A program made the translations under genes and the position numbers. Below the pieces are notes generated by a model. That model was not told the DNA's origin. It ran no database searches and worked only from the letters and a program-made list of their open reading frames with translations. Source: Calothrix sp. NIES-4105 (GTDB lineage: Bacteria; Cyanobacteriota; Cyanobacteriia; Cyanobacteriales; Nostocaceae). From it: a stretch of 64,000 bases of DNA. The stretch's first letter is position 1; each line of letters begins with the position of its first letter. The stretch spans positions 8,423,717 through 8,487,716 of the forward strand of contig NZ_AP018290.1 of the NCBI RefSeq assembly GCF_002368415.1, given 5' to 3'. Below, piece by piece: positions 1 through 64,000 of the stretch.

Positions 1-120
1 GTGCGTAAACTTAACAATAAATAACTCGTCCTCTAAAGCGAGATCATGAAGCACCTCTTCTGATAAGTTCGGACAATCCACGTCTTTATCAATCATTAAA
101 TCTATATTTTCACTATTCAT
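1..120 (-). CDS. Partial CDS, N-terminal 40 residues of an unknown acidic protein
   Basis: The reverse strand reads open from an ATG at 120 down to the window edge, giving a peptide that starts MNSENIDLMIDKD and is rich in Asp and Glu. The start is supported by an AGGAG Shine-Dalgarno 8 nt upstream (about 129-133). The C-terminus lies outside the window, so size and family cannot be judged. I do not recognise the protein. The acidic N-terminus would fit a small regulator or a leader-type peptide, but that is a guess. Confidence 0.55.
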   Translation of the reverse strand, partial: MNSENIDLMIDKDVDCPNLSEEVLHDLALEDELFIVKFTH

Positions 121-223
121 TGTTCATACTCCTTTTAAAACCGTTAATATTTTGCTTATTCTTTGTTGTTAACTCCCGCATGTAAACCTATAACAGAGAC
201 GCTCGAATGCAACTTCTCTCTGT

Positions 224-251
224 GTACAGACGCGATTAATCGCGTCTCTAC
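224..251. repeat. Dispersed palindromic repeat, family 1 (AGACGCGA..TCGCGTCT)
   Basis: A perfect 20-bp palindrome AGACGCGATTAATCGCGTCT flanked by GTAC and CTAC. Related copies lie at 2302-2329, 7186-7213 and 39686-39713, with a degenerate half at about 23996-24015, all in intergenic DNA. The arms are conserved while the central 4-6 bp vary, as expected for a transcribed hairpin. The rest of the 121-323 gap shows no gene. Confidence 0.8.
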
Positions 252-323
252 CGCCTCTGTGGTAAAAAAAGTAATTTCAAGCAATCCGTGAAAGTACTAG
301 AAATTTTTGGTAAAGTCTAATGA

Positions 324-1007
324 ATTTACGGTTACGGTGGTAACAATACTATTTATGCTGGTGAAGCTAACAATACTGTCCTTGCTAGTAGCGGTGATAA
401 TACCATTTATTCTGGTGCAGGTAATGATGTGTTTGGTTTAGGTAATGGCAACAACACTATCTACGCAGGTGAAGGTAAAAATACAGTTACTGCTGGTAAC
501 GGTAATAATACTATTTATGCAGGCGCCAGTGACGATGTGTTTAATTTAGGAAATGGCGCCAACACAGTTTATGCTGCTGAAGGTAATAACAGTGTATTTG
601 CTGGTGGTGGTAATGATACCGTTTATGCAGGCGCCGGCAATGATGTAATTAACCTTGGAGATGGCAATAATACCATTTACGCTGGTGAAGGTGACAACAT
701 CATCACTGTTGGTAATGGTAATGACTTAATATATGCAGGTTCAGGTAAAAACACCATCAGCTTAGGTAGCGGTAACGATACTGTTTATGTAGGCAATGGA
801 CTAGATAAATTTATTCTCTCAGCAGGTGCTGGTAGTGCCACAATTTACAATTATGCAACCAGCGACCTAATTAGTCGCGGCGCCGGACTATCTACAAACA
901 CACAATTAACAGTTACCATCAGCGGTAGTGATACTTTAATTAGTGCTGGTAATGATTTGTTAGCAACATTGAAATGGGTTCAACTTAGTAGCCTCAATAT
1001 TGTATAA
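324..1007 (+). pseudogene. 5'-truncated RTX-like calcium-binding repeat protein remnant
   Basis: The reading frame encodes glycine/asparagine-rich repeats of the type GNGNNTIYAGEG, resembling RTX (haemolysin-type) calcium-binding nonapeptides, from 324 to about 800. A C-terminal cap follows (LDKFILSAGAG ... LATLKWV) like the ends of cyanobacterial RTX proteins. The repeats begin directly after a TGA at 321-323, with no start codon, signal or ribosome-binding site. The first in-frame ATG is inside the repeats at 429. Family members are normally much longer and exported by type I secretion through a C-terminal signal. I read this as the surviving 3' end of a larger gene. A short expressed protein starting at 429 (192 residues) is possible but less likely. 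Confidence 0.65.
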
Positions 1008-1025
1008 CCACATTGGGGTGTTAAA

Positions 1026-1055
1026 GATTCCCGACTTCTTAAAGAAGTCGGAATC
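1026..1055. terminator. Hairpin GATTCCCGACTTC..GAAGTCGGAATC
   Basis: A near-perfect inverted repeat 19 nt after the RTX remnant, able to end transcription. A second copy with the same arms is at 59896-59926, so it belongs to a dispersed hairpin family rather than being unique to this gene. No clear U-tract follows. Confidence 0.55.
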
Positions 1056-1120
1056 TGAACACCGCACTTAAATCGCATTTAAGTGTAATAATCGTAAATG
1101 CAATTATTTTATTGAGTCCT

Positions 1121-2234
1121 ATGGACGTATTGGAACTAAAACGGGAAATCGAAACGTTGTCTCGCCGCCTGGGTAAAACCCAGGACTATCTTTGACCTAC
1201 CCGCACTTACAGCCAAAATTCAAGATTTAGAACAAGTATCAGCGCAACCTGAGTTTTGGAACGACCAAACCAAAGCGCAGGAAACAATGCAAGAACTTGA
1301 TGAACTCAAAGCACACCTCGAGCAGTACCAACAATGGCGAAGTAATTTGGAAGATACTAAAGCTGTTGTAGAACTGTTAGAGTTAGAAACTGACGAAGGG
1401 TTACTCAAAGAAGCAGACTCCACCGTCAATAAACTTAACCGTGAACTTGATAATTGGGAACTAGAGCAATTACTTTCCGGTACTTACGATAAAGAAGGCG
1501 CCGTATTATCAATTAACGCAGGCGCCGGTGGTACAGACGCTCAAGATTGGGCCGAGATGTTACTAAGAATGTATACTCGCTGGGGTGAAGACCACGGTTA
1601 CAAAGTTAACTTAGTCGAAGAATCCGAAGGCGACGAAGCAGGAATAAAATCAGCGACAATCGAAATTACCGGACGTTATGCTTACGGTTACTTGCGCTCA
1701 GAAATGGGAACTCACCGCTTAGTGCGAATATCACCCTTTAATGCCAACGGCAAACGACAAACCAGCTTTGCGGGAGTTGAGGTGATGCCACAAATTGATA
1801 GTAGTGTCCAATTAGACATACCAGAAAAAGACCTAGAAATCACCACATCCAGGTCTGGTGGCAAAGGTGGACAAAACGTCAACAAAGTAGAAACTGCCGT
1901 GCGTGTAGTTCACCTTCCCACAGGTATTGCCGTGCGCTGTACCGAAGAACGCAGCCAGCTACAAAATAAAGATAAAGCCCTCGCGCGTTTAAAAGCAAAA
2001 CTATTAGTGATTGCCCAACAACAGCGTGCCAAAGAAATTGCCGAAATTCGTGGTGATATCGCAGATGCATCCTGGGGCAACCAAATTCGTAACTACGTAT
2101 TCCATCCTTACCAGCTGGTCAAAGATTTACGTACCAACTTGGAAACGACAGCCATCAACGATGTCATGAACGGCGACCTCGACCCGTTTATCCAGTCCTA
2201 CCTAAGACAGGAAAATCAATTAGTCGAAATGTAG
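1121..2234 (+). CDS. prfB: Peptide chain release factor 2, with programmed +1 frameshift
   Basis: Release factor 2 recognises UGA and UAA in the ribosomal A site and triggers peptide release. The first 24 codons ([14 protein letters not shown]...) run from ATG 1121 to CTT at 1190-1192, then meet an in-frame TGA at 1193-1195. Skipping T1193 continues as D-L-P-A-L-T in the frame that ends at 2234, giving about 370 residues, the normal RF2 length. The catalytic GGQ tripeptide is at residues 249-251, inside [15 protein letters not shown]. Neighbours DUF3285 and ybeY follow on the same strand, a common cyanobacterial order. Expression is autoregulated in this family: low RF2 lets ribosomes slip at the UGA. 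Any annotation that starts at 1287 loses the N-terminal domain. Confidence 0.96.
1181..1196 (+). promoter_or_regulatory. RF2 programmed +1 frameshift site (CAGGACTATCTTTGAC)
   Basis: The slippery codon CTT, the stop TGA and the following C match the canonical CUU-UGA-C site of bacterial RF2 genes. A Shine-Dalgarno-like AGGA lies a few bases upstream, weaker than the AGGGGG of Escherichia coli. The upstream and downstream frames are both required to build full-length RF2, which confirms that the site is functional rather than a sequencing error. Confidence 0.93.
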
Positions 2235-2236
2235 TA

Positions 2237-2394
2237 ATGAGTGCTGAGTGCTGAGTGCTGAGTGCTGAGTGCTGAGTTTTGAGTAATAACTCGTAACTCC
2301 TGTACAGACGCGACATGTCACGTCTCTACAACTCATAACTCCTAACTCTCCTAACTCCTAACTTACTCAGCACTCAGCACTCAGCACTTTCCAC
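2237..2394. repeat. Heptanucleotide tandem repeats in inverted arrangement
   Basis: About five copies of GAGTGCT (2238-2278) are followed about 80 bp later by ACTCAGC units on the opposite strand (2373-2391), with AACTCCT/CTAACT repeats between. The two arrays are mutually complementary and could fold into a long hairpin downstream of prfB. Such short tandemly repeated sequences are typical of filamentous cyanobacteria. A palindrome of family 1 is embedded at 2302-2329. Confidence 0.75.
2302..2329. repeat. Dispersed palindromic repeat, family 1
   Basis: GTACAGACGCGACATGTCACGTCTCTAC. The arms match the copies at 224-251 and 7186-7213 with one arm mismatch, and the centre is changed to ACATGT. 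It lies between the two heptanucleotide arrays. Confidence 0.75.
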
Positions 2395-2472
2395 TTTTAA
2401 GTATTGGCAGACTGGCACGCTATATTATCAACAAACTGTTACATTATTAGTAGGGATTTGTGAACAAATCAT

Positions 2473-2625
2473 ATGAGTAATTCTTCTACCGAACCGAAAC
2501 CTAGTTATGTAAAGCTTGCCATGCGAAACATGGTGCAGAAGCGTCTTACATCCCTCAAGCATTTTGCTTTAACAACTGTGGGGTTATTAGCTGTATTGAT
2601 TGGGCTAGCTTACCTAACCCGTTAA
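2473..2625 (+). CDS. DUF3285-like small membrane protein (50 aa)
   Basis: A 50-codon gene, MSNSSTEPKPSYVKLAMRNM... ending GLAYLTR. It has a basic N-terminal half and one hydrophobic segment (residues about 32-47), so it is probably a single-pass membrane protein. From memory it matches the short cyanobacterial family DUF3285, which often lies between prfB and ybeY, exactly as here (46 nt upstream of the ybeY start). The function is unknown. The length is normal for the family. The gene is easily missed because it is short, but the position and the SYVKLAMRNMV segment make it convincing. Confidence 0.85.
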   Translation: MSNSSTEPKPSYVKLAMRNMVQKRLTSLKHFALTTVGLLAVLIGLAYLTR

Positions 2626-2670
2626 TAGAGCTACTACAAATGTTTGTTATGTGGGGTTGATAAAGTAACT

Positions 2671-3210
2671 GTGTTCGTTGAACTTTGCGTACAAAATTGT
2701 TTTGATGAACTTCGCGACCGCTCTGAAACGCGCGTTATTTATAACGATGCTCAAATTCCCCTGGAAACTTGGGAAAACTGGTTCAGTGTTTGGCTCGAAT
2801 TAGACCAAGTTCAAATGGCGCCGTCTGGTTTCCCAGGTTATGAGATAGCGCTGCGTTTAACCAACGATGCTGAAATTCAATCGTTAAATTCTCAGTATCG
2901 TCATCAAGATAAACCAACGGATGTTCTAGCTTTCGCTGCGTTGGAAGTTGACTCCCCTGAGTTGGAGCAAGACAATTTATCCTCTGATTTACCTTTATAC
3001 TTGGGTGATATCATTATTTCTATTGAAACAGCCAACCGACAGGCGCAACAACAAGGTCATCCGCTCTCAACTGAACTTGCTTGGTTGAGCGCACATGGAT
3101 TGCTACATTTATTAGGTTGGGACCATCCGGATGACGAAACACTAGAAAGAATGTTAGAACAGCAAGTAGTAATGCTGAATAAGGTAGGTATTTCTATTGA
3201 TATTAGTTAG
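2671..3210 (+). CDS. ybeY: Endoribonuclease YbeY (rRNA maturation factor)
   Basis: YbeY is a single-strand-specific, zinc-dependent endoribonuclease needed for 16S rRNA 3'-end maturation and 70S quality control. The hallmark H-x3-H-x5-H zinc motif is visible as HGLLHLLGWDH at residues 142-152 (His142, His146, His152). The preceding PTDVLAFA segment is also typical. I chose GTG 2671, giving MFVELCVQNCF, which matches the usual YbeY N-terminus (M-V-E-V-x-N). A TTG at 2644 would add nine atypical residues. The 179-residue length is close to other cyanobacterial members. It lies downstream of DUF3285 and upstream of dgkA on the same strand. Confidence 0.93.
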   Translation: MFVELCVQNCFDELRDRSETRVIYNDAQIPLETWENWFSVWLELDQVQMAPSGFPGYEIALRLTNDAEIQSLNSQYRHQDKPTDVLAFAALEVDSPELEQDNLSSDLPLYLGDIIISIETANRQAQQQGHPLSTELAWLSAHGLLHLLGWDHPDDETLERMLEQQVVMLNKVGISIDIS

Positions 3211-3473
3211 TATAAATATTCATTCGTATAAATTTACTTGGCACCGCGCGGTTGCTATTGATAGGCTCACAAGCTTTTGAAACACGTGTATATAAAGTCT
3301 ACATGAACTTGAGATAAATTATTGACTAAAATGTCACCTATATCTAGAGTTTTGTAGCATTAATTCCAAATGTCAATGGAAGCAACCTGCAAACAGTGCG
3401 ATACTTTACTTGGTTATCATACCAAGCGCTCCGATAATTAAAACTGATCTTCTTATCTTAATTACTTATTTAT

Positions 3474-3935
3474 ATGCCTATGTCACAAAAATTAACGTCA
3501 ATAACCAAAATCAACCCTATAGACCCTGTTTTGCCACAAGATCGGCAATTATCTTGGAAGGTTGCTTCAAATTTATTCGTAAGTTTTAAATACGCTTGGG
3601 CTGGCGTCAGTTACGCCTTCATGACACAGCGCAATTTCCGCATCCATGTTTGTGTTGGTACGTTAGCGATTGCACTCTCGCTTTTCTTACATCTACAAGC
3701 AGTAGAAATCGCAGTAATTGGCATAACTAGCGGGCTGGTTTTAGCCTTAGAGTTGGTAAATACAGCCATCGAGTCTTTAGTTGACCTGACAGTAAAACAA
3801 ACGTATCATGATTTGGCAAAAATAGCTAAAGACTGTGCTGCTGCTGCTGTACTAATCTCAGCTTTAGTCGCAGTACTCGTCGCAGCTACACTTTTATTGC
3901 CTCCGTTACTAAAGCTTGTGCTAGCACAATTTTAG
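3474..3935 (+). CDS. dgkA: Diacylglycerol kinase family membrane protein
   Basis: This is an integral-membrane kinase of the DgkA/undecaprenol kinase family, which phosphorylates diacylglycerol or a related lipid alcohol with ATP. The signature is E-x2-NTAIE-x-LVD at roughly residues 92-103, followed by a DLAKIAKDCAAAAV segment and a hydrophobic C-terminal helix (LVAVLVAATLLLPPLL). Two further hydrophobic helices lie before the signature. The N-terminal 35 residues are hydrophilic and longer than in the enterobacterial protein, as is common in cyanobacteria. ATG codons at 3474 and 3480 are both possible starts. The substrate (diacylglycerol or undecaprenol) cannot be decided by eye. It sits in the conserved ybeY-dgkA-trpG order. 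Confidence 0.88.
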   Translation: MPMSQKLTSITKINPIDPVLPQDRQLSWKVASNLFVSFKYAWAGVSYAFMTQRNFRIHVCVGTLAIALSLFLHLQAVEIAVIGITSGLVLALELVNTAIESLVDLTVKQTYHDLAKIAKDCAAAAVLISALVAVLVAATLLLPPLLKLVLAQF

Positions 3936-4080
3936 TTTTGATTGTTTTAGTACTAAATTTAGTACAATATTTAAGACTCATAGTATAACCAAATTTGATT
4001 ATCGTATTGAGATGGCTTTAAAATCCTGTAAAAATCATAGAGAATGCTTTGATTGATAAAATACAGGAGCTATTGTCACG

Positions 4081-4683
4081 GTGCTAATAGTCATCGATAA
4101 CTACGATAGTTTTACATATAACTTAGTTCAATATTTAGGAGAGCTTGCGGCAGAATTCAGCGTTGCAGCAGATATCCGAGTTTTTCGCAATGATAAAATA
4201 TCTATCGAAGAACTTCGCGCGCTTTCTCCAGATGGAATTGTCATATCTCCAGGGCCTGGGCGCCCAGAAGATGCAGGTATCTCACAGTTAATAATCGAGC
4301 AACTTGGCTCAAAGGTGCCCATCTTAGGCGTGTGCTTGGGTCATCAAAGTATTGGTCAAGTATTTGGCGGTCAAATTACAAGAGCCAAGGAATTAATGCA
4401 CGGCAAAACTTCCCAAGTATCCCATACTGGGGTCGGTGTTTTCAAAGGTATCGAAAATCCGATGACTGCGACTCGCTATCACAGCTTAGTCATAGACCGT
4501 GATACGTGCCCAGAGGTATTAGAGATTACAGCTTGGGTTGATGATGGCACGATAATGGGCGTGCGTCATCGGAACTATCCTCATATTGAAGGCGTCCAAT
4601 TTCATCCAGAGAGTGTTCTTACTACTTCTGGTAAGCAGTTGCTACGTAATTTTCTGGAACAACTACAGGCGAGAATAAATTAA
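4081..4683 (+). CDS. trpG: Glutamine amidotransferase, anthranilate/aminodeoxychorismate synthase component II
   Basis: A class I glutamine amidotransferase that releases ammonia from glutamine for anthranilate (tryptophan) or 4-amino-4-deoxychorismate (folate) synthesis. The catalytic triad is visible: Cys85 in GVCLGHQ, and His175 and Glu177 in FHPES. The start [14 protein letters not shown] is diagnostic for the TrpG/PabA family, and the oxyanion strip GPGRPEDAG is present. The start codon is GTG. The stop overlaps the next ATG by one base, so the two genes are translationally coupled. Whether it serves TrpE or PabB, or both, cannot be told from this protein. A pabC-like gene occurs at 15728. 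Confidence 0.93.
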
Positions 4684-5447
4684 TGAAACGAAGAGAGTTG
4701 ATGGGTTATGGTAGCGCACTCGCAGCTACAGCATTGATTACGACTTTGGCTGACTCAGAAGTTTTCGCACAGGCTGGTGGATTATCAGTACAGTGGTTGG
4801 GTCATACCTGCTTTCTGTTTTCTGGCAGTGGTTTGAGAATTTTGGTCAATCCGTTTCGGACACTTGGCTGTACAGCTAAGTATCGCGCTCCCAAAGTAGC
4901 AGCTGATTTGGTTATGATTAGCAGTCAACTTTTTGATGAAGGTGCGGTTGAGGGTTTACCCGGTAATCCTAAGTTAATTTACGAACCAGGTGTTTACGAC
5001 TTTAAAGGCATTAAATTCCAAGGAGTCGGTATTGACCATGACCGTAAAGGTGGGAAACAATTTGGAATTAATGCTGCTTGGAGTTGGAGCCAAGCTGGTA
5101 TTAAAATCACCCACTTAGGCGTCCCAGCAGCACCACTATCGTTCGAGCAAAAAGTTCTGTTTGGGCGCCCAGATATTCTATTTGTGCCCGTAGGTGGTGG
5201 GCCAAAAGCGTATAATGCGACTGAAGCGAAGCAAGCAATTCAAGCATTAAATCCCAAACTGGTAGTTCCTACGCACTTCCGTAACGAAGCTGCCGACCCA
5301 GCATCATGTGATATTGCACCACTCGATGAGTTTCTTAATGTCATGCAAGGTACACCTGTAAGACGTAGTAACAGCGATACTATTTCACTCTCGCCCCGCA
5401 GCTTACCAGAAACAACCACAATTCAAATCATGAGTTACAGGTTTTAG
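4683..5447 (+). CDS. Tat-exported metallo-beta-lactamase-fold protein with degenerate metal site
   Basis: The N-terminus ([22 protein letters not shown] ... VFAQA) has a twin arginine and a hydrophobic core, suggesting Tat export with cleavage near residue 30. The rest resembles UlaG-like metal-dependent hydrolases of the beta-lactamase superfamily: QWLGHTCFLF near the start, ILVNPF as the first Asp/Asn strand, and PTHFRNE near the C-terminus. The family's HxHxDH metal motif, expected after the VADLVMI strand, reads SSQLFDEG, so the main zinc ligands are missing. It overlaps trpG by one base. It may be a catalytically dead paralogue used for binding, or may use a different metal site. The length (254) is normal. 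Confidence 0.8.
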   Translation: MKRRELMGYGSALAATALITTLADSEVFAQAGGLSVQWLGHTCFLFSGSGLRILVNPFRTLGCTAKYRAPKVAADLVMISSQLFDEGAVEGLPGNPKLIYEPGVYDFKGIKFQGVGIDHDRKGGKQFGINAAWSWSQAGIKITHLGVPAAPLSFEQKVLFGRPDILFVPVGGGPKAYNATEAKQAIQALNPKLVVPTHFRNEAADPASCDIAPLDEFLNVMQGTPVRRSNSDTISLSPRSLPETTTIQIMSYRF

Positions 5448-5630
5448 GCAACGGATGACTCTAGGATGTAACGGATAAGTGATTCTAGGCAACGGATGAC
5501 TCTAGGATGTAACGGATAAGTGATTCTGGGCAACGGATAATAAACGGATGTAACGGATAAGTGATTTTAAATAACGCGCGCTTTGTTTTATACCAGTAAC
5601 TCATCCGTTACATCCGTTGTATCCGTTGCC
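5447..5630. repeat. ACGGATG repeat element with inverted ends
   Basis: Two full 41-bp units starting GGCAACGGATGACTCTAGG (5447 and 5488) and a third shortened unit are followed by an inverted array CATCCGTTACATCCGTTG...CCGTTGCC ending at 5630. The element fills the gap between two convergent genes, beginning inside the stop codon of one and ending 1 bp before the stop of the other, so it probably acts as a bidirectional terminator. Related ACGGATG sequences lie inside the elements at 22988-23237 and 42788-42964. Confidence 0.8.
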
Positions 5631-5631
5631 A

Positions 5632-6078
5632 TTATTCTGCGCGCAATCGCGTTACTTTCAACGTGAAGGCGCCAAGAGCGGGTTCAGTCCCAAAACTACG
5701 TACACGAACAATATAATTACCATCTTTAGCAATGCGCTCGAACAACAGCGAATTTGTTGTTCCTTCTGCGGCATCGTCGTTTTCTCCTACTACCACACCT
5801 TTGGCGCCAATTAAAGTGACGATTGTATCAAAGCTATCAGACTTCAAGTCTATGACAATTTGATCCCCTGCGCGTAAATTAATAATATAATCGCGCGCAA
5901 AGCCTCCTTCTCCTGTTGGAAAATCAGACTTTGTTAATTTATCTTTAATTTCTTTACCCATTGGCAGGAGTATAGGGTTGTATACTTGGCTTGGTGTCGC
6001 AGCCAGACTTACTAGTACATTTATTTGATTAATTAATATTGCAACTAAAGCTATTACAATTTGTATTACAAAATTCAT
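5632..6078 (-). CDS. Exported PPC-domain protein
   Basis: A 148-residue protein with an N-terminal signal peptide (hydrophobic residues about 4-26, ending VSLAA). It is followed by a beta-rich domain of the bacterial pre-peptidase C-terminal (PPC) type. The characteristic features are YIINLRAGDQIVIDLKS, FDTIVTLIG, a DDAA turn, LLFERIAKDGNYIVRVRSF and a closing TLKVTRL strand. PPC domains usually accompany secreted peptidases; here the domain stands alone, as often seen in cyanobacteria, and no enzymatic domain is present. It probably acts in the periplasm or outside the cell. Convergent with the upstream gene, separated by a repeat element. Confidence 0.8.
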   Translation of the reverse strand: MNFVIQIVIALVAILINQINVLVSLAATPSQVYNPILLPMGKEIKDKLTKSDFPTGEGGFARDYIINLRAGDQIVIDLKSDSFDTIVTLIGAKGVVVGENDDAAEGTTNSLLFERIAKDGNYIVRVRSFGTEPALGAFTLKVTRLRAE

Positions 6079-6274
6079 AGTTTGTTAGTATATCTTACAC
6101 ATTTGAAATTAGCCTACGTAATCTTACCAGCTTCAGAGTGAATATTACGAACATAATTTTGTGAAAGATAACAAAAAAATCTAAGTAAACAATACTAGAT
6201 AATTTGTTATTTTTTGATAAATTCTGGGAATACTAAATATGTAATCACTATATTTAGTAGTTAGCTTAGGCAAA

Positions 6275-7060
6275 ATGTTTGCACTATCTCGTCAACTTGT
6301 AGGAGCATCACTTGCAACTTTATTATGTCTGATTGGAGTGACATCACTTCAGTATCCGCGCATGAATAAAATGCTTTCTACAAAACAGGGATTATCTAAA
6401 GAAGCTTTAGAACGTGAAGTACTAGCAGAAAAAGCGCGTTTAAACTTGCTCGAAAAATTACCTGCATTTGGTTACGATAACTTAATTGCAAATTGGGTTT
6501 ATTTAAGCTTTCTACAATACTTTGGTGATGATGAAGTTCGGGCAAAAACAGGTTATGCTCTAAGTCCTGAATATTTTGAAATTATCCTCAAACACGACCC
6601 GCGTTTTCGTTTGGCATATTTAGCACTTTCCACAAGTACGTCTATGTATGCTGCTATGCCCGAACGTTCGGTTAAAATGACAGAACGAGGTTTGAAACAC
6701 CTCACTCCTTGGGCGCCTCCTGATTCATACTATGTTTGGCGATACAAAGGAATAGATGAGCTATTATTTCTAGGGAATTCCCAAGCTGCCAGAAAATCAT
6801 TTCAGTCAGCAGCAGATTGGGCAAATAAGCATTCAGACTCTGAAAGCAAGCTTTCTGCGAGTATTTCTCAAAGTACAGCAAATTTCCTCGCGCGCAACCC
6901 AAACAGTAAACGCGCGCAAATCTCAGCTTGGGGGATGGTGCTACAAAATCAAATTGACAAAGAAACAGAAAAACGTGCGATTCGTGCTATTGAAGCTTTA
7001 GGTGGTCAAGTCATTAGCACCCCTCAAGGTAATCAAATCAAATTTCCTGACAACGACTAA
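6275..7060 (+). CDS. Conserved hypothetical membrane-anchored protein, TPR-like
   Basis: A 261-residue protein with one N-terminal hydrophobic segment (residues about 7-25) that serves as anchor or uncleaved signal. The remainder is mostly helical: PEYFEIILKHDPRFRLAYLAL and SQAARKSFQSAADWAN have the spacing of TPR-like helix pairs, and the end (GQVISTPQGNQIKFP) is short and polar. I recognise the overall pattern as a hypothetical family common in cyanobacteria but know of no function. The genes around it are unrelated, and it is probably monocistronic. It was chosen as real for its length, codon pattern and signal segment. Confidence 0.75.
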   Translation: MFALSRQLVGASLATLLCLIGVTSLQYPRMNKMLSTKQGLSKEALEREVLAEKARLNLLEKLPAFGYDNLIANWVYLSFLQYFGDDEVRAKTGYALSPEYFEIILKHDPRFRLAYLALSTSTSMYAAMPERSVKMTERGLKHLTPWAPPDSYYVWRYKGIDELLFLGNSQAARKSFQSAADWANKHSDSESKLSASISQSTANFLARNPNSKRAQISAWGMVLQNQIDKETEKRAIRAIEALGGQVISTPQGNQIKFPDND

Positions 7061-7121
7061 TATCATTACTGACTTTTCACGCTTGGGTTAAAAACCTCTC
7101 CCCCGACCCCTCTCCTTGTAG

Positions 7122-7265
7122 GATACTGCTGGTCATTCAGGGGTATTACCCCTCAGTTCCACGATTTTGCGTTGTTTCCGAAATTGTAAAGACGCGAAAT
7201 TTCGCGTCTCTACACGCCTGTTTTCATGAAATAATGGGCACCACCCCTGATTCGCCAGCAGTATC
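7122..7265. mobile_element. 144-bp MITE with 11-bp inverted ends and CTTGTAG target duplication
   Basis: The left end is GATACTGCTGG (7122-7132) and the right end CCAGCAGTATC (7255-7265), exact reverse complements. They are flanked by the direct repeat CTTGTAG (7115-7121 and 7266-7272). Removing the element and one repeat restores CCCCTCTC-CTTGTAG-GAGAGGGG, a perfect 8-bp-stem hairpin whose loop is the target duplication. An intact hairpin of this sequence is at 55892-55910. The element encodes nothing and carries a family 1 palindrome at 7186-7213. Further G/C hairpins occur at about 7293-7317, so the 7061-7479 gap is entirely repeat DNA. Confidence 0.88.
7186..7213. repeat. Dispersed palindromic repeat, family 1
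   Basis: GTAAAGACGCGAAATTTCGCGTCTCTAC. It has the same arms as 224-251 with an AAATTT centre, and lies inside the 144-bp inverted-repeat element. Confidence 0.78.
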
Positions 7266-7479
7266 CTTGTAGGAGAGGGGAGTACATATACTCCCCCTTC
7301 CCTTGTAGGGAAGGGGGCTGGGGGGTTAGGTTTTATGTTAGTTTTTCCACATAACGTGAAAAGTGAGAATATTATTAAGGTATTGCGTTTACGTTTAAAT
7401 TTGACAGAAGTAGAACTTAGCATTAATTGGGGATCTATAAGTTTAGTGCCTAAGTAACTTTCACACATAGAAACCAAAT

Positions 7480-10400
7480 ATGAATATTACTATTGCAGGT
7501 TACAATCTCATCGAACTCCTTTATGAAGGTACTACTACCTGTGTGTATCGGGCTTTACGAGAATCCGAGCAAACATCGGTGATTATTAAAACTTTTAAGT
7601 CTGAGTATCCGACCATAGAACAAGTATCGAGATTACGACACGAGTATAAAATACTTCAAAGTTTAGAGATAGAAGGGATTGTGAAACCCCTATCTTTGGA
7701 TAATTATCAAAATGGTCTGGCGCTAATTTTGTCAGATTTTGAAGGAGAAACTCTAAAAAACTTTTTTATTAACAAAAATTTACAATTAAACGTTTTTTTA
7801 CATATTGCTATTCAATTAGCTTCTACCCTTGCTCAGTTACACCAAGCTAATATTATTCACAAAGATATTAAACCTCATAATATTTTAATTAACCCGAAAA
7901 CAGGCGAAGTAAAAATTATTGATTTTAGCATTTCATCATGCTTATCTCAAGAAAACCTAAATCCCAGTAATTCGAATTTACTAGAAGGTACCCTTGCCTA
8001 TATGTCTCCAGAACAGACAGGGAGGATGAACCGCTCAATTGATTACCGAAGTGATTTTTACTCTTTAGGTGTTACTTTCTATGAAATGTTAACGGGACAG
8101 CTACCTTTTCAAGCTAATGATTCTTTAGAATTAGTTCATTATCATATTGCCAAAATACCAATACATCCTCAAGAAATTAAATCAGAAATTCCTTCGGTAG
8201 TTTCGGATATTGTCATGAAATTATTAGCGAAAATTCCTGAAGATAGATATCAAAATGCCTTGGGGTTAAAAGCAGATTTAGAAGAATGTTTACGACAACT
8301 GCAAGCAACTGGAAAAATTGAAAATTTTATTGTCGGTCAGCTTGATTTATATAGTCAATTTCTGATTCCCCAAAAACTTTATGGTCGCGAGAAAGAAGTT
8401 GCCATATTTATGAATGCATTTGAGCGAGTTAGTCTTGGGACAACTGAGATGATATTAGTAAGTGGGTATCCTGGTATAGGAAAATCCTGCTTAGTCAATG
8501 AAGTTCATAAACCTATAGTGCGTCAACGCGGCTATTTTATTTCGGGTAAGTTTGATCAATTTAAACGTAATATCCCGTATGCTTCTTTGATTCAAGCTTT
8601 TCAAGAATTAATCCGACAGTTATTAACAGAAAGTAGTGAGCAAATAGCAATTTGGCAAGCAAAGCTTTTAGCCGCTTTGGGTAACAATGCTCAAGTTATT
8701 ATTGATGTTATTCCCGAAGTCGAACGAATTATTGGACCTCAACCAGATGTGCCACAATTAGGTCTTACTGAATCGCAAAACAGATTTAATTGGTTGTTTC
8801 AGCGATTTATTCATGTATTTTGTAAACCCGAACATCCTTTGGTGCTATTTTTGGATGACTTACAGTGGGCAGATTCCGCTTCATTAAAGTTGATTCAGTT
8901 GGTTGCTAATGATCCAGATAGTCAATATTTATTACTGATTGGCGCCTACCGGGATAACGAAGTCAATGCAACTCATCCTTTGATGTTGACTTTAGAAGAA
9001 ATTCAAAAATATGGCACCGTTGTCAATAATATTATACTTCAGCCTTTGCAGATTTCTCATATTAATCAATTAGTGAGTGATACCCTCCACACTCACTTGG
9101 AGAAATCAGAGCCGCTAGCTAATTTAGTATACAACAAAACTCAAGGTAATCCTTTTTTCTTAACGCAGCTACTTAAATCTCTTTATCAAGAAAAATTATT
9201 ATTTAATTTTAGTGAATGTTGCTGGCAGTGGGACATTCATCGTTTAGAAAATATTGATATCACTGATAATGTAATTGAATTAATGGTCAGCCAGATTCAA
9301 AAGCTGTTGCCGACTACACAAAATGTTTTAAAGTTAGCGGCTTGTATAGGAGATAAATTTACTTTAGAAGTTTTGGCAACTGTTAGTAATACAAATCAGT
9401 CAGAAACAGCCACAGATTTATGGGAAGCTCTGCAAGCAGGTTTAATATTACCTTTAAATAATTCCTACAAAATCCCCCTTTTACTTGACCAAGAGGAAAT
9501 AAACAATGGGCATTACCAAGCAGAAACAATATTAAATCATACCTATCAAACAATCAAATATAAATTCTTGCATGACCGAGTGCAGCAAGCAGCCTATTCT
9601 CTAATTCCTGATGAGCAGAAGAAAGCAACACACCTGAAAATTGGTCAATTACTGCTGCAAAATACAACGCCAGAAGAACGCAAAGAAAACATATTTGCAC
9701 TAGTTAATCAACTTAACTACGGTACCGAACTACTCATATCTGAGTCAGAAAAATATGAATTAGCTCAACTTAACCTCTTAGCAGGGCAAAAAGCCAAAGT
9801 AGCCACAGCCTATGACTCAGCTGTTCGTTATTTCAACGTAGGTTTGAGATTGTTACCAGCCAATAGCTGGTTGACTCAATATGAACTAGTATTAGCTCTG
9901 CATCAGGAAGCAGCAGAAGCAGCATTTCTGAATGGTGATTTTGAGCAAATGGAGCAACTGATTAAAGTTGTTCTGCAACAAGCAAAATCGCAACTTGATA
10001 AAATGAAAGTGTATGAGTTGCAAATCAAAAGTTGTGGAGTACAAAGAAAACTCCTTGAAGCGGTAAAGCTAGGTTTAGAAGTTCTAGAAATACTGGGAGT
10101 AAAACTCACTCAATCCCCAACTGATGACGATATTCAGAAAGCTATTGAGGAAACAACAGCTAATTTAGCTGAGAAAGGAATAGAAAATTTAATTAATCTA
10201 CCGTCAATGACAGATGCTCCTAAGCTAGCAGCATTTCGACTCATAGTAAGTTTAGTTCCTGCTGCCTATCAATCTGCACCTGCATTATTTATCTTGATGG
10301 CTTGTCAGCAAGTAAATTTATCAATTCAATATGGAATTACTTCTTTGTCTGTTAGCGGCTTTGCTGATTATGGGATTATTTTCAGTGGTCTTTTACAAGA

Positions 10401-13400
10401 TATAGAAGCTGCTTATAAATTTGGAGAAGTGGCTTTACATCTATTAGAACAGTTAGACACTCATGAGGTTAGAAGCCAAACTTTATTTAAAGTTTCGACG
10501 TTCATCCTGCCTTGGAAATATCATGTCAAAGAAACATTACCACTTTTAGAAGATGCTTATTACAGTGGTTTGGAATATGGAGACTTAATACATAGTGGAT
10601 ATGCAGCTAGTAATAAATGCCAATATTCTTATTGGAGCGGTTCAGAATTAAAAAGCCTAGAACAGGAAATGTCAAAATATAGTAAAGCAATCGCTAAAAT
10701 TAATCAAGAAATAGCTTTAAAGTTTCATCAGGTGTTTCATCAGGCAGTGTTGAATTTAATAGGAGCGTCTGAAAATCCTTGTCATTTAGTTGGCAAAGCT
10801 TATGATGAAGAGGAATTTTTGCCAGTTCATATTCAATTCAATGAGCGAACAGTCATTTATTATGTATTCTTGAATAAATTAATCCTGTGCTACCTGTTTG
10901 GTGAATTTTCTCAAGCTGTGGAAAATGCTACCAAAGCCGAACAGTATTTAGATGGGGTAATTGGGTGGTTAATTGTACCGTTGTTTCATTTGTACGATTC
11001 TTTAGCACAACTAGCAATATATTCATCACTGCCACAGTCACAACAACAAGACTTATTAATTAGAGTAATTAATAATCAACAAAAAATGCAAAAATGGGCG
11101 CATTATGCCCCAATGAATTATCTGCACAAATTTTATTTAGTAGAAGCAGAACGGCATCGAGTTTTAGGTGAAAAAATAGAAGCAATTGAGATGTACGATC
11201 GTGCAATTGCACTTGCCAAAGACAACGATTACATCAACGAAGAAGCCCTCGCTCACGAACTCGCTGCTAAATTTTATCTGTCATGGGGTAGACAAACTAT
11301 TGCCCGCACTTATATGACTAATGCTTACCATGCCTATAGCCGTTGGGGAGCGATCGCTAAAGTCAAAGATTTAGAAACACGCTATCCGCAATTAATTACA
11401 ATATCGCCTGCACAAAATATAGAAACAAATTACCAAGAACTTAATCAGGCAAATTCCACGAGAATTAGCAGAACTCGCAGTCTCGACTTGATGACTGTGA
11501 TGAAAGCTTCTCAAGCTCTTTCAGGCGAAATTGTTTTAAGCAAGTTGCTGGCTAATTTGATGCGAATTTTAATTGAAAATGCGGGTGCAGAAAAGGGATT
11601 TTTAATTTTAGAAACAGCAGGAAAGTTACAGATAGAAGCTTCAGGAAGTGTAGATAAAGATGAAATAAATGTCGAGCAATCGATACCAGTGGAAAGCAGT
11701 CAGCAGTTACCAATATCCCTCATTAACTATGTGCAGAGAACCCATAAAGATGTGGTTCTGAATGATGCAACTAGCGAAGCTGTATTTAATCTGGATAATT
11801 ATATCATCACCCAAAAACCAAAATCTATTTTATGTACTCCAATTATCCATCAAAGTAAACTCATTGGTATTCTTTACTTAGAAAATAATGTAACTACTAA
11901 AGCATTTACGCCAGAGCGGTTAGAAGTTTTACAACTTTTATCTTCGCAAGCAGCAATTTCAATTGAAAACGCGCGTCTTTATAATGACTTAGAAGAATAT
12001 AATCGCACACTCGAAGTCAGAGTAAAAGAGCGAACTCTAGAATTACAAGCTAAAAATTTGCAACTGCAACACGAAATTCGCGATCGCCAAAGAGCAGAAG
12101 AAGCCGCAGCCGCAGCCAACCGCGCGAAAAGCGAGTTTCTAGCTAGTATGAGCCATGAACTCCGCACGCCGCTTAATGGGATTTTAGGGTATACTCAAAT
12201 TTTTCAGAAAAATCAAAGTTTAACAACTCAGCAAAAGAAGGGTATAAATATTATTCATCAATGTGGTGAACATCTACTAACGCTAATCAACGATATTTTA
12301 GACATTTCTAAAATTGAAGCTCGAAAACTGGAACTTTATCCCACAGAATTTTATTTTCCAGATTTTCTTGAAGGTATTGTGCAAATCTGCCGTATTCGTA
12401 GCGAACAAAAAGAAATTTTGTTAACTTATCAGCCACTTTCTCCTCTGCCTAGAATTGTTAAAGCTGATGAAAAACGTTTGCGCCAGGTTTTAATTAATTT
12501 ACTTAGTAATGCTGTCAAATTTACAGAAAAAGGTACTGTAAATTTTCAGGTGGGATATTACGATGGAAAATTAAGGTTTCAAGTCGAGGATACAGGAATT
12601 GGCATTGCACAAGAGCAATTAGAAGAAATATTTTTGCCGTTTAAGCAAGTCGGGGAAGATAACCGTAAGACTGAAGGCACAGGATTAGGGTTAGCAATTA
12701 GCCGTCAATTAGTTGAGATGATGGGCGGTGAAATTAAGGTGAAAAGTACATTAGGTAAAGGTAGCGTTTTTTGGGTAGATCTAAATTTACATGAAGTTTT
12801 ATCACCAATTAGTGTTAAGAAATTTGACGAACGTAAGATTATTAGTTTTGTTGGTGATAAAAAGAAAGTTTTAGTCGTAGATGATAAATGGGAAAATCGT
12901 TCTGTTTTAGTAAATTTACTAGAGCCTTTAGGTTTTGAAATTATAGAAGCAACAGATGGTTTAGACTGCCTTAACAAAGCACCAAAGTTTAAGCCAAATG
13001 TGATTTTGATGGACTTAGTTATGAGTGTGATGGATGGTTTTGAAGCCACTCGGCGCCTGAAAATGTTACCAGACCTTAAGGAAGCAGTAGTAATTGCTAT
13101 ATCAGCCAGCGTTTTTGATCTTGATAAAAAACAGAGTCTAGAAGTAGGTTGTGATGATTTTCTTCCCAAGCCATTGCAAGTTGCGGAACTTTTAGAAAAA
13201 TTAAGAGTGTACTTGGGATTAGAATGGGTTTATGAAGAAATAAAAAACTATATAAAAGAGCCAGAAGATGTTAAACTAAAATCACAAACTCCAAATAAAG
13301 ATTTGATTGCTCCACCAGCAGAGGAAATCGCAATTTTACTCGATTTGGCAATTAGAGGTAATCTAAGGAGTATTGTACAAAGAGCAGCTTTCTTAGAGGA

Positions 13401-13515
13401 ATTGGATGAAAAATGGGCGCCGTTTGCTAATCATTTACGCCAACTTGCCAAAGAATTTAAATGTAAACAAATCGTAAGTTTTATTAAAAAATATTCACAG
13501 GAAACATCAAGTTAA
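7480..13515 (+). CDS. Chimeric Ser/Thr kinase - AAA ATPase - GAF - hybrid histidine kinase (2011 aa)
   Basis: A multidomain signalling protein of the cyanobacterial HstK-like type. Residues 1-270 form a eukaryotic-type protein kinase with HKDIKPHN (catalytic Asp129) and the magnesium-binding Asp148 in DFS, where Ser replaces the usual Gly. Residues about 300-560 are an AAA-type ATPase (Walker A GYPGIGKS 329-336; FLDDLQWAD). A long helical, TPR-like region follows to about 1270. A GAF domain is at about 1335-1490, and a coiled coil leads to the HisKA phospho-acceptor His1559 (SHELRTPLNG). The ATPase domain (NLLSNAVKF, DTGIGI, GTGLGLAIS) and a receiver domain (VVDDKWENR, LMDLVM, PKPLQ) complete it, with a helical tail. 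It is probably cytosolic. The hybrid kinase at 13701 may be a partner. Confidence 0.93.
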   Translation: MNITIAGYNLIELLYEGTTTCVYRALRESEQTSVIIKTFKSEYPTIEQVSRLRHEYKILQSLEIEGIVKPLSLDNYQNGLALILSDFEGETLKNFFINKNLQLNVFLHIAIQLASTLAQLHQANIIHKDIKPHNILINPKTGEVKIIDFSISSCLSQENLNPSNSNLLEGTLAYMSPEQTGRMNRSIDYRSDFYSLGVTFYEMLTGQLPFQANDSLELVHYHIAKIPIHPQEIKSEIPSVVSDIVMKLLAKIPEDRYQNALGLKADLEECLRQLQATGKIENFIVGQLDLYSQFLIPQKLYGREKEVAIFMNAFERVSLGTTEMILVSGYPGIGKSCLVNEVHKPIVRQRGYFISGKFDQFKRNIPYASLIQAFQELIRQLLTESSEQIAIWQAKLLAALGNNAQVIIDVIPEVERIIGPQPDVPQLGLTESQNRFNWLFQRFIHVFCKPEHPLVLFLDDLQWADSASLKLIQLVANDPDSQYLLLIGAYRDNEVNATHPLMLTLEEIQKYGTVVNNIILQPLQISHINQLVSDTLHTHLEKSEPLANLVYNKTQGNPFFLTQLLKSLYQEKLLFNFSECCWQWDIHRLENIDITDNVIELMVSQIQKLLPTTQNVLKLAACIGDKFTLEVLATVSNTNQSETATDLWEALQAGLILPLNNSYKIPLLLDQEEINNGHYQAETILNHTYQTIKYKFLHDRVQQAAYSLIPDEQKKATHLKIGQLLLQNTTPEERKENIFALVNQLNYGTELLISESEKYELAQLNLLAGQKAKVATAYDSAVRYFNVGLRLLPANSWLTQYELVLALHQEAAEAAFLNGDFEQMEQLIKVVLQQAKSQLDKMKVYELQIKSCGVQRKLLEAVKLGLEVLEILGVKLTQSPTDDDIQKAIEETTANLAEKGIENLINLPSMTDAPKLAAFRLIVSLVPAAYQSAPALFILMACQQVNLSIQYGITSLSVSGFADYGIIFSGLLQDIEAAYKFGEVALHLLEQLDTHEVRSQTLFKVSTFILPWKYHVKETLPLLEDAYYSGLEYGDLIHSGYAASNKCQYSYWSGSELKSLEQEMSKYSKAIAKINQEIALKFHQVFHQAVLNLIGASENPCHLVGKAYDEEEFLPVHIQFNERTVIYYVFLNKLILCYLFGEFSQAVENATKAEQYLDGVIGWLIVPLFHLYDSLAQLAIYSSLPQSQQQDLLIRVINNQQKMQKWAHYAPMNYLHKFYLVEAERHRVLGEKIEAIEMYDRAIALAKDNDYINEEALAHELAAKFYLSWGRQTIARTYMTNAYHAYSRWGAIAKVKDLETRYPQLITISPAQNIETNYQELNQANSTRISRTRSLDLMTVMKASQALSGEIVLSKLLANLMRILIENAGAEKGFLILETAGKLQIEASGSVDKDEINVEQSIPVESSQQLPISLINYVQRTHKDVVLNDATSEAVFNLDNYIITQKPKSILCTPIIHQSKLIGILYLENNVTTKAFTPERLEVLQLLSSQAAISIENARLYNDLEEYNRTLEVRVKERTLELQAKNLQLQHEIRDRQRAEEAAAAANRAKSEFLASMSHELRTPLNGILGYTQIFQKNQSLTTQQKKGINIIHQCGEHLLTLINDILDISKIEARKLELYPTEFYFPDFLEGIVQICRIRSEQKEILLTYQPLSPLPRIVKADEKRLRQVLINLLSNAVKFTEKGTVNFQVGYYDGKLRFQVEDTGIGIAQEQLEEIFLPFKQVGEDNRKTEGTGLGLAISRQLVEMMGGEIKVKSTLGKGSVFWVDLNLHEVLSPISVKKFDERKIISFVGDKKKVLVVDDKWENRSVLVNLLEPLGFEIIEATDGLDCLNKAPKFKPNVILMDLVMSVMDGFEATRRLKMLPDLKEAVVIAISASVFDLDKKQSLEVGCDDFLPKPLQVAELLEKLRVYLGLEWVYEEIKNYIKEPEDVKLKSQTPNKDLIAPPAEEIAILLDLAIRGNLRSIVQRAAFLEELDEKWAPFANHLRQLAKEFKCKQIVSFIKKYSQETSS

Positions 13516-13700
13516 TTAAGAATGTCGATACAAATAAAGCTAACTAGTTAAGATCGCCATTTCTCCTTTGTCATTGGTAAGATTTATAGATATATTGCCT
13601 TTTGGCGACCTAGTTAGGTGTATTCTCACTGACTTACTTGGTATCCAAGAGTATAAATTATTATCCTTTCTGCTCTCGGTGTAATTTAAAATGAGGTTTT

Positions 13701-15674
13701 ATGAGTACTGATGTTGATGATAAAGGCGCCATCTTAATTGTTGATGACAACGCGGCAAATTTAGAAATGTTGCTTGAGTTTTTAACTGATGCAGGATTTA
13801 CTGTTTTGGTTGCGGAAGATGGGGAAAGTGCGATCACGGGAGCCGAATATGCCCCACCTGATATGATTCTATTGGATATACTGATGCCAGTAATGGACGG
13901 TTTTGAAACTTGTCAGCGTTTGAAAGCGAATCCATTAACACAAGATATTCCCATTATTTTCATGACCGCGCTTACGGAAACCGTGGATAAGGTAAAAGGC
14001 TTAAGTTTAGGAGCAGTTGATTATGTTACTAAACCGCTACAGCACGAAGAGGTTTTAGCCCGGATTGAACTTCATCTTCAGCTGCGAAACTTAACCAAGA
14101 CACTGCAAGAACAAAATCAGCGTTTGGAGAGGGAAATTTGTGAGCGCACGCAAGCAGAACAAAAAATCCGCGAACAAGCTGCTTTGCTAGATATCACTAC
14201 AGACGCAATTCTCGTTAGAGATTTCAACAATCAAATCAGCTTTTGGAACCAAGGGGCTGAACATTTATACAGATGGCAGGCAACAGAAGTAATTGGTAAA
14301 AATATTAATCAACTTTTGTATCGACCGAATCTCTTACCACAACTACAAAATGTCCAGAAAAGTCTTACCGAACATGGCTATTGGCAAGGTGAGTTAGAGC
14401 AAGTTACCAAACAAGACAAAAAAATTATTGTTGCTAGTCGCTGGACTTTAATGCGTGATCAACATGGACAACCTAAATCTATTTTGACAGTTAATACTGA
14501 TATTACAGAAAAAAAACAACTTGAAAACCAATTTCTTCGCGCTCAACGTTTGGAAAGTTTGGGTACACTTGCTGGCGGTATTGCCCATGACTTAAATAAT
14601 ATACTGACACCAATTTTATCGGCAGCACAACTACTACAGCTAAAACACCCTAAGTCTGATGAATGGAGTCAGCAAATATTTAAGACGATAGAAACCAGCG
14701 CTAAACGTGGAGCTGCTGTAGTTAAGCAAGTGCTACAGTTTGCGCGCGGAGTCGATAGTAAGCCTGCAAGCGTACTACTTGGCAATCTGTTGTTGGAAAT
14801 TCAGCAGATTATTCATGGCACATTTCCCAAATCCATAGAATTTTCTCTTAATATTCAGTCAGACCTTTGGGCTGTAATTGGAGATGGCACACACTTGCAC
14901 CAGGTACTGATGAATCTTATAGTAAATGCTCGTGATGCCATGCCCAATGGTGGTACTCTCAGTGTTTCTGCCAAAAATCTTTTAATTGATGAACAATATG
15001 CCCGGATGAATCTGGAGGCTAATGTCAGCCCCTACATTGTAATTACTGTTGCGGATACAGGAATTGGGATGCCGCCAGTAATCTTAGATAGAATATTTGA
15101 GCCGTTTTTTACTACTAAAGAGGTTGGGAAAGGTACAGGTTTAGGTCTTTCTACTGTGAGAGGAATCATCAAAAGCCACGGTGGTTTTATTAATGTGCAT
15201 AGTGAAATTGGGAAAGGAACTGAATTTAAATTGTTCTTGCCTGCAGTAAAGAACATGACAACGTTGCTAACCGAAAATCTTGATTTGCCATCTGGAAATC
15301 AAGAATTAATTTTAGTAGTCGATGATGAAGCTAAAATTCTCGAAACTACTCAAGCTTCATTGGAAAGTTATAATTACAGAGTCGTGACTGCCAGTGATGG
15401 TATTGAAGCGATCGCACTGTATGCTCGCCATCAAGATAAAATCAGTGTAGTTTTGGTAGATATGATGATGCCGTTGATGGATGGTGCAATTACCATTCGC
15501 ATTTTGCAAAAAATGAATTCGTTAGTCAAGATTGTTGCTGTTAGCGGTCTAGTAGACAGCAATAACATTACCCAAGATGTGACTGTCAAAAAATTTATTT
15601 CTAAGCCCTATACAACTCAAGAATTATTGCAAACTTTACATGAGCTTCTTTACCAAGAGATTTCCAGAAAATAA
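13701..15674 (+). CDS. Hybrid sensor kinase REC-PAS-HisKA-HATPase-REC
   Basis: The order is a receiver domain at residues 8-125 (acceptor Asp59 in LLDILMPVMDG, Lys in TKPLQ), a coiled coil, a PAS domain at about 160-280, and HisKA with His296 in GGIAHDLNNILTP. A HATPase domain follows (LMNLIVNARDAMP, ADTGIGMPP, GTGLGLSTV), then a second receiver at about 535-650 (Asp587 in VDMMMPLMDG). No membrane segment is seen, so it is a soluble member of a phosphorelay. It begins 185 nt after the giant kinase gene on the same strand, suggesting a shared pathway, but the gap leaves room for its own promoter. The stimulus and output are unknown. Confidence 0.93.
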   Translation: MSTDVDDKGAILIVDDNAANLEMLLEFLTDAGFTVLVAEDGESAITGAEYAPPDMILLDILMPVMDGFETCQRLKANPLTQDIPIIFMTALTETVDKVKGLSLGAVDYVTKPLQHEEVLARIELHLQLRNLTKTLQEQNQRLEREICERTQAEQKIREQAALLDITTDAILVRDFNNQISFWNQGAEHLYRWQATEVIGKNINQLLYRPNLLPQLQNVQKSLTEHGYWQGELEQVTKQDKKIIVASRWTLMRDQHGQPKSILTVNTDITEKKQLENQFLRAQRLESLGTLAGGIAHDLNNILTPILSAAQLLQLKHPKSDEWSQQIFKTIETSAKRGAAVVKQVLQFARGVDSKPASVLLGNLLLEIQQIIHGTFPKSIEFSLNIQSDLWAVIGDGTHLHQVLMNLIVNARDAMPNGGTLSVSAKNLLIDEQYARMNLEANVSPYIVITVADTGIGMPPVILDRIFEPFFTTKEVGKGTGLGLSTVRGIIKSHGGFINVHSEIGKGTEFKLFLPAVKNMTTLLTENLDLPSGNQELILVVDDEAKILETTQASLESYNYRVVTASDGIEAIALYARHQDKISVVLVDMMMPLMDGAITIRILQKMNSLVKIVAVSGLVDSNNITQDVTVKKFISKPYTTQELLQTLHELLYQEISRK

Positions 15675-15727
15675 ATTGTCCCAAAAAAACTAGAGACAGC
15701 ATTTTTTCAAGAATAATAATCATTTAT

Positions 15728-16513
15728 ATGTTTTGGTACAACGGTAAATCGATTAATTCCCAGACTATTGAGTTAGATATTAACAATCCAGGGTTATTAT
15801 ACGGCGCCACCATTTTTTCAACGCTACGAGTATATGACTCTCTGGATAATCCTTTAACGCAATGGCAAGCACATCTCGCACGCATTAAAACTTCCTTAAA
15901 TTATTTTAACTGGCAACAACCGAATTGGGAGTCTATACGTGATGGCGCCGAATTAATGAAACAGCATTTCCCTGTGTTGCGAATAACGGTGTTTCCTGAT
16001 GGTAAAGAATGGATAACTGGGAGAATGTTGGCGCCTGACTTACCAGAAAAACAAAAGCATGGAATTACAGCGAGTATAGTTCAAGATTATTACCGTTCGC
16101 TACCTGGTCACAAAACAGGAAATTATCTGGCGCCAATTTTAGCAAAAGCAGATGCCCAAAATCAGAATTCTCAAGAAGCTATATTTATAGATGGAGAAGG
16201 AAACTGGTTAGAAACAACTACAGGCAATCTTTGGGGATGGAAAGATAACTGTTGGTGGACTCCTCCAATTAATGCGGGTATTTTACCAGGAATCGCGCGG
16301 GAGTATTTAAGAACTAGTTTGATAAAGCAAAATCAGATAGTACGTGAAGACGTTTGGAATATAGAGTTAGTTAAAAGCTTTAAAACCCTTGCAAACAGTA
16401 ATTGCGTGGTAGAAATTATACCTATTCACACTGTTATTCATTGTACTGGCCAATTAACATATAATACTGAGCATTCTAGTTTAAAGCTTTTACAAAATTT
16501 TTTTCATTTGTAG
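15728..16513 (+). CDS. pabC: Class IV aminotransferase, 4-amino-4-deoxychorismate lyase-like
   Basis: A PLP-dependent fold-type IV enzyme. The PLP-binding lysine is Lys129 in HKTGNYL, followed by the family pattern EAIFIDGEGNWLETTTGN and the phosphate-binding TPPINAGILPGIARE. At 261 residues it fits aminodeoxychorismate lyase, which releases pyruvate from aminodeoxychorismate to give p-aminobenzoate for folate synthesis. Branched-chain and D-amino-acid aminotransferases share these motifs and are longer, so the substrate is an inference. It is transcribed in the direction of the two kinases but is functionally unrelated to them. The stop overlaps the start of a GGTGGGC palindrome. Confidence 0.83.
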   Translation: MFWYNGKSINSQTIELDINNPGLLYGATIFSTLRVYDSLDNPLTQWQAHLARIKTSLNYFNWQQPNWESIRDGAELMKQHFPVLRITVFPDGKEWITGRMLAPDLPEKQKHGITASIVQDYYRSLPGHKTGNYLAPILAKADAQNQNSQEAIFIDGEGNWLETTTGNLWGWKDNCWWTPPINAGILPGIAREYLRTSLIKQNQIVREDVWNIELVKSFKTLANSNCVVEIIPIHTVIHCTGQLTYNTEHSSLKLLQNFFHL

Positions 16514-16530
16514 GGTGGGCAATGCCCACC
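16514..16530. repeat. Dispersed palindrome, family 2 (GGTGGGCAATGCCCACC)
   Basis: A 7-bp-arm palindrome directly after the pabC stop. Copies occur at 18895-18911 (identical) and 48810-48826 (centre ACT). It may serve as a terminator stem. Confidence 0.8.
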
Positions 16531-16570
16531 ATACATATACATATTATTCGGGGTGCCATCTCCCGTGTCG

Positions 16571-16681
16571 TTAAGTGCTGACCGAACTACAGCAATAGCT
16601 ACACTAACAAATGATGCTAAGAAAAAGCTTGTTTATTTGGTTGATGACCCGGTTCCACAAGAAAAGAAAGTTGTAGTGTAA
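16571..16681 (+). pseudogene. Decayed ftsH N-terminal fragment
   Basis: This frame encodes LSADRTTAIATLTNDA...LVYLVDDP and then stops. The intact ftsH just downstream contains [14 protein letters not shown]...LVTLVDDP in its membrane-proximal domain (residues about 62-87), with one residue difference in spacing. The upstream and AAA parts are missing, and no start or ribosome-binding site is present. I infer a remnant of a duplicated or second ftsH gene. The match is short (about 27 residues), so homology is likely but not certain. The remainder of the 16531-16956 gap shows no gene, only the ftsH leader region. Confidence 0.5.
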
Positions 16682-16956
16682 TCCGACTTGTGATACTCAG
16701 GCGCCTCCCTAATTGGCTCGCTACAATATATCTTTAAGGGTCAGGTATCAATTAGGTATCAATCAGCTCTTCCAAAAAGGGCTGTAAACTAGATTTTTTT
16801 TGCTTTTACATCAATATGAGAGCATTTTGCGATACCTTAAGATAAGTTAACATAATTCTTAACTACACAAGCGTTGATTTTGGAGCGCTCTGCGGTTCTC
16901 TAATAAACAAGAGGCACTGGGCATGACAGCACAAATGTACAGGAGGACTCACTTCG

Positions 16957-18816
16957 GTGAATAGTAACAACAACAACAATAATAAAAAGTGGAGAAGCGC
17001 AGGGCTGTACGCACTGCTGTTTATTGTAGTCATTGCGTTGGGTACAGCGTTCTTTGACAAACAGCCTCAAAACAGGGAAACATGGCGCTATAGCCAGTTT
17101 ATTCAGGAAGTAGAAAAAGGTAACGTCGCACAAGTTAGACTCAGTGCTGACCGTACACAAGCTATCGTCAAGTCACAAAGTGGTAATCAAGTACTGGTTA
17201 CTTTGGTTGACGACCCACAATTAATTAATACGCTTACCGAGAAAAACGTAGATATTAGCGTTTTGCCTCAAACCGATGAAGGTTTCTGGTTTAAGGCACT
17301 TAGCAGTTTATTCTTCCCAGTATTGCTATTAGTAGGTTTATTCTTTTTACTTCGCCGAGCGCAAAATGGTCCAGGTAGCCAAGCGATGAACTTCGGTAAG
17401 TCGCGCGCTAGGGTACAAATGGAACCACAAACCCAAGTTACCTTTGGTGATGTTGCGGGTATCGACCAAGCAAAACTGGAATTAAACGAAGTTGTTGACT
17501 TCCTTAAAAACGCTGACCGCTTCACTGCTATTGGCGCCAAAATTCCTAAAGGTGTATTGTTAGTTGGACCTCCAGGAACAGGTAAAACCTTGTTAGCGCG
17601 CGCGGTTGCGGGTGAAGCTGGTGTACCTTTCTTCTCTATCTCTGGTTCAGAGTTTGTAGAGATGTTCGTTGGTGTAGGTGCTTCACGTGTACGCGACTTG
17701 TTCGAGCAAGCAAAAGCTAATGCACCTTGTATTGTATTTATAGATGAAATTGACGCAGTAGGTCGTCAACGTGGCGCCGGTTTAGGTGGTGGTAACGACG
17801 AACGTGAACAAACCCTTAACCAGTTGCTCACCGAAATGGATGGTTTTGAAGGTAACACTGGTATTATTATCATCGCTGCTACCAACCGTCCCGACGTATT
17901 AGACGCAGCGTTATTACGTCCTGGTCGCTTCGACCGTCAGGTTGTTGTAGACCGTCCTGACTACGCTGGACGTGTAGAAATTCTCAAAGTACACGCGCGT
18001 GGTAAAACTTTAGGTAAAGACGTAGATATTGAAAGAATTGCACGTCGTTCACCAGGGTTTACAGGTGCTGACTTGTCGAACTTGCTCAACGAAGCAGCAA
18101 TTTTGGCAGCACGTCGCAACCTCACCGAAATTTCGATGGACGAAATTAACGATGCTATCGACCGTGTATTAGCTGGGCCTGAGAAGAAAGACCGCGTAAT
18201 GAGCGAACGTCGCAAGCAGTTAGTAGCGTACCACGAAGCAGGTCATGCTCTTGTTGGTGCATTAATGCCCGACTATGACCCAGTACAAAAAATCAGCATT
18301 ATCCCGCGCGGTCGTGCAGGTGGTTTAACTTGGTTTACCCCTTCCGAAGACCGTATGGACAGCGGACTTTACAGTCGCTCCTATTTGGAAAACCAAATGG
18401 CTGTTGCTTTAGGTGGACGTATTGCTGAAGAATTAATCTTTGGTGACGAAGAAGTAACAACAGGTGCTTCCGGTGACTTACAACAAGTTGCGCGCGTTGC
18501 CCGTCAAATGGTGACACGCTTCGGTATGAGCGACAAACTTGGGCCAGTAGCTTTAGGGCGCCAGCAAGGTAACATGTTCTTAGGCCGTGACATCATGTCC
18601 GAGCGCGACTTCTCCGAAGAAACTGCCGCTTCTATCGACGAAGAAGTACGTAAGTTAGTAGACGTTGCTTACAAGCGCGCGAAAGAAGTGCTACTTAAGA
18701 ACAGACACATCCTCGACAAACTAGCAGACATGTTAGTTGAAAAAGAAACCGTAGACGCAGAAGAACTGCAAGACTTACTCGCTAATAACGACGTACAAAC
18801 CGCAGCATTCGCGTAA
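16957..18816 (+). CDS. ftsH: ATP-dependent zinc metalloprotease FtsH
   Basis: FtsH is a membrane-bound hexameric AAA protease. In cyanobacteria it resides in thylakoid and plasma membranes and degrades damaged photosystem II D1 and other proteins. An N-terminal transmembrane helix (residues 15-32) and a second (about 115-132) flank the short lumenal/periplasmic domain. The AAA module has Walker A GPPGTGKT (204-211), Walker [12 protein letters not shown] and the second region of homology (TNRPDVLD...RPGRFDR). The zinc motif HEAGH is at 426-430. The start is GTG 16957, fixed by a strong AGGAGGA at 16941-16947. The full length of 619 residues is typical. Cyanobacteria carry several ftsH paralogues, and which one this is cannot be told by eye. 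Confidence 0.97.
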
Positions 18817-18828
18817 GAAGTTAGGAGT

Positions 18829-18880
18829 TAGAAGTTATGAGTTATGAGTTATGAGTTAATAGAATAATTTCTAACTTCTA
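18829..18880. repeat. Heptanucleotide tandem repeat (GAGTTAT)
   Basis: Several copies of GAGTTAT/GAAGTTA follow the ftsH stop, with a partly complementary TTCTAACTTCTAA at about 18869, so a hairpin is possible. It is of the same short-tandem-repeat class as 2237-2394 but with a different unit. Confidence 0.7.
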
Positions 18881-18894
18881 ATAATTAACTGTAG

Positions 18895-18911
18895 GGTGGG
18901 CAATGCCCACC
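18895..18911. repeat. Dispersed palindrome, family 2
   Basis: GGTGGGCAATGCCCACC, identical to the copy at 16514-16530. The two copies bracket the ftsH remnant and ftsH. Confidence 0.8.
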
Positions 18912-18955
18912 TTACTTTTTGTTAAAATTAACAATGCTCTAATAGTGAGTAACTT

Positions 18956-19153
18956 ATGGCAATTAATATCCAAATTGATGAGGCTTTAATAAAAGAAGCC
19001 CTAACCTTTGATAGCCAACAGAGTGAACGCGATATAGTTGAGCAAGCTTTGCGTGAATACGTGCAACGTCGCAAGCAAATAAAAATTATAGATTTGTTTG
19101 AAACAATTGATTATGACGAAGACTACGATTATAAACAGCAACGGCAAAAGTAA
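18956..19153 (+). CDS. vapB: VapB-type antitoxin, orphaned
   Basis: A 65-residue protein, MAINIQIDEALIKEALTF..., with a short beta strand followed by two helices (RDIVEQALREYVQRR) as in ribbon-helix-helix VapB/DUF2191 antitoxins. The C-terminal half (IDLFETIDYDEDYDY) is acidic, as expected for toxin binding. Its stop overlaps the ATG of a following frame (TAATG), the usual coupling to a VapC toxin, but that frame encodes only eight VapC-like residues before foreign sequence (19153-19197). The antitoxin therefore appears to have lost its toxin. It could still repress its own promoter or counter a related toxin elsewhere. Confidence 0.8.
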   Translation: MAINIQIDEALIKEALTFDSQQSERDIVEQALREYVQRRKQIKIIDLFETIDYDEDYDYKQQRQK

Positions 19154-19197
19154 TGAAAGTAGTTGTAGATACTTCTCCTAAATGTTTTCTTGCTTAG
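19153..19197 (+). pseudogene. VapC toxin truncated after its first strand
   Basis: The frame reads MKVVVDTS and then departs into PKCFLA-stop. MKVVVDTS is the standard opening of PIN-domain VapC ribonucleases, whose first catalytic Asp is present here. The break coincides with the 3' end of the oppositely oriented Uma2 gene (stop at 19178-19180), so a deletion or insertion joined the two. The remaining PIN domain (about 120 residues) is absent from the window. Confidence 0.75.
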
Positions 19198-19765
19198 GTG
19201 GCAGTATTTCTCGAACAGTAATTTGTAAATCAGGGAACTGTAGTGGTGAAATACTTTCATCTTCACCCAAAATTACCTTACTTTGATAGCCTTCTGGTGT
19301 CGGTTGTCGATATACGTATAGTTCACGGTCAATTACATCTAGTACCCAGTAATCAGCAATACCCCCCTTTGCGTAAGCTTTACCTTTGGTATCGCAGTCA
19401 AATTTTAAGCTGCTGTCTGCAACTTCAATAATTAAATAAACTTCTTCGGGTGTAGGATGGTGGTCAGCATAATCTAAAGGGTCTATTTTGACAACAGCTA
19501 TGTCAGGTTCCGGTTCGGAATGCTTACTTAAAGCTATTGGGTCTTGGACAGATATCCACGCGCGATTTCCTAAACGCTTTTGCAATAATTTGTCAAGTCT
19601 TCCTACCGCACACCTATGTGCTGTTCCCTTTGCGCTCATCCAAATAATTTTTCCTTCAATAAGTTCTACTCGTTCTGAATTGTCTAAAATACCAGCAAGA
19701 GCCATGCGATGGTATTCATCAACTGTCCACAAACGAAGGTTAAAGGTTGTTTCTATACTTTGCAT
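19178..19765 (-). CDS. Uma2-family (DUF820) putative endonuclease
   Basis: A 195-residue Uma2/DUF820 protein, a family with a PD-(D/E)xK nuclease fold that is hugely expanded in cyanobacteria and of unclear role. Family features are WTVDEYHRMALAGIL, ERVELIEGKIIWM, EPEPDIAVVK (acidic active-site residues), VYLIIEVADSS with Glu and a following Lys (FDCDTKGKAYAKGGI), and YWVLDVIDRELYVYR. It is intact. A second copy with the same orientation and about 80% similar protein sequence lies at 22139-22715 but is frameshifted; the two bracket a restriction-modification pair. Its 3' end abuts the truncated VapC frame. Confidence 0.88.
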   Translation of the reverse strand: MQSIETTFNLRLWTVDEYHRMALAGILDNSERVELIEGKIIWMSAKGTAHRCAVGRLDKLLQKRLGNRAWISVQDPIALSKHSEPEPDIAVVKIDPLDYADHHPTPEEVYLIIEVADSSLKFDCDTKGKAYAKGGIADYWVLDVIDRELYVYRQPTPEGYQSKVILGEDESISPLQFPDLQITVREILPPKQENI

Positions 19766-19859
19766 GGCTCAAAAATATCCTCAACTGACAAAGCGTTACT
19801 TATATGATACACAACTCGAACCTATAAGTTGCTTGGGGCGCCTTGTAGCTAATTAACTT

Positions 19860-20705
19860 TTAATTATCGCTTTCAAAATCTATCTCTAGCTGAGTTTCGG
19901 TTACTGTATCATCTTCAGAGTCGGCTATTTCAATATTTGGCTCGTCCATTCTTTCAGAAAGATGCTCAGTAAATATTTGTATAAATCGTTGAAGCTCTGC
20001 TTGATTTGGAATTACACTTCTTTCTCCTCCATCTCCAAATAAAAAGAATTTTCTGCTAGCTTGTGATGCTTCAACAATTGTTAAATCCATTTCTTTTCTG
20101 AGAGCTATTTGAACAGACAAGCAATGCGGATTTCCTCTGTTCATTAATTGCCCTCGACCTAACCAATCAAAAAACTCCGATTGTGAAATTCTAATTTTTG
20201 AATTAATTGTAGAAATTGGTACTACAGTCTGATTTTTGAGTAACTTGTATATTGGCTGTTTTGGGTAAGGTTCATCTGAAAGCTTTATTTTTCCATCTTC
20301 AATCAAATAACCTACTGCAATATCCGAACGTTCAGATGGTGTTCGATAATATACTTGTCCAGCTTCCCAAATTGGATAAGTGCCAAATGGAACACGCACC
20401 TCGCTAAAAACATCTAATTGTGGATATGATTCACAGAGCTTAATAATTAAGTTTACTAAATAGTCTTGCATGAGAGCAGCAGTCAAATTTCGTGATAAAT
20501 TTTGGCTAAAATTAAACGTTTGCTTATTTGTATTATCTCCAAGCCAATTATATCTTTGTACAAATGCCTCCAACCCGTCTATGGGATTTGAAGAAGCAAA
20601 AATATTATAGTTAGACCGAGTCTCATCAAGAAGGTCAGCTAACCTTTTTTGAGCATCAGAATCACTCAGCCGAAAATCATTGATATATTGATTTAAAAAC
20701 TTCAT
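19860..20705 (-). CDS. Putative type II restriction endonuclease
   Basis: A 281-residue soluble protein encoded 14 nt downstream of a cytosine-5 DNA methyltransferase, in the position normal for the cognate endonuclease. A plausible catalytic region is SERSDIAVGYLIEDGKI ... STINSKIRISQSEFFDWLGR, followed by GNPHCLSVQIALRKEMDL, but I cannot assign a PD-(D/E)xK motif with certainty. I do not recognise the exact family; the call rests on the operon. The C-terminus is strongly acidic. Translation of the methyltransferase first would protect host DNA before cleavage activity appears. An alternative is an accessory protein of the methyltransferase. Confidence 0.65.
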   Translation of the reverse strand: MKFLNQYINDFRLSDSDAQKRLADLLDETRSNYNIFASSNPIDGLEAFVQRYNWLGDNTNKQTFNFSQNLSRNLTAALMQDYLVNLIIKLCESYPQLDVFSEVRVPFGTYPIWEAGQVYYRTPSERSDIAVGYLIEDGKIKLSDEPYPKQPIYKLLKNQTVVPISTINSKIRISQSEFFDWLGRGQLMNRGNPHCLSVQIALRKEMDLTIVEASQASRKFFLFGDGGERSVIPNQAELQRFIQIFTEHLSERMDEPNIEIADSEDDTVTETQLEIDFESDN

Positions 20706-20719
20706 CTATTGAGCCAATC

Positions 20720-22009
20720 CTAAAAATTTAAAGATAGTTGTTCAGTTATTAAAGGTTTACGTGTAAAGTTTTTCTTAATTTGCTGATTATTATTGTTACC
20801 ATGTTTACTTTCGCTTTGTTCTAAAGCTTGTAATAATGCATTGCCGATTGCTTTTGCAAGAAGTGGCGGAACTGCATTTCCAACTTGGGAATATTGAGGA
20901 AGTTCGGAGTTTCGTTTTTTATTACCTTTACCTCCACCACCAGATGCTCTCGGTCCTAAAAATTCAAAGGTGTCATCAAATGATTGAAGACGAGCCATTT
21001 CGCGAACAGTCAGAATTCGATGCCTTTCATAGTGAACAAAATCATCAGGTAAAGTAACAACAGTAAAGGAGGGTAAATCAGGGTGTAAACGTACACACCA
21101 TTTTTTTGAAGAATGTAAATGAGCTTCCCATAAGGCTTTTGGAATTGAATCTAAACCTTTACCTTGTTCAATCATTGCAAACCTGGCAATAACTTCAGGT
21201 GAATGTTTGGCTGCTTCATGATTTGTTAGCTCATTATTTGTACGCTCAATTCCTTGCTTTAAGAACAATCTTCCAATACGGCTTTCTTCTTGATAATTAC
21301 AGCTTAGAGGATAGTTAATGTCGTAATTACTACTAGTCTCCCAAGTTCTTAAAAAAGCTAAATCTCCTATTGCTTCTTTTACTGTTATGCGTTTTGTGAT
21401 AAAATTCTGAGTTAATTTCGTGATTGGAGGCATATCTTCTCGATGCCCGATAAAAAGAATACGTTCCCGTAATTGAGGCACTCCAAAGTCAGCTGCATTT
21501 ACTTGTATTGGACCATTCACACCGTATCTGATTGATTTTATACTAGATACTTCGTCATGAATTCTCTGAATTGTTTTTCCTCCATACATGGTTGCTAATC
21601 CAGGTACATTTTCCATTACAAAATACTTTGGTTTCAACTTTTCAATAACTTTTAAGTATGAAATAAATAAATCATTACGGGGGTCATCTTCATTTCGTTT
21701 TCCAAATACTGAAAAACCTTGGCAAGGTGGTCCTCCCACTATTACATCAACACAAGCTTCGCCAATTTGATTACTAATTTGCTCTGTAATATTTTTAACA
21801 AAACTATCAGAGCTTATATCTTCCACAAGAAAAGAATAATTTATACCTAATTGTTTACAAAATCTTTTCTGATGTGTTAAACATGCGTTTGGATGTATAT
21901 CGCTTGCAGCCACTAATTGAAAACAACTTGTGTTGGAACTAGCAAGTAACATTCCTTCTGTAAATCCTCCGGCGCCTGCAAATAAGTCTAAAAATGTATA
22001 TATAGACAT
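20720..22009 (-). CDS. DNA (cytosine-5-)-methyltransferase
   Basis: A C5-cytosine methyltransferase that transfers a methyl group from S-adenosylmethionine. The ordered motifs are visible: I DLFAGAGGFTEG (residues 8-19), IV GGPPCQGFS with catalytic Cys96, VI ENVPG (133-137), VIII QLRERILFIG, IX with RILTVREMARLQSF, and X QVGNAVPP. The target-recognition region between VIII and IX is about 130 residues, so the enzyme probably has a single specificity that cannot be predicted here. The length of 429 is typical of type II enzymes. The gene pair is flanked by two Uma2 copies and is AT-rich like its surroundings, consistent with a mobile restriction-modification cassette. Confidence 0.95.
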   Translation of the reverse strand: MSIYTFLDLFAGAGGFTEGMLLASSNTSCFQLVAASDIHPNACLTHQKRFCKQLGINYSFLVEDISSDSFVKNITEQISNQIGEACVDVIVGGPPCQGFSVFGKRNEDDPRNDLFISYLKVIEKLKPKYFVMENVPGLATMYGGKTIQRIHDEVSSIKSIRYGVNGPIQVNAADFGVPQLRERILFIGHREDMPPITKLTQNFITKRITVKEAIGDLAFLRTWETSSNYDINYPLSCNYQEESRIGRLFLKQGIERTNNELTNHEAAKHSPEVIARFAMIEQGKGLDSIPKALWEAHLHSSKKWCVRLHPDLPSFTVVTLPDDFVHYERHRILTVREMARLQSFDDTFEFLGPRASGGGGKGNKKRNSELPQYSQVGNAVPPLLAKAIGNALLQALEQSESKHGNNNNQQIKKNFTRKPLITEQLSLNF

Positions 22010-22138
22010 AAAAATTTGTAAATTAATATAAAATAATCAGCAAATGCAACAACCTTAAGTTGAGCAAAATACAATATAGAGATGCTTAAGTTTTAAAGCA
22101 TCTCTATAGACTTTATATATTATCTCTAGCTGTCTATT

Positions 22139-22715
22139 CTAGCTAGTAGGTGGCAGCATTTGTGCAACAATAACTTGAAAATCAGGGAACTGTAGTGGTG
22201 AAATACTTTCATCTTCACCCAAAATTACTTTACTTTGATAACCTTCTTGTGTTGGCACCCGGTATACATATAGTTCACGGTCAATTACATCTAGTACCCA
22301 ATAATCAGCAATACCTGCCTTTGCGTAAGCTTTCCCTTTAGTATCGCAGTCAAATTTTAAGCTACTGTCTGCTACGCGCGATAATTAAATAAACTTCTTC
22401 TGGTGTAGGATGGTGATCAGCGTAATATAAAGGGTCTATTTTAACTACAGCAATATCAGGTTCTGGCTCAGAATTATCGTTTAATACTATTGGGTCTTGG
22501 ACAGATACCCACGCGCGATTTTTTAAGGCTTCTTTGAATAAATAGTCTGTTATGCCGACTGCTGACCTGTGTGCTGTTCCCTTTGCGCTCATCCAAATAA
22601 TTTTTCCTTCAAGAAGTTCGACTCGCTCTGAATTGTCTAAAATACCAGTAAGAGCCATGCGATGGTATTCCTTGACTGTCCACAAACGAAGGTTAAAGGT
22701 TTCTATACTTTGCAT
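22139..22715 (-). pseudogene. Frameshifted second copy of the Uma2 gene
   Basis: The first 113 codons match the intact copy at 19178-19765 closely (MQSIETFNLRLWTVKEYHRM...). At about 22375-22382 the codons for IIEVADSS are changed: the intact ATTATTGAAGTTGCAGAC is replaced by ATTATCGCGCGTAGCAGAC, a net +1 base. The frame then ends after IIARSRQ. Beyond the shift the original frame continues (DSSLKFDCDTKGKAYAKAGI...) to a natural stop at 22139, so the rest of the gene is preserved and the lesion is recent. The promoter-side flank also resembles that of the intact copy for about 50 bp. Confidence 0.88.
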
Positions 22716-22771
22716 AGCTTTAAAATACCCTCAACAAACAAAACCTTATTTATATAATATACAGCAATGTA

Positions 22772-22975
22772 CTATTCCTCATCTTTGTCGTCTTGTAGTG
22801 TTTTTATCACTGCTTTAATACAGTAGATTGATTCTTGAATATAGTAACCAGCGGCACCTGTTTCTTCAAAAACATCATTAAATCTTGGATGTTCTCTAGG
22901 AAAAAGTTTCATCAAACGCTTATTTATTTGCTCTAACTCTTGTTCAATATCTAATAGTTATTCAATTTCGTCCAT
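22772..22975 (-). pseudogene. Small acidic helical protein with a nonsense codon 6
   Basis: The frame reads MDEIE-stop-LLDIEQELEQINKRLMKLFPREHPRF...DDKDEE-stop. One in-frame TAA (probably a CAA to TAA change) interrupts an otherwise convincing 67-residue protein with a coiled-coil start. Restart at an internal ATG (KRLMKLF) is possible, so a shortened product cannot be excluded. It lies directly upstream of the broken Uma2 copy on the same strand, so two adjacent genes are damaged here. The function is unknown. Confidence 0.55.
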
Positions 22976-22987
22976 AATATAACAATC

Positions 22988-23237
22988 CTATCTAGTGGGT
23001 TGATTAGCAACGGATGCAACGGATGTAACGGATGATTTATTTGTTACAAACAAAGCCTAGTACAACAAGGCAAAGTCAAAAGTCAAAAGAAAGAAATCTT
23101 ATTTTATAAGCTTTGCACGCTTTTTCTAACTCGTAAGTTATTTTAGCCACGCTGTACTAGTTTTTCTATTACTTATCCGTTACATCCTAGAGTCATCCGT
23201 TGCTAATATTTCTACCATCCAAAACTTTTGACACAGA
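22988..23237. mobile_element. Degenerate inverted-repeat element with nested 104-bp element
   Basis: Ends AGCAACGGATG (about 23007) and CATCCGTTGCT (to about 23204) enclose the core, and the right flank CCAAAACTTTTGACACAGACCACTAAT matches the right ends of the three elements at 42672-43300. Inside, CTAGTACAACAAGGC (23057) and GCCACGCTGTACTAG (to 23160) form imperfect ends of a nested 104-bp element. Nothing is encoded. The 23238-23374 remainder shows only a short hairpin (AAACCTGGCTTCTACGG...CCAGGTTT). Confidence 0.6.
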
Positions 23238-23374
23238 CCACTAATATACAACCAAGACTGCCAAATATAAAACCTGGCTTCTACGGAGAAACCAGGTTTT
23301 GCTGACGTTCTTAGTGAAAGCATCCCTTATCTAACTAGAACTAGCTTTTGTGATTCAGATTCAATCTAAAATCT

Positions 23375-23599
23375 TTAAACCTTAGATGTCGATGTTGGTT
23401 TTAGAAATAACCACGCTGCGAAGAAAGTTGCTGCTGTGAACAACTGTGTCAAATCTAATGCAGATAAATACCCATCTGAAAATGAAGCAATACTTCTATC
23501 AGTTATACCGAACACCCAAGACGATACACCAAACAGCCATATACCATTCTTAAGATTCCCTACAAATTCATTCGAGTCAGTCGATTGCTGATTATTCAT
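23375..23599 (-). CDS. Small two-helix membrane protein, unknown
   Basis: A 74-residue protein starting MNNQQSTDSNEFVGN with two hydrophobic segments (NGIWLFGVSSWVFGI and LFTAATFFAAWLFL) separated by a polar loop (TDRSIASFSDGYLS). An AGGAAA Shine-Dalgarno lies just upstream of the ATG at 23599. I do not recognise a family. It is flanked by repeat DNA and is probably monocistronic. The clear ribosome-binding site and clean membrane topology are the only evidence that it is real. Confidence 0.6.
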   Translation of the reverse strand: MNNQQSTDSNEFVGNLKNGIWLFGVSSWVFGITDRSIASFSDGYLSALDLTQLFTAATFFAAWLFLKPTSTSKV

Positions 23600-24122
23600 A
23601 ATTTCCTATTTTTTCGTATAAGTTGGCAAAATCGCACTAATTAGACTTATTTGTAAAAATTAATCTCCTTAACATAACTTAATAATTTTATTGCCAAGTA
23701 TATACTTATATTAATATATATTTTGCTTACTTGACATAACTACCATTGGGTACATGTATGATTTGGGGTACTATGCCTTCGGGATAGTTATTGCTTCTCA
23801 AGAAATATGCTAAGTCCCTTTTTGTAGACTAGATAAGACTTTTGACGTTTTTAGGCAGGAACGTCCCACAGCCTGTTTCGTTTGTATATTGCACCCAGGT
23901 AGCACTTTTTTGATGCTATTCTAATCACCGGTATCCGGAATTGGTGTTACCAATGTAACAAATTTTGTAATAAATCTTAATTTGTTGACATTAATGTAGA
24001 GACGTGATGTGTACGGAAACAGGAATAATACCTATAACCTGAGATTCTGTCTTTAGATACTGATTGTATGGTGATTAAATTTGTAAAAGTAGTTAAAAGC
24101 GGTACTCAATTAAACAAGACTC
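23600..24122. other. Intergenic region upstream of uvsE
   Basis: No open frame of note. It contains a degenerate half of the family 1 palindrome (GTAGAGACGTGATG, about 23996-24009). AT-rich stretches around 23700 could hold the promoter of the minus-strand membrane protein. I see no recognisable operator or riboswitch. Confidence 0.5.
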
Positions 24123-25064
24123 ATGACTGTAACTCAAATCAACACACCTAAACTAGAAACAAGACGTAACAAGATTACGCCACAATTGGGATTGGTTTGT
24201 ATTACGTCTTCTAAAGATGTGCGCTATAAGACAATTACTCGCACACGCTATTTACAGTTAACTGAGAATTTAAAGGCACGTACTTTAGAAGAACTCTACC
24301 GTGAAAATTTACGGCGCCTGCATATAGCACTAGAGTTTTGCCATAAGCGTGGAATAACTTTATATCGAATGCCTTCGGGACTTTTTCCGCTTAGTGACTG
24401 GGAAGATAATATTGGCGCCACTATTTTAGAGAACATGGCTACCGACTTAGTAAGAGTTGGTCAAAAGGCGACAAAATTGGGTGTAAGAGTCGTACTGCAC
24501 CCTGACCAATTCGTTGTATTAAGCTCAGATTCACCGCAAATTGTCTCTTCAAGCATCAAAATCTTGACAGACCACGCGCGTACTTTTGATTTAATGGGTT
24601 TACCGCAGTCACCTTGGGCATTAATGAATATTCACGGTGGTAAATCGCAACGCGCGGATAATTTAGTAAATGTAGTATTACAGCTACCCGACAATATCAA
24701 AAACAGATTGACGTTTGAAAACGACGAACACGCTTACAGCAGCAGTGAGATATTAGATGTATGTCAGCGTACCGGAGTGCCAATGGTATTTGACGCACAC
24801 CATCATATATGTCATGAAAATCTAGATTCCTACGATGACCCCAGCGTTACAGAAATGTTTTATGCCGCGCGTGAAACCTGGGAAAATCCAGATTGGCAAT
24901 TAGTTCATATTTCCAACGGAGAAGAAGCATTCAAAGATCGAAAACATAGCGATTTGATTAATTCTATGCCTGAAGTGTATCGAGAGGCGCCGTGGATTGA
25001 AGTCGAAGCCAAGCACAAAGAAGACGCTATCGATAATTTACGCGAGTGGTGGATTGATGAGTAA
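24123..25064 (+). CDS. uvsE: UV damage endonuclease UvsE/UvdE
   Basis: UvsE is a TIM-barrel endonuclease that nicks DNA 5' to UV photoproducts, starting an alternative excision repair path. The 313-residue protein shows the family pattern: LGLVCITSS near the N-terminus, YRMPSGLFPLSD, RVVLHPDQFVVLSS, MNIHGGK, LTFENDEH, and VFDAHHHICHE. These supply the His, Asp and Glu ligands of the metal cluster. A late conserved WIEVEAKHKEDAI segment is present. It is complete and probably transcribed alone. A UV repair enzyme fits a light-exposed phototroph. Confidence 0.94.
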   Translation: MTVTQINTPKLETRRNKITPQLGLVCITSSKDVRYKTITRTRYLQLTENLKARTLEELYRENLRRLHIALEFCHKRGITLYRMPSGLFPLSDWEDNIGATILENMATDLVRVGQKATKLGVRVVLHPDQFVVLSSDSPQIVSSSIKILTDHARTFDLMGLPQSPWALMNIHGGKSQRADNLVNVVLQLPDNIKNRLTFENDEHAYSSSEILDVCQRTGVPMVFDAHHHICHENLDSYDDPSVTEMFYAARETWENPDWQLVHISNGEEAFKDRKHSDLINSMPEVYREAPWIEVEAKHKEDAIDNLREWWIDE

Positions 25065-25217
25065 AAGCACCTGTAGCTATTTTTGAGCAAGAGGAAGATT
25101 AGTAACTTTTGTAGGCAACAGCAGCATGACTAAAACTTAGACATTAGCTACTATCCGGAATACTACAGCTATAAATTGTAGTTAAATCAAGTGGGTAGGA
25201 AACGAAAAATGTAGCCA

Positions 25218-26030
25218 ATGTTATTAAATTGCACGAAAGGCTTATCTCTGTTTTTATGGTTATTTGCTAGCTGGGTTAGCTGCTCGATGCCTTTGTTTGC
25301 CGAAACCGGAAAGCAAGCTAACAATGACCAAACTCAAGCACAAGTTAATTCAACCGACGAAGAGAAAGACCCTCCAAGTCGGGGAACTCCTCCAGCAAGA
25401 GAGGGAACGGGAAGCAGAGGTGACTGTGGATACAAGCAGGGTATGCCTCCACTTACTCGTGTGGTAGGTAGTAATCAATTGAAGTCAACAGTGAAGCAAT
25501 ACCCGACTATTTGGATTTATTTGCCTTATACTTCTACTGATGCCACCAACGGTGAATTTTCCTTGCAAGATGGAGATATTGAAGTATATCGCACTCGCTT
25601 GCAGTTACCAGCAAAAGCTGGAATTATAGGTGTTAGTTTACCCTCAACAGCACCAGGTTTAGCAGTTGGTAAAGAATATCGATGGTATTTTGAAATTAAT
25701 TGTCATAGTGCTGCTTCTACTAATTCACATACACCTGCTTCGGTGACAGGATTGGTACAACGACAATCAATATCAGTTGAACTTGAAAGGCAGTTAGAAA
25801 AAGCAAAAAGCCCTTTAGAAAAGATTTCTGCTTACGCCAAATATGGCATTTGGTATGAAACGATAACGGAGTTAGCTAATTTACGTTTAAAAGAGCCGCA
25901 AAATTCGACTATTAAAAAAATGTGGGTTGAGCTTTTAAGTGCTGACAAAGTAGGTTTAGTAAACATTTCCCAAGAGCCGATTATTGGCAATATTGCTTTA
26001 AAATCCGTTGAGTTAACTGTCTCGCACTAA
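25218..26030 (+). CDS. DUF928 exported protein
   Basis: A 270-residue protein with an N-terminal signal (LFLWLFASWVSCSMPLFAE) and the features I associate with the cyanobacterial family DUF928. These are RGTPPAREGTGSRGDC with a Cys, a PTIWIYLPYTS strand, GIIGVSLPS, VGKEYRWYFEINC and a C-terminal helical ISAYAKYGIWYETI region. The function is unknown. DUF928 genes commonly lie near CHAT, CHASE2 and haemagglutinin-type genes, as here, where it converges on the CHAT operon across a tandem-repeat spacer. It probably acts in the periplasm. An AGGAAA lies about 14 nt before the ATG. Confidence 0.83.
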   Translation: MLLNCTKGLSLFLWLFASWVSCSMPLFAETGKQANNDQTQAQVNSTDEEKDPPSRGTPPAREGTGSRGDCGYKQGMPPLTRVVGSNQLKSTVKQYPTIWIYLPYTSTDATNGEFSLQDGDIEVYRTRLQLPAKAGIIGVSLPSTAPGLAVGKEYRWYFEINCHSAASTNSHTPASVTGLVQRQSISVELERQLEKAKSPLEKISAYAKYGIWYETITELANLRLKEPQNSTIKKMWVELLSADKVGLVNISQEPIIGNIALKSVELTVSH

Positions 26031-26036
26031 CAAAGT

Positions 26037-26334
26037 AAGGGCGGGTTAACAAATATCCTAAAACTGTGTAAGGGCGGGTTAACAAATATCCTAAAACTGT
26101 GTAAGGGCGGGTTAACAAATATCCTAAAACTGTGTAAGGGCGGGTTAACAAATATGCTAAAACTGTGTAAGGGCGGGTTAACAAATATGCTAAAACTGTG
26201 TTTAATATCTCGTAAACCCGCCCCAACTTTGCCCAAAATCATCACAGCCAGTAAGTGCGGGTTAACAAATATGCTAAAACTGTGTTTAATATCTCGTAAA
26301 CCCGCCCCAACTTTGCCCAAAATCATCACAGCCA
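26037..26334. repeat. 33-bp tandem repeat and its higher-order duplication
   Basis: Five head-to-tail copies of a 33-bp unit beginning GCGGGTTAACAAATATCC (26041, 26074, 26107, 26140, 26173) lie between two convergent genes. The last copy is extended by GTTTAATATCTCGTAAACCCGCC and about 30 bp more, and this composite (about 84 bp) occurs twice. The final copy includes the last codons of the CHAT gene (AATTGGCTGTGA), so the array grew from that gene's end. The unit is a multiple of three, which creates misleading open frames on both strands. Confidence 0.9.
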
Positions 26335-28968
26335 ATTTCCCACCAAAATAAACGAAGCCCAATGATAAGGGCGATTGTAATCTCTACTTGAAGACTCTTT
26401 CAAAAACGCAAGTTGAGCATTTCTTAACGCTTCCGCTTTCGTAACCTGCTCAAGATTAAGTTGTTGGTAAAATTTAATCATAAATTCAGCAGTAGATGCA
26501 TCGTTAATTTGCCACAATGAAGCTAGGGTAGTGCGGGCGCCTGCTCGAATTGCGACTCCTGCTAGTCCTAAAGCCGCTCGCTTATCTCCTGTTGCGGTTT
26601 CACAAGCGCTAAGAATCAGCAATTCAATTGGCTTGGCGCTCCTTTGGTAATCTAAATGCAGTAAATTGTCTAAATCCTTAACTTTAATACGTCCGTTCCA
26701 GTCTAAAATATAAGTTTGTTCAGGATTGGAACTAAACTTACCATGAGTTGCCAAGTGAACTATATTGAAACTTGTAGCATTAATCTTAGTTTGAACGTTA
26801 TTTTTAATAAATTCTCGATTCTCTAGTGCCTGATTACGTTGCACTTGCTTTTTAATTCCCGCTAATTCTAGTGTGACGTTATCAATTGCTCCCAATCCTT
26901 CTTTTTTAAAGCTGGGAGCATCACTAGCTCCAGCAACTAAAACACTAATGTTTGAACGTTGTAGTGGTTTTGCTTCGAGTAACTGTAAAGTTGGAGTGAC
27001 ACTTACAGCATACCTTTCGAGCAAATATCTTTGTCCGTCGTAAAGAACTGCCATTGGGATATTTCGGAATGAACCATCAAGGACAAATACCAAAGTTTTT
27101 ATCTGGCTTTGTTCGCGTGTGGTTATGGCGCCGAGTTCTGCCGCAAAAGGTTTAATTAACCAGTCATATAATTGTTTTGCTTCTGTTTTTACTTGTTTTA
27201 AGCTTGTACTGGGTCGTGTCAACGACTTTTGCAGTTGCGTTACTGCTGCATCGACTTGAGTCTCTGAAACATTTGGGTGAGCATAATGACGTAAATTATC
27301 TGAACCTGGTAATTTGAGAATTACCTCCAAACGGTTTTGCAAGACAATTGGATAAATAACAGCAGCATTCGGGTCTAAATCGTCAATATTTACCTGTTTT
27401 GGTTTAGCACAAGCATCTCCAAAAAAGTTATCCAATTCTGCTAGTTGTAACGCTTCCATTATCTGACGAGCTTGAATGAGATTACTCTTACTTGGGTTTG
27501 GGGAGCGCAAAAGCAATTCAACTAATTGCCGATAAACTGGTTCTACACTTTCTCGGAAGGAAAACTGAACTTCTGGACTGAGAGCAACTAAATCGCTGCG
27601 TAAATTACTGAGGTTATTAAATGCTTGAGTGTAATATTCAACTGCTTCGGTGTTGGCGCCTTGGTGTAGAGTTTCTGCTTCACCCTGAAACAATCTTCCC
27701 ATTTGCCACTGCCATTGATAGCTTATATCTGGTGCATTTATACCCTGTGCAAGTGATAACGCAACAGCAGTAAATTTTTTTGCCTTTGACCAGTCTTTGG
27801 TGTTTTCGTACAGTGTACCAAGAGTACCAAGTGCATAAGATTCCGCGCGTTGGTCTTGCAAAGTTCGAGATTGGTCAATTGCTGTTTCCAATACCTGAAT
27901 AATATCTGAAGTATTAGCACTACTTATCTTCATCAAACTTTGAGCAAAGTTTACGCGCGCATAAATAGATACTCGACTAGCAGGTAGTTGATTGATAGAC
28001 GCGCTAATTTGATTAATCAATGACGAAATATTTGCTAATTGCTTAGTGTCAATTAACACTGCAATTTGATTAAGTTGTGCCTGAATTTTTGTTATCGGTA
28101 CCGCAATTGTTGCGGCTTGATAATATTCTAAACCCTTTTGCCTGTGCTGTTGAGTTTTCTGTATATCTTTTAATGCTTCTGCTCTGTTCGCTAAAGCTAT
28201 TTCTACATTTCCTAAATTGAGCAAAGCTATACTTTCTTCTTGGGGTAAATGCAATCTTTGGGCAATAGCTAAACCAAGAGTCAAAATTTCTATAGATTTT
28301 TCTAAATCACCATCAAATCGGCGAATATTGCCAAGGTTGAGCAAACCAGACGCTTTCAGGGGAGAGTCTGATTGTTGATAAAATTGTTGTTCGGCTTGAG
28401 TTAATAGTTTTTCTGCCCGACGGTAAAGTCCTAAAGCTTGCAATGCTGAAGCTTGATTTATCTGGCTACCAATAACACTTATGTTATCACCAGCTTGAGC
28501 ATAAAATTTTCCAGCTAACTGCCAGCTTAAGAGCGCTGCTTCGGTTTGTCCCTGTGCTAGTTGCCAATGTCCTTGGCTATTAAAAACTTGCGCGCTAATT
28601 TTATATGACTGTCGTTCAGATGGTAATTTACTTAACAAATCTAAACTTGTGTCAATTGCTGCTTTTGCTTGCTGCCATTGTCCGAGTTTTTGCTTCACTA
28701 AAGATAGTAAACTTAGTACCTGAGCTTGATGAAGTTTGTTTCCCGAAGCTTGATAAATTTGGTTTGCCTGTTCTAACAATTGCGCTGCGGCAAAATACTG
28801 CCCAGCATCATAATACTTTTTACCAGACTGCACTAAAGCTAAGGCTGACGCTAAGTTAGTTTGTTCTATTTGGTGCGGTAGTTGTGCGATAACGGGAATT
28901 ATTGGAATACCCAAGCTGAATATTAGTCCAAGAAGACTAACCAAAATTAGGTTTAGTAGGCGCCTCAT
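26326..28968 (-). CDS. TPR-CHAT protease
   Basis: An 880-residue protein with a signal peptide (LLNLILVSLLGLIFSLGIPIIPVIA), a long array of TPR helices (about 40-480) and a C-terminal CHAT domain, a caspase-like cysteine peptidase fold. The catalytic dyad is visible as His742 in HLATHG and Cys789 in LSACETA, followed by the usual GLAGVAIRAGARTTLASLW. Its start overlaps the exoprotein stop by 4 nt (ATGA), so the two are co-translated. The signal peptide places the protease in the periplasm or outside, which differs from cytosolic CHAT defence effectors. Substrate unknown; the co-expressed exoprotein is a candidate. Confidence 0.93.
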   Translation of the reverse strand: MRRLLNLILVSLLGLIFSLGIPIIPVIAQLPHQIEQTNLASALALVQSGKKYYDAGQYFAAAQLLEQANQIYQASGNKLHQAQVLSLLSLVKQKLGQWQQAKAAIDTSLDLLSKLPSERQSYKISAQVFNSQGHWQLAQGQTEAALLSWQLAGKFYAQAGDNISVIGSQINQASALQALGLYRRAEKLLTQAEQQFYQQSDSPLKASGLLNLGNIRRFDGDLEKSIEILTLGLAIAQRLHLPQEESIALLNLGNVEIALANRAEALKDIQKTQQHRQKGLEYYQAATIAVPITKIQAQLNQIAVLIDTKQLANISSLINQISASINQLPASRVSIYARVNFAQSLMKISSANTSDIIQVLETAIDQSRTLQDQRAESYALGTLGTLYENTKDWSKAKKFTAVALSLAQGINAPDISYQWQWQMGRLFQGEAETLHQGANTEAVEYYTQAFNNLSNLRSDLVALSPEVQFSFRESVEPVYRQLVELLLRSPNPSKSNLIQARQIMEALQLAELDNFFGDACAKPKQVNIDDLDPNAAVIYPIVLQNRLEVILKLPGSDNLRHYAHPNVSETQVDAAVTQLQKSLTRPSTSLKQVKTEAKQLYDWLIKPFAAELGAITTREQSQIKTLVFVLDGSFRNIPMAVLYDGQRYLLERYAVSVTPTLQLLEAKPLQRSNISVLVAGASDAPSFKKEGLGAIDNVTLELAGIKKQVQRNQALENREFIKNNVQTKINATSFNIVHLATHGKFSSNPEQTYILDWNGRIKVKDLDNLLHLDYQRSAKPIELLILSACETATGDKRAALGLAGVAIRAGARTTLASLWQINDASTAEFMIKFYQQLNLEQVTKAEALRNAQLAFLKESSSRDYNRPYHWASFILVGNWL

Positions 28969-31900
28969 GATTTAGCTCTCCCAGTTTGGCAGTTTGGTGA
29001 ATGCGACCAGCTACTTGACGGCGCCACTTTTACAGGTTTTGCCGTAAGTATTACATCACCGTTGGCATCAGTTACCCAACCTTGAGCTTCAATAATTGTT
29101 GTAGATGCTTTTTGTGAGGAGCGTGGTGAGTTGCTAGTCGATGCTGGTTTGGTAGTATATGGTTCTAATATCGACCAATCTTCCCAAGCTGCATTTGCAC
29201 TGACAAGTCCATAGGGAGAGGCAGGTAAACCACCTCTACCAGTGATTGTAAATTCACTTCCAATAGATGCGACACAAAGGTTTTGGTTAACTAACCCAGA
29301 AGCATCGACTATTTCTGTCGGTAATTCTTCGATTCCCCTGCTAGGGTCAGTATCGGGAGTGTTAAGATTTATTTCCCCATTTAATGAAGGGTTAGTTTGA
29401 GAGATAGCAGTGATGTCACTTGTTTGTAATTGACTAGGATTTAGTTGTGTTGGGTCAGTTGTTTGCAACAACCGCTCAAGTTCTTGACGACTGAGTGGTT
29501 TTAGCCCAAATATACCAGCAGAATTGATAGTAACCTTGCCACCACTACCTTGAAAAGCATTGGCGGTAATGTCGCTGTTTTCTTTTGGGGGAGCGACTAT
29601 GAATTTGGCATTAATATCTATGTTCCCGCCATCTCCTCCGGCTCCGTTAGTCCCTGCATTCGTAGAAATTTTACTATCACGACGCAGTAGTAATAGTTCT
29701 TGCATTTTTAGGTTGATACTACCTCCAGTATTGCTCGCTGTTTCGGCAGAAATGGCGGCTTGATTGTCTAAAGTGAGGGCGCCTGCTTGAATTTGGATAT
29801 CACCACCCTTGCCACTACCTTGACTATCTACGGCAATACGGGCGCCATCTCGTAGGATGATGCTTCTAGGGTCGATAAAGATATTACCACCATCGCCAGT
29901 AGAACCTGGTTCGGTGTTGGCAAATAACCCACTATTTACTCCAGCTAGAAGTATGCTGTCCTTAACGTTCAAAGTGATATCGCCAGCTTTATTAATGCTT
30001 GTTGTAGTGGTGCGGAATTTGCCTCCATTAATGGTTTCTAAGCGATTCGCTGTGATTGAAATGTTACCACTAGCACCATTATTCGTTGCACTGGAGATAG
30101 TTGCTCCATCCCGAATAATGAGTTTTGGGCTATTGACGCTAAGATTTCCCGCTTTTCCTGTGCCTCTAGTAGCGGTAAATAAACCACTTGGATATTTATT
30201 AATCGCTGTCTTTCCGATTAGTTGCACTGATTCTGATGCGTTTACTGTTAAATCCCCACCATCTCCTGTACTACCGACATCGGTGCCAGCATCAATCTGC
30301 GCTCCATCTTGGACAATAAGAACTGGAGTATTGATAGTCAAAGTTTGTGCTTTTCCAGTACCTTGAGTTTGAGTAAACAAACCACTTATACCTAGTTCAT
30401 TCGGATTATTTATTACTTGTACTGATTCTGTAGCATTTACTGTTAACTTGCCACCGTTTCCCTCGTTTGTAGTAGCACTAGAAATAATGCCACCCTCTCG
30501 AATCATCAATTTGTTAGTATCAATATTTATATTCCCTGCGTTGCCTTTACTAATAGTTTCCGCTGCAATTCTTGCCTGCTCCTGAATAGTCAGGTTAGGG
30601 GTGCTAAGGGTGATGCTTCCTGCATTACCTGTTCTCCAAGCTTGAGAGGATAATCCACTACCAACACCTCTTAGCTGCACCGACTCCGAGGCTTTTATTG
30701 TCAACTTCCCTCCCTCACCTTCACCAATAGTACTAGTTGAAATTTGGGCGCCATTATCAACTATCAGTACTGGAGTATCAACAACTAAGTCGCCGGCTTT
30801 GCCTGTATTGCTAGTACTAGCAAAAAGACCAGTAGTTCGTCTGCCATCCTTTGAAGTACCATTTAGTTGCACTTGTTTTGAAGCATTTACAACTAAACGT
30901 CCTCCATTTCCACTGCTAACAGTGATAGTTGAAATCTGCGCTCCATTTTCAGCAATTAAATAATTAGTATTAATTCTCAGATTGCCTGCATTTCCTTTAC
31001 TCGCAGTTCCGGCAAAAATATTTCCCTCGTCCAGCACTAACAGTGGTGTGTTAATCGTTAACTCTCCCCCTTTACCTGTTGCGTAGGCGCCAGCAGTCAA
31101 CTCACTTGTAAACTTACCATCAACTGAAGTACCGCGCACATGTACTGATTCCGATGCATTTACAAGTAAACTTCCGGCATCACCATCACCTGACGTACTC
31201 GCACTAATCTCTGCGCCATCTTGGACAACTAGTTTTCCTGTATTGATTATCAAGTCTCCCCCCTTGCCTTTCCCATTTGTGTTGGCTGCTAAGATACTTT
31301 CGGAGGAGCCACTAACTTCTACTAATTCAGATGCGTTGATAGTTAACCTTCCCCCATTGCCATCTCCAAAAGTAGAAACTCCAATCTGTCCACCATTTTG
31401 CACTAATAATCGTTTGGTAGTAACAATCAGTTCTCCCCCATCTCCCGTTGAACCCCTTCGAGTTTGAGCAAATAAATCACTACCAAATTCACGAGTTTTA
31501 GTAAAACCACTTACTTGGACAGATGATGCTGTTACCGTCAAATTTCCCGCCTTTCCCGCACCATTGGTAGTTGTAGAAACTCTTGCTCCCTCTAGAATGC
31601 GAAACACGGGAGCAGTAATTATTAAGTTTCCGGCATTACCCGTTCCTGTGGTGCGTGCAACCAACTCGCTGCGTTGACCAATAGCTGATTCTCCAACGAC
31701 TTCTAATATTTCTGAAGCATCTACCCTTAAATCTCCGCCAACTAGCGACCCTAAAGTATTGGCTTCAATTCGCGAACCATCACTAACTGTCACATGTTTT
31801 CCAAAAAGCCGAATATTACCTCCTCCTTGGTTACTTGTACTAACAGATGCACTGTTACGAAGGGATATATCCGCTCGTTCTATTTTCTGAGGAAAATTAA

Positions 31901-32681
31901 TATTTAGCTTGTTGTCATTAACAGTTAACCCTACCGTTCCCACTGCCACACCTGCTAATTCCACTTGCCCCCCTAATGCGTGCAATCCTCCTTTATCAAT
32001 GACAATTTCTCCTCCTAGTAGTAACAAGCTTTGACCATCCGGTACTCGTAAGCCAAACAGGGGAGTTCCTGCTATATTTAACCCTGCTTCTGCTCTAGAT
32101 TGATTTTCAATTTTTTTAGTATTTATCTGGTTAAAGAATAATGCAGAAGGATTGACTGTTAATAGTGCAGGCGCCTCTGGATTAGTTACACTGAAAAAGC
32201 CTTGCTCGCCAAATTGAATTGCATTTGCCGTGCTAGCAGCAAACGAACCCCTAACGTCCAAACGTGCATTTTCCCCAAAAATTATCCCGTTGGGATTGAG
32301 TAAAAACAAATTTGCGCTACCATTTACACCCAGCGTTCCCAGGATATTCGAGAGGTCAGTACCTGTAACTCTACCTAAAATATTTTGTATTCCTGAAGGA
32401 TTTGAGAAATACACTCGTTGCCCATCTTTGACGTTAAACTCGCTAAAACTGTGAAAAAGATTACTGCCTCGGATGGCGCCACCATCAATTTGATCCGCTA
32501 CAGCACCTTTAATATTTACATTGGGCGTAATTACTGAACGTTCGGCGCCTAAAGTTTCATCAGGGCTAATTTGGGCAAGGACATTATTAGAAGAAAATGT
32601 AATCGCTAATCCTGACAGTGCGAGTGATTTAATGATTCTAAGTAATATATGTAGTAAAAAAGTATTGTTAGTGCTTTTCAT
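28965..32681 (-). CDS. TpsA-like exoprotein with filamentous haemagglutinin N-terminal domain
   Basis: A 1238-residue secreted beta-helix protein. A signal peptide ends about residue 36 (NNVLAQ). Residues about 40-180 form the two-partner-secretion domain with GGAIRGSNLFHSFSEFNV, VYFSNPSGIQNILGRVTG and NPNGIIFGENARLDVRGSF. A long glycine- and asparagine-rich region follows with about 15 loosely repeated units of the type GNGGKLTVNASESVQV, consistent with a parallel beta-helix. The C-terminus has a short cysteine-containing region (NLCVASIGSEF). No TpsB (FhaC/ShlB) transporter lies in the window, so export needs one elsewhere. It overlaps both neighbours in a three-gene operon. Confidence 0.92.
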   Translation of the reverse strand: MKSTNNTFLLHILLRIIKSLALSGLAITFSSNNVLAQISPDETLGAERSVITPNVNIKGAVADQIDGGAIRGSNLFHSFSEFNVKDGQRVYFSNPSGIQNILGRVTGTDLSNILGTLGVNGSANLFLLNPNGIIFGENARLDVRGSFAASTANAIQFGEQGFFSVTNPEAPALLTVNPSALFFNQINTKKIENQSRAEAGLNIAGTPLFGLRVPDGQSLLLLGGEIVIDKGGLHALGGQVELAGVAVGTVGLTVNDNKLNINFPQKIERADISLRNSASVSTSNQGGGNIRLFGKHVTVSDGSRIEANTLGSLVGGDLRVDASEILEVVGESAIGQRSELVARTTGTGNAGNLIITAPVFRILEGARVSTTTNGAGKAGNLTVTASSVQVSGFTKTREFGSDLFAQTRRGSTGDGGELIVTTKRLLVQNGGQIGVSTFGDGNGGRLTINASELVEVSGSSESILAANTNGKGKGGDLIINTGKLVVQDGAEISASTSGDGDAGSLLVNASESVHVRGTSVDGKFTSELTAGAYATGKGGELTINTPLLVLDEGNIFAGTASKGNAGNLRINTNYLIAENGAQISTITVSSGNGGRLVVNASKQVQLNGTSKDGRRTTGLFASTSNTGKAGDLVVDTPVLIVDNGAQISTSTIGEGEGGKLTIKASESVQLRGVGSGLSSQAWRTGNAGSITLSTPNLTIQEQARIAAETISKGNAGNINIDTNKLMIREGGIISSATTNEGNGGKLTVNATESVQVINNPNELGISGLFTQTQGTGKAQTLTINTPVLIVQDGAQIDAGTDVGSTGDGGDLTVNASESVQLIGKTAINKYPSGLFTATRGTGKAGNLSVNSPKLIIRDGATISSATNNGASGNISITANRLETINGGKFRTTTTSINKAGDITLNVKDSILLAGVNSGLFANTEPGSTGDGGNIFIDPRSIILRDGARIAVDSQGSGKGGDIQIQAGALTLDNQAAISAETASNTGGSINLKMQELLLLRRDSKISTNAGTNGAGGDGGNIDINAKFIVAPPKENSDITANAFQGSGGKVTINSAGIFGLKPLSRQELERLLQTTDPTQLNPSQLQTSDITAISQTNPSLNGEINLNTPDTDPSRGIEELPTEIVDASGLVNQNLCVASIGSEFTITGRGGLPASPYGLVSANAAWEDWSILEPYTTKPASTSNSPRSSQKASTTIIEAQGWVTDANGDVILTAKPVKVAPSSSWSHSPNCQTGRAKS

Positions 32682-34977
32682 AAACTACCCCTTTGACATA
32701 CCTGTAAATAAATAAACTACTTTCCACAGCTATTAATGCCAAAGCTGGAGGAACTATGGGTATCCAACCTCCGTTAAAAATCAGTAATCCCCAACAAGTG
32801 GCATATAAGGCGCCGGAAGCAACTACTACTCCTAGTAAAATTAGGTGTGGTGATGTCAAACGCCAAGCTAACAACCCTCCGACTAACGACCAACCGCAAA
32901 TCCATATTGCTTCTACTGGTTTTGACGACGACCAAATTAACGGTCGCTTATCTAGCACTGTACTGAGAATTTGACTGACCATGTGTGCTTGAATTTCTAC
33001 ACCTGTCAGAGTTTCTGCTGCTAAGTAACTGCCACTGTAAGGTGTGCGCCAATGATAATCGCTAAAACTCGGATCTGTAGTGCCAATAATAACTATGCGA
33101 TTTTTTGCTCTTTCAGTGTTGAACTGATTGCTAAGAATTTCTTGAAGAGTTACTTTTTCTGCAATCTGCCGCGACGCGCGATAGTTTAATAATATTTGAT
33201 GACCGCTAACATTAATCTTGTGATAGCCACCTGTATTTTCGTCTAAAGTTTTAAATATTACTTTGCCAAGTTTTAAGTATTTATCTGGTGTAAATTCTTG
33301 CTTAATTCCTGAAACAGCTAAGTAATGGGTTGCTAATTTCCAACTAAACGAGTATTTGCTTTGGCAAGGAGATGCAGAATCGACAGCGAGTATTTGGCGC
33401 CGCAAAATTCCATCGGGGTCGCGTTCTATATTATTAAACCCTTGACCGTGTTTTGGAACTTCTGGAGCAGGTTGAATACCATGTTTCCCATACATACAAA
33501 TAGCAAAGAAGTTATTGCTATTCATCTTTTGGGCTAAGGTTCTATATTTTTCTCCTACACTCGTTTCTCGATAAATATCTAAACCAATAGCTCGCGGTTG
33601 GGACTGCTCTAGTTTTGTTAGTATTTTATCTAACGAGTTCGTAGACAAAGAAGCTGCTCCTCGCTCTGTAGCAGGTTGAGACTGGACATCTTTATCTGTA
33701 ATAGTAACTAGTAACAATCGTTTATCTACTCCTTCATCATGGCGCCACTGCATTAGTTGGTCGTAAGCTTGAAGTTCCCACGTTTGCAACAAACCAAGGG
33801 TTCTAATACCAATAACTATACTGGCAACGGTAATGCTGGACAAAGCCGCTTGCCAAACTTTTATAGTATCTGTGTTCTGATATTGCTTCAGATGTTGGTT
33901 AAGCCATTTCAAATCAAAAACCGCTTGATAGATAGGGTTTTTGATGACTAAATTACCTTGATGTTGATTTACTAAACCAGAAAGACGTAGTTCTAAATGC
34001 TCGTTAGAATTATTAGCAGGTATTTTTCCCTGCTGCAAAATCTTTTTATATAATAACAGTAAGCGTTTCGTGGAACGCGCGTTTCTGAGGATACGGTCTT
34101 TGACTGTCCGTAAATGCTCTGGTTCATCCTGAGATTCCCAATTTTCAATAATTTGCTGTTTGACTAATTGGTTTATTGAGTGGGGTGTTTGCGGTTGAGA
34201 TTGCTGGGAAATGAGCAAACAAAGTTTTTGAGTTAAAAAAGGTTGTCCCGCAGTCCAATACAAAACTTGTTTTAAAACCGCTTCCGGGTTGCTAGTTTTT
34301 TCAAGCAAACCTCGTACAAAAGTATTACTCTCATGCAGTTGAAAGCCTTTTAATTCAATTGCTCGACCAATATTAAAGGGAGTAGCATTTTCATCTTGAA
34401 TCAAATCAGCAGGTGTTGCGACACCCAACAGTGCAAAGGAAAGTCTTCGATATTCTGTTTTGCTTGCCCTTTTATCGTAGCAGTGGCGAATTAAAGCAAA
34501 AAACTCATCTGTAGAGAAGCTTAAACTAAGAACGCTATCAATTTCATCAATAAAGATAACAATTTTTTCCTGAATTTGTGTTAATAGCACCGTTTCAATA
34601 AACTCTGCTAAACGTTGTACGGGGGAAAGGTCTTCAAGCTTTTGCGACCAACTACGACGGTCGATCTCTAGCTCAAAGCCGCTAATTAGCTCTTGAATAA
34701 TTCCCCCATACCACTGGGATGCAGTAATTTCTTGGCTCCCAATTCCGCTCAATTCAATCTCGGCACAGACAATACCTTGTGCTTGTAAGTTACACATTGT
34801 CCTAATGCGTAAGCTTGATTTACCCATTTGTCGGGAATTAAGAACATAGCAATATTCAAGACCTAACAAAGCATTATAAAGTTCATGGTCTGCTTCTCGG
34901 ACGACATAAGTAGGAGCGTCAGGCGATAGACTTCCTCCGACTTGATATTTGTAATTGGAGTTAAAATCAGCCCTCAT
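32668..34977 (-). CDS. AAA-like ATPase with CHASE2 sensor and transmembrane segments
   Basis: I place the start at ATG 34977 (MRADFNSNYKYQVGGSLSPDAP), which matches the usual start of the AAA_35-type proteins; an upstream ATG at 35067 would add 30 atypical residues. The ATPase module spans about 1-340, with a Walker-A-like SRQMGKSSLRIR and Walker B IVIFIDEIDSVL. After a transmembrane helix comes a CHASE2 extracellular sensor domain (about 400-680: ALGLDIYRE-type pattern, RIVIIGTTDPSFSDYHWRTPYSG), then two to three membrane helices at the C-terminus. The 3' end overlaps the exoprotein start by 14 nt. It probably senses an envelope signal and regulates or energises the exoprotein/CHAT pair; this role is an inference. 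Confidence 0.88.
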   Translation of the reverse strand: MRADFNSNYKYQVGGSLSPDAPTYVVREADHELYNALLGLEYCYVLNSRQMGKSSLRIRTMCNLQAQGIVCAEIELSGIGSQEITASQWYGGIIQELISGFELEIDRRSWSQKLEDLSPVQRLAEFIETVLLTQIQEKIVIFIDEIDSVLSLSFSTDEFFALIRHCYDKRASKTEYRRLSFALLGVATPADLIQDENATPFNIGRAIELKGFQLHESNTFVRGLLEKTSNPEAVLKQVLYWTAGQPFLTQKLCLLISQQSQPQTPHSINQLVKQQIIENWESQDEPEHLRTVKDRILRNARSTKRLLLLYKKILQQGKIPANNSNEHLELRLSGLVNQHQGNLVIKNPIYQAVFDLKWLNQHLKQYQNTDTIKVWQAALSSITVASIVIGIRTLGLLQTWELQAYDQLMQWRHDEGVDKRLLLVTITDKDVQSQPATERGAASLSTNSLDKILTKLEQSQPRAIGLDIYRETSVGEKYRTLAQKMNSNNFFAICMYGKHGIQPAPEVPKHGQGFNNIERDPDGILRRQILAVDSASPCQSKYSFSWKLATHYLAVSGIKQEFTPDKYLKLGKVIFKTLDENTGGYHKINVSGHQILLNYRASRQIAEKVTLQEILSNQFNTERAKNRIVIIGTTDPSFSDYHWRTPYSGSYLAAETLTGVEIQAHMVSQILSTVLDKRPLIWSSSKPVEAIWICGWSLVGGLLAWRLTSPHLILLGVVVASGALYATCWGLLIFNGGWIPIVPPALALIAVESSLFIYRYVKGVVYEKH

Positions 34978-35255
34978 CTTTTGATTCCCACGAAGGTGAT
35001 ATAAATATTGTGATCTACAAAGGCTTAATTTGTACCAAATTATATATCGTTTCAGCACACAAACCAAATTTTATGTGCTTTACCTGAATTTTCCTGAATT
35101 TCCCAGAATTACTGCAACTAAACCTAATTTTATACTCCTCAATTTAACTCAACAATTCAATTAAGCCTTCAAACATACTATTAATAGAAAGCAACATTAA
35201 AGCTTTCAAATGACAACAATTAAAACTAACAAATCACAAATTCAGGACTTTCATT

Positions 35256-35657
35256 ATGTCACTTTCTACTTCTAACGAACAACTATTTACCGAATTAACT
35301 GCTGAAGAAGCATCTGTACTTGAAGGAGGCGCCACTCTTATTTTATATAACGCAACTGCTATCAAAGCTGATGCAGACTTTGGGCCAAGTAACGGAGATG
35401 ACCTTTATATTAAAGTCAACGGTAGAAAAATCTTTGGAACTGCTGACGACGTAGATACAGGCGAAACCGTTAATATTGGCAAACGGATAAGCTTCAGTGG
35501 AACTGCAAAGGTTAATCTTTTTGACGGCGACCCCTGGCCTAACGACGACGACTCCTTGGGAGGTTTTACTGTAGGTAGCACTCCAACATACGGTACAAGA
35601 ACTGCGCGAGTCAGTGGTTCTGGCTCAACTTACGATATAACCTACAGTATCGTCTAA
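35256..35657 (+). CDS. Double-glycine-leader secreted protein, C2-like, substrate of the adjacent PCAT
   Basis: A 133-residue protein. Residues 1-25 form a leader, NEQLFTELTAEEASVLEGG, with the amphipathic LTAEEAxxLEGG pattern cut by C39 peptidases after the double glycine (Gly24-Gly25). The mature 108 residues are beta-rich and acidic: DDLYIKVNGRKIF, ISFSGTAKVNLFD and DPWPNDDDSLGGFTV. This layout (a strand with YIKVNG, later a D-x-D ... DDxLG turn) resembles calcium-binding C2-like beta-sandwiches seen in other bacterial secreted proteins, but the match is from memory. No cysteine is present, so it is not a lanthipeptide. An ABC-peptidase exporter and HlyD follow on the same strand. Confidence 0.82.
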   Translation: MSLSTSNEQLFTELTAEEASVLEGGATLILYNATAIKADADFGPSNGDDLYIKVNGRKIFGTADDVDTGETVNIGKRISFSGTAKVNLFDGDPWPNDDDSLGGFTVGSTPTYGTRTARVSGSGSTYDITYSIV

Positions 35658-35681
35658 AAAACCCGCTTGTTTCCCCCCTTA

Positions 35682-35810
35682 AAAAGCTACTGTGTACACA
35701 CAAGTTTCTAAAACTTACTTCTCTTCTCTTTCTTTGTGTCCTTTGTGACCTTTGTGGTTCATTAAAAGGAAAAACCACAAAGGCACAAAGGACACAAAGG
35801 GGGGTGAGGG
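35682..35810. repeat. Partial copy of the TGTGTACACACA inverted-repeat element
   Basis: It begins CTACTGTGTACACACAAG, the left end of the element at 43030-43194, and includes the same TTCTTTGTGTCCTTTGTG stretch. That stretch is followed by its inverted complement CACAAAGGACACAAAG (about 35784-35799), forming a long hairpin. The right terminal inverted repeat is missing, so the copy is truncated. It lies between the leader-peptide gene and its transporter. Confidence 0.7.
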
Positions 35811-35926
35811 TTTACAACCATAAAAGTAGTGTGAATAAAAAACACCCTTATTCCATTAAAGTCAACACCCTAGGGTTAGGGGGGATCATCATCGGACTTA
35901 TTGTTCCTTCTTCAGAATCAAAACAT

Positions 35927-35948
35927 ATCGGGGTTGCATTACCCCGAT
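35927..35948 (+). terminator. Hairpin between secreted substrate and transporter genes
   Basis: ATCGGGG and CCCCGAT form a perfect 7-bp stem with an 8-nt loop, ending 14 nt before the transporter ATG. It could attenuate read-through so that the substrate is made in excess of the transporter. It has no long U-tract, so an RNA-stability role is equally possible. Confidence 0.5.
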
Positions 35949-35962
35949 GTTTCTTATAAATT

Positions 35963-38164
35963 ATGAAATATCAGATTGTTCTTCAACATAGCGAGGAAGA
36001 CTGCGGCGCCGCTTGTCTTGCTACTATTGCCAAACACTACGGACGCACTTTTGCTATCAACCGCACGCGCTCTTGCGTTGGTACAGGTTCGCGAGGTACT
36101 AGCTTACTAGGTTTAAAACGGGGAGCAGAAGCACTAGGCTTTAATGCACGTCAAGTTAAAGCTAATCCTCAATTACTTGAACGACTTAATGAAATTCCTT
36201 TGCCTGCAACTATTCATTGGAAAGGCTATCACTGGGTTGTTTTATACGGTAAAAAGGGAAAAAAATACGTAATTGCCGACCCTGCTGTTGGTATACGTTA
36301 TCTTACCAGTCAGGAATTAATCGCTGGTTGGATGAATGGCGTAATGTTGCTATTGGAACCAGACGATAGCCGTTTTTACCAACAAGAGTCAGATAAAATT
36401 GGCGGTTTTGGGCGTTATATCCAACGAGTTTTACCTTATCGCTGGATTCTTGCCCAAGCGATTGCGATTAACTTATTTATTGGATTATTATCGCTTGCTT
36501 CTCCCTTTATGATGCAACTCTTAACTGATGATGTGCTGGTGCGGGGAGATACCCAATTGCTAACTACTGTGGCTATTGGGGTAATTGTAATGAATTTAGT
36601 TAGAAGTGCCATTGGTTTAGTACAGTCAAATTTAATTGGTCACTTTGCACAACGGTTGCAATTAGGACTAATTCTCGAATACGGTCGAAAACTGCTGCAT
36701 TTACCCCTCTCTTATTTTGAAGGGCGCCGTAGTGGAGAAGTAGTTAGTCGTATTTCTGATGTTCATGCTATCAATGCCTTAGTTTCGCAAATCGTCCTTG
36801 GTTTACCGAGCCAACTTTTTATTGCTTTGGTTTCCTTGGGTTTAATGCTGTTCTACAGTTGGGAACTTACTTGTGCTTCGATTCTTGCTTTTGTCATTGT
36901 CACTGGAATTAATTTGCTTTTCCTGCCAGCATTACGTAACAAAAGTCGTAATCTTTTAGTACTGGGTACAGAAAATCAAGGTTTTCTCGTTGAAACCTTT
37001 CGTGGCGTTCAGGTATTAAAAACTACACAAGCTACTCCTCAAGCTTGGGAAGAGTATCAAACAAATTACGGGCGCCTAGCAAATTTGGGCTGGAGTCGTA
37101 TGCAACTAGGATTGTATAGTGGTACTTTTACAGGTATTATTTCGACTTTGACTAATATTACCTTGCTTTGGCTGGGTAGTAGCTTAGTAATTAATCAGAC
37201 TTTGAGCATTGGGCAATTGCTAATGTTTAACGGTATGAGTGGTAACTTCCTCGGTTTTTTAAGTTCGGTAATTGGGTTAGCTGATGAATTTATTACTGCT
37301 CAAATAGTTGTCCAACGTTTGACGGAAGTTATAGACGCGACTCCAGAAGACGAAAATGATTTTAAAAAGCCTTGGGCACAAATTCCAGGCAATGCTGATA
37401 TTAGTTGTAATAATCTTAATTTTCATCATGCAGGTAGAGTTGACTTACTAGAAGATTTTTCTTTAACCATTCCTGGTGGTCAAGTAATTGCTTTAATTGG
37501 TAAATCGGGTTGTGGTAAAAGTACCCTTGCTAAATTGCTTGCAGGTTTATATGAGTGCCAATCAGGCAATATTCGATATGGCATTTATAATCAGCACGAC
37601 CTTTCCCTGGACTGTTTGCGCTCCTCAGTTGTATTAGTTCCTCAAGAACCGCACTTCTGGAGTCGCTCGATTGTTGATAATTTCCGCTTTAGCTATCCCA
37701 ATATTAGTTTTGAACAAATTGTTAAAGCTTGTCAAATAGCTGGTGCAGATGAATTTATTAGTAAGTTACCTGACAAATATCAAACTGTGTTAGGTGAATT
37801 TGGCACCAACCTTTCTGGTGGACAGCGACAAAGATTAGCCATTGCTAGAGCTATAGTCACCGACCCACCCATACTAATTTTGGATGAATCTACAGGCGCC
37901 CTTGACCCAGTTAGTGAAGCTGAAGTTTTGGATAAACTGCTGTATGAGCGTCAGGGTAAAACCACAATCATGATTAGTCACCGTCCCAAAGTTATCCAGC
38001 GCGCGGATTTAATTGTACTGCTAGAACTTGGGCGCCTGAAAATTCAAGGTAGTCCAGAACAATTACGTGAAATACCAGGTACACACTTAGACTTTTTAGA
38101 CGATTTTCTCCCCCCAACTCGCTATGCTTACTCAAATTCCACCCGATTTTTCAATCCCCGTTGA
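35963..38164 (+). CDS. Peptidase-containing ABC transporter (C39 peptidase, PCAT)
   Basis: A 733-residue exporter that cleaves double-glycine leaders and exports the cargo. The C39 peptidase domain (1-130) has catalytic Cys14 (EEDCGAAC), His90 (GYHWVVLYG) and Asp106 (IADPAVG). A six-helix transmembrane domain follows (about 155-440), then the nucleotide-binding domain with Walker A GKSGCGKST (513-521), signature LSGGQRQR (617 onward) and Walker B ILILDES. The 3' end overlaps the HlyD gene by 41 nt. The gene upstream encodes a protein with a matching leader, so substrate, exporter and adaptor are all in place. An outer-membrane TolC partner is not in the window. Confidence 0.95.
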   Translation: MKYQIVLQHSEEDCGAACLATIAKHYGRTFAINRTRSCVGTGSRGTSLLGLKRGAEALGFNARQVKANPQLLERLNEIPLPATIHWKGYHWVVLYGKKGKKYVIADPAVGIRYLTSQELIAGWMNGVMLLLEPDDSRFYQQESDKIGGFGRYIQRVLPYRWILAQAIAINLFIGLLSLASPFMMQLLTDDVLVRGDTQLLTTVAIGVIVMNLVRSAIGLVQSNLIGHFAQRLQLGLILEYGRKLLHLPLSYFEGRRSGEVVSRISDVHAINALVSQIVLGLPSQLFIALVSLGLMLFYSWELTCASILAFVIVTGINLLFLPALRNKSRNLLVLGTENQGFLVETFRGVQVLKTTQATPQAWEEYQTNYGRLANLGWSRMQLGLYSGTFTGIISTLTNITLLWLGSSLVINQTLSIGQLLMFNGMSGNFLGFLSSVIGLADEFITAQIVVQRLTEVIDATPEDENDFKKPWAQIPGNADISCNNLNFHHAGRVDLLEDFSLTIPGGQVIALIGKSGCGKSTLAKLLAGLYECQSGNIRYGIYNQHDLSLDCLRSSVVLVPQEPHFWSRSIVDNFRFSYPNISFEQIVKACQIAGADEFISKLPDKYQTVLGEFGTNLSGGQRQRLAIARAIVTDPPILILDESTGALDPVSEAEVLDKLLYERQGKTTIMISHRPKVIQRADLIVLLELGRLKIQGSPEQLREIPGTHLDFLDDFLPPTRYAYSNSTRFFNPR

Positions 38165-39632
38165 ACAAAATTTTCTACCCCCAATTAAACGCTGGACTCA
38201 GTTTGGTGGATTTTTTATCCTCTGCGTATTAGGACTAACTATTCCGATTGCTTATGCAGCCAAGTATAAAGTGACAGTCAAAGCACAAGCAACCATCCGT
38301 CCGGCTGGTGAATTACGAATCGTTCAGTCAGCGGTCGAGGGTCAAGTAATCAATATCTCCGTCCAAGAAAATCAAATAGTCAAAAAAGGAGATGTGCTTG
38401 CGACTATCGACGACTCGCGTCTGCAAACTAAAAAAAGTCAACTCCAAAGCAATATTCAGCAAAGCAAATTACAACTCGTCCAAATCAATGCCCAAATTAA
38501 TGCTATGGGTAGTCAAATTCGAGCCGAAACCGAGCGTATAAATGGTACTATTGCCTCAGCTGAAGCTGAATTAAGTGGTCGTACCCGTGAGCATAGAGAT
38601 AAAAATTTGACCACAGTTGCAGAAGTCCAAGAAGCTGAAGCCAATATAAGAATTGCCCAAGAAGAACTACACAAAGGCTACGCTGATTTAAAATCAGTAT
38701 ATTCAAACTTTTACGCGACTGAAGCTATCCTAGCAGCAGCGAGAACAAAGCGAAACAGATACGAAAGTGTAGCTAGAGAAGGAGCTATTTCCAAAAATCA
38801 GCTAGAAGAAACCCAGCTAGCAGTCTCTCAACAAGAACAAGCAGTAGAAGCACAAAAAGCATTGATTGAATCACAAAAACAAACAATTAAACGCCTTGAA
38901 CAAGCTGTTTTAGCTGCGCGCGCTAGAAAACAACGCGCGCAAGCTATCCTTAATCCTAGTAATGCAGAAGTAGGAATCGCGCAACAACGTATAGCCCAAG
39001 AAAAAGCAACTCTGAAAGCAAGCTTTGCAACACTAAGCAAGGAACGACAAGCTCTTGTAAAACAACAAATTGATATCCAAAAACAACTAGAACGCGATAG
39101 TCGCGAGTTAAACCAAATCGAAATCGACATCAAGCAAACAGTTATTGCGGCGCCATCCGACGGTACTATATTCAAGCTGGTTCTACGAAACTCCACCCAA
39201 ACTGTACGAGCAGGTGAAGAAATCGCCTATATTGCACCCAGCAACAGTAACCTAATTGTGAAAGCAGTCGTTGAATCTCAAGATGTAAGCAAAGTTAAAA
39301 TAGGTCAAAAAGTAAATTTACGAGTATCAGCCTGTCCTTATCCAGATTATGGAACTCTTTCTGGTAAAGTAAAAGCAATTTCTCCAGACGCAATTTCCCC
39401 CCAAAGTTATGGTAATACACCCAACGGCGCCACTGTTGCCGCAAGTCAAAAACCGGGTGCAGTCGGTACATTCTACGAGGTTACAATTGAACCGCAAAGC
39501 CTTCTTTTAGGCAAAGGTAAAAACAAATGTTCTATGCAATTGGGTATGGAAGGCAGAGCAGATATTATCTCAAGAGAAGACAATGTACTCCAATTCTTCC
39601 TAAGAAAAGCAAAACTAATAACAGATATTTAA
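38124..39632 (+). CDS. HlyD-family membrane fusion protein
   Basis: A 502-residue periplasmic adaptor that links the inner-membrane exporter to an outer-membrane channel. It has one N-terminal transmembrane helix (FFILCVLGLTIPIAYA), a split lipoyl/barrel-sandwich domain (AVEGQVINISVQENQIVKKGDVLATI and VIAAPSDGTIFKL), a long alpha-helical coiled-coil hairpin (about 100-330) and a C-terminal beta-barrel region (VGQKVNLRVSACPYPDYG-like). The ATG lies inside the transporter gene (41-nt overlap), showing tight coupling. The length is at the upper end for the family because of the long hairpin. Confidence 0.93.
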   Translation: MLTQIPPDFSIPVEQNFLPPIKRWTQFGGFFILCVLGLTIPIAYAAKYKVTVKAQATIRPAGELRIVQSAVEGQVINISVQENQIVKKGDVLATIDDSRLQTKKSQLQSNIQQSKLQLVQINAQINAMGSQIRAETERINGTIASAEAELSGRTREHRDKNLTTVAEVQEAEANIRIAQEELHKGYADLKSVYSNFYATEAILAAARTKRNRYESVAREGAISKNQLEETQLAVSQQEQAVEAQKALIESQKQTIKRLEQAVLAARARKQRAQAILNPSNAEVGIAQQRIAQEKATLKASFATLSKERQALVKQQIDIQKQLERDSRELNQIEIDIKQTVIAAPSDGTIFKLVLRNSTQTVRAGEEIAYIAPSNSNLIVKAVVESQDVSKVKIGQKVNLRVSACPYPDYGTLSGKVKAISPDAISPQSYGNTPNGATVAASQKPGAVGTFYEVTIEPQSLLLGKGKNKCSMQLGMEGRADIISREDNVLQFFLRKAKLITDI

Positions 39633-39685
39633 TACCAATTTAATATATATAGCATTCCTAAATGATTTGTAAAAAATGCCTAAAT

Positions 39686-39713
39686 GTAGAGATGCGATTA
39701 ATCGCGTCTCTAC
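39686..39713. repeat. Dispersed palindromic repeat, family 1
   Basis: GTAGAGATGCGATTAATCGCGTCTCTAC, one arm mismatch from the copy at 224-251. It lies between the convergent HlyD and HTH-AAA genes and may terminate both. Confidence 0.78.
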
Positions 39714-39738
39714 GGATATAATTTTTTATAAATCTTCG

Positions 39739-41139
39739 CTAACATTTTTCCAGCAAATGCGCTTGAAAATACTGGCGATATAAATTACACCTCGGCTCTA
39801 CTGAATTTCCACATAGCTTCACTAAACCTATGCTTTGTAACTGATAAGCAAACATTGGTTCTATTTGCACGGGACGAGTAGAATTAATAACTTTTTTAAA
39901 GGCTTTTAATAATTCAAGGTTTTGTTCCAAATTTAACCAATGCTCGCGCAAATGATGCGCGTAAATACCAGCTTCTGTAGTTCCAAGAGCCAAGATTTGC
40001 TCAAGGGTAATACCTGAGTAATTTTTGAGGTGAGAAAAAGCCATCTCTAATAAATAAGGATGTCCTCCTACTAAGTTCATGAGTGAGTCTATTGAAGTGG
40101 TATCTAAATTGAGTTCATGTTGCTGGGCAAAGTCTTCCACTTGTTCGTGCGTAAATTCGGATAACTCTATAGGTAATCCAACATTAAATGGTGATTGATT
40201 AATGTTTAATCGAATATAAACATCGGTAGAATGTATCAGCACTAACCGCAACTTTGTCCAAACTTTTCTCGTTCTTGCTTTTTCATGCCAAGAACGCAGC
40301 AACCCAAAAAAATCTTCATAAATCTCTGGATAGGGAAAAAGTAAATCAACATTATCTAGACACAAAAGCAAAGGACTATCGCTAGCAGCTAATAAATATT
40401 TTTCAAAGTAGGTCGTGCAACTTACCTTTGCTCCCATACCTTCCTCATCCCAATATACATCTAACTCACTTTTGGATGATAGCTCTCGACTTACATTAGT
40501 ACAAAACCAACGCAAGAATTTATTAAGGTTGGTAAAATGACTGCTTCTATCTGCTAACTCAAAGCTTAAAATAACACCTCTGTTACCTTCTTTTGTTAAT
40601 TGAGCAATCACATTATTTATCAATGATGTCTTACCCATCAAACTAGGCGCCTTAATTCGGATTAAAGAACCGGGTTCCTTGATAGTTTCGTAACAAATAG
40701 ATTCTATCGGATGTCTTTTAACATAAATTTTAGGAATTATATTTTCGGTTTGTTGCTCCTCTAAGTTAATTGTAATTTCATCATCGAGATTATTTGAAGT
40801 TTTATAAATATTAGTTAAATCGTCACTTTTGATTGCTAAAGCGTTGGTGTTAGCGTTTAATTCCCATCTTCGCTTTAATGCTTCTTTGAAACTATTTTTT
40901 TTGACTTTTTCTTCTAACGAATCAGAAAGCAACTTCCAGAGCTTAGGCGCCACATCTTGACTAAGATAAGTAGTAGCATATTGGTGTTTCGCAGCTATCT
41001 GATCATATTCTTGACGTTCCCAAGCTCCTTTGATAATGATAATCTCTATATCTGTTAAATTTCGATTAAATTTTTCATGAACTGCTTGATTAGCAACCTG
41101 AATTGCCTCATTTAAGTTGAAATCCATAACGCTAGCCAT
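39739..41139 (-). CDS. HTH (vMAP-N-like) - AAA ATPase protein
   Basis: A 466-residue protein. The N-terminal about 100 residues (NEAIQVANQAVHEKFNRNLTD, IIIKGAWERQEYDQIAA, YLSQDVAPKLWKLLS) match the helix-turn-helix module seen at the N-terminus of cyanobacterial vWA-MoxR-associated and related NTPase proteins. After an acidic linker comes an AAA-type ATPase: Walker A APSLMGKTSL, Walker B LLLCLDNVDLLF, and a sensor region RLVLIHSTDVYI. A winged-helix-like tail follows. No effector domain is fused. Such proteins act in regulation or in conflict systems with separate effectors, and none is obvious here. It converges on the PCAT operon. Confidence 0.8.
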   Translation of the reverse strand: MASVMDFNLNEAIQVANQAVHEKFNRNLTDIEIIIIKGAWERQEYDQIAAKHQYATTYLSQDVAPKLWKLLSDSLEEKVKKNSFKEALKRRWELNANTNALAIKSDDLTNIYKTSNNLDDEITINLEEQQTENIIPKIYVKRHPIESICYETIKEPGSLIRIKAPSLMGKTSLINNVIAQLTKEGNRGVILSFELADRSSHFTNLNKFLRWFCTNVSRELSSKSELDVYWDEEGMGAKVSCTTYFEKYLLAASDSPLLLCLDNVDLLFPYPEIYEDFFGLLRSWHEKARTRKVWTKLRLVLIHSTDVYIRLNINQSPFNVGLPIELSEFTHEQVEDFAQQHELNLDTTSIDSLMNLVGGHPYLLEMAFSHLKNYSGITLEQILALGTTEAGIYAHHLREHWLNLEQNLELLKAFKKVINSTRPVQIEPMFAYQLQSIGLVKLCGNSVEPRCNLYRQYFQAHLLEKC

Positions 41140-41397
41140 TGCCCTGTAAGAATATATAGAACATCTTTATCATTTGCGGTGTCGTATAGCGTTACCCTCA
41201 AGGGTGATGTCATGCGACTCGCTCTATGAAATTAGAAATTTATACATTGTTACTATATAAATACCACATTTTCAGGGTTCGTCAGTGCCTATTGCTTCGA
41301 CAAACCTTGTAACAAATTAACAAGATGATTCTAAAGTAAATATAAAAATAAGAGTTAATACTGTAATCGTCTTATATTATACATCTAGATTTTTTAA

Positions 41398-42660
41398 GTG
41401 TCAGGAAAAGAGGATTATTTTGTGGCAAAAACTTATGTGAGAAAGAATAATAACATTGTTCAAATTAGGAGAATTACATCTCTCTATTCCAAGTCAACTG
41501 TTAAAGCTTCATATGGAATAATAACTGTAGCATTGACGATACTTATAAGTTGGGGAGTAGTCCAATTGTATCGACAAGAATTAGTCCAGCAGCAACAGGA
41601 AATAAACACAGAAGCGGTTGGTGTTGATGCTCTACTTGCTACTACACTGAACGTTGACTTAGCTTTAGAACAGATGAATAATTTTGCGAGCCGACTAGGT
41701 AGTAAAAATACTCTTATTTTGACTAGCTCTGGGCAAATTTTAAGCCATTTCAGCTTGCAACCTAAGTCAACAAAATCAATTGTTAATATAGACAATTTTA
41801 TAAAATATGATTTTAGTAATACAGAAACACTAAATATTTTTAATACTCAAAGTTATAGTCAGCTAGTTAGGGTTGGCTCAAATAGTCAGGTTCACACTAA
41901 CGGATATTTGATAACGTACCAGAGATTAAATAATGCGCCTTGGTTGATTGTAAACATCACGTCAGTAAACACTTTAATTCAAAATATTGTCACTAAACAT
42001 TTACCGATAATTTTGGTATTTATAGTTAGCATAATATGCTTAATATTCATAAATATAAATATAATAAATAAAGTATTTGAGCAATTGAATCAAGCAAATA
42101 TTGCAGCAGAACTAGCAAATAAAAAATTATCTTACGCACTTACCGAACTAGAATCTCTAACTTCTACTGATAAATTAACAGGTATTTGGAATCGGCATGA
42201 CTTTGAGATAATCGCATCTGCCAATACGAATCGTATTTTACGTCACAATGAATCTCTATCACTCTTAATATTAAAAATTGATTATTTTCAGGTCATTAAT
42301 GATAAGTACGGAGATCAAATTAGTGATAATTTAATAGCTATTATAGCTAGTTTTATCAAGGAAAATATTCGCACATCGGATTTACTCGCACGCTGGAGTT
42401 ATGAAGAGTTTGCAATTCTTGCTCCCTTAACCTCAATTTTAGGAGCAGTAGAATTGGCTGAAAGGTTACGTCTAGTTATTACAAACCAGAATTTTCCTGA
42501 TGTTGGAAATATAACGGTGAGTTTCGGTGTTGCCCAGTTTCAAAACGGTGAAAATCTAAACAATTGCTCTAAACGTGCTGATAAGGCACTTTATCATTCT
42601 AAAATCAGTGGCAGAAATACTGTCACAATGGCGCCAAGACAATATTCTCCTATCCAATGA
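41398..42660 (+). CDS. Membrane GGDEF-domain protein with degenerate active site
   Basis: A 420-residue protein with two transmembrane helices (about 38-57 and 200-222) enclosing a periplasmic sensor region of about 140 residues, then a coiled coil and a GGDEF domain (about 255-410). Conserved parts are LTGIWNRHDFE, the DYFQVINDKYG segment and VSFGVAQF. The signature GGDEF reads SYEEF (WSYEEFAIL), so both glycines that position GTP are lost. It is probably inactive as a diguanylate cyclase but may bind c-di-GMP or GTP. The start GTG 41398 is weak; a GTG at 41422 is an alternative. The gene is AT-rich compared with its neighbours. Confidence 0.82.
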   Translation: MSGKEDYFVAKTYVRKNNNIVQIRRITSLYSKSTVKASYGIITVALTILISWGVVQLYRQELVQQQQEINTEAVGVDALLATTLNVDLALEQMNNFASRLGSKNTLILTSSGQILSHFSLQPKSTKSIVNIDNFIKYDFSNTETLNIFNTQSYSQLVRVGSNSQVHTNGYLITYQRLNNAPWLIVNITSVNTLIQNIVTKHLPIILVFIVSIICLIFININIINKVFEQLNQANIAAELANKKLSYALTELESLTSTDKLTGIWNRHDFEIIASANTNRILRHNESLSLLILKIDYFQVINDKYGDQISDNLIAIIASFIKENIRTSDLLARWSYEEFAILAPLTSILGAVELAERLRLVITNQNFPDVGNITVSFGVAQFQNGENLNNCSKRADKALYHSKISGRNTVTMAPRQYSPIQ

Positions 42661-42671
42661 AAGAAGCTTAC

Positions 42672-42791
42672 TAATAGTCCATGTCATTAAATTTGGTAGG
42701 TTCGTAGTAGCGCCTGACTCGCACGAAAATCTAGAGGGCTAAAGCATAAAGTAGTACCTAACTCCCCAAAACTTATGACATGAACCATTAG
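42672..42791. mobile_element. Inverted-repeat element A of a three-element array
   Basis: It is bounded by CTAATAGTCCATGTCATTAA (left) and the imperfect inverse TTATGACATGAACCATTAG (right). The interior is about 70 bp with no coding content. It abuts element B, sharing its last few bases. Confidence 0.72.
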
Positions 42792-42964
42792 TAGTCCATG
42801 TCATTAATTTTGGGGTGTTGGTTTGCAACGGATTTTAACGGTGTCACTCCTGAATTATTTGTTAAAAACAAGGTCTGGTTATTTAAAATTACCTATCCGT
42901 TACATCCGTTCCAACATCCGTTGCTAATTTATCTACCACCCAAAACTTTTGACACGAGCTATTA
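42788..42964. mobile_element. Inverted-repeat element B, carrying an ACGGATG core
   Basis: Left end TTAGTAGTCCATGTCATTAA; right end AAAACTTTTGACACGAGCTA followed by TTA. The interior is GCAACGGATTTTAACGG...CATCCGTTGC, itself an inverted repeat related to 5447-5630 and to the core of 22988-23237. Confidence 0.72.
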
Positions 42965-43300
42965 GTAGTCTATGTCATTAAATTTGGTAGGTTGTAGAAT
43001 TAAATCCCCCCAACCCCCCGCGTGGAAGGCTACCGTGTACACACATCTTTAATAACCCTCTTTTTTCCCCCCCTTTGTGCCCTTTGTGTTCAAAGTGGTT
43101 TATCTCTTTAAAGAACCACGCTCGTCACAAAGGACACAAAGAAAGAGAAGAAAGAGAAGAAAGAAAAAAAAAGAGACTTGTGTGTACACGGTAGGCGTGG
43201 AAGGGGGGCTAAGAATAACCCTCTTTCCCCCCTTATTAAAGGGGGCAGGGGGGATCAGAATCTGCGACAACTTACCAAAACTTTTGACATGAACCACTAG
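42962..43300. mobile_element. Inverted-repeat element C, hosting a nested MITE
   Basis: Left end TTAGTAGTCTATGTCATTAA and right end AAAACTTTTGACATGAACCA followed by CTAG, the same family as A and B. The interior contains a CCCCCC...GGGGGG hairpin that is split by the 165-bp element at 43030-43194, plus a second G/C hairpin at about 43226-43253. Confidence 0.72.
43030..43194. mobile_element. 165-bp MITE with 16-bp inverted ends and GCGTGGAAGG target duplication
   Basis: Ends CTACCGTGTACACACA and TGTGTGTACACGGTAG are exact reverse complements. GCGTGGAAGG is directly repeated outside both ends (43020-43029 and 43195-43204). Excision restores CCCCCC-GCGTGGAAG-GGGGGG, so the duplicated target is the loop of a hairpin. 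The interior has TTTGTGTTC / GGACACAAAG inverted stretches and no coding content. A truncated relative is at 35682-35810. Confidence 0.88.
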
Positions 43301-43830
43301 CAATACTACGTAGGTTTTGCCCTAAAACACCAAAATACGTAGATTGAATTGAGGAACGTTAACGGAGTTATCGCTTATGAAAACCCAACATTTCCAAGAC
43401 GCGAGTTGGGAACGCCCGGCGCCTCTACCCAACCTACAATAATTATTAACCGAGCAGTATTGGAACCACTAGGGGCACAACACTTACTGTAAAATCTCGA
43501 TAACACCGTAGTATATGCAAGCACCAGCAGACAAAACTGATGTGAACTTTTAAAACATCCTCTCAACTCTGTAAAATGTTAGCAACTTAATCAACTAAAA
43601 TAATGGAATGGTTAGATTCGGAATTTGAAGAGTGAGAAATTTGATTTAAAAGAAGTGAATTTAAAGTTACAGTACATCGCTGAATAATTCAAAAGAACTA
43701 ATGGTATTTTAGTACTGACAAAGACAGAGGGATATGATTCGTACATGATTACAAAAATGCCTAAATTTTTGCTCCTGATGCATAAATCAGATTTGAATAA
43801 ACCTATTAGTTATAAAACCTTCTAAAGTTT
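43301..43830. other. Non-coding, repeat-rich gap upstream of methyltransferase
   Basis: Contains a dispersed-repeat type sequence (GAGTTGGGAACGCC...CCCAACCTACAATAATT, about 43402-43445) and no frame with convincing codon use or a ribosome-binding site. Short open frames on the minus strand here are translations of the repeat. The promoter of the following gene is probably in the AT-rich 43700-43820 stretch. Confidence 0.55.
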
Positions 43831-44583
43831 ATGCCAGATATAAAACAAATTGAAAGCAATGAGTATGAAGCCTTCCACTCAAAAAAATTCTTCAACGAGC
43901 AGTGGAAAATATATCAGAAACTACTTGATAACAATTACATCAGACATCAAGAGATGTATTCTATACTGCACGAATTGTTAGTTAGCTATTTTCAAAAACC
44001 CTTTAAAATGCTCGACCTTGGGTGCGGTGATGCCAGTCTCACTGTTGATGCTCTGTTAAATACCAATATTGTTTTCTATCAAGGTATTGACCTATCTGTA
44101 CCTGCATTGGAGATTGCTAAAAAAAATATGGCAAGAATTCAGTGCCATACAACTTTTACCAAAGGAGATTTCTCGCAATCAATTTCTGAATTTGCCCTTG
44201 AAGGACACAACAAATTCGATGCTATTTTAATGTCTTTTGCTCTCCATCACTTGCATCTCGATGAAAAGTGCTATTTGATTGAACAACTTCAGAACCTTCT
44301 TTTACCAAACGGTGTTTTGATTCTCATCGATATTGTTCGCAAACAAGAAGAAGATCGAGAAACTTATATTCAGCGTTACCTAGATATTATACAAAAAGAC
44401 TGGCTTTCAATCACCCCTGAAGAGTATTCAATCATGGCAAACCATATTTCATCGAACGATTTTCCTGAAACTCAACACACTTTCCAAGAAATCTCCCAAA
44501 AATACGGTTTTGCTCTTTTTGAATGCCTTTACCGCGACTCACTTGACATCACGCAAATGTTATGCATGTATAACGCCTCGTAA
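43831..44583 (+). CDS. Class I SAM-dependent methyltransferase
   Basis: A 250-residue soluble methyltransferase with the Rossmann-type motif I MLDLGCGDASLT (residues about 60-71), an acidic residue after strand 2 (GIDLSVPAL), and motif IV region DAILMSFALHHLH. The LLPNGVLILIDI strand follows. The substrate is unknown; the HHLH region fits small-molecule methyltransferases. It is followed 69 nt later by an SDR oxidoreductase on the same strand, so the two may act together on a metabolite. Base composition is AT-rich, hinting at horizontal origin. Confidence 0.88.
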   Translation: MPDIKQIESNEYEAFHSKKFFNEQWKIYQKLLDNNYIRHQEMYSILHELLVSYFQKPFKMLDLGCGDASLTVDALLNTNIVFYQGIDLSVPALEIAKKNMARIQCHTTFTKGDFSQSISEFALEGHNKFDAILMSFALHHLHLDEKCYLIEQLQNLLLPNGVLILIDIVRKQEEDRETYIQRYLDIIQKDWLSITPEEYSIMANHISSNDFPETQHTFQEISQKYGFALFECLYRDSLDITQMLCMYNAS

Positions 44584-44652
44584 AGGTTATATCAAGTGCG
44601 GTGCTTATACATAATTCGACTAAATTTTGAATAAGGGTGAAACTATTTAATT

Positions 44653-45441
44653 ATGAAGCCATTTACTGATAAAGTTGTTCTGATTACAGGAGGTAATTCT
44701 GGTATTGGCAAAGCAACAGCATTAGCTTTTGCAGAGTCAGGGGCAAAAGTAGTGATTGCTGGCAGGAGAATTAAAGAAGGTGAAGAGACTGTTGATTTAA
44801 TTGAAAAAGCAGGTAGTTCAAGTATTTTTATCCCTACAGATATTACTCAAGAAGCGGAAGTTAAAAATTTAGTAAGTCAAACAGTTAAAACTTTTGGTCG
44901 TTTAGATTATGCTTTTAATAATGCTGGAACTCCTGGAATTCTAAAAGTCAATATGGATGACTCGGAAGAGAATTGGAATCAAATTATTAATACTAATTTG
45001 AAAGGAGTCTGGCTATGTATGAAACATCAAATTTCGGAAATGCTTAAAAATGGTGGTGGTGCAATTGTAAATAATGCTTCTATTCGAGGATTAATTGCTG
45101 CTAATTTAACGTCGGAGCAAGAAAATAAACCACAACATAATATTCATTTTTATTGTACGAGCAAGCACGCAGTTTTAGGACTTACTAAATCTTTAGCTGT
45201 ACAATATGCTAAGGATGGTATTAGAATTAATGCTGTTTGTCCAGGAACTATTGTAACTCCTATGGTAATGTCAGCTTTAAGTGAGGAAACAATCGAGAAT
45301 TATAGCAATCAATATCCCATAAAACGATTAGGTACACCATCAGAAATTGCTCAGGCAGTATTATGGTTATGTTCAGATTCAGCTAGTTTTTTGATTGGAC
45401 ATTCATTAGTTTTAGATGGTGGTTTAACTATTCAACATTAG
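44653..45441 (+). CDS. Short-chain dehydrogenase/reductase (SDR)
   Basis: A 262-residue NAD(P)-dependent oxidoreductase of the classical SDR type. It shows the nucleotide-binding TGGNSGIG (residues about 11-18), NNAG, the catalytic Ser in NNASIRG, and Tyr167-x3-Lys171 (YCTSK). NAVCPGTIVTPM follows, and the closing LWLCSDSASFLIGHSLVLDGG is standard. An Arg in AGRRIKEG at the end of strand 2 suggests NADP preference. The substrate cannot be predicted. The 3' end is followed at once by a fragment of an anti-sigma gene (45445-45685). Confidence 0.92.
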   Translation: MKPFTDKVVLITGGNSGIGKATALAFAESGAKVVIAGRRIKEGEETVDLIEKAGSSSIFIPTDITQEAEVKNLVSQTVKTFGRLDYAFNNAGTPGILKVNMDDSEENWNQIINTNLKGVWLCMKHQISEMLKNGGGAIVNNASIRGLIAANLTSEQENKPQHNIHFYCTSKHAVLGLTKSLAVQYAKDGIRINAVCPGTIVTPMVMSALSEETIENYSNQYPIKRLGTPSEIAQAVLWLCSDSASFLIGHSLVLDGGLTIQH

Positions 45442-45444
45442 CTG

Positions 45445-45685
45445 TTATGCTGTGTATTTATCATCCATTGAAGTACGTTCATAAAAACATACAACCACCT
45501 GTTGTATAAAGAGCATCGGTAGAACTTGGTTTGGAGCGGATATAGTCAAAGGCGCCATAAACTTCACCGTCAACTACGCGCATCACCTTCCGATATGTAA
45601 ATTTCTTCGCCTGTTGCATGACTATGTAAAGGATAGCTAACACCCGGCGCCGCGCGTAAAATTCCCTACTTCTTCGCGCTTTATA
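45445..45685 (-). pseudogene. Partial duplicate of the ChrR-like anti-sigma gene (3' end)
   Basis: About 241 bp match 47298-47537, the last third of the intact ChrR-like gene, at roughly 85-90% identity by eye and in the same orientation. Only the C-terminal cupin part is present. Within it, the intact AACTACTAAATCACC is changed to AACTACGCGCATCACC, a net +1 base that breaks the frame. The homology stops abruptly at 45685. It and the intact gene bracket the two genes at 45917-47271. Confidence 0.88.
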
Positions 45686-45916
45686 ATGGCATTTAGACTA
45701 TTCTTGTTAAGTGTAATGTCAGTCAAATTTTATGCTGTCCACTCAAATTATCTAAAAATTGCAAACTGCATTATTTCGTGCAAAACACTTATAAAGGTGA
45801 ATTTTAGTAGTAAATTATCAGAACGAGCGGATTTTCTCTTTCAGTCTGTAATAAAGCTAAGTTTAAAACCGTTCGCTGGGCAAAAACAGGTAAAGCTTGA
45901 TGGTGAGTTATGCAAC

Positions 45917-46753
45917 ATGGCAAGTAATGAAAATGAGAAAGATAATTTAGAACCAGGAACCGACGTAACTTCCGAGACACTTGAGTTAAGTAGTGGTGGT
46001 TGTGCAGGTATTGATGAACCTGGCTGGAGTCATAAGTTTGGCGAATTAGGTATAGAGTTAACACCAGATGAACTTGAAGTAAGAGTGCAATATCTACGAC
46101 AACAGCTTTTACAAAACCCAGATGTTAAAAATGTCAGAGATGCTCTCAGAAACTGTGGTGTCTCCGAGAGAGAGGACATCATTAAATTGGTGAAACGTTA
46201 TAACTTTGATAGTCCAGGCATTCTTTTCACACCTGATAATTACGATTCGTGGAGGAAACTGGCAAACAATGATGGTACTATCAACGACGCACGATACCTT
46301 GTTCATGAAATTGCAGAAGTTAAGGAGTTAGAACGTATCAAGCAACAAAAACAGTTTGATTACATGGGAAAAGGTATGAAAAGTATGACACGCAGGCAAA
46401 AACAAGAGTGGGCGATAGATTTTAAGATTTATTACATGCAAGCTCACTCTAAGGCGCTCGAAGCAGAGTACGAGTTTATAGCGAACCAAGTATCTGTTGC
46501 TACAAATGGTATGATTTCAATCTCACGAATTGTAGCAGCGGCAGTAGACCCAAATCGAGACGAAGCGCGTGCATTTATGTTAGTTGATGGAATTGTTCTG
46601 GAAAAGCATCCAAATTTTAGCATCTGGCAACAACGCGGTGAAGAAACTCTTCAACTAAATCGTAATCAGCGGCTAAAATTAAAATTACTAGCAAATCCAA
46701 CGCTTGTTGAGTTGGTAAGAGTGGTTAAACAGAAAAGAATAAGTCAACTTTAA
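45917..46753 (+). CDS. Unknown protein, possible effector with HEIAE...AH motif
   Basis: I place the start at ATG 45917 (MASNENEKDNLEPG), because the open frame upstream runs to the anti-sigma fragment and is not protein-like. The 278-residue product has an N-terminal LELSSGGCAG that recalls a double-glycine leader, then a charged helical region (ELEVRVQYLRQQLLQNP) and a C-terminal domain. That domain carries YLVHEIAEVKELE and AHSKALEAEYEF, a pair of His/Glu motifs like those of zinc-dependent or toxin-type domains. I do not recognise the family. The downstream HEAT-like gene, 35 nt away, could be an immunity partner. Flanking duplications suggest recent arrival. Confidence 0.6.
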   Translation: MASNENEKDNLEPGTDVTSETLELSSGGCAGIDEPGWSHKFGELGIELTPDELEVRVQYLRQQLLQNPDVKNVRDALRNCGVSEREDIIKLVKRYNFDSPGILFTPDNYDSWRKLANNDGTINDARYLVHEIAEVKELERIKQQKQFDYMGKGMKSMTRRQKQEWAIDFKIYYMQAHSKALEAEYEFIANQVSVATNGMISISRIVAAAVDPNRDEARAFMLVDGIVLEKHPNFSIWQQRGEETLQLNRNQRLKLKLLANPTLVELVRVVKQKRISQL

Positions 46754-46788
46754 AATTTATTTGAAAAACCCACACAATCAGGAAAACT

Positions 46789-47271
46789 ATGTTAAGTGAT
46801 ATTGAGTTTCAGGAATTAGCAGAGGATTTATCAAGTCTTGACGTATCAATACGTGTTGAAACGTTAAAATGCCTATATAGAGAGCCTGCTGTTGATGAGC
46901 GAGTACTGCCATACTTGGAAAATTTGCTAGATGATGATACATTAACCCTTCTAATGTTGCCCTACCGTTTTGGGGAAGTTAGGTGGTTAGCTGCTAAGGT
47001 TTTGGTAGCGGAGCGTGCAGCACTTGGACATAAGGAGCCTGTACATTTAGATAACGTTGTTCAACCAATGAATGTAGAAGAGTTTGCGTCGTTAGCTAAA
47101 AGTGCCGGAATCAAAGGTTACGGTGGTCTTGATGGTGTAATTGAAGCTCTTGGTATTCTTCGCGCTCAGGGACAATTACCATTATCTAACTTGCAACTTA
47201 TACCGAGTAGTACAAGTAATAAAAAAATAAAAGTTAATGATTTAAATTATACAAACAGTCAGGTAAGGTAA
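46789..47271 (+). CDS. HEAT-like small protein, possible immunity partner
   Basis: A 160-residue soluble protein. The first half has helix pairs with HEAT-repeat character (EDLSSLDVSIRVETLKCLYRE, YLENLLDDDT, FGEVRWLAAKVLVAER), followed by a helical segment MNVEEFASLAKSAGIKGYGGLDG and a polar tail. Such small HEAT-like proteins are often immunity proteins for polymorphic toxins. The gene follows the 278-residue protein with a 35-nt gap and the same strand, an order that fits toxin then immunity. The function is an inference from context. Confidence 0.65.
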   Translation: MLSDIEFQELAEDLSSLDVSIRVETLKCLYREPAVDERVLPYLENLLDDDTLTLLMLPYRFGEVRWLAAKVLVAERAALGHKEPVHLDNVVQPMNVEEFASLAKSAGIKGYGGLDGVIEALGILRAQGQLPLSNLQLIPSSTSNKKIKVNDLNYTNSQVR

Positions 47272-47300
47272 CAATATACTGGTTGTAATCAAATTACGTT

Positions 47301-47888
47301 TTATGCTACGTATTCATCATCCATTGAAGTACGGAAGAAAAACATACAACCACCTGTTGTATAGGGAGCATGGGTAGAACTTGGTTCGGAGCGGATATAG
47401 TCAAAGGCGCCATAAACTTCACCCTCAACTACTAAATCACCTTCTAATATATAAATTTCTTCGCCTGTTGCATGACTATGCAAAGGATAGCTAACACCCG
47501 GCGCCGCGCGTAAAACTCCTACAACTTCGCGCTTTATGTTATCAGTATGTAAAGTTGCAATTTCTATACCTGGGACGCTATAAGGTTGCCATTGAAAATC
47601 TTGAGTACGAATCGTTAGTGACTTCTTGATTTCTGATTCGTTTTCGGGTTGAGGTGGTGGCGCCAGTTGTAAACGCGCGAACAGTCGGTCTTTTAAATCT
47701 GTAGCAATTGGTACAATGGGTACACCATAAGGAATTGCTGTTGCTGCGGTTTGGTAGTAAGTTAGTTCTTCGGCTAGTTCTGGAGATTGTTGTAATTCTC
47801 GTTCGACCCAAACCCGTTTTGAGTCGGTGAGTAAATCTAGTACATATAATGGTACTAATTCGCAGAAACAGTAGTTTTCAATAGCCAT
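47301..47888 (-). CDS. ChrR-like cupin anti-sigma factor
   Basis: A 195-residue protein with an N-terminal zinc-binding-type anti-sigma segment (CFCELVPLYVLDLLTDSKRVWVERELQQSPELAEELTYY) and a C-terminal cupin domain. The cupin domain has PLHSHATGEEIYILEGDL as its metal-binding motif and GGCMFFFRTS at the end. In this family the N-terminal domain holds an ECF sigma factor and the cupin domain senses singlet oxygen or related stress. The ECF sigma gene lies 28 nt upstream on the same strand, so the pair is almost certainly co-transcribed. A partial duplicate lies at 45445-45685. Confidence 0.9.
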   Translation of the reverse strand: MAIENYCFCELVPLYVLDLLTDSKRVWVERELQQSPELAEELTYYQTAATAIPYGVPIVPIATDLKDRLFARLQLAPPPQPENESEIKKSLTIRTQDFQWQPYSVPGIEIATLHTDNIKREVVGVLRAAPGVSYPLHSHATGEEIYILEGDLVVEGEVYGAFDYIRSEPSSTHAPYTTGGCMFFFRTSMDDEYVA

Positions 47889-47916
47889 TGGGAGTTTTAC
47901 AGTGTTTTACGGGTTT

Positions 47917-48477
47917 TTACTCAAGAGCTGATTTTAACTTATTTAAGCCTAACCGAATTCTAGTTTTGACAGTTCCCAAAGAAATACTAGTTTGAACAGA
48001 GATTTGGCTGTGACTTAGACCATGATAATAAGCTAGCTCAATGACTTGACGCTGCTCAGGAGGTAAAAGTTGTAACGCAGCTAAAACGCGCGCGCGTCGC
48101 TCATTAATTATTACATCATCAGTTGGGTCTATACTGATGGATGAGGTTTGAATTTCTGAAAGTTTAGTTACAGCAGGGGATGATAGTTGAATTCGCACTT
48201 GTTTACGAAGTTTATCTAAAATCCGACTACGAACTAGCATAAAAAGCCAAGTATCGACTCTACCTTTAGTAGCATCATAACGTTCAGCGATTCGCCAAAC
48301 CTGAGAAAAAACATCTAGTACAACTTCTTCGCTTTCCTCAACTGATTTCAAACCGTTAAAGGCAACCGAATAAATGATTTTAGCATAACGGTTGTACAGT
48401 TCAGACAAAGCAGTCTGGTCATGCTTGGCGATTTTACTTAGTAACGCTTCATCGGAAGCTACAGGTCGGCAATCCAT
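47917..48477 (-). CDS. ECF sigma-70 family RNA polymerase sigma factor
   Basis: A 186-residue group 4 sigma factor. Region 2 is ALSELYNRYAKIIYSVAFNGL with the promoter-melting SEEVVLDVFSQVWRIAERYD and VDTWLFMLVRSRILDKLRK. Region 4 is LQLLPPEQRQVIELAYYHGLSHSQISVQTSISLGTVKTRIRLGLNKL, the -35 binding helix-turn-helix. There is no region 1 or 3, as expected. The adjacent ChrR-like anti-sigma suggests control by oxidative or singlet-oxygen stress; this is known for the family, not shown here. It is the first gene of the minus-strand pair. Confidence 0.94.
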   Translation of the reverse strand: MDCRPVASDEALLSKIAKHDQTALSELYNRYAKIIYSVAFNGLKSVEESEEVVLDVFSQVWRIAERYDATKGRVDTWLFMLVRSRILDKLRKQVRIQLSSPAVTKLSEIQTSSISIDPTDDVIINERRARVLAALQLLPPEQRQVIELAYYHGLSHSQISVQTSISLGTVKTRIRLGLNKLKSALE

Positions 48478-48915
48478 TTACAGGCTTAGTTTTTTTTATC
48501 TGACTACCAATTATACCAAGCGTCTAGACCTATTTTAAAATTTTGTTCAAAATTTTTGTTTCAAGAGTTAATTTTAAAGAGTAAGTTTAACCCGAATACA
48601 CAATATATCATGACATTAAGTGTAATATTTATTGCTATTTATTACGCCTCTAAAAGGCAGAAACCGGGAATAGTTAGTTAATATCTCGTAATTAATACGA
48701 ATATTTTACACTTATATCTCAATTTATTTACGTAAATGATAATTTCGTCTCATTCTTTACATCGGTCGTAAAAATTTGTACAAAAATCCTTTAGGAAGCG
48801 TAAGCGTAAGGTGGGCACTGCCCACCCTACTACAATTGGGATAAGCTGTTTAGGCTGCGGTTTTCGCAACAAGACAGTGGTGCAAGATATCGCTTAGGAA
48901 GCTTACAAATAACTT
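48478..48915. other. Intergenic region with family 2 palindrome
   Basis: No gene seen. GGTGGGCACTGCCCACC at 48810-48826 is a family 2 palindrome that could terminate the downstream minus-strand operon in reverse or fold in its trailer. The AT-rich 48480-48760 stretch probably carries the promoter of the ECF sigma gene. Confidence 0.55.
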
Positions 48916-50550
48916 TTAATTGGCAGAAAGTTCTACACCGCTATTCATCAACATTAACTCAAGTTGAGAAATTCTACGATTTAAGGCGCCGATAACATCT
49001 TGAGGGTCAGAAGACTTTTGCAACCACCACTTATTTCTTGCTGTTTTTAGTGACAGGTTGCGTTCTTGTACAAATTTATGAACAGCAGTTGCAACACCAA
49101 TGTGGTTGAGGTCAGTATAGTCATCCCCAATCATTATCCCATCAGGTTTGAGTAATTCCCAGTACTGTATAATATCAGCATAAACATCATCCGCTTCATG
49201 GCTAGCATCGATGTAAATCAAATCAGCTTTGAAATCTTTTTGTTTTAGTAATCGAGCAGCAATATTACTAGGAACTGGCAATGGCACAATCGAATCATGT
49301 AAGTTTTTGTACATGACATTTGCTAAAAATTGATAGAACAGTGTTGGATAACCGTGCTTTCGGGATAAACCAAGCGCATAATCTCCCGATAAATGCTCGA
49401 TAGCTCCTAGCCATGTATCAATACAGATAATCGTGCCGTCAATGTTTTTATTCTGTAACAAAGAAGCCATGTGAACAGCAGAACCACCCTTCCAAGTACC
49501 GACTTCGATAATAGTTTTGGGCTTGATTTGGTCGATTAGCTGTTCAAACAATGGGTCGTTACTACCCCAACCTTGTAAATCTAACGGATAATCGCGGTAA
49601 TTGAAGTGAGTGTAGGGATTCTCTAAACCGAGATTGTCGGCAATTTCCTGAGTTGACTTTTTGAATCTAGCAGCTTTGCCGTTCTGTTCAAGATTAGCTT
49701 CCGAGATTTCTACAGCTAATTGTGTTTGATTATATGAACCTTCTTGGGCAGTTATAGATGTAGGCAGATTGTCCGCTTGAATCCTCGGTTCTTTCTGCCA
49801 AGGAAAACCTTCAGGATATTTGGTCTGCATTACAGTATTACCTTGGTGGAAGAACTCAGGCTTTACAGCAAACTGACCTAATCCCGCGCGGTAATTAACT
49901 GTGTAGGCGCCATTCGTATCACAGCGAGGATACGCTTTCACTAATTCATTACACAGCATTACATCTGTAGATTTAAGAATAGGCGCGCCTGGTTTTTTAA
50001 CATCGTTAGGTTTACTAAATCTAACGTAAAACAGGTGAGCATATTCAAGGGCAATGCATTTTTTGAGAAAGTAGCAGTTGGTATCAATTACATGACAGCT
50101 GTCCGCAAAGTCTTGCCATTTACCCAAGCTTTCACAGTTGTCATGGGTTGCCAAAGTACCATCGAGGTTAACTATTTTCCTTAAGGCATAAGCCCAATCT
50201 AAATGCTTTTCTTCGACAACTTGAACTAGAGAAGTAATATGATTTGAGTCAAACCAATTATCTTCATCTAGAAACGCTAGGTAATCCCCATTAGCTAGAA
50301 AAAGAGACATGCCATAAATACGGTGTCCATTAAACCCACCTTTACCTGTAGCATATGGTAAACAAATCACATGAGTTTGAGGTTTCTTAAACTCTATTTC
50401 TTGCAAAAGAGCTTGGGCAGCAGCTTCCCGTTCTTTTCCATCAATAACAATTATGTGTTCAATATTTGGATAATCCTGGTCTTGAACACTTTGAATTGCC
50501 TGCTTCATCAAAGGATTACCTGTTACAGGAGTGATCACAGAAACTAGCAT
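48916..50550 (-). CDS. Glycosyltransferase family 2 - methyltransferase fusion
   Basis: A 544-residue two-domain protein. Residues 1-240 are a GT-A glycosyltransferase (SVITPVTGNPLMKQAIQSVQDQ, LAFLDEDNWF as the DxD-type metal site). Residues about 330-500 are a class I methyltransferase related to cephalosporin-hydroxylase-like CmcI domains (KTIIEVGTWKGGSAVHMASLL, DLIYIDASHEADDVYADI, IMIGDDYTD). It may add and methylate a sugar on a surface glycan or protein. Its start lies 7 nt after the stop of the upstream TPR/O-GlcNAc-transferase-like gene, so they form an operon and probably modify the same target. Confidence 0.88.
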   Translation of the reverse strand: MLVSVITPVTGNPLMKQAIQSVQDQDYPNIEHIIVIDGKEREAAAQALLQEIEFKKPQTHVICLPYATGKGGFNGHRIYGMSLFLANGDYLAFLDEDNWFDSNHITSLVQVVEEKHLDWAYALRKIVNLDGTLATHDNCESLGKWQDFADSCHVIDTNCYFLKKCIALEYAHLFYVRFSKPNDVKKPGAPILKSTDVMLCNELVKAYPRCDTNGAYTVNYRAGLGQFAVKPEFFHQGNTVMQTKYPEGFPWQKEPRIQADNLPTSITAQEGSYNQTQLAVEISEANLEQNGKAARFKKSTQEIADNLGLENPYTHFNYRDYPLDLQGWGSNDPLFEQLIDQIKPKTIIEVGTWKGGSAVHMASLLQNKNIDGTIICIDTWLGAIEHLSGDYALGLSRKHGYPTLFYQFLANVMYKNLHDSIVPLPVPSNIAARLLKQKDFKADLIYIDASHEADDVYADIIQYWELLKPDGIMIGDDYTDLNHIGVATAVHKFVQERNLSLKTARNKWWLQKSSDPQDVIGALNRRISQLELMLMNSGVELSAN

Positions 50551-50557
50551 GATATAA

Positions 50558-53254
50558 TTACCTCCAAGTGCGGATAGTTTGGCGACAGTCGTAAGCAGTG
50601 ATAGCCATTTGGAAAAAACGAGCTATTTCTGAAATGGCAGATTTATTTTCATATAGCACAGAGTTACGTGCTTGAATTTCTTGCTGAATGTGGCGCCGCC
50701 ATTCTGGGTCATGTGCAATACGATAGGCTACTTCAACATAGGATTGAGCGTCCCAAACAACGCAATCGAGCAAGCCCATTTGTTGGTAAAATCCATAAGT
50801 AAGTCGGCTACGCAAAAATTCTCCAGGCAAGGTAACAATTGGTAATCCAGTTGCAAAAGCTTCCAACGAAGTGTTACCACCCCCAAAGTGAATCGGGTCA
50901 AGCATTACATCCCCTAGCATTAGTAGCTGGAGATATTCTTCATAACTAAGGTGCCGTAAAAAATGAATTTGATCTACAACATCAGGAATAGTTTTAGTCC
51001 AGCGTTGTTGCAGTAACTCATCCCAATAACTAGACGCTCCTTGGATCAGCACAAGCCATCCTTTTTGATCGCGTCGTAACAAATCTCCAATAATTTGGTC
51101 AAACTCTGGGTGGAACTTGAATGAGCTTTGAGGACATAGGTAGAGTGTACCAACTCCGGGCAAATTAAAGGTTTCGCGACTAGCAGGAGCAGGTAAAGTT
51201 GGTCGGGTGTAATAAATACCTGGTTGTTTGAGTCGAATTAAACGCTCGCTATAGTGTTCCTGAGCATTCTCTTGATCAAAAACTGTTGCAGACAGGAAGT
51301 AATCCATATTGGGAATGCCGGTAGTATCTGGATGTCCCCAAGTCATGCACTGAACTGGCGCCAATCGTGCAAAAGCGAGGAAGTAAGACAAGGGCGCCAT
51401 ACCAATGTCAGTATAGAATAGTATGTCTAGTTCCTGTTCGGCAATCTGCTCACGAGCTTTAACTAAATCGCCTTCTAATATAATTATACTATCTGCATAG
51501 CTATCAATTTTTACACTTCTAGCATCTTTAGATTTAGCCAGACGCAGCAACACTATTTCAAACAAGTCATGAGGTAATTGACCCAGAATTTCCCCGTAGA
51601 GTTTACCCATTGTGTGTTCCCGTAAAAATTGGGAACAAACTCCTATCCGTATGCGTTGCCGAGGTTTACGATTACCGCGACAGTGAGGAGCAACCCAGTC
51701 CAAACCAGAGCAATTATTCAGGTAAAAGCGAGCAATTGCTTCTTGTAGTTGGCGGTCATTGCGACCATGATAAGTTAGGTAAAAGTTTGCAGTAGAAGCA
51801 ACTCCAACTGGTTGCGTCAGCTTAACTCCTTCAGCATCTAACGCTTGCAGTTCTTGGAGTAAACGATTACGTTCTAAATCAATTTCCTTGCAGTTCGTCA
51901 AAATCACAGGCAAGGATAGTCCTCGTCGAACCCGAAAATTAGGGTCGCGAAGCTTAGAAGATCCTTGTTGCAAAATATCTCTGCCTTCTGCAACTCGCCC
52001 TTGAACGATAAGAGTTCCGCCTAATTCATAATAGTTTTCAGGATTTTCTGGGTCTAACTCTAGAGCCACTCGCAGACTCTCAGCCGCTTTATCTACTTTG
52101 CTGATACGATTATAAAGCGCACCTTGTATATTATGTAGAACAGCAGATTTTGGATATTGCTCTAGACCTCGTTGACACCAAGAAAGACCTTCCTCTAACC
52201 GAGATTGTTGAGAAAACAAATAGCACAACGAATTCCAGGCATCTTGGTCTTTCAATCCTGAATTCAGGGCGTTTTGATAGCTTGTAATCGCTTCGCTATA
52301 ACGAAGCGTTAGCATAAAAATATCAGCCAAATTTTTATGAGCAAGGGCGTAATTAGGACGCAAATTAATTGCTTGCTGAAAGTAATTAATAGCCTCTTGC
52401 CATCTTTGCTGACGTTTACAAATAATTCCCAGGTTGTTAAGAGCTTCAGGAAACTTTGGTTGTAAACGCAAGGCTGTTTCTAGACACTTTGTTGCCTCTT
52501 GAAGTTCGTTTTGCCGTGTTAATATTAATCCTAAATTGCGGTATGCATCCGCATAATTAGGGTTAAGCTCAATCGCACGACGATAATAGGCGCCTGCTTC
52601 CTCAAAATTTCCTTGGTCTTTGTAAACAGTACCCAGGTGGTTATAAGCAATTGGTTCTTGTGGTGCAAACTCAATTGCTTGTTTTAAACTTTCAGCTGCC
52701 TCTTCTAACTGTCCCTTTGCTTTTAAAGCTAAACCTAAATGATTGAGAGCATCGATATAATCAGGCTTTAATTTCAAAGCTTGCCTAAGTAATATAATCG
52801 CTTCATCTAGTTCTTCAAGAGAAGTCAGTACCAAACCCAAATTATTCAGAGCTTCGAGATAATAAGGGTTCAGGGTTAAAGCTTGCCGAAAACTACTTAC
52901 TGCTTCATCTAATTTGCCCTGCTCTTTAAGCAAAAATCCTAAATTATTATGAATTTCTGGAAGGTTTGGTTGCAACCGCACAGCATGACGATAACAGATA
53001 ATAGCTTCGTCTAACCGTCCTTGGAGAGAAAGTAAAACTCCTAAGTTACTATAAGCTTCCGCATATTCTGGATTTAGCTCTAAAGCTTGCTGAAATGCAG
53101 GTACAGCTTCTTGAATTTGACTGCTCAACGCCAAAGCTGTTCCTAAGTGGAAGTAATATTCTGGTGTGTTCGGGTTTTCAGTAATTTCCTGCTGAAAATA
53201 AGTAACAGCCTCTGAGTAATGCCCTTGGGACAGTAAAGCAATACCTTCACTCAT
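50558..53254 (-). CDS. TPR - O-GlcNAc transferase-like (SPINDLY-type) protein
   Basis: An 898-residue protein. Residues 1-450 hold about 12 TPR units (AIELNPNYADAYRNLGLILT and similar), the peptide-binding superhelix. The C-terminal half is a GT41 glycosyltransferase: RIRIGVCSQFLREHTMGKL, APVQCMTWGHPDTTGIPNMDYF, and the nucleotide-sugar region GDVMLDPIHFGGGNTSLEAFATGLPIVTLPGEFLRSR. In eukaryotes such enzymes add O-GlcNAc or O-fucose to Ser/Thr; in cyanobacteria substrates are largely unknown. It is the first gene of a two-gene operon with a glycosyltransferase-methyltransferase. The nearest candidates for acceptors, by position, are the small secreted proteins at 53680-54707, transcribed divergently. 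Confidence 0.93.
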   Translation of the reverse strand: MSEGIALLSQGHYSEAVTYFQQEITENPNTPEYYFHLGTALALSSQIQEAVPAFQQALELNPEYAEAYSNLGVLLSLQGRLDEAIICYRHAVRLQPNLPEIHNNLGFLLKEQGKLDEAVSSFRQALTLNPYYLEALNNLGLVLTSLEELDEAIILLRQALKLKPDYIDALNHLGLALKAKGQLEEAAESLKQAIEFAPQEPIAYNHLGTVYKDQGNFEEAGAYYRRAIELNPNYADAYRNLGLILTRQNELQEATKCLETALRLQPKFPEALNNLGIICKRQQRWQEAINYFQQAINLRPNYALAHKNLADIFMLTLRYSEAITSYQNALNSGLKDQDAWNSLCYLFSQQSRLEEGLSWCQRGLEQYPKSAVLHNIQGALYNRISKVDKAAESLRVALELDPENPENYYELGGTLIVQGRVAEGRDILQQGSSKLRDPNFRVRRGLSLPVILTNCKEIDLERNRLLQELQALDAEGVKLTQPVGVASTANFYLTYHGRNDRQLQEAIARFYLNNCSGLDWVAPHCRGNRKPRQRIRIGVCSQFLREHTMGKLYGEILGQLPHDLFEIVLLRLAKSKDARSVKIDSYADSIIILEGDLVKAREQIAEQELDILFYTDIGMAPLSYFLAFARLAPVQCMTWGHPDTTGIPNMDYFLSATVFDQENAQEHYSERLIRLKQPGIYYTRPTLPAPASRETFNLPGVGTLYLCPQSSFKFHPEFDQIIGDLLRRDQKGWLVLIQGASSYWDELLQQRWTKTIPDVVDQIHFLRHLSYEEYLQLLMLGDVMLDPIHFGGGNTSLEAFATGLPIVTLPGEFLRSRLTYGFYQQMGLLDCVVWDAQSYVEVAYRIAHDPEWRRHIQQEIQARNSVLYENKSAISEIARFFQMAITAYDCRQTIRTWR

Positions 53255-53679
53255 TCGTATCTTCCTGAGTACGTAAGAATAATTAAAAATACTATAAGTA
53301 TTACTCAGTACAACATTAAAATCGAGCAGCGACCTCAGTACTTATACGGAAAAAAATAATTTTGCTTAATGGTAGACTTAATTCCCGGAATTTCTATCAC
53401 TATATATATAATAAATTTATTTTCTTAAAGACATTATATTCACTTTAGCCTTCAACGATAAAACTACTATAATATTGCAACATCATAAAAATAAATAAGT
53501 GTATTCACGGTTATGATTATCAGAGATATGAAACTATAAATTTAAAAGACCGAGTTCAAATATCAAGGGAATTTGAACAATGGCGCCATTAGATGCCATA
53601 TAGGTTAGGTTTCCTAAGTAAATCTTCTAGAAAACCCCCTCTGTAAACACTGTGTAAACGATTAAGGAATTAAATTGTC
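53255..53679. other. Divergent promoter region
   Basis: The gap between the minus-strand glycosyltransferase operon and the plus-strand secreted-protein gene is AT-rich (notably 53340-53560). It contains one GGCGCC inside a short palindrome ATGGCGCCAT (53580-53589). It must hold promoters for both directions. I see no recognisable operator, and no gene. Confidence 0.5.
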
Positions 53680-54105
53680 ATGAATAACAACGTAAAGAAA
53701 GCCCTTTTACTTACAACCGCTTCTTTAGGTCTTCTTAGTGTTTCAGTAGCAACAGCAGATGTAGCTTCAGCAGGCTATGCATCTGGTAGTGCTTCTGTTA
53801 CCAACATTGACGGCAGCACTTACAGCGTGGGTGGTGAATTCGGTGGACCAGGAGTAAATTACAACTCCGTTACTGTTGAACCAACTTATAACGCTGTAGA
53901 CTCAGCCAATATCTCTAGCTATGCAGTCAACAATCTTGTTGTGACAGGTTCTACAACTGTAAATGCTGCGGACACTATGACCATTAGTGAACAAGTAGTA
54001 GAAACATTGAATAATTTGGCGCCTAATGGTGCTATCACCACCGCTAACCTCAGCAATTACGTTGGAATCATCCGCGCGGCTGGTGGCGCTGACGGTTTGG
54101 AATAA
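53680..54105 (+). CDS. Small secreted protein with IIRAAGGADGLE C-terminal tail
   Basis: A 141-residue protein with a clear signal peptide (KKALLLTTASLGLLSVSVATADVASA, cleavage near residue 31). The mature part is beta-rich, poor in charge and rich in Ser, Thr, Val, Asn and Gly (SVTVEPTYNAVDSANISSYAV). A helical segment SEQVVETLNNL and the final tail YVGIIRAAGGADGLE lead directly to the stop. The next gene's product ends in nearly the same tail. I do not recognise the family; the low-complexity beta composition is like that of secreted fibre subunits. An AAGGA precedes the ATG. A hairpin follows the gene at 54132-54178. Confidence 0.8.
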   Translation: MNNNVKKALLLTTASLGLLSVSVATADVASAGYASGSASVTNIDGSTYSVGGEFGGPGVNYNSVTVEPTYNAVDSANISSYAVNNLVVTGSTTVNAADTMTISEQVVETLNNLAPNGAITTANLSNYVGIIRAAGGADGLE

Positions 54106-54131
54106 GTTTGACTAATTCAAACATTTGATTA

Positions 54132-54178
54132 TTAAGATAAAGGTTTAGATAGATAACTATTCTAACCTTTATCTTTAA
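54132..54178 (+). terminator. Long hairpin between the two IIRAAGG-tail genes
   Basis: TTAAGATAAAGGTTTAGATAG and its inverse CTATTCTAACCTTTATCTTTAA form a stem of about 20 bp with one bulge and a short loop. It could be a terminator or an mRNA-stability stem giving unequal amounts of the two secreted proteins. Confidence 0.7.
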
Positions 54179-54245
54179 TGTGCTTGAAAAAGTGACTAAT
54201 CAAATAATTGTTATTTTTCTAGCTTTATTCTTGAGAGGTTGACAA

Positions 54246-54707
54246 ATGAAAAAATATCTTATTGGTCTTACATTCGGATGTGCAATTTGCCTAGAACCGA
54301 CACTAGCTTTTGGCCAGACTACTAATAATATTACTAATCAGACTACTAATGTTAATAATCCATCAGTTGTTTATCCTGTATCAGGTGCTTCTATTTCAGG
54401 AGCAGTAACGTATCAATCCGCAGCTAATGTAATTACAACCATTTCAGGGCAGATAACACTTCCTCAAAATTTATATTACAATGGTTCCGCCACTATCACA
54501 TATCAAACTACTAGTCCCACTGATTTGCGTCCCACAAGCTTAACATTAACCCCTGAAGCTAACTCAATTCAAGTCGTTGACACTTCTAGCTCTATATCTG
54601 CTGTAACTGCTACAGAATTGAAAAATGCATTAAATCCTACTACTGGTAATCTACAAAGAGCAATTACAATTATCCGTGCGGCAGGTGGCACCGATGGACT
54701 CGAATAA
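54246..54707 (+). CDS. Small secreted protein with IIRAAGGTDGLE C-terminal tail
   Basis: A 153-residue protein with a signal peptide (YLIGLTFGCAICLEPTLAFGQ, cleavage near residue 24) and an Asn/Thr-rich start (TTNNITNQTTNVNNPS). The body is made of beta strands (GASISGAVTYQSA, ITLPQNLYYNGSATITYQT) with no cysteine after the signal. It ends NLQRAITIIRAAGGTDGLE at the stop. The tail differs from that of the upstream gene's product at one of its last 12 residues, whereas the bodies share little beyond composition, so the tail is under its own constraint. Family unknown to me. A hairpin with a GGCGCC loop follows. Confidence 0.8.
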   Translation: MKKYLIGLTFGCAICLEPTLAFGQTTNNITNQTTNVNNPSVVYPVSGASISGAVTYQSAANVITTISGQITLPQNLYYNGSATITYQTTSPTDLRPTSLTLTPEANSIQVVDTSSSISAVTATELKNALNPTTGNLQRAITIIRAAGGTDGLE

Positions 54708-54758
54708 GTGCTAATGTATAAATTAGTTGAGCGGTTGCTACGAAAGTTAGACTAAGAA

Positions 54759-54797
54759 CTACCCTTTTAATTTTGGCGCCGAAATTAAAAGTAGTAG
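54759..54797 (+). terminator. Hairpin with GGCGCC in the loop
   Basis: CTACCCTTTTAATTTT and GAAATTAAAAGTAGTAG pair around a GGCGCC loop, about 50 nt after the second secreted gene, and probably terminate its transcript. The remainder of the 54708-55159 gap is AT-rich with no gene and probably contains the promoter of the following large gene. Confidence 0.65.
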
Positions 54798-55183
54798 TCA
54801 TACATATCAGTATAAAAATGTTGTATTGTTGAATTTGAATTGTATGTGTAGTTCAACTATACGGTAACGTTTCAGATTATGAGCTTATACACAAACTAAA
54901 GCATATTTTAGTTCAGTAATATTAAACAGATTAAGGGTTAAGCAATATCAGCATAAGTTCCAAATGTACATACTTTTATAATATTATTAACCCAAAAATC
55001 TAAGTTTTATAAAGATATGTAAAAACTATTTATAAAGTAAATGTTCAATTTTTTTAGATTGAGGTTCAGTAATTGCGTTGTCTAAACTGTTGAGGATGCT
55101 GGTTTGCGTGCAAGCATTACTCAGCCGACAAATTAGTTAAAGCTTTATACGTAGACTTTTTGAGTTCCTGGAGATGTCAAAAA

Positions 55184-58100
55184 TTGCAATTAGTTATCAC
55201 CAAAAAATTAAGCAAAGGGCAGTATATTAATCAAGTCTTGCAAATAGTCTGCATCCAAATAATACTTGCAACATTCTGCAAATTGCCTGCTCTATCCCAA
55301 ACTCCTTTAAAATCCACGCCATTACAATCACAAGAACTTAACTCAAATAACCAACCAGAAGATATTGAATTAGATACAGCAAACTCCGAGCTAGCACCAC
55401 AACCTAGATTAACTTTATCTAAGGTTCACTTTGCTTCGATATCACGAAAAGATGAGCATAGTTTTAGCGTTCAATCAGGAAGTATTAACGTAGTTACATC
55501 AAACTCTAATTTAAATTTACCAAATGCAGAATTAACTTTATCCGAAGTAAAATTTGCTTCGATATCACAACAAGGTGAGCATAACTTTAATGTTCAACTA
55601 GAAAGTAGTGATATAGTTACATCAACCTCGAATTTAAATTCGCCAAATGCGGAATTAACTTTATCCGAAGTAAAATTCGCTTCGATGTCGCAACAAGGCG
55701 AGCATAACTTTAATATTCAACTAGAAAGTAGTGATATAGTTACATCAACCTCGAATTTAAATTCGCCAAATGCGGAATTAACTTTATCCGAAGTAAAATT
55801 TGCTTCGATGTCGCAACAAGGCGAGCATACGAAAAACTTAACTCCCCAGCAGAGTGCCCTATTAGAGAAGGGAGACTCCACTCCCTCCTCGCCTCTCCTT
55901 GTAGGAGAGGGGCTAGGGGAGAGGTTTTTAACATCTCATGAAAAGTCAGAACTAGCAAGTAGTGATGTAGTTACATTAACTCCAGAATTACTTTTATCTC
56001 AAGTTTCTTCTCCTTCAGTAACACCACAGGGGGGACTCAATCCAAGTATCCAATCAGGAGGTGTTGACCCTTTACAACTGGCGCCTGACTCCTCACTAGA
56101 TTCATCTGCACGTGATCTGAATCTATCTCAACAATATCCCTTACCTACAACACCATCACAACCGGGAACACCTAATCAAAACGTTCAACCAGGAGGTGTT
56201 GACCCGTTACAAACTGCTCCAGATTCTCGCGTAGACCAATTTAACCCAAATCGACCCCTCGAAAAACTTGAGGGAAATGCCGAATTAACCGAAGTCCTTG
56301 TTCGTAATGCAATAATTAATACTGCTGGTCGCTATCCTTGGGTTATTGACCCAACAGATAAGTTAACTTTTTCGGCTTTGCTGTTTCGTCCAGGTGAGAA
56401 AGAAGTATATTCTAGTTTCGATTTTCAATCAATTGATGGAGGTTCTGGGGTTAATCGCTTCTCAGTGGGCGTTTTTCCTAAAAAAGATAGCTTTTACTGG
56501 ATATTAGATGATAATCAAGTAGTGATGGAAACAAAAGGGGAGTTATACGGTGTTTCTTATCAAGGAGAATCAAAAGAAACTCACATAACCCGAACAATGG
56601 ATTTGGTTCAGAGCTATGGGGGTAATCAATTCATCGCTGCTCTGGCGCCGGATATGGAGCGTTTGTTGCGTAACCCTGATTCTAATACCAGTGATGCTTC
56701 TAATGCTAGTGTATTAAGTGTTGCGGCTCAGGTCACCAATCCTTCGGGCATACAAGCACCCCAAATTATCATCAATAATCCAGCAATTAGCAATAATAGT
56801 GGTAATATAACCAATATTCAATTCCCTAGCCAAAGTAATTTCTTTAACAATATAGATATTGCAAATGCACCTAGAGTGTTGCAAGCGTATCCCACGCTAA
56901 ATATACAATCACTAGCTTCTCTTGGCTTTTATCGTGGAGAAATTATTCCCACTGAAGTGTTAAAAGAAGCTGGTATTACTTTTGGTAGTATTTACAAAAA
57001 TGCTCCTCCACAGTTTACTCCGACCGTTAGTAGCACCGCTGGTATTAAAGTGTTACAGTCTGGCAAGTTTGACAACCCCGATCTACTTCGGATGTTACTT
57101 GACCGCTCTTTAAGTGATGGTGAGAGAAAAACACACTATTTTAACTCGCTTTATTGGACTTCGTTTGGTATCCGTGGTGAAAACCAAACCGAAACAATTA
57201 ATAAATCTGAAAGCTACAAATGGTATCGATTCTACGCGAGTCAAGCGCATAATCGGGTTTTGATACGGTACCATAAAGACAAACCTGAAGCGACATATAC
57301 CCAAGTCTTCGCAAACCCAGGAATTTCACTTACGTTTCGTCCAGACACATTTGATGTAGATGCACCGCAAACCATAATTAACTCAGTAGGGTTACTAACA
57401 GGTTTGATATTTGACCAAATAAATCCTGAAAATATAAACAAATTATTACAAACCGCTCGCGAACGCTATAACAAGAAGCAAACCTTCTCTGCCTTACAAA
57501 CTAAAGCTACTACTGATGAGCGTCGTCAAATAAATCGGCGCCTTAATAGTACCTTAGCTTTTACCAATCTTGCCAGTGGAGTCGAGCAACTATCTGGACA
57601 AGTAACATTTTCTAGTAGCGTCAAACCGAATCAAAGTTCGCTGTGGCAAGTACGAAGCGGGTTATACCGTCGTTCGGTTCTGTTTTTTGAGTCGCAGTCA
57701 GATGTCACCTCTGGACCAATTTCATTTGGAGAAACACGTTTTTCACCAGAGCGATTAGGACCCTTGGGTTTTGCTAATAGTTTTGTACCAGAAAACAGAG
57801 TGGATAATCAAAACCAGTCGAATGAATCTTTCGCTGTACAAACATTAGTAACTACAGGTTCGGGTAGACAGTTCCTTTTCCAAGACTCCTCTAATAGCTT
57901 ATTAGGAGTGCCGGTACCAGCAAGAGCAACTGCTTTGGTATTTGATCGATTTGAATTACGTCGCTCTGAAACACAGAAAATTAAAAATTATATTTTTTCT
58001 GGTTATAAATTTCTACCTGCAACAGAATTAGTTTTTTCTGGAACTAATAAAAATTTAAATTATAGTGTTAGTGTTGGAACGTGGATAAATCCAAATGCCG

Positions 58101-58678
58101 ACCAACTTCTAAATGTTTCAGATAACCAATCTGTTTTTAAAGAGCCTACAGTGGGAGTATATACAAACGCAAGCGTCACCAGTACTAACCTCAAAATTAC
58201 GCGCGATGCTAAAGGCAATCCTTCAGAAATTTTTAATTTTAGCCCCTCACTCACTTTACGTTTAAATAGTGCTTCCAGCGTTCTTAATCAAAATGTAGTA
58301 GCGCTAAGTTCGCTATTCTATTATCAAAATAGAAGTTTTGAGTTCGCAGTTGCTCCTGGAATTCAATATGCCAATCAACTTATCGGTGTCCTACCAGCTA
58401 GTCTGCGCTTTAGAAATGGACTCAGTTTTGAAACTGCTTTAGAACTAGGAGAACGTCTATATTATCGTTTTGAAACTTTAAAGACTTTAAATAGGGATTT
58501 AAGCTTAGGGTTATACGTGCGGAATTTTACAGATATCGACAGAAACCGTATTAACGGACATAGTTATGGTCTTAAAGTTCGTTTCAATGTTCCCAAAACC
58601 GTTTTATTCACTGATTTTACAGTCGGAAACAGTAGCCAAGGTTTAGATATTCGCTTGCAAGGAAGCATAAATTTCTAA
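55184..58678 (+). CDS. Large exported protein with 41-residue repeats and probable outer-membrane beta-barrel
   Basis: The start is uncertain: TTG 55184 has a GGAG 10 nt upstream and is followed by a signal peptide (QVLQIVCIQIILATFCKLPALSQ); the frame is open from TTG 55160. The mature protein has about three and a half copies of a 41-residue repeat (AELTLSEVKFASMSQQGEHNF), then a Pro/Gly-rich linker with two GGVDPLQ units, and a folded central domain from about residue 370. The C-terminal about 350 residues are amphipathic strands ending in phenylalanine (LDIRLQGSINF), as in outer-membrane barrels. I do not recognise the family. A surface transporter or assembly platform for the two small secreted proteins upstream is possible. 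Confidence 0.78.
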   Translation: MQLVITKKLSKGQYINQVLQIVCIQIILATFCKLPALSQTPLKSTPLQSQELNSNNQPEDIELDTANSELAPQPRLTLSKVHFASISRKDEHSFSVQSGSINVVTSNSNLNLPNAELTLSEVKFASISQQGEHNFNVQLESSDIVTSTSNLNSPNAELTLSEVKFASMSQQGEHNFNIQLESSDIVTSTSNLNSPNAELTLSEVKFASMSQQGEHTKNLTPQQSALLEKGDSTPSSPLLVGEGLGERFLTSHEKSELASSDVVTLTPELLLSQVSSPSVTPQGGLNPSIQSGGVDPLQLAPDSSLDSSARDLNLSQQYPLPTTPSQPGTPNQNVQPGGVDPLQTAPDSRVDQFNPNRPLEKLEGNAELTEVLVRNAIINTAGRYPWVIDPTDKLTFSALLFRPGEKEVYSSFDFQSIDGGSGVNRFSVGVFPKKDSFYWILDDNQVVMETKGELYGVSYQGESKETHITRTMDLVQSYGGNQFIAALAPDMERLLRNPDSNTSDASNASVLSVAAQVTNPSGIQAPQIIINNPAISNNSGNITNIQFPSQSNFFNNIDIANAPRVLQAYPTLNIQSLASLGFYRGEIIPTEVLKEAGITFGSIYKNAPPQFTPTVSSTAGIKVLQSGKFDNPDLLRMLLDRSLSDGERKTHYFNSLYWTSFGIRGENQTETINKSESYKWYRFYASQAHNRVLIRYHKDKPEATYTQVFANPGISLTFRPDTFDVDAPQTIINSVGLLTGLIFDQINPENINKLLQTARERYNKKQTFSALQTKATTDERRQINRRLNSTLAFTNLASGVEQLSGQVTFSSSVKPNQSSLWQVRSGLYRRSVLFFESQSDVTSGPISFGETRFSPERLGPLGFANSFVPENRVDNQNQSNESFAVQTLVTTGSGRQFLFQDSSNSLLGVPVPARATALVFDRFELRRSETQKIKNYIFSGYKFLPATELVFSGTNKNLNYSVSVGTWINPNADQLLNVSDNQSVFKEPTVGVYTNASVTSTNLKITRDAKGNPSEIFNFSPSLTLRLNSASSVLNQNVVALSSLFYYQNRSFEFAVAPGIQYANQLIGVLPASLRFRNGLSFETALELGERLYYRFETLKTLNRDLSLGLYVRNFTDIDRNRINGHSYGLKVRFNVPKTVLFTDFTVGNSSQGLDIRLQGSINF
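55405..55840 (+). repeat. In-frame 123-bp tandem repeat within the large exported protein
   Basis: The period is exactly 123 bp (55405, 55528, 55651, 55774); the last two copies are almost identical at the DNA level while the first is degenerate. The unit encodes 41 residues with no frame change. Recent unequal exchange is likely, and copy number may vary between strains. Confidence 0.9.
55892..55910. repeat. Intact CCTCTC-CTTGTAG-GAGAGG hairpin inside a coding region
   Basis: It is the same hairpin that is split by the 144-bp element at 7122-7265. Here it lies in frame within the large exported protein gene, encoding PLLVGEGLGERF in the linker, so repeat DNA has been adopted as protein sequence. 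The surrounding 55840-55945 is all repeat-like. Confidence 0.85.
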
Positions 58679-58720
58679 GAAAATTTAAAAGTATATAATT
58701 ATACTATAAATTTAGAAAAT

Positions 58721-58739
58721 CCCCCCTTAATAAGGGGGG
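58721..58739 (+). terminator. CCCCCCTTAATAAGGGGGG hairpin
   Basis: A strong G/C stem with an AT loop, 42 nt after the large gene's stop, followed by a short T-run. It is of the same hairpin class as the target of the element at 43030-43194. The 58740-59000 gap holds a 43-codon open frame at 58818-58949 (GTG start) that looks like a fragment at best. Confidence 0.7.
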
Positions 58740-59000
58740 CTTTCCCACAAAACTGGAACAATAACTCTGCCTGTATATTTTGCATCGGCTTTGAGGTAGA
58801 TTTATCATAAATATTGTGTGTGGTTTACCAAATCGGGAATAGTTCCTGGCGCCATCAGTTATTCATTTACCTTTAACCTACGTCTGACTAAAGCAGAAAT
58901 TACTAGCTATTTTGCGACCAAACAAAAGTATCTTCAAAGCCTGAAGTAAGGAAATCATCTCACGCTACCTAACCTTCGGCGATGGGTGGGTGCGTTAAAC

Positions 59001-59870
59001 TTATTTGGAAGTAGCTAAAGCTACCTGACCGCCAATCAGGCTTAAAAAGCTTGTACCAAAATGCTGAATTTCTAAAAAATTTGCTTGTTGTGGTTCTGTT
59101 TTATAAATTCTAAATGTCTTCATAATACCCAAAGTTGCAGCACTTTCTAAAGGGCTAACAAAGCTTGTATCTCGGTCGATAAAATGTGCTTGTTTTACCC
59201 AATGAGCCATCTGATTAGCATTCAAAAAATAACAACCTGAATGGGGATTTAAAGCACGATGAAAAGTGATTGGCATCCCCATAATTGTACCTTTGAGTTC
59301 GGCTTGCTCCTGCACATTTTGAAATCTTGCGGTGACTCGTGGAAGTAAATCGCCATCAACATAGGCTTTATTGGTAAGGTTATTGATGGAAACTTCATAG
59401 CGATTGGGTTGCAGCAGGTTGATATCACCCGCTTGTTGAGTGAACCAATTTAATTTCAAAAAAAACCAAGGATCGTGAATGATTAAATCATCTTCTAGGA
59501 AACAGTAATAATCGTACTTGCCTAAATTATTTCTCAGCACTGCTTGACATTCAAATCCTAATAGCAAAGGTTCGGCTTGAGTCGGATAATGCTGATAAAA
59601 ATGGGATGGTAAAGATAGTTGTTCGAGTAGATGACAATCTTGAGTAGTACAAATAATAATATCGAGTTGGCTACATTGAGGTTGGTTCGCAGGAAAAGCC
59701 AGCCTTTGACCAATATTAATAATGCTTTGAGATTTGCCAAATAGCTGATGCAAGTTAGTAATGCTTTCACGCAAAGCTTGTACGCGCGGTTGGGGATTTT
59801 TTCTTTGGGAAGCGTGCTTACCCTTGCTATCGGGTTGAAAAAAGTGGGCGATGGTAAAAAGTATTCGCAT
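59001..59870 (-). CDS. Putative glycosyltransferase (GT-A type)
   Basis: A 289-residue soluble protein opening MRILFTIAHFFQPDSKG. A possible nucleotide-sugar/metal site is YYCFLEDDLIIHDPWFFLKLNWF, with an acidic EDD in place of DxD. Later NRYEV, HSGCYFLNANQMAHWV and DRDTSFVSPLESAATLG resemble acceptor-binding parts of family-A glycosyltransferases. I recall similar unannotated proteins in cyanobacteria but no characterised one. The gene is flanked by terminator-like hairpins on both sides and seems monocistronic. The function is inferred from fold-like features only. Confidence 0.65.
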   Translation of the reverse strand: MRILFTIAHFFQPDSKGKHASQRKNPQPRVQALRESITNLHQLFGKSQSIINIGQRLAFPANQPQCSQLDIIICTTQDCHLLEQLSLPSHFYQHYPTQAEPLLLGFECQAVLRNNLGKYDYYCFLEDDLIIHDPWFFLKLNWFTQQAGDINLLQPNRYEVSINNLTNKAYVDGDLLPRVTARFQNVQEQAELKGTIMGMPITFHRALNPHSGCYFLNANQMAHWVKQAHFIDRDTSFVSPLESAATLGIMKTFRIYKTEPQQANFLEIQHFGTSFLSLIGGQVALATSK

Positions 59871-59895
59871 TGACTTACCTTACAAGATTTAGTCA

Positions 59896-59926
59896 GATTC
59901 CCGACTTCTTAGAGAAATCGGGAATC
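59896..59926. terminator. Hairpin GATTCCCGACTTC..GAAATCGGGAATC
   Basis: A second copy of the hairpin at 1026-1055, here between two minus-strand genes, 20 nt after the stop of the pentapeptide/RTX gene. It probably ends that transcript. Confidence 0.65.
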
Positions 59927-59945
59927 TTGTAGCTAGTTGAAAAAG

Positions 59946-61508
59946 TTAAAAGATAAAGTCGGTAGCATCAACATTGGTGGCAGTGAAGTTGCCTAGCGTA
60001 ATGGTATCTGTACCGAATACCGCACCGGAAATCACAGTGTTGGCGCCATTTTGAGTCACCGTCAAAGCACCGAAGCTGGTTGCAAATGCCGTCAAGTTAA
60101 TTTTGTCTGCACTGTCTGCGAAAGCATTAATGCGATCGCTACCAAAACCTGATGCAAAAATAAAGGTGTCATTGCCGGCGCCACCATTCATAGTATCGTT
60201 CCCGGCGCCACCAATTAAAGTATCATTACCACCTGCCCCAGTCAGATTATCAGCACCAGCACCACCGACTAGGGTATCAGCACCAGCACCACCATTGAGG
60301 TTATCATTACCAGCACCACCATCGAGATAATCATTACCAGCATCACCAGTCAGGGTGTCATTACCAGCATTACCAAAGATATTATCGTTTCCGGTTGTGC
60401 CGTTGAGGGTGTTGTCTAAATCATCTCCAACAATTAGACCAATCGCATCAACAGCGCTCGCACCTGTAAGGTCAGCACCGAAAAAGTTAGCATTGGTGAA
60501 ATTGCCTTTGGACAGGTTCGCGTTAGTTAAATTGGCATTTGTGAAATTTGCACCAGTGGCGATTGCGTCAGTGGTGAGTACTCCACTCAGGTTAGCTCCC
60601 GTGAAGTTGGCGTTTGTCAAGTCACCTGTTGTAAAATCAGCGTTAGTCAAATTGGCATTGGTGAAATTTGCACCAACCGCAGACCCGTTAATAAAGACAC
60701 CTTCTGCATTGGCTTGGGTAAAGTTTGCTCCACTTACATCAGTCTGATCAAATCTGGTTCCAGTCAGGTTGGTAACTGTACTACCAGAGGCGCTAAAATC
60801 AGAACCAGAAAGAACTGCATCATCGATCAGCGCACCACTTAAATTTGCACCACGAAAACTAACATTAGCAGTTTGACCCGGAGCAAGGGGAGCATCACTC
60901 AAAGAAAGACCGCTCAAATTAGCGAGGTCAAAAATAGAGTTTTGCAGAGTGACATCTGTGAAATTTGTTTGCCGGAAGTCTGCACCTGTGGCATTGACAT
61001 TGACTAAGAGAGTGGCCTCCAGAGTAGCTCCTTGGAGGTCGGCATTTGTAAGATTGGCGCCTGTAAAGTCAGCAGCTTTCAAATTCGCCAAAGACAAGTC
61101 CGCACGGGTAAAGTTAGCACCAGTAAGGTTAGGACGCTCAGATTGTTCGCCACTCAGATTAGCTTCCTGCAAATTTGCATCCGTTAAGTTGGCATTTGAA
61201 AGGTTGATGTTGGTTGTGTTGACTTGAGACAAATTTGCTTGTCTCAAGTTGGCGCCACTCAGGTTAACATCCTGTAATGTTGCTAAAGAAAAATTAGTTG
61301 GTGTGGGAAAGTTTGCATTAGGGGCAAAAATGGCATTTGATGCATTTACGTTGCTCAGAAAAGCTTCTGAAAAGTTAGTGCTTCTTAAAAGCGTGCCAAC
61401 TAATTGGACATCTGTAAGACTGGCTTTGAAAAAAGTTGAGCCATTCAGGTTTTGACCGTTAAAATTATTGCCAACCAGAACTTGATTGCTAAAATCTTGA
61501 GCTGCCAT
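59946..61508 (-). CDS. Pentapeptide-repeat / RTX calcium-binding protein (copy 1)
   Basis: A 520-residue secreted-type protein without a signal peptide. Residues about 10-350 are A(N/D)Lxx pentapeptide repeats (NLTGANFTRADLS and similar), forming a square beta-helix. Residues about 365-460 are RTX calcium-binding nonapeptides (GGAGNDTLIGGAGNDT). The C-terminal cap FASGFGSDRINAFADSADKINL ... DFIF is typical of type I secretion substrates. A near-identical architecture is encoded by the neighbouring gene at 61554-63131, sharing both ends at high identity, so they arose by tandem duplication. The upstream isomerase may assist folding during export. Confidence 0.92.
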   Translation of the reverse strand: MAAQDFSNQVLVGNNFNGQNLNGSTFFKASLTDVQLVGTLLRSTNFSEAFLSNVNASNAIFAPNANFPTPTNFSLATLQDVNLSGANLRQANLSQVNTTNINLSNANLTDANLQEANLSGEQSERPNLTGANFTRADLSLANLKAADFTGANLTNADLQGATLEATLLVNVNATGADFRQTNFTDVTLQNSIFDLANLSGLSLSDAPLAPGQTANVSFRGANLSGALIDDAVLSGSDFSASGSTVTNLTGTRFDQTDVSGANFTQANAEGVFINGSAVGANFTNANLTNADFTTGDLTNANFTGANLSGVLTTDAIATGANFTNANLTNANLSKGNFTNANFFGADLTGASAVDAIGLIVGDDLDNTLNGTTGNDNIFGNAGNDTLTGDAGNDYLDGGAGNDNLNGGAGADTLVGGAGADNLTGAGGNDTLIGGAGNDTMNGGAGNDTFIFASGFGSDRINAFADSADKINLTAFATSFGALTVTQNGANTVISGAVFGTDTITLGNFTATNVDATDFIF

Positions 61509-61553
61509 AGTATATATCCTGAGAAAATCTAAATTGCTTTGAAGTTTGAAAAT

Positions 61554-63131
61554 TTAAAAGATAAAGTCGCTAGCATCAACATTTGTAGCGGTGAAATTTG
61601 CTAGGGTAATAGTATTTGTACCGAACAGCGAACTGGAAATCACTGTGTTGGCGCCATTTTGAGCCACCGTCAAAGCACTGAAACTGGTCGCAAATGCCGT
61701 CAAGTCAATTTTGTCTGCACTGTCTGCGAAAGCATTAATGCGATCGCTTCCAAAACCTGATGCAAAAATAAAGGTGTCATTGCCGGTGCCTCCGTTCATG
61801 ATATCGTTACCAGCGCCACCAGTTAGGATATCAACACCACCACCACCATTAAGATTATCGGCGCCTGCACCGCCAATCAAGGTATCATTGCCGATTTCAC
61901 CAGTTAGGGTGTCATTACCGTTACCACCGTTCAGATAGTCAGCACCATCATTGCCATTCAGGTTATCGGCGCCTGCACCACCGTCTAAATAATCATTACC
62001 ACCAGCACCAGTGAGAGTGTCATTACCATCAAAGCCGAAGATATTATCTTTGCTACTTGTGCCGTTGATTGTATCATTACCAGAAGTCCCAAGCGTCAGA
62101 CCAATGGCATCAACAGCGCTCGCACCTGTGAGATTTGCTCCGATAAAAGTTGCATCCGTGAAATTACCTTTCGACAGGTTTGCGTTAGTTAAATTGGCAT
62201 TTGTAAAATTTGCACCAGTAGCAATTGCATCGGTGGTAAGCACCCCGCTCATGTCAGCTCCTGTAAAGTTGGCATTGCTAAGGTTGGTTTTAGATAGGTC
62301 AGTGTTTACCAGTGTGGCACTACTAAAATTTGAACCACTAAAATCACTGTCAACTAATTTAGCTCCAGTCAAGTTTGTGGCTGTAACTGTACCATTGGTG
62401 GCAACATAGGCACTAAAATCAGCCCCAGTCAACACTGCATCATCTAAAATTAAGTTGCTTAAATCAGCACCACGAAAGCTAACGTTAACAGGTTGTGTTG
62501 GGTCAAACGCGGCTGTATCACTTATAGAAACGCCACTGAAATTAGCCAGGTCAAAGGTAGAATTTTGCAGAGTTAAATCTGTGAGTTTTGCTAATCGGAA
62601 ATCAGCACCTGTTGCATTAACATTGACTAAAAGAGTTGCCTCAAAGTCAGTTTCTTCAAACTTAGCATTTGTGAAATTTGCACCTGTCAAATCGGCAGCT
62701 TTCAACTTTGCCTTAAATAAATCGGCGCCTGTAAAATTTGCCCCTGCTAGATTTGGTCGGTCAGATTGTTCACCACTGAGATTAGCTTCATGCAAGATAG
62801 CATTGGTAAGATTGGCATTTGACAAGTTAATGAATTTTGTATCGATTAATGATAGATTAGCTTGTCTGAGGTTTGCCCCACTCAGATTAACATTCTCTAA
62901 TGTTGCCTTGAATAAATTAGCTGGTGATGGAAAGTTGGTATTAGGAGCAAAAATTGCATTAGATGCATTAACATTAAACCACTTAGATTCTTCAAAATTA
63001 GTACTTCTTAGCCCTGTACCAACAAATTGGACATCTGTAAGAGTTGCTTTGAAAAAATTTGAGCCATTAAGGTTTTGACCGTTGAAATTGTTTCCAACTA
63101 GAAATTGATTGCTAAAATCTTGAGCTGCCAT
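61554..63131 (-). CDS. Pentapeptide-repeat / RTX calcium-binding protein (copy 2)
   Basis: A 525-residue paralogue of the gene downstream, with the same order: pentapeptide beta-helix (about 10-350), RTX repeats (about 365-465; NGNDGADYLNGGNGNDTL) and C-terminal cap ending ATNVDASDFIF. The first 25 residues and the last 60 are almost the same in both copies, while the middle pentapeptide part has diverged, suggesting that the ends are constrained for export. It lies 45 nt upstream of copy 1 and 42 nt downstream of the isomerase gene, so the three are probably one operon. No type I transporter is in the window. Confidence 0.92.
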   Translation of the reverse strand: MAAQDFSNQFLVGNNFNGQNLNGSNFFKATLTDVQFVGTGLRSTNFEESKWFNVNASNAIFAPNTNFPSPANLFKATLENVNLSGANLRQANLSLIDTKFINLSNANLTNAILHEANLSGEQSDRPNLAGANFTGADLFKAKLKAADLTGANFTNAKFEETDFEATLLVNVNATGADFRLAKLTDLTLQNSTFDLANFSGVSISDTAAFDPTQPVNVSFRGADLSNLILDDAVLTGADFSAYVATNGTVTATNLTGAKLVDSDFSGSNFSSATLVNTDLSKTNLSNANFTGADMSGVLTTDAIATGANFTNANLTNANLSKGNFTDATFIGANLTGASAVDAIGLTLGTSGNDTINGTSSKDNIFGFDGNDTLTGAGGNDYLDGGAGADNLNGNDGADYLNGGNGNDTLTGEIGNDTLIGGAGADNLNGGGGVDILTGGAGNDIMNGGTGNDTFIFASGFGSDRINAFADSADKIDLTAFATSFSALTVAQNGANTVISSSLFGTNTITLANFTATNVDASDFIF

Positions 63132-63173
63132 AGTATATCCTGAGAAAATTTAATTGGTTTTAAATTTGAAAAA

Positions 63174-64000
63174 TTAAGCTGATTTTTTGATTTCTACTGG
63201 TTGTTGTGCAGTTGCTTCTTGAAGTTGTTCTTGTAGCCAGGTGCTAAATAATTCATTCAATAATTTTTGTTTCATTGGTTCATTTAATTTGGCAGGTAAA
63301 AACTTTTCTAAACGGACAATTATCCACCATTCACCTACGCGCGTAGGGGGTGATAATTGACCTGGTTCATTGATGGTAAGAATTTGGGCTAATTTGGGAT
63401 GGGGTGATGAAAGAGGCACTGGGCCAATTAAACCACCTGTAGAAGTTTCTGTGCCTTCCGAATATTGTCTTGCTAATTCCGCAAAAGGTTGTTCGTCTTC
63501 TAAAAGGCGAAAGTAAAGTTCGCGCGCTAAATCTGCATCTCGAACACGAATTAGGGAGTAAATGACTTGATCAAGTTGTTGTTTGCGTCTCAGGAAGTAG
63601 GATTCTAAACGACTACCCCAAGTCGCTTGTTGGAACTTCTCAATTCTAAGTCTTCGAGTTGCTAATTCGAGAAATTGTGCTTCTGTCAATCCTTGCTGTT
63701 GCAACCAAGTTTGACGTACAGTCTCGGATGTTAATTGGTGTTGTTGGCTAAATTCCTCGTGACACTTAGCTTCTTCTTCAAGAGTACAGGTAAAAGGTGC
63801 AATTGCCTCTTCAATTACCAGTTCTTGTTTGAGTTTAGGCAGCATTTGATACTGACTTAACAATGGTACTATTTCTTGGGCTGTCACCTTGCGATTATTT
63901 ACTTGTAATACTTCAGGCGATGCAGGTATGAGTTTTTCTAACTCTTGGTACTTAGCGTTTACTTTCTTTTCTGTAATTAATAATACTTTTGAATCGTTTT
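63174..64000 (-). CDS. Parvulin-like peptidyl-prolyl isomerase (partial at window edge)
   Basis: The reverse-strand frame is open from the window edge at 64000 to the stop at 63174, with only GTG 63887 as an internal start. The residues before it (PEVLQVNNRKVTAQEIVPLL) match the usual N-terminus of this family, so the true start lies beyond the window. The visible 274 residues have an N-terminal SurA-like helical region and a parvulin domain (IRVRDADLARELYFRLLEDEQPFAELARQYSEGTETSTGGLIGPVPL). In cyanobacteria such isomerases often accompany type I secretion genes and RTX proteins, as here. It probably helps fold or hold the two pentapeptide/RTX proteins. Confidence 0.88.
   Translation of the reverse strand, partial: NDSKVLLITEKKVNAKYQELEKLIPASPEVLQVNNRKVTAQEIVPLLSQYQMLPKLKQELVIEEAIAPFTCTLEEEAKCHEEFSQQHQLTSETVRQTWLQQQGLTEAQFLELATRRLRIEKFQQATWGSRLESYFLRRKQQLDQVIYSLIRVRDADLARELYFRLLEDEQPFAELARQYSEGTETSTGGLIGPVPLSSPHPKLAQILTINEPGQLSPPTRVGEWWIIVRLEKFLPAKLNEPMKQKLLNELFSTWLQEQLQEATAQQPVEIKKSA

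Follow-up and report, generated by a model that had tools for sequence, protein, structure and literature searches.

In the HMW1A/HMW1B/HMW1C two-partner secretion system, a secreted protein is combined with a dedicated outer-membrane barrel and a GT41 enzyme encoded nearby, as the available extract of PMC3983070 describes. In type-B secretion by the T9SS, the secreted proteins carry a C-terminal signal that goes with a cognate PorP-like barrel (PMC9143113, available extract). Chaperone-usher pili combine small, beta-rich, Sec-exported proteins with an outer-membrane barrel, and recognition of the C-terminal carboxylate of the subunits is known from them (PMC4654587 and PMC4390875, available extracts). 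Genes of the CccS/CccP type occur in cyanobacteria. Moreover, the EbfG proteins of Synechococcus elongatus are small secreted biofilm proteins that occur in sets, are linked to the surface or matrix and have a double-glycine secretion motif, as far as the source extracts describe them.

Here we describe a cyanobacterial locus that, by analogy, recalls the two-partner and type-B T9SS systems without having families in common with them. In the window (the whole 64,000-nucleotide stretch of DNA that was analysed), gene A (53680..54105, + strand) and gene B (54246..54707, + strand) encode small Sec-type proteins of 141 and 153 aa, for which Sec export is predicted. The two proteins are distantly related, belonging to a single small family, and both end in IIRAAGG[A/T]DGLE (A, IIRAAGGADGLE-stop, 54067..54105, + strand; B, IIRAAGGTDGLE-stop, 54669..54707, + strand). 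The original prediction had drawn attention to this shared C-terminus, which proved real: among the 12 codons compared, six differ silently and one by replacement, placing the conservation at the protein level. The long hairpins reported 3' of both genes were likewise recovered (after A, 54126..54185, + strand, z -5.5; after B, 54748..54806, + strand, z -4.1). The large exported protein that follows (55184..58678, + strand; alternative start TTG at 55160) had been described as having a barrel-like C-terminus, and its residues 365-1164 are indeed predicted to form an outer-membrane beta-barrel, in which K622 and R830 are invariant. Neither the small-protein family nor the barrel family gave a credible match in Pfam, NCBIfam or PDB. 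The structure model of B, with six strands and two helices, predicts a body that is a small beta-sheet closed by two helices, with an irregular tail; IIRAAG is modelled as a helix end and the last six residues as lacking regular structure.

Of 388 cyanobacterial genomes, 35 encode the barrel. At E<=1e-8, members of the small family occur in 32 genomes, 31 of which also have the barrel (Fisher p 2.6e-40); these make up 31 of the 35 barrel genomes. Both genes lie within 12 kb on the same contig in 29 of the 31 genomes that have both, and in one genome (G115) they are ~4 Mb apart. No partner was seen in one genome with the barrel (G238), and small-family matches were not found in the genomes of loci L019, L042 and L047. 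As had been anticipated, proteins with the tail are small and secreted-looking, are often encoded in tandem and adjoin homologues of the 55184-58678 barrel; given the strong co-occurrence of the families, the opposite outcome, in which the pair never accompanies the large gene, did not arise. Sequence comparison makes A, B and the 55184-58678 gene parts of one conserved cyanobacterial module, which spans Nostoc, Fischerella, Pseudanabaena, Microcystis and Dolichospermum (mat-, soil- and bloom-forming genera). One copy, at locus L049, is that of Fischerella sp. PCC 9431, a tractable strain. Clustering of the neighbours over 45 loci revealed no third generally conserved family and no conserved chaperone-like neighbour cluster, outer-membrane component or sensor gene.

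The distribution of the tail supports the view that it behaves like a C-terminal address signal. A terminal [LM][DE] is found in 70 of 79 distinct small proteins, compared with 13 of 891 background ORFs. In multi-domain versions, whose ends were counted by reading the sequences, GLE stands at 6/6 true C-termini and GL[DE] at 0/13 internal domain ends, and the tag is present as a single terminal copy. Additionally, a second, unrelated secreted family encoded beside diverged barrels has an LD end in five of its six distinct members. The nine of 79 small proteins without terminal [LM][DE] comprise four with GLF or GLL, one with GLN, one with a disturbed end (L050) and three that extend past GLE/D; a fifth GLF tail was found in the HT-58-2 genome. 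Tail variants cluster by barrel clade (16 changes on the barrel tree versus 32.1 when shuffled), a pattern that plain inheritance may explain. The window and the fetched loci (21432 stop-ended frames) were scanned with a regular expression for the tail, which matched family members only and none of the unrelated cytosolic proteins that would have spoken against the original prediction; as the loci had been chosen around the module and overlap one another, the scan falls short of a proteome-wide test.

Taken together, because the tail is conserved, the two families co-occur and are linked, the tag stands only at true C-termini, an unrelated family has the same end and the variants follow the barrel clades, we infer that the module serves cyanobacteria for export, assembly or tethering at the outer membrane by means of a C-terminal Leu-Asp/Glu tag. 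The small proteins would leave the cytoplasm by predicted Sec export, after which the barrel would read their free C-terminal tag (Gly/Ala-Leu-Asp/Glu-COOH) and translocate them to, or tether them on, the cell surface; there they may build a coat or fibre, and the neighbouring GT41 enzyme may glycosylate them ahead of export. We regard this proposal as about evenly balanced. A more far-reaching and more tentative version is a distinct type of secretion and surface-assembly system, wherein one dedicated barrel reads the Leu-Asp/Glu carboxylate tag on otherwise unrelated Sec-exported proteins, exports them and builds from them a GT41-glycosylated surface coat or fibre. The transport, assembly and fibre formation originally envisaged would be functions of the module. 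To our knowledge, cyanobacterial surface proteins, and how they cross the outer membrane, are poorly known. If the proposal is true, a two- or three-residue C-terminal tag and one barrel would constitute a very small secretion code, provide a handle to display proteins on cyanobacteria and identify a concrete bacterial substrate for a GT41 enzyme.

Alternatively, the barrel may serve as an anchor only, the small proteins crossing the outer membrane elsewhere. Their tag would then dock into it, in the way suggested for the PorP-like barrels of the T9SS and type-B CTD proteins. The type-B arrangement likewise pairs a C-terminal signal with a cognate barrel whose gene lies close by (PMC9143113, available extract), but the loci contain no other conserved outer-membrane component, a locus-level comparison that an unlinked general route would escape, and we consider anchoring alone unlikely. 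The module also differs from the T9SS in that its signal consists of a few residues and not of a domain, and in its cyanobacterial hosts; no CTD sorting-domain profile of Pfam or NCBIfam matched the 52 aligned small proteins.

That the small proteins are periplasmic ligand-binding or plug subunits of a barrel transport pore would agree with the best structural matches of the barrel, which are pores and receptors, and with the single barrel gene that genomes generally contain. However, none of the 49 aligned barrels matched TonB-dependent transporter plug/receptor profiles or porin profiles (Pfam/NCBIfam, E<=0.01), and the tandem and multi-domain copies, together with the second family of unrelated make-up, fit surface material better, which renders a periplasmic role rather improbable. 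Very unlikely, in our judgement, is a conserved tail that is part of the fold and carries no signal, with the co-occurrence otherwise caused. In the multi-domain proteins, IIRAGAG-like residues do reappear where internal domains end, and the IIRAAG half of the tail is therefore fold-related, but GL[DE] is confined to the true ends and the LD end also marks the unrelated neighbouring family.

Whereas the address-signal part of the proposed sorting, assembly or donor-strand role found support, the donor-strand part did not. A chaperone-usher-like fibre would have the tail act by donor-strand complementation. Ushers are among the many barrels matched structurally to the barrel protein, at similar or lower scores. 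In sequence-profile searches, usher profiles matched 0 of the 49 barrels at E<=0.01, pilin or spore-coat-U profiles matched none of the 52 small proteins and no PapD-like chaperone profile matched among these aligned members; moreover, the tail is modelled as a helix end followed by irregular residues and clustering of the neighbours gave no conserved chaperone-like cluster, making such a fibre highly improbable. Scarcely credible is a C-terminal peptide cleaved off as a secreted signal and sensed via the barrel: exported precursors of peptide pheromones can have short conserved C-termini, but here the body is conserved in addition to the tail, multi-domain forms have one terminal copy only and the locus lacks a conserved sensor gene.

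The proposed tag-reading barrel also stands apart from two-partner secretion, in which the signal is an N-terminal TPS domain and not, as in the module's candidate, C-terminal. A TPS domain was found in none of the 52 small proteins and a POTRA/TpsB-type profile in none of the 49 barrels, and neither family matches Pfam. The substrates here are small, unlike those of the HMW system, and sequons are hardly enriched in them. In comparison with EbfG, the module likewise has sets of small secreted cyanobacterial proteins, but their N-termini are of the Sec type and they are tagged at the C-terminus, in place of the double-glycine motif. The divergent neighbour (50558..53254, - strand), a possible accessory enzyme, encodes a glycosyltransferase with the GT41 catalytic profile (PF13844, E 9.7e-19) and TPR models; HMW1C is without TPRs. 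A GT41 gene adjoins the module in three lineages, and most loci are without one. Next to the divergent neighbour in the window lies a gene for a protein with GT2 glycosyltransferase and methyltransferase domains (48916..50550, - strand), relatives of which adjoin the GT41 gene in loci L133 and L117 (in L117 only the start, at the locus edge).

Genes A (53680-54105) and B (54246-54707), both on the plus strand, each with a Sec-type N-terminus recognised by eye and each followed by a hairpin, encode small proteins of 141 and 153 aa whose C-terminal residues before the stop are IIRAAGGADGLE and IIRAAGGTDGLE, respectively. Of the 12 tail codons, 5 match exactly, 6 show silent differences and 1 specifies another residue; the mostly silent differences therefore indicate that selection at the protein level keeps the tail. 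A large plus-strand gene, starting at TTG 55184 or 55160 and ending at 58678, encodes a predicted outer-membrane beta-barrel protein (the barrel). None of the three proteins reached the Pfam cut-off (0/3) or had an NCBIfam match (0/3). The genome carrying the genes (12.04 Mb) is cyanobacterial, and the related loci all come from cyanobacteria.

The barrel was found in 35 of 388 genomes of the class (21 of 160 genera), at one copy per genome, with the G244 and G306 copies in two pieces. The small family, comprising A, B and their relatives, was detected in 37 genomes at E<=0.01 and in 32 of them at E<=1e-8, a cut set after the list had been inspected; the five weaker hits (G051, G018, G195, G169 and G084; best E 1e-4) were treated as noise. 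The barrel is present in 31 of the 32 strong genomes (Fisher p 2.6e-40, ignoring shared ancestry), the remaining one being G288, an assembly in 1060 contigs. Both families share one contig, at most 12 kb apart, in 29 of the 31; they lie about 4 Mb apart in G115 (a 5-contig assembly) and on different contigs in G226. Among the four barrel genomes lacking a strong small hit, G212 has diverged family members, G271 has a second family with a Leu-Asp end (locus L122), the G345 barrel adjoins a contig end, and no small partner was seen in G238. BLAST clustering of 45 loci (44 from genome contigs plus the window) grouped the small proteins of 31 loci into one family, outranked only by the barrel; the next-largest clusters, of 18 and 12 loci, contain response-regulator- and TPR-like proteins, probably grouped through domains that they share. 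In six further loci (L037, L041, L043, L044, L045 and L046), either a diverged member or the second family is present. For L023, L026, L038 and L053 a member is encoded at another place in the genome, L038 and L053 being from one genome. No small-family member was found in L019, L035, L042 or L047 (4/45); L035 shares a genome with L045, and the genomes of the other three gave zero hits, with L042 and L047 situated at contig ends. The two-family module is real, widespread but patchy in cyanobacteria, and judged by sequence profiles both families are new to Pfam and NCBIfam.

Counting the proteins of the window itself, searches at the protein level found 9 sequences with A as query and 5 with B, and R-A-A-x-G-x-x-G-L-E is kept in all 14. 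The last three residues in the 52-row alignment A6 are G44/A8, L51/M1 and E28/D20/F2/N1/L1. With the A6 profile run over the loci, 70 of 79 distinct small proteins end in [LM][DE], as do 13 of 891 other ORFs >=100 aa in these loci, with some of the 13 belonging to the second family. The nine exceptions end in GLF or GLL (L016, L017, L027, L033) or GLN (L032), have a disturbed end (L050), or carry residues beyond GLE/D (three proteins, in G115, G197 and G270); G197 has another extended tail, the fourth, which ends in FLD and is included among the 70, and the HT-58-2 genome has one more GLF protein. Among the 21432 stop-ended frames of 30 codons or more in 1.45 Mb of loci (overlapping in part) plus the window, 101 (42 distinct) matched the expression A[AG]xGxxGL[DE]-stop. 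Six matches that the earlier profile run had not flagged are plainly small-family members, which were outside that run or had no start codon in their locus. Extensions past GLE/D were seen within one barrel clade (L129 7623-8117, L130 6837-7813, L127 3780-4229), with final letters PLP, PFD, FLD and WWD.

The second family is secreted-looking, rich in Ile-Pro repeats and of no clear kinship to the small family (best E 0.044 with filters off). Its genes are next to those of diverged barrels in Microcystis, Dolichospermum, Sphaerospermopsis and Aphanizomenon. Of its 6 distinct members, 5 end in [VTA]LD, whereas the L045 protein (Chrysosporum) ends in IISP. Mapped with hand-made labels on a tree of 61 barrels, tail types required 16 changes vs 32.1 when shuffled, and barrels with GLF/GLL tails form one clade (support 99). 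Tail types that follow the barrel tree suit co-evolution, and plain inheritance suits the clustering as well. The GLF or GLL tails of this clade come from L016, L017, L027, L033 and L136.

The divergent minus-strand neighbour (50558-53254) encodes TPR repeats and a GT41 glycosyltransferase, with SPINDLY and O-GlcNAc transferases as sequence relatives. A GT41 gene lies at the module in the same divergent layout in L117 and L133, and L041, L043 and L044 have a GT41 stretch at the module too. L037 and L046/L122 show the GT41 gene, the LD protein and the barrel in succession on one strand, an order read in L122; a GT41 frame in G212 stops at the border of the fetched sequence, and the remaining loci of the survey had no GT41 match. 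As there are just three GT41 genes in the genome from which the window comes, their position beside the module in three lineages is probably not due to chance.

Multi-domain small proteins provide a useful natural test of the tag. L114 (9577-11211), L115 (3660-5261) and L116 (8440-10029) each encode one four-domain protein of 529-544 aa, and L119 (6992-8359) has three proteins with two or three domains apiece; each version carries one terminal GLE. By reading, GL[DE] occurs at 0 of 13 internal domain ends, where the helix end is still recognisable (e.g. IIRAGAG or SLVRAF), and GLE at 6 of 6 true C-termini, L119 included despite a diverged preceding stretch. In the model of B, IIRAAG forms a helix end and the last six residues, of lower confidence, have no regular structure. 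The internal-end pattern and this model therefore point to a two-part tail, a fold-related helix plus a free Gly/Ala-Leu-Asp/Glu-COOH. That some proteins in G115, G197 and G270 continue past the tag argues against the free end being strictly required. The donor-strand role initially considered for the tail is not supported, as B's tail was modelled as a helix end and irregular residues.

Barrel residues 365-1164, folded together with 48 relatives, gave a model (mean pLDDT 85.6, pTM 0.71) that consists of many long strands, with a helical stretch spanning model residues 363-433; the C-terminal strand has Phe as its last residue. Foldseek and VIA-align showed resemblance to many solved barrels, none of them close. 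At E<=0.01, two of the 49 barrel members had a chance-level match, one in Pfam (a domain of unknown function) and one in NCBIfam (a beta-helix model), and the rest had none; the barrel profile found no credible PDB chain (one match, at E 0.04 over 22 positions). In the N-terminal linker a 123-bp unit is repeated 3.4 times in tandem (55408-55829; 89% matches), which makes the linker longer, and a dispersed DNA repeat of about 60-120 bp, found at roughly 40 genomic places with 71-94% identity, sits in frame in it (55829-55951).

We propose that the small proteins would be exported by Sec and fold in or beyond the periplasm, exposing a free Leu-Asp/Glu end, which the barrel may bind before passing them out or tethering them; the possible product is a coat or fibre, as the domain repeats and the tandem arrangement of the genes suggest. 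HMW1A/B/C combines a secreted protein, a barrel and a GT41 enzyme (PMC3983070), T9SS type-B proteins pair a C-terminal signal with a cognate barrel (PMC9143113), and chaperone-usher chaperones hold the subunit's C-terminal carboxylate (PMC4654587). These systems parallel the module in its proposed working but not in membership, and the module matched none of the HMW1-, T9SS- or chaperone-usher-type sequence profiles. The original prediction of a sorting signal and a platform is partly supported. The tag of this two-family module is an unusually small candidate sorting code, and the mechanism is a proposal.

Elsewhere in the window, a small protein with a double-glycine-like leader precedes a peptidase-type ABC transporter and an HlyD-like gene (35256-39632), by eye a peptide secretion cluster. 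CHAT-type, filamentous-haemagglutinin-like and CHASE2-type proteins are consecutive at 26326-35067 (by eye), and in L125 and L128 the small gene has neighbours resembling these (by eye). On the minus strand, 59946-63131 encodes two similar tandem proteins with pentapeptide-like and RTX-like repeats.
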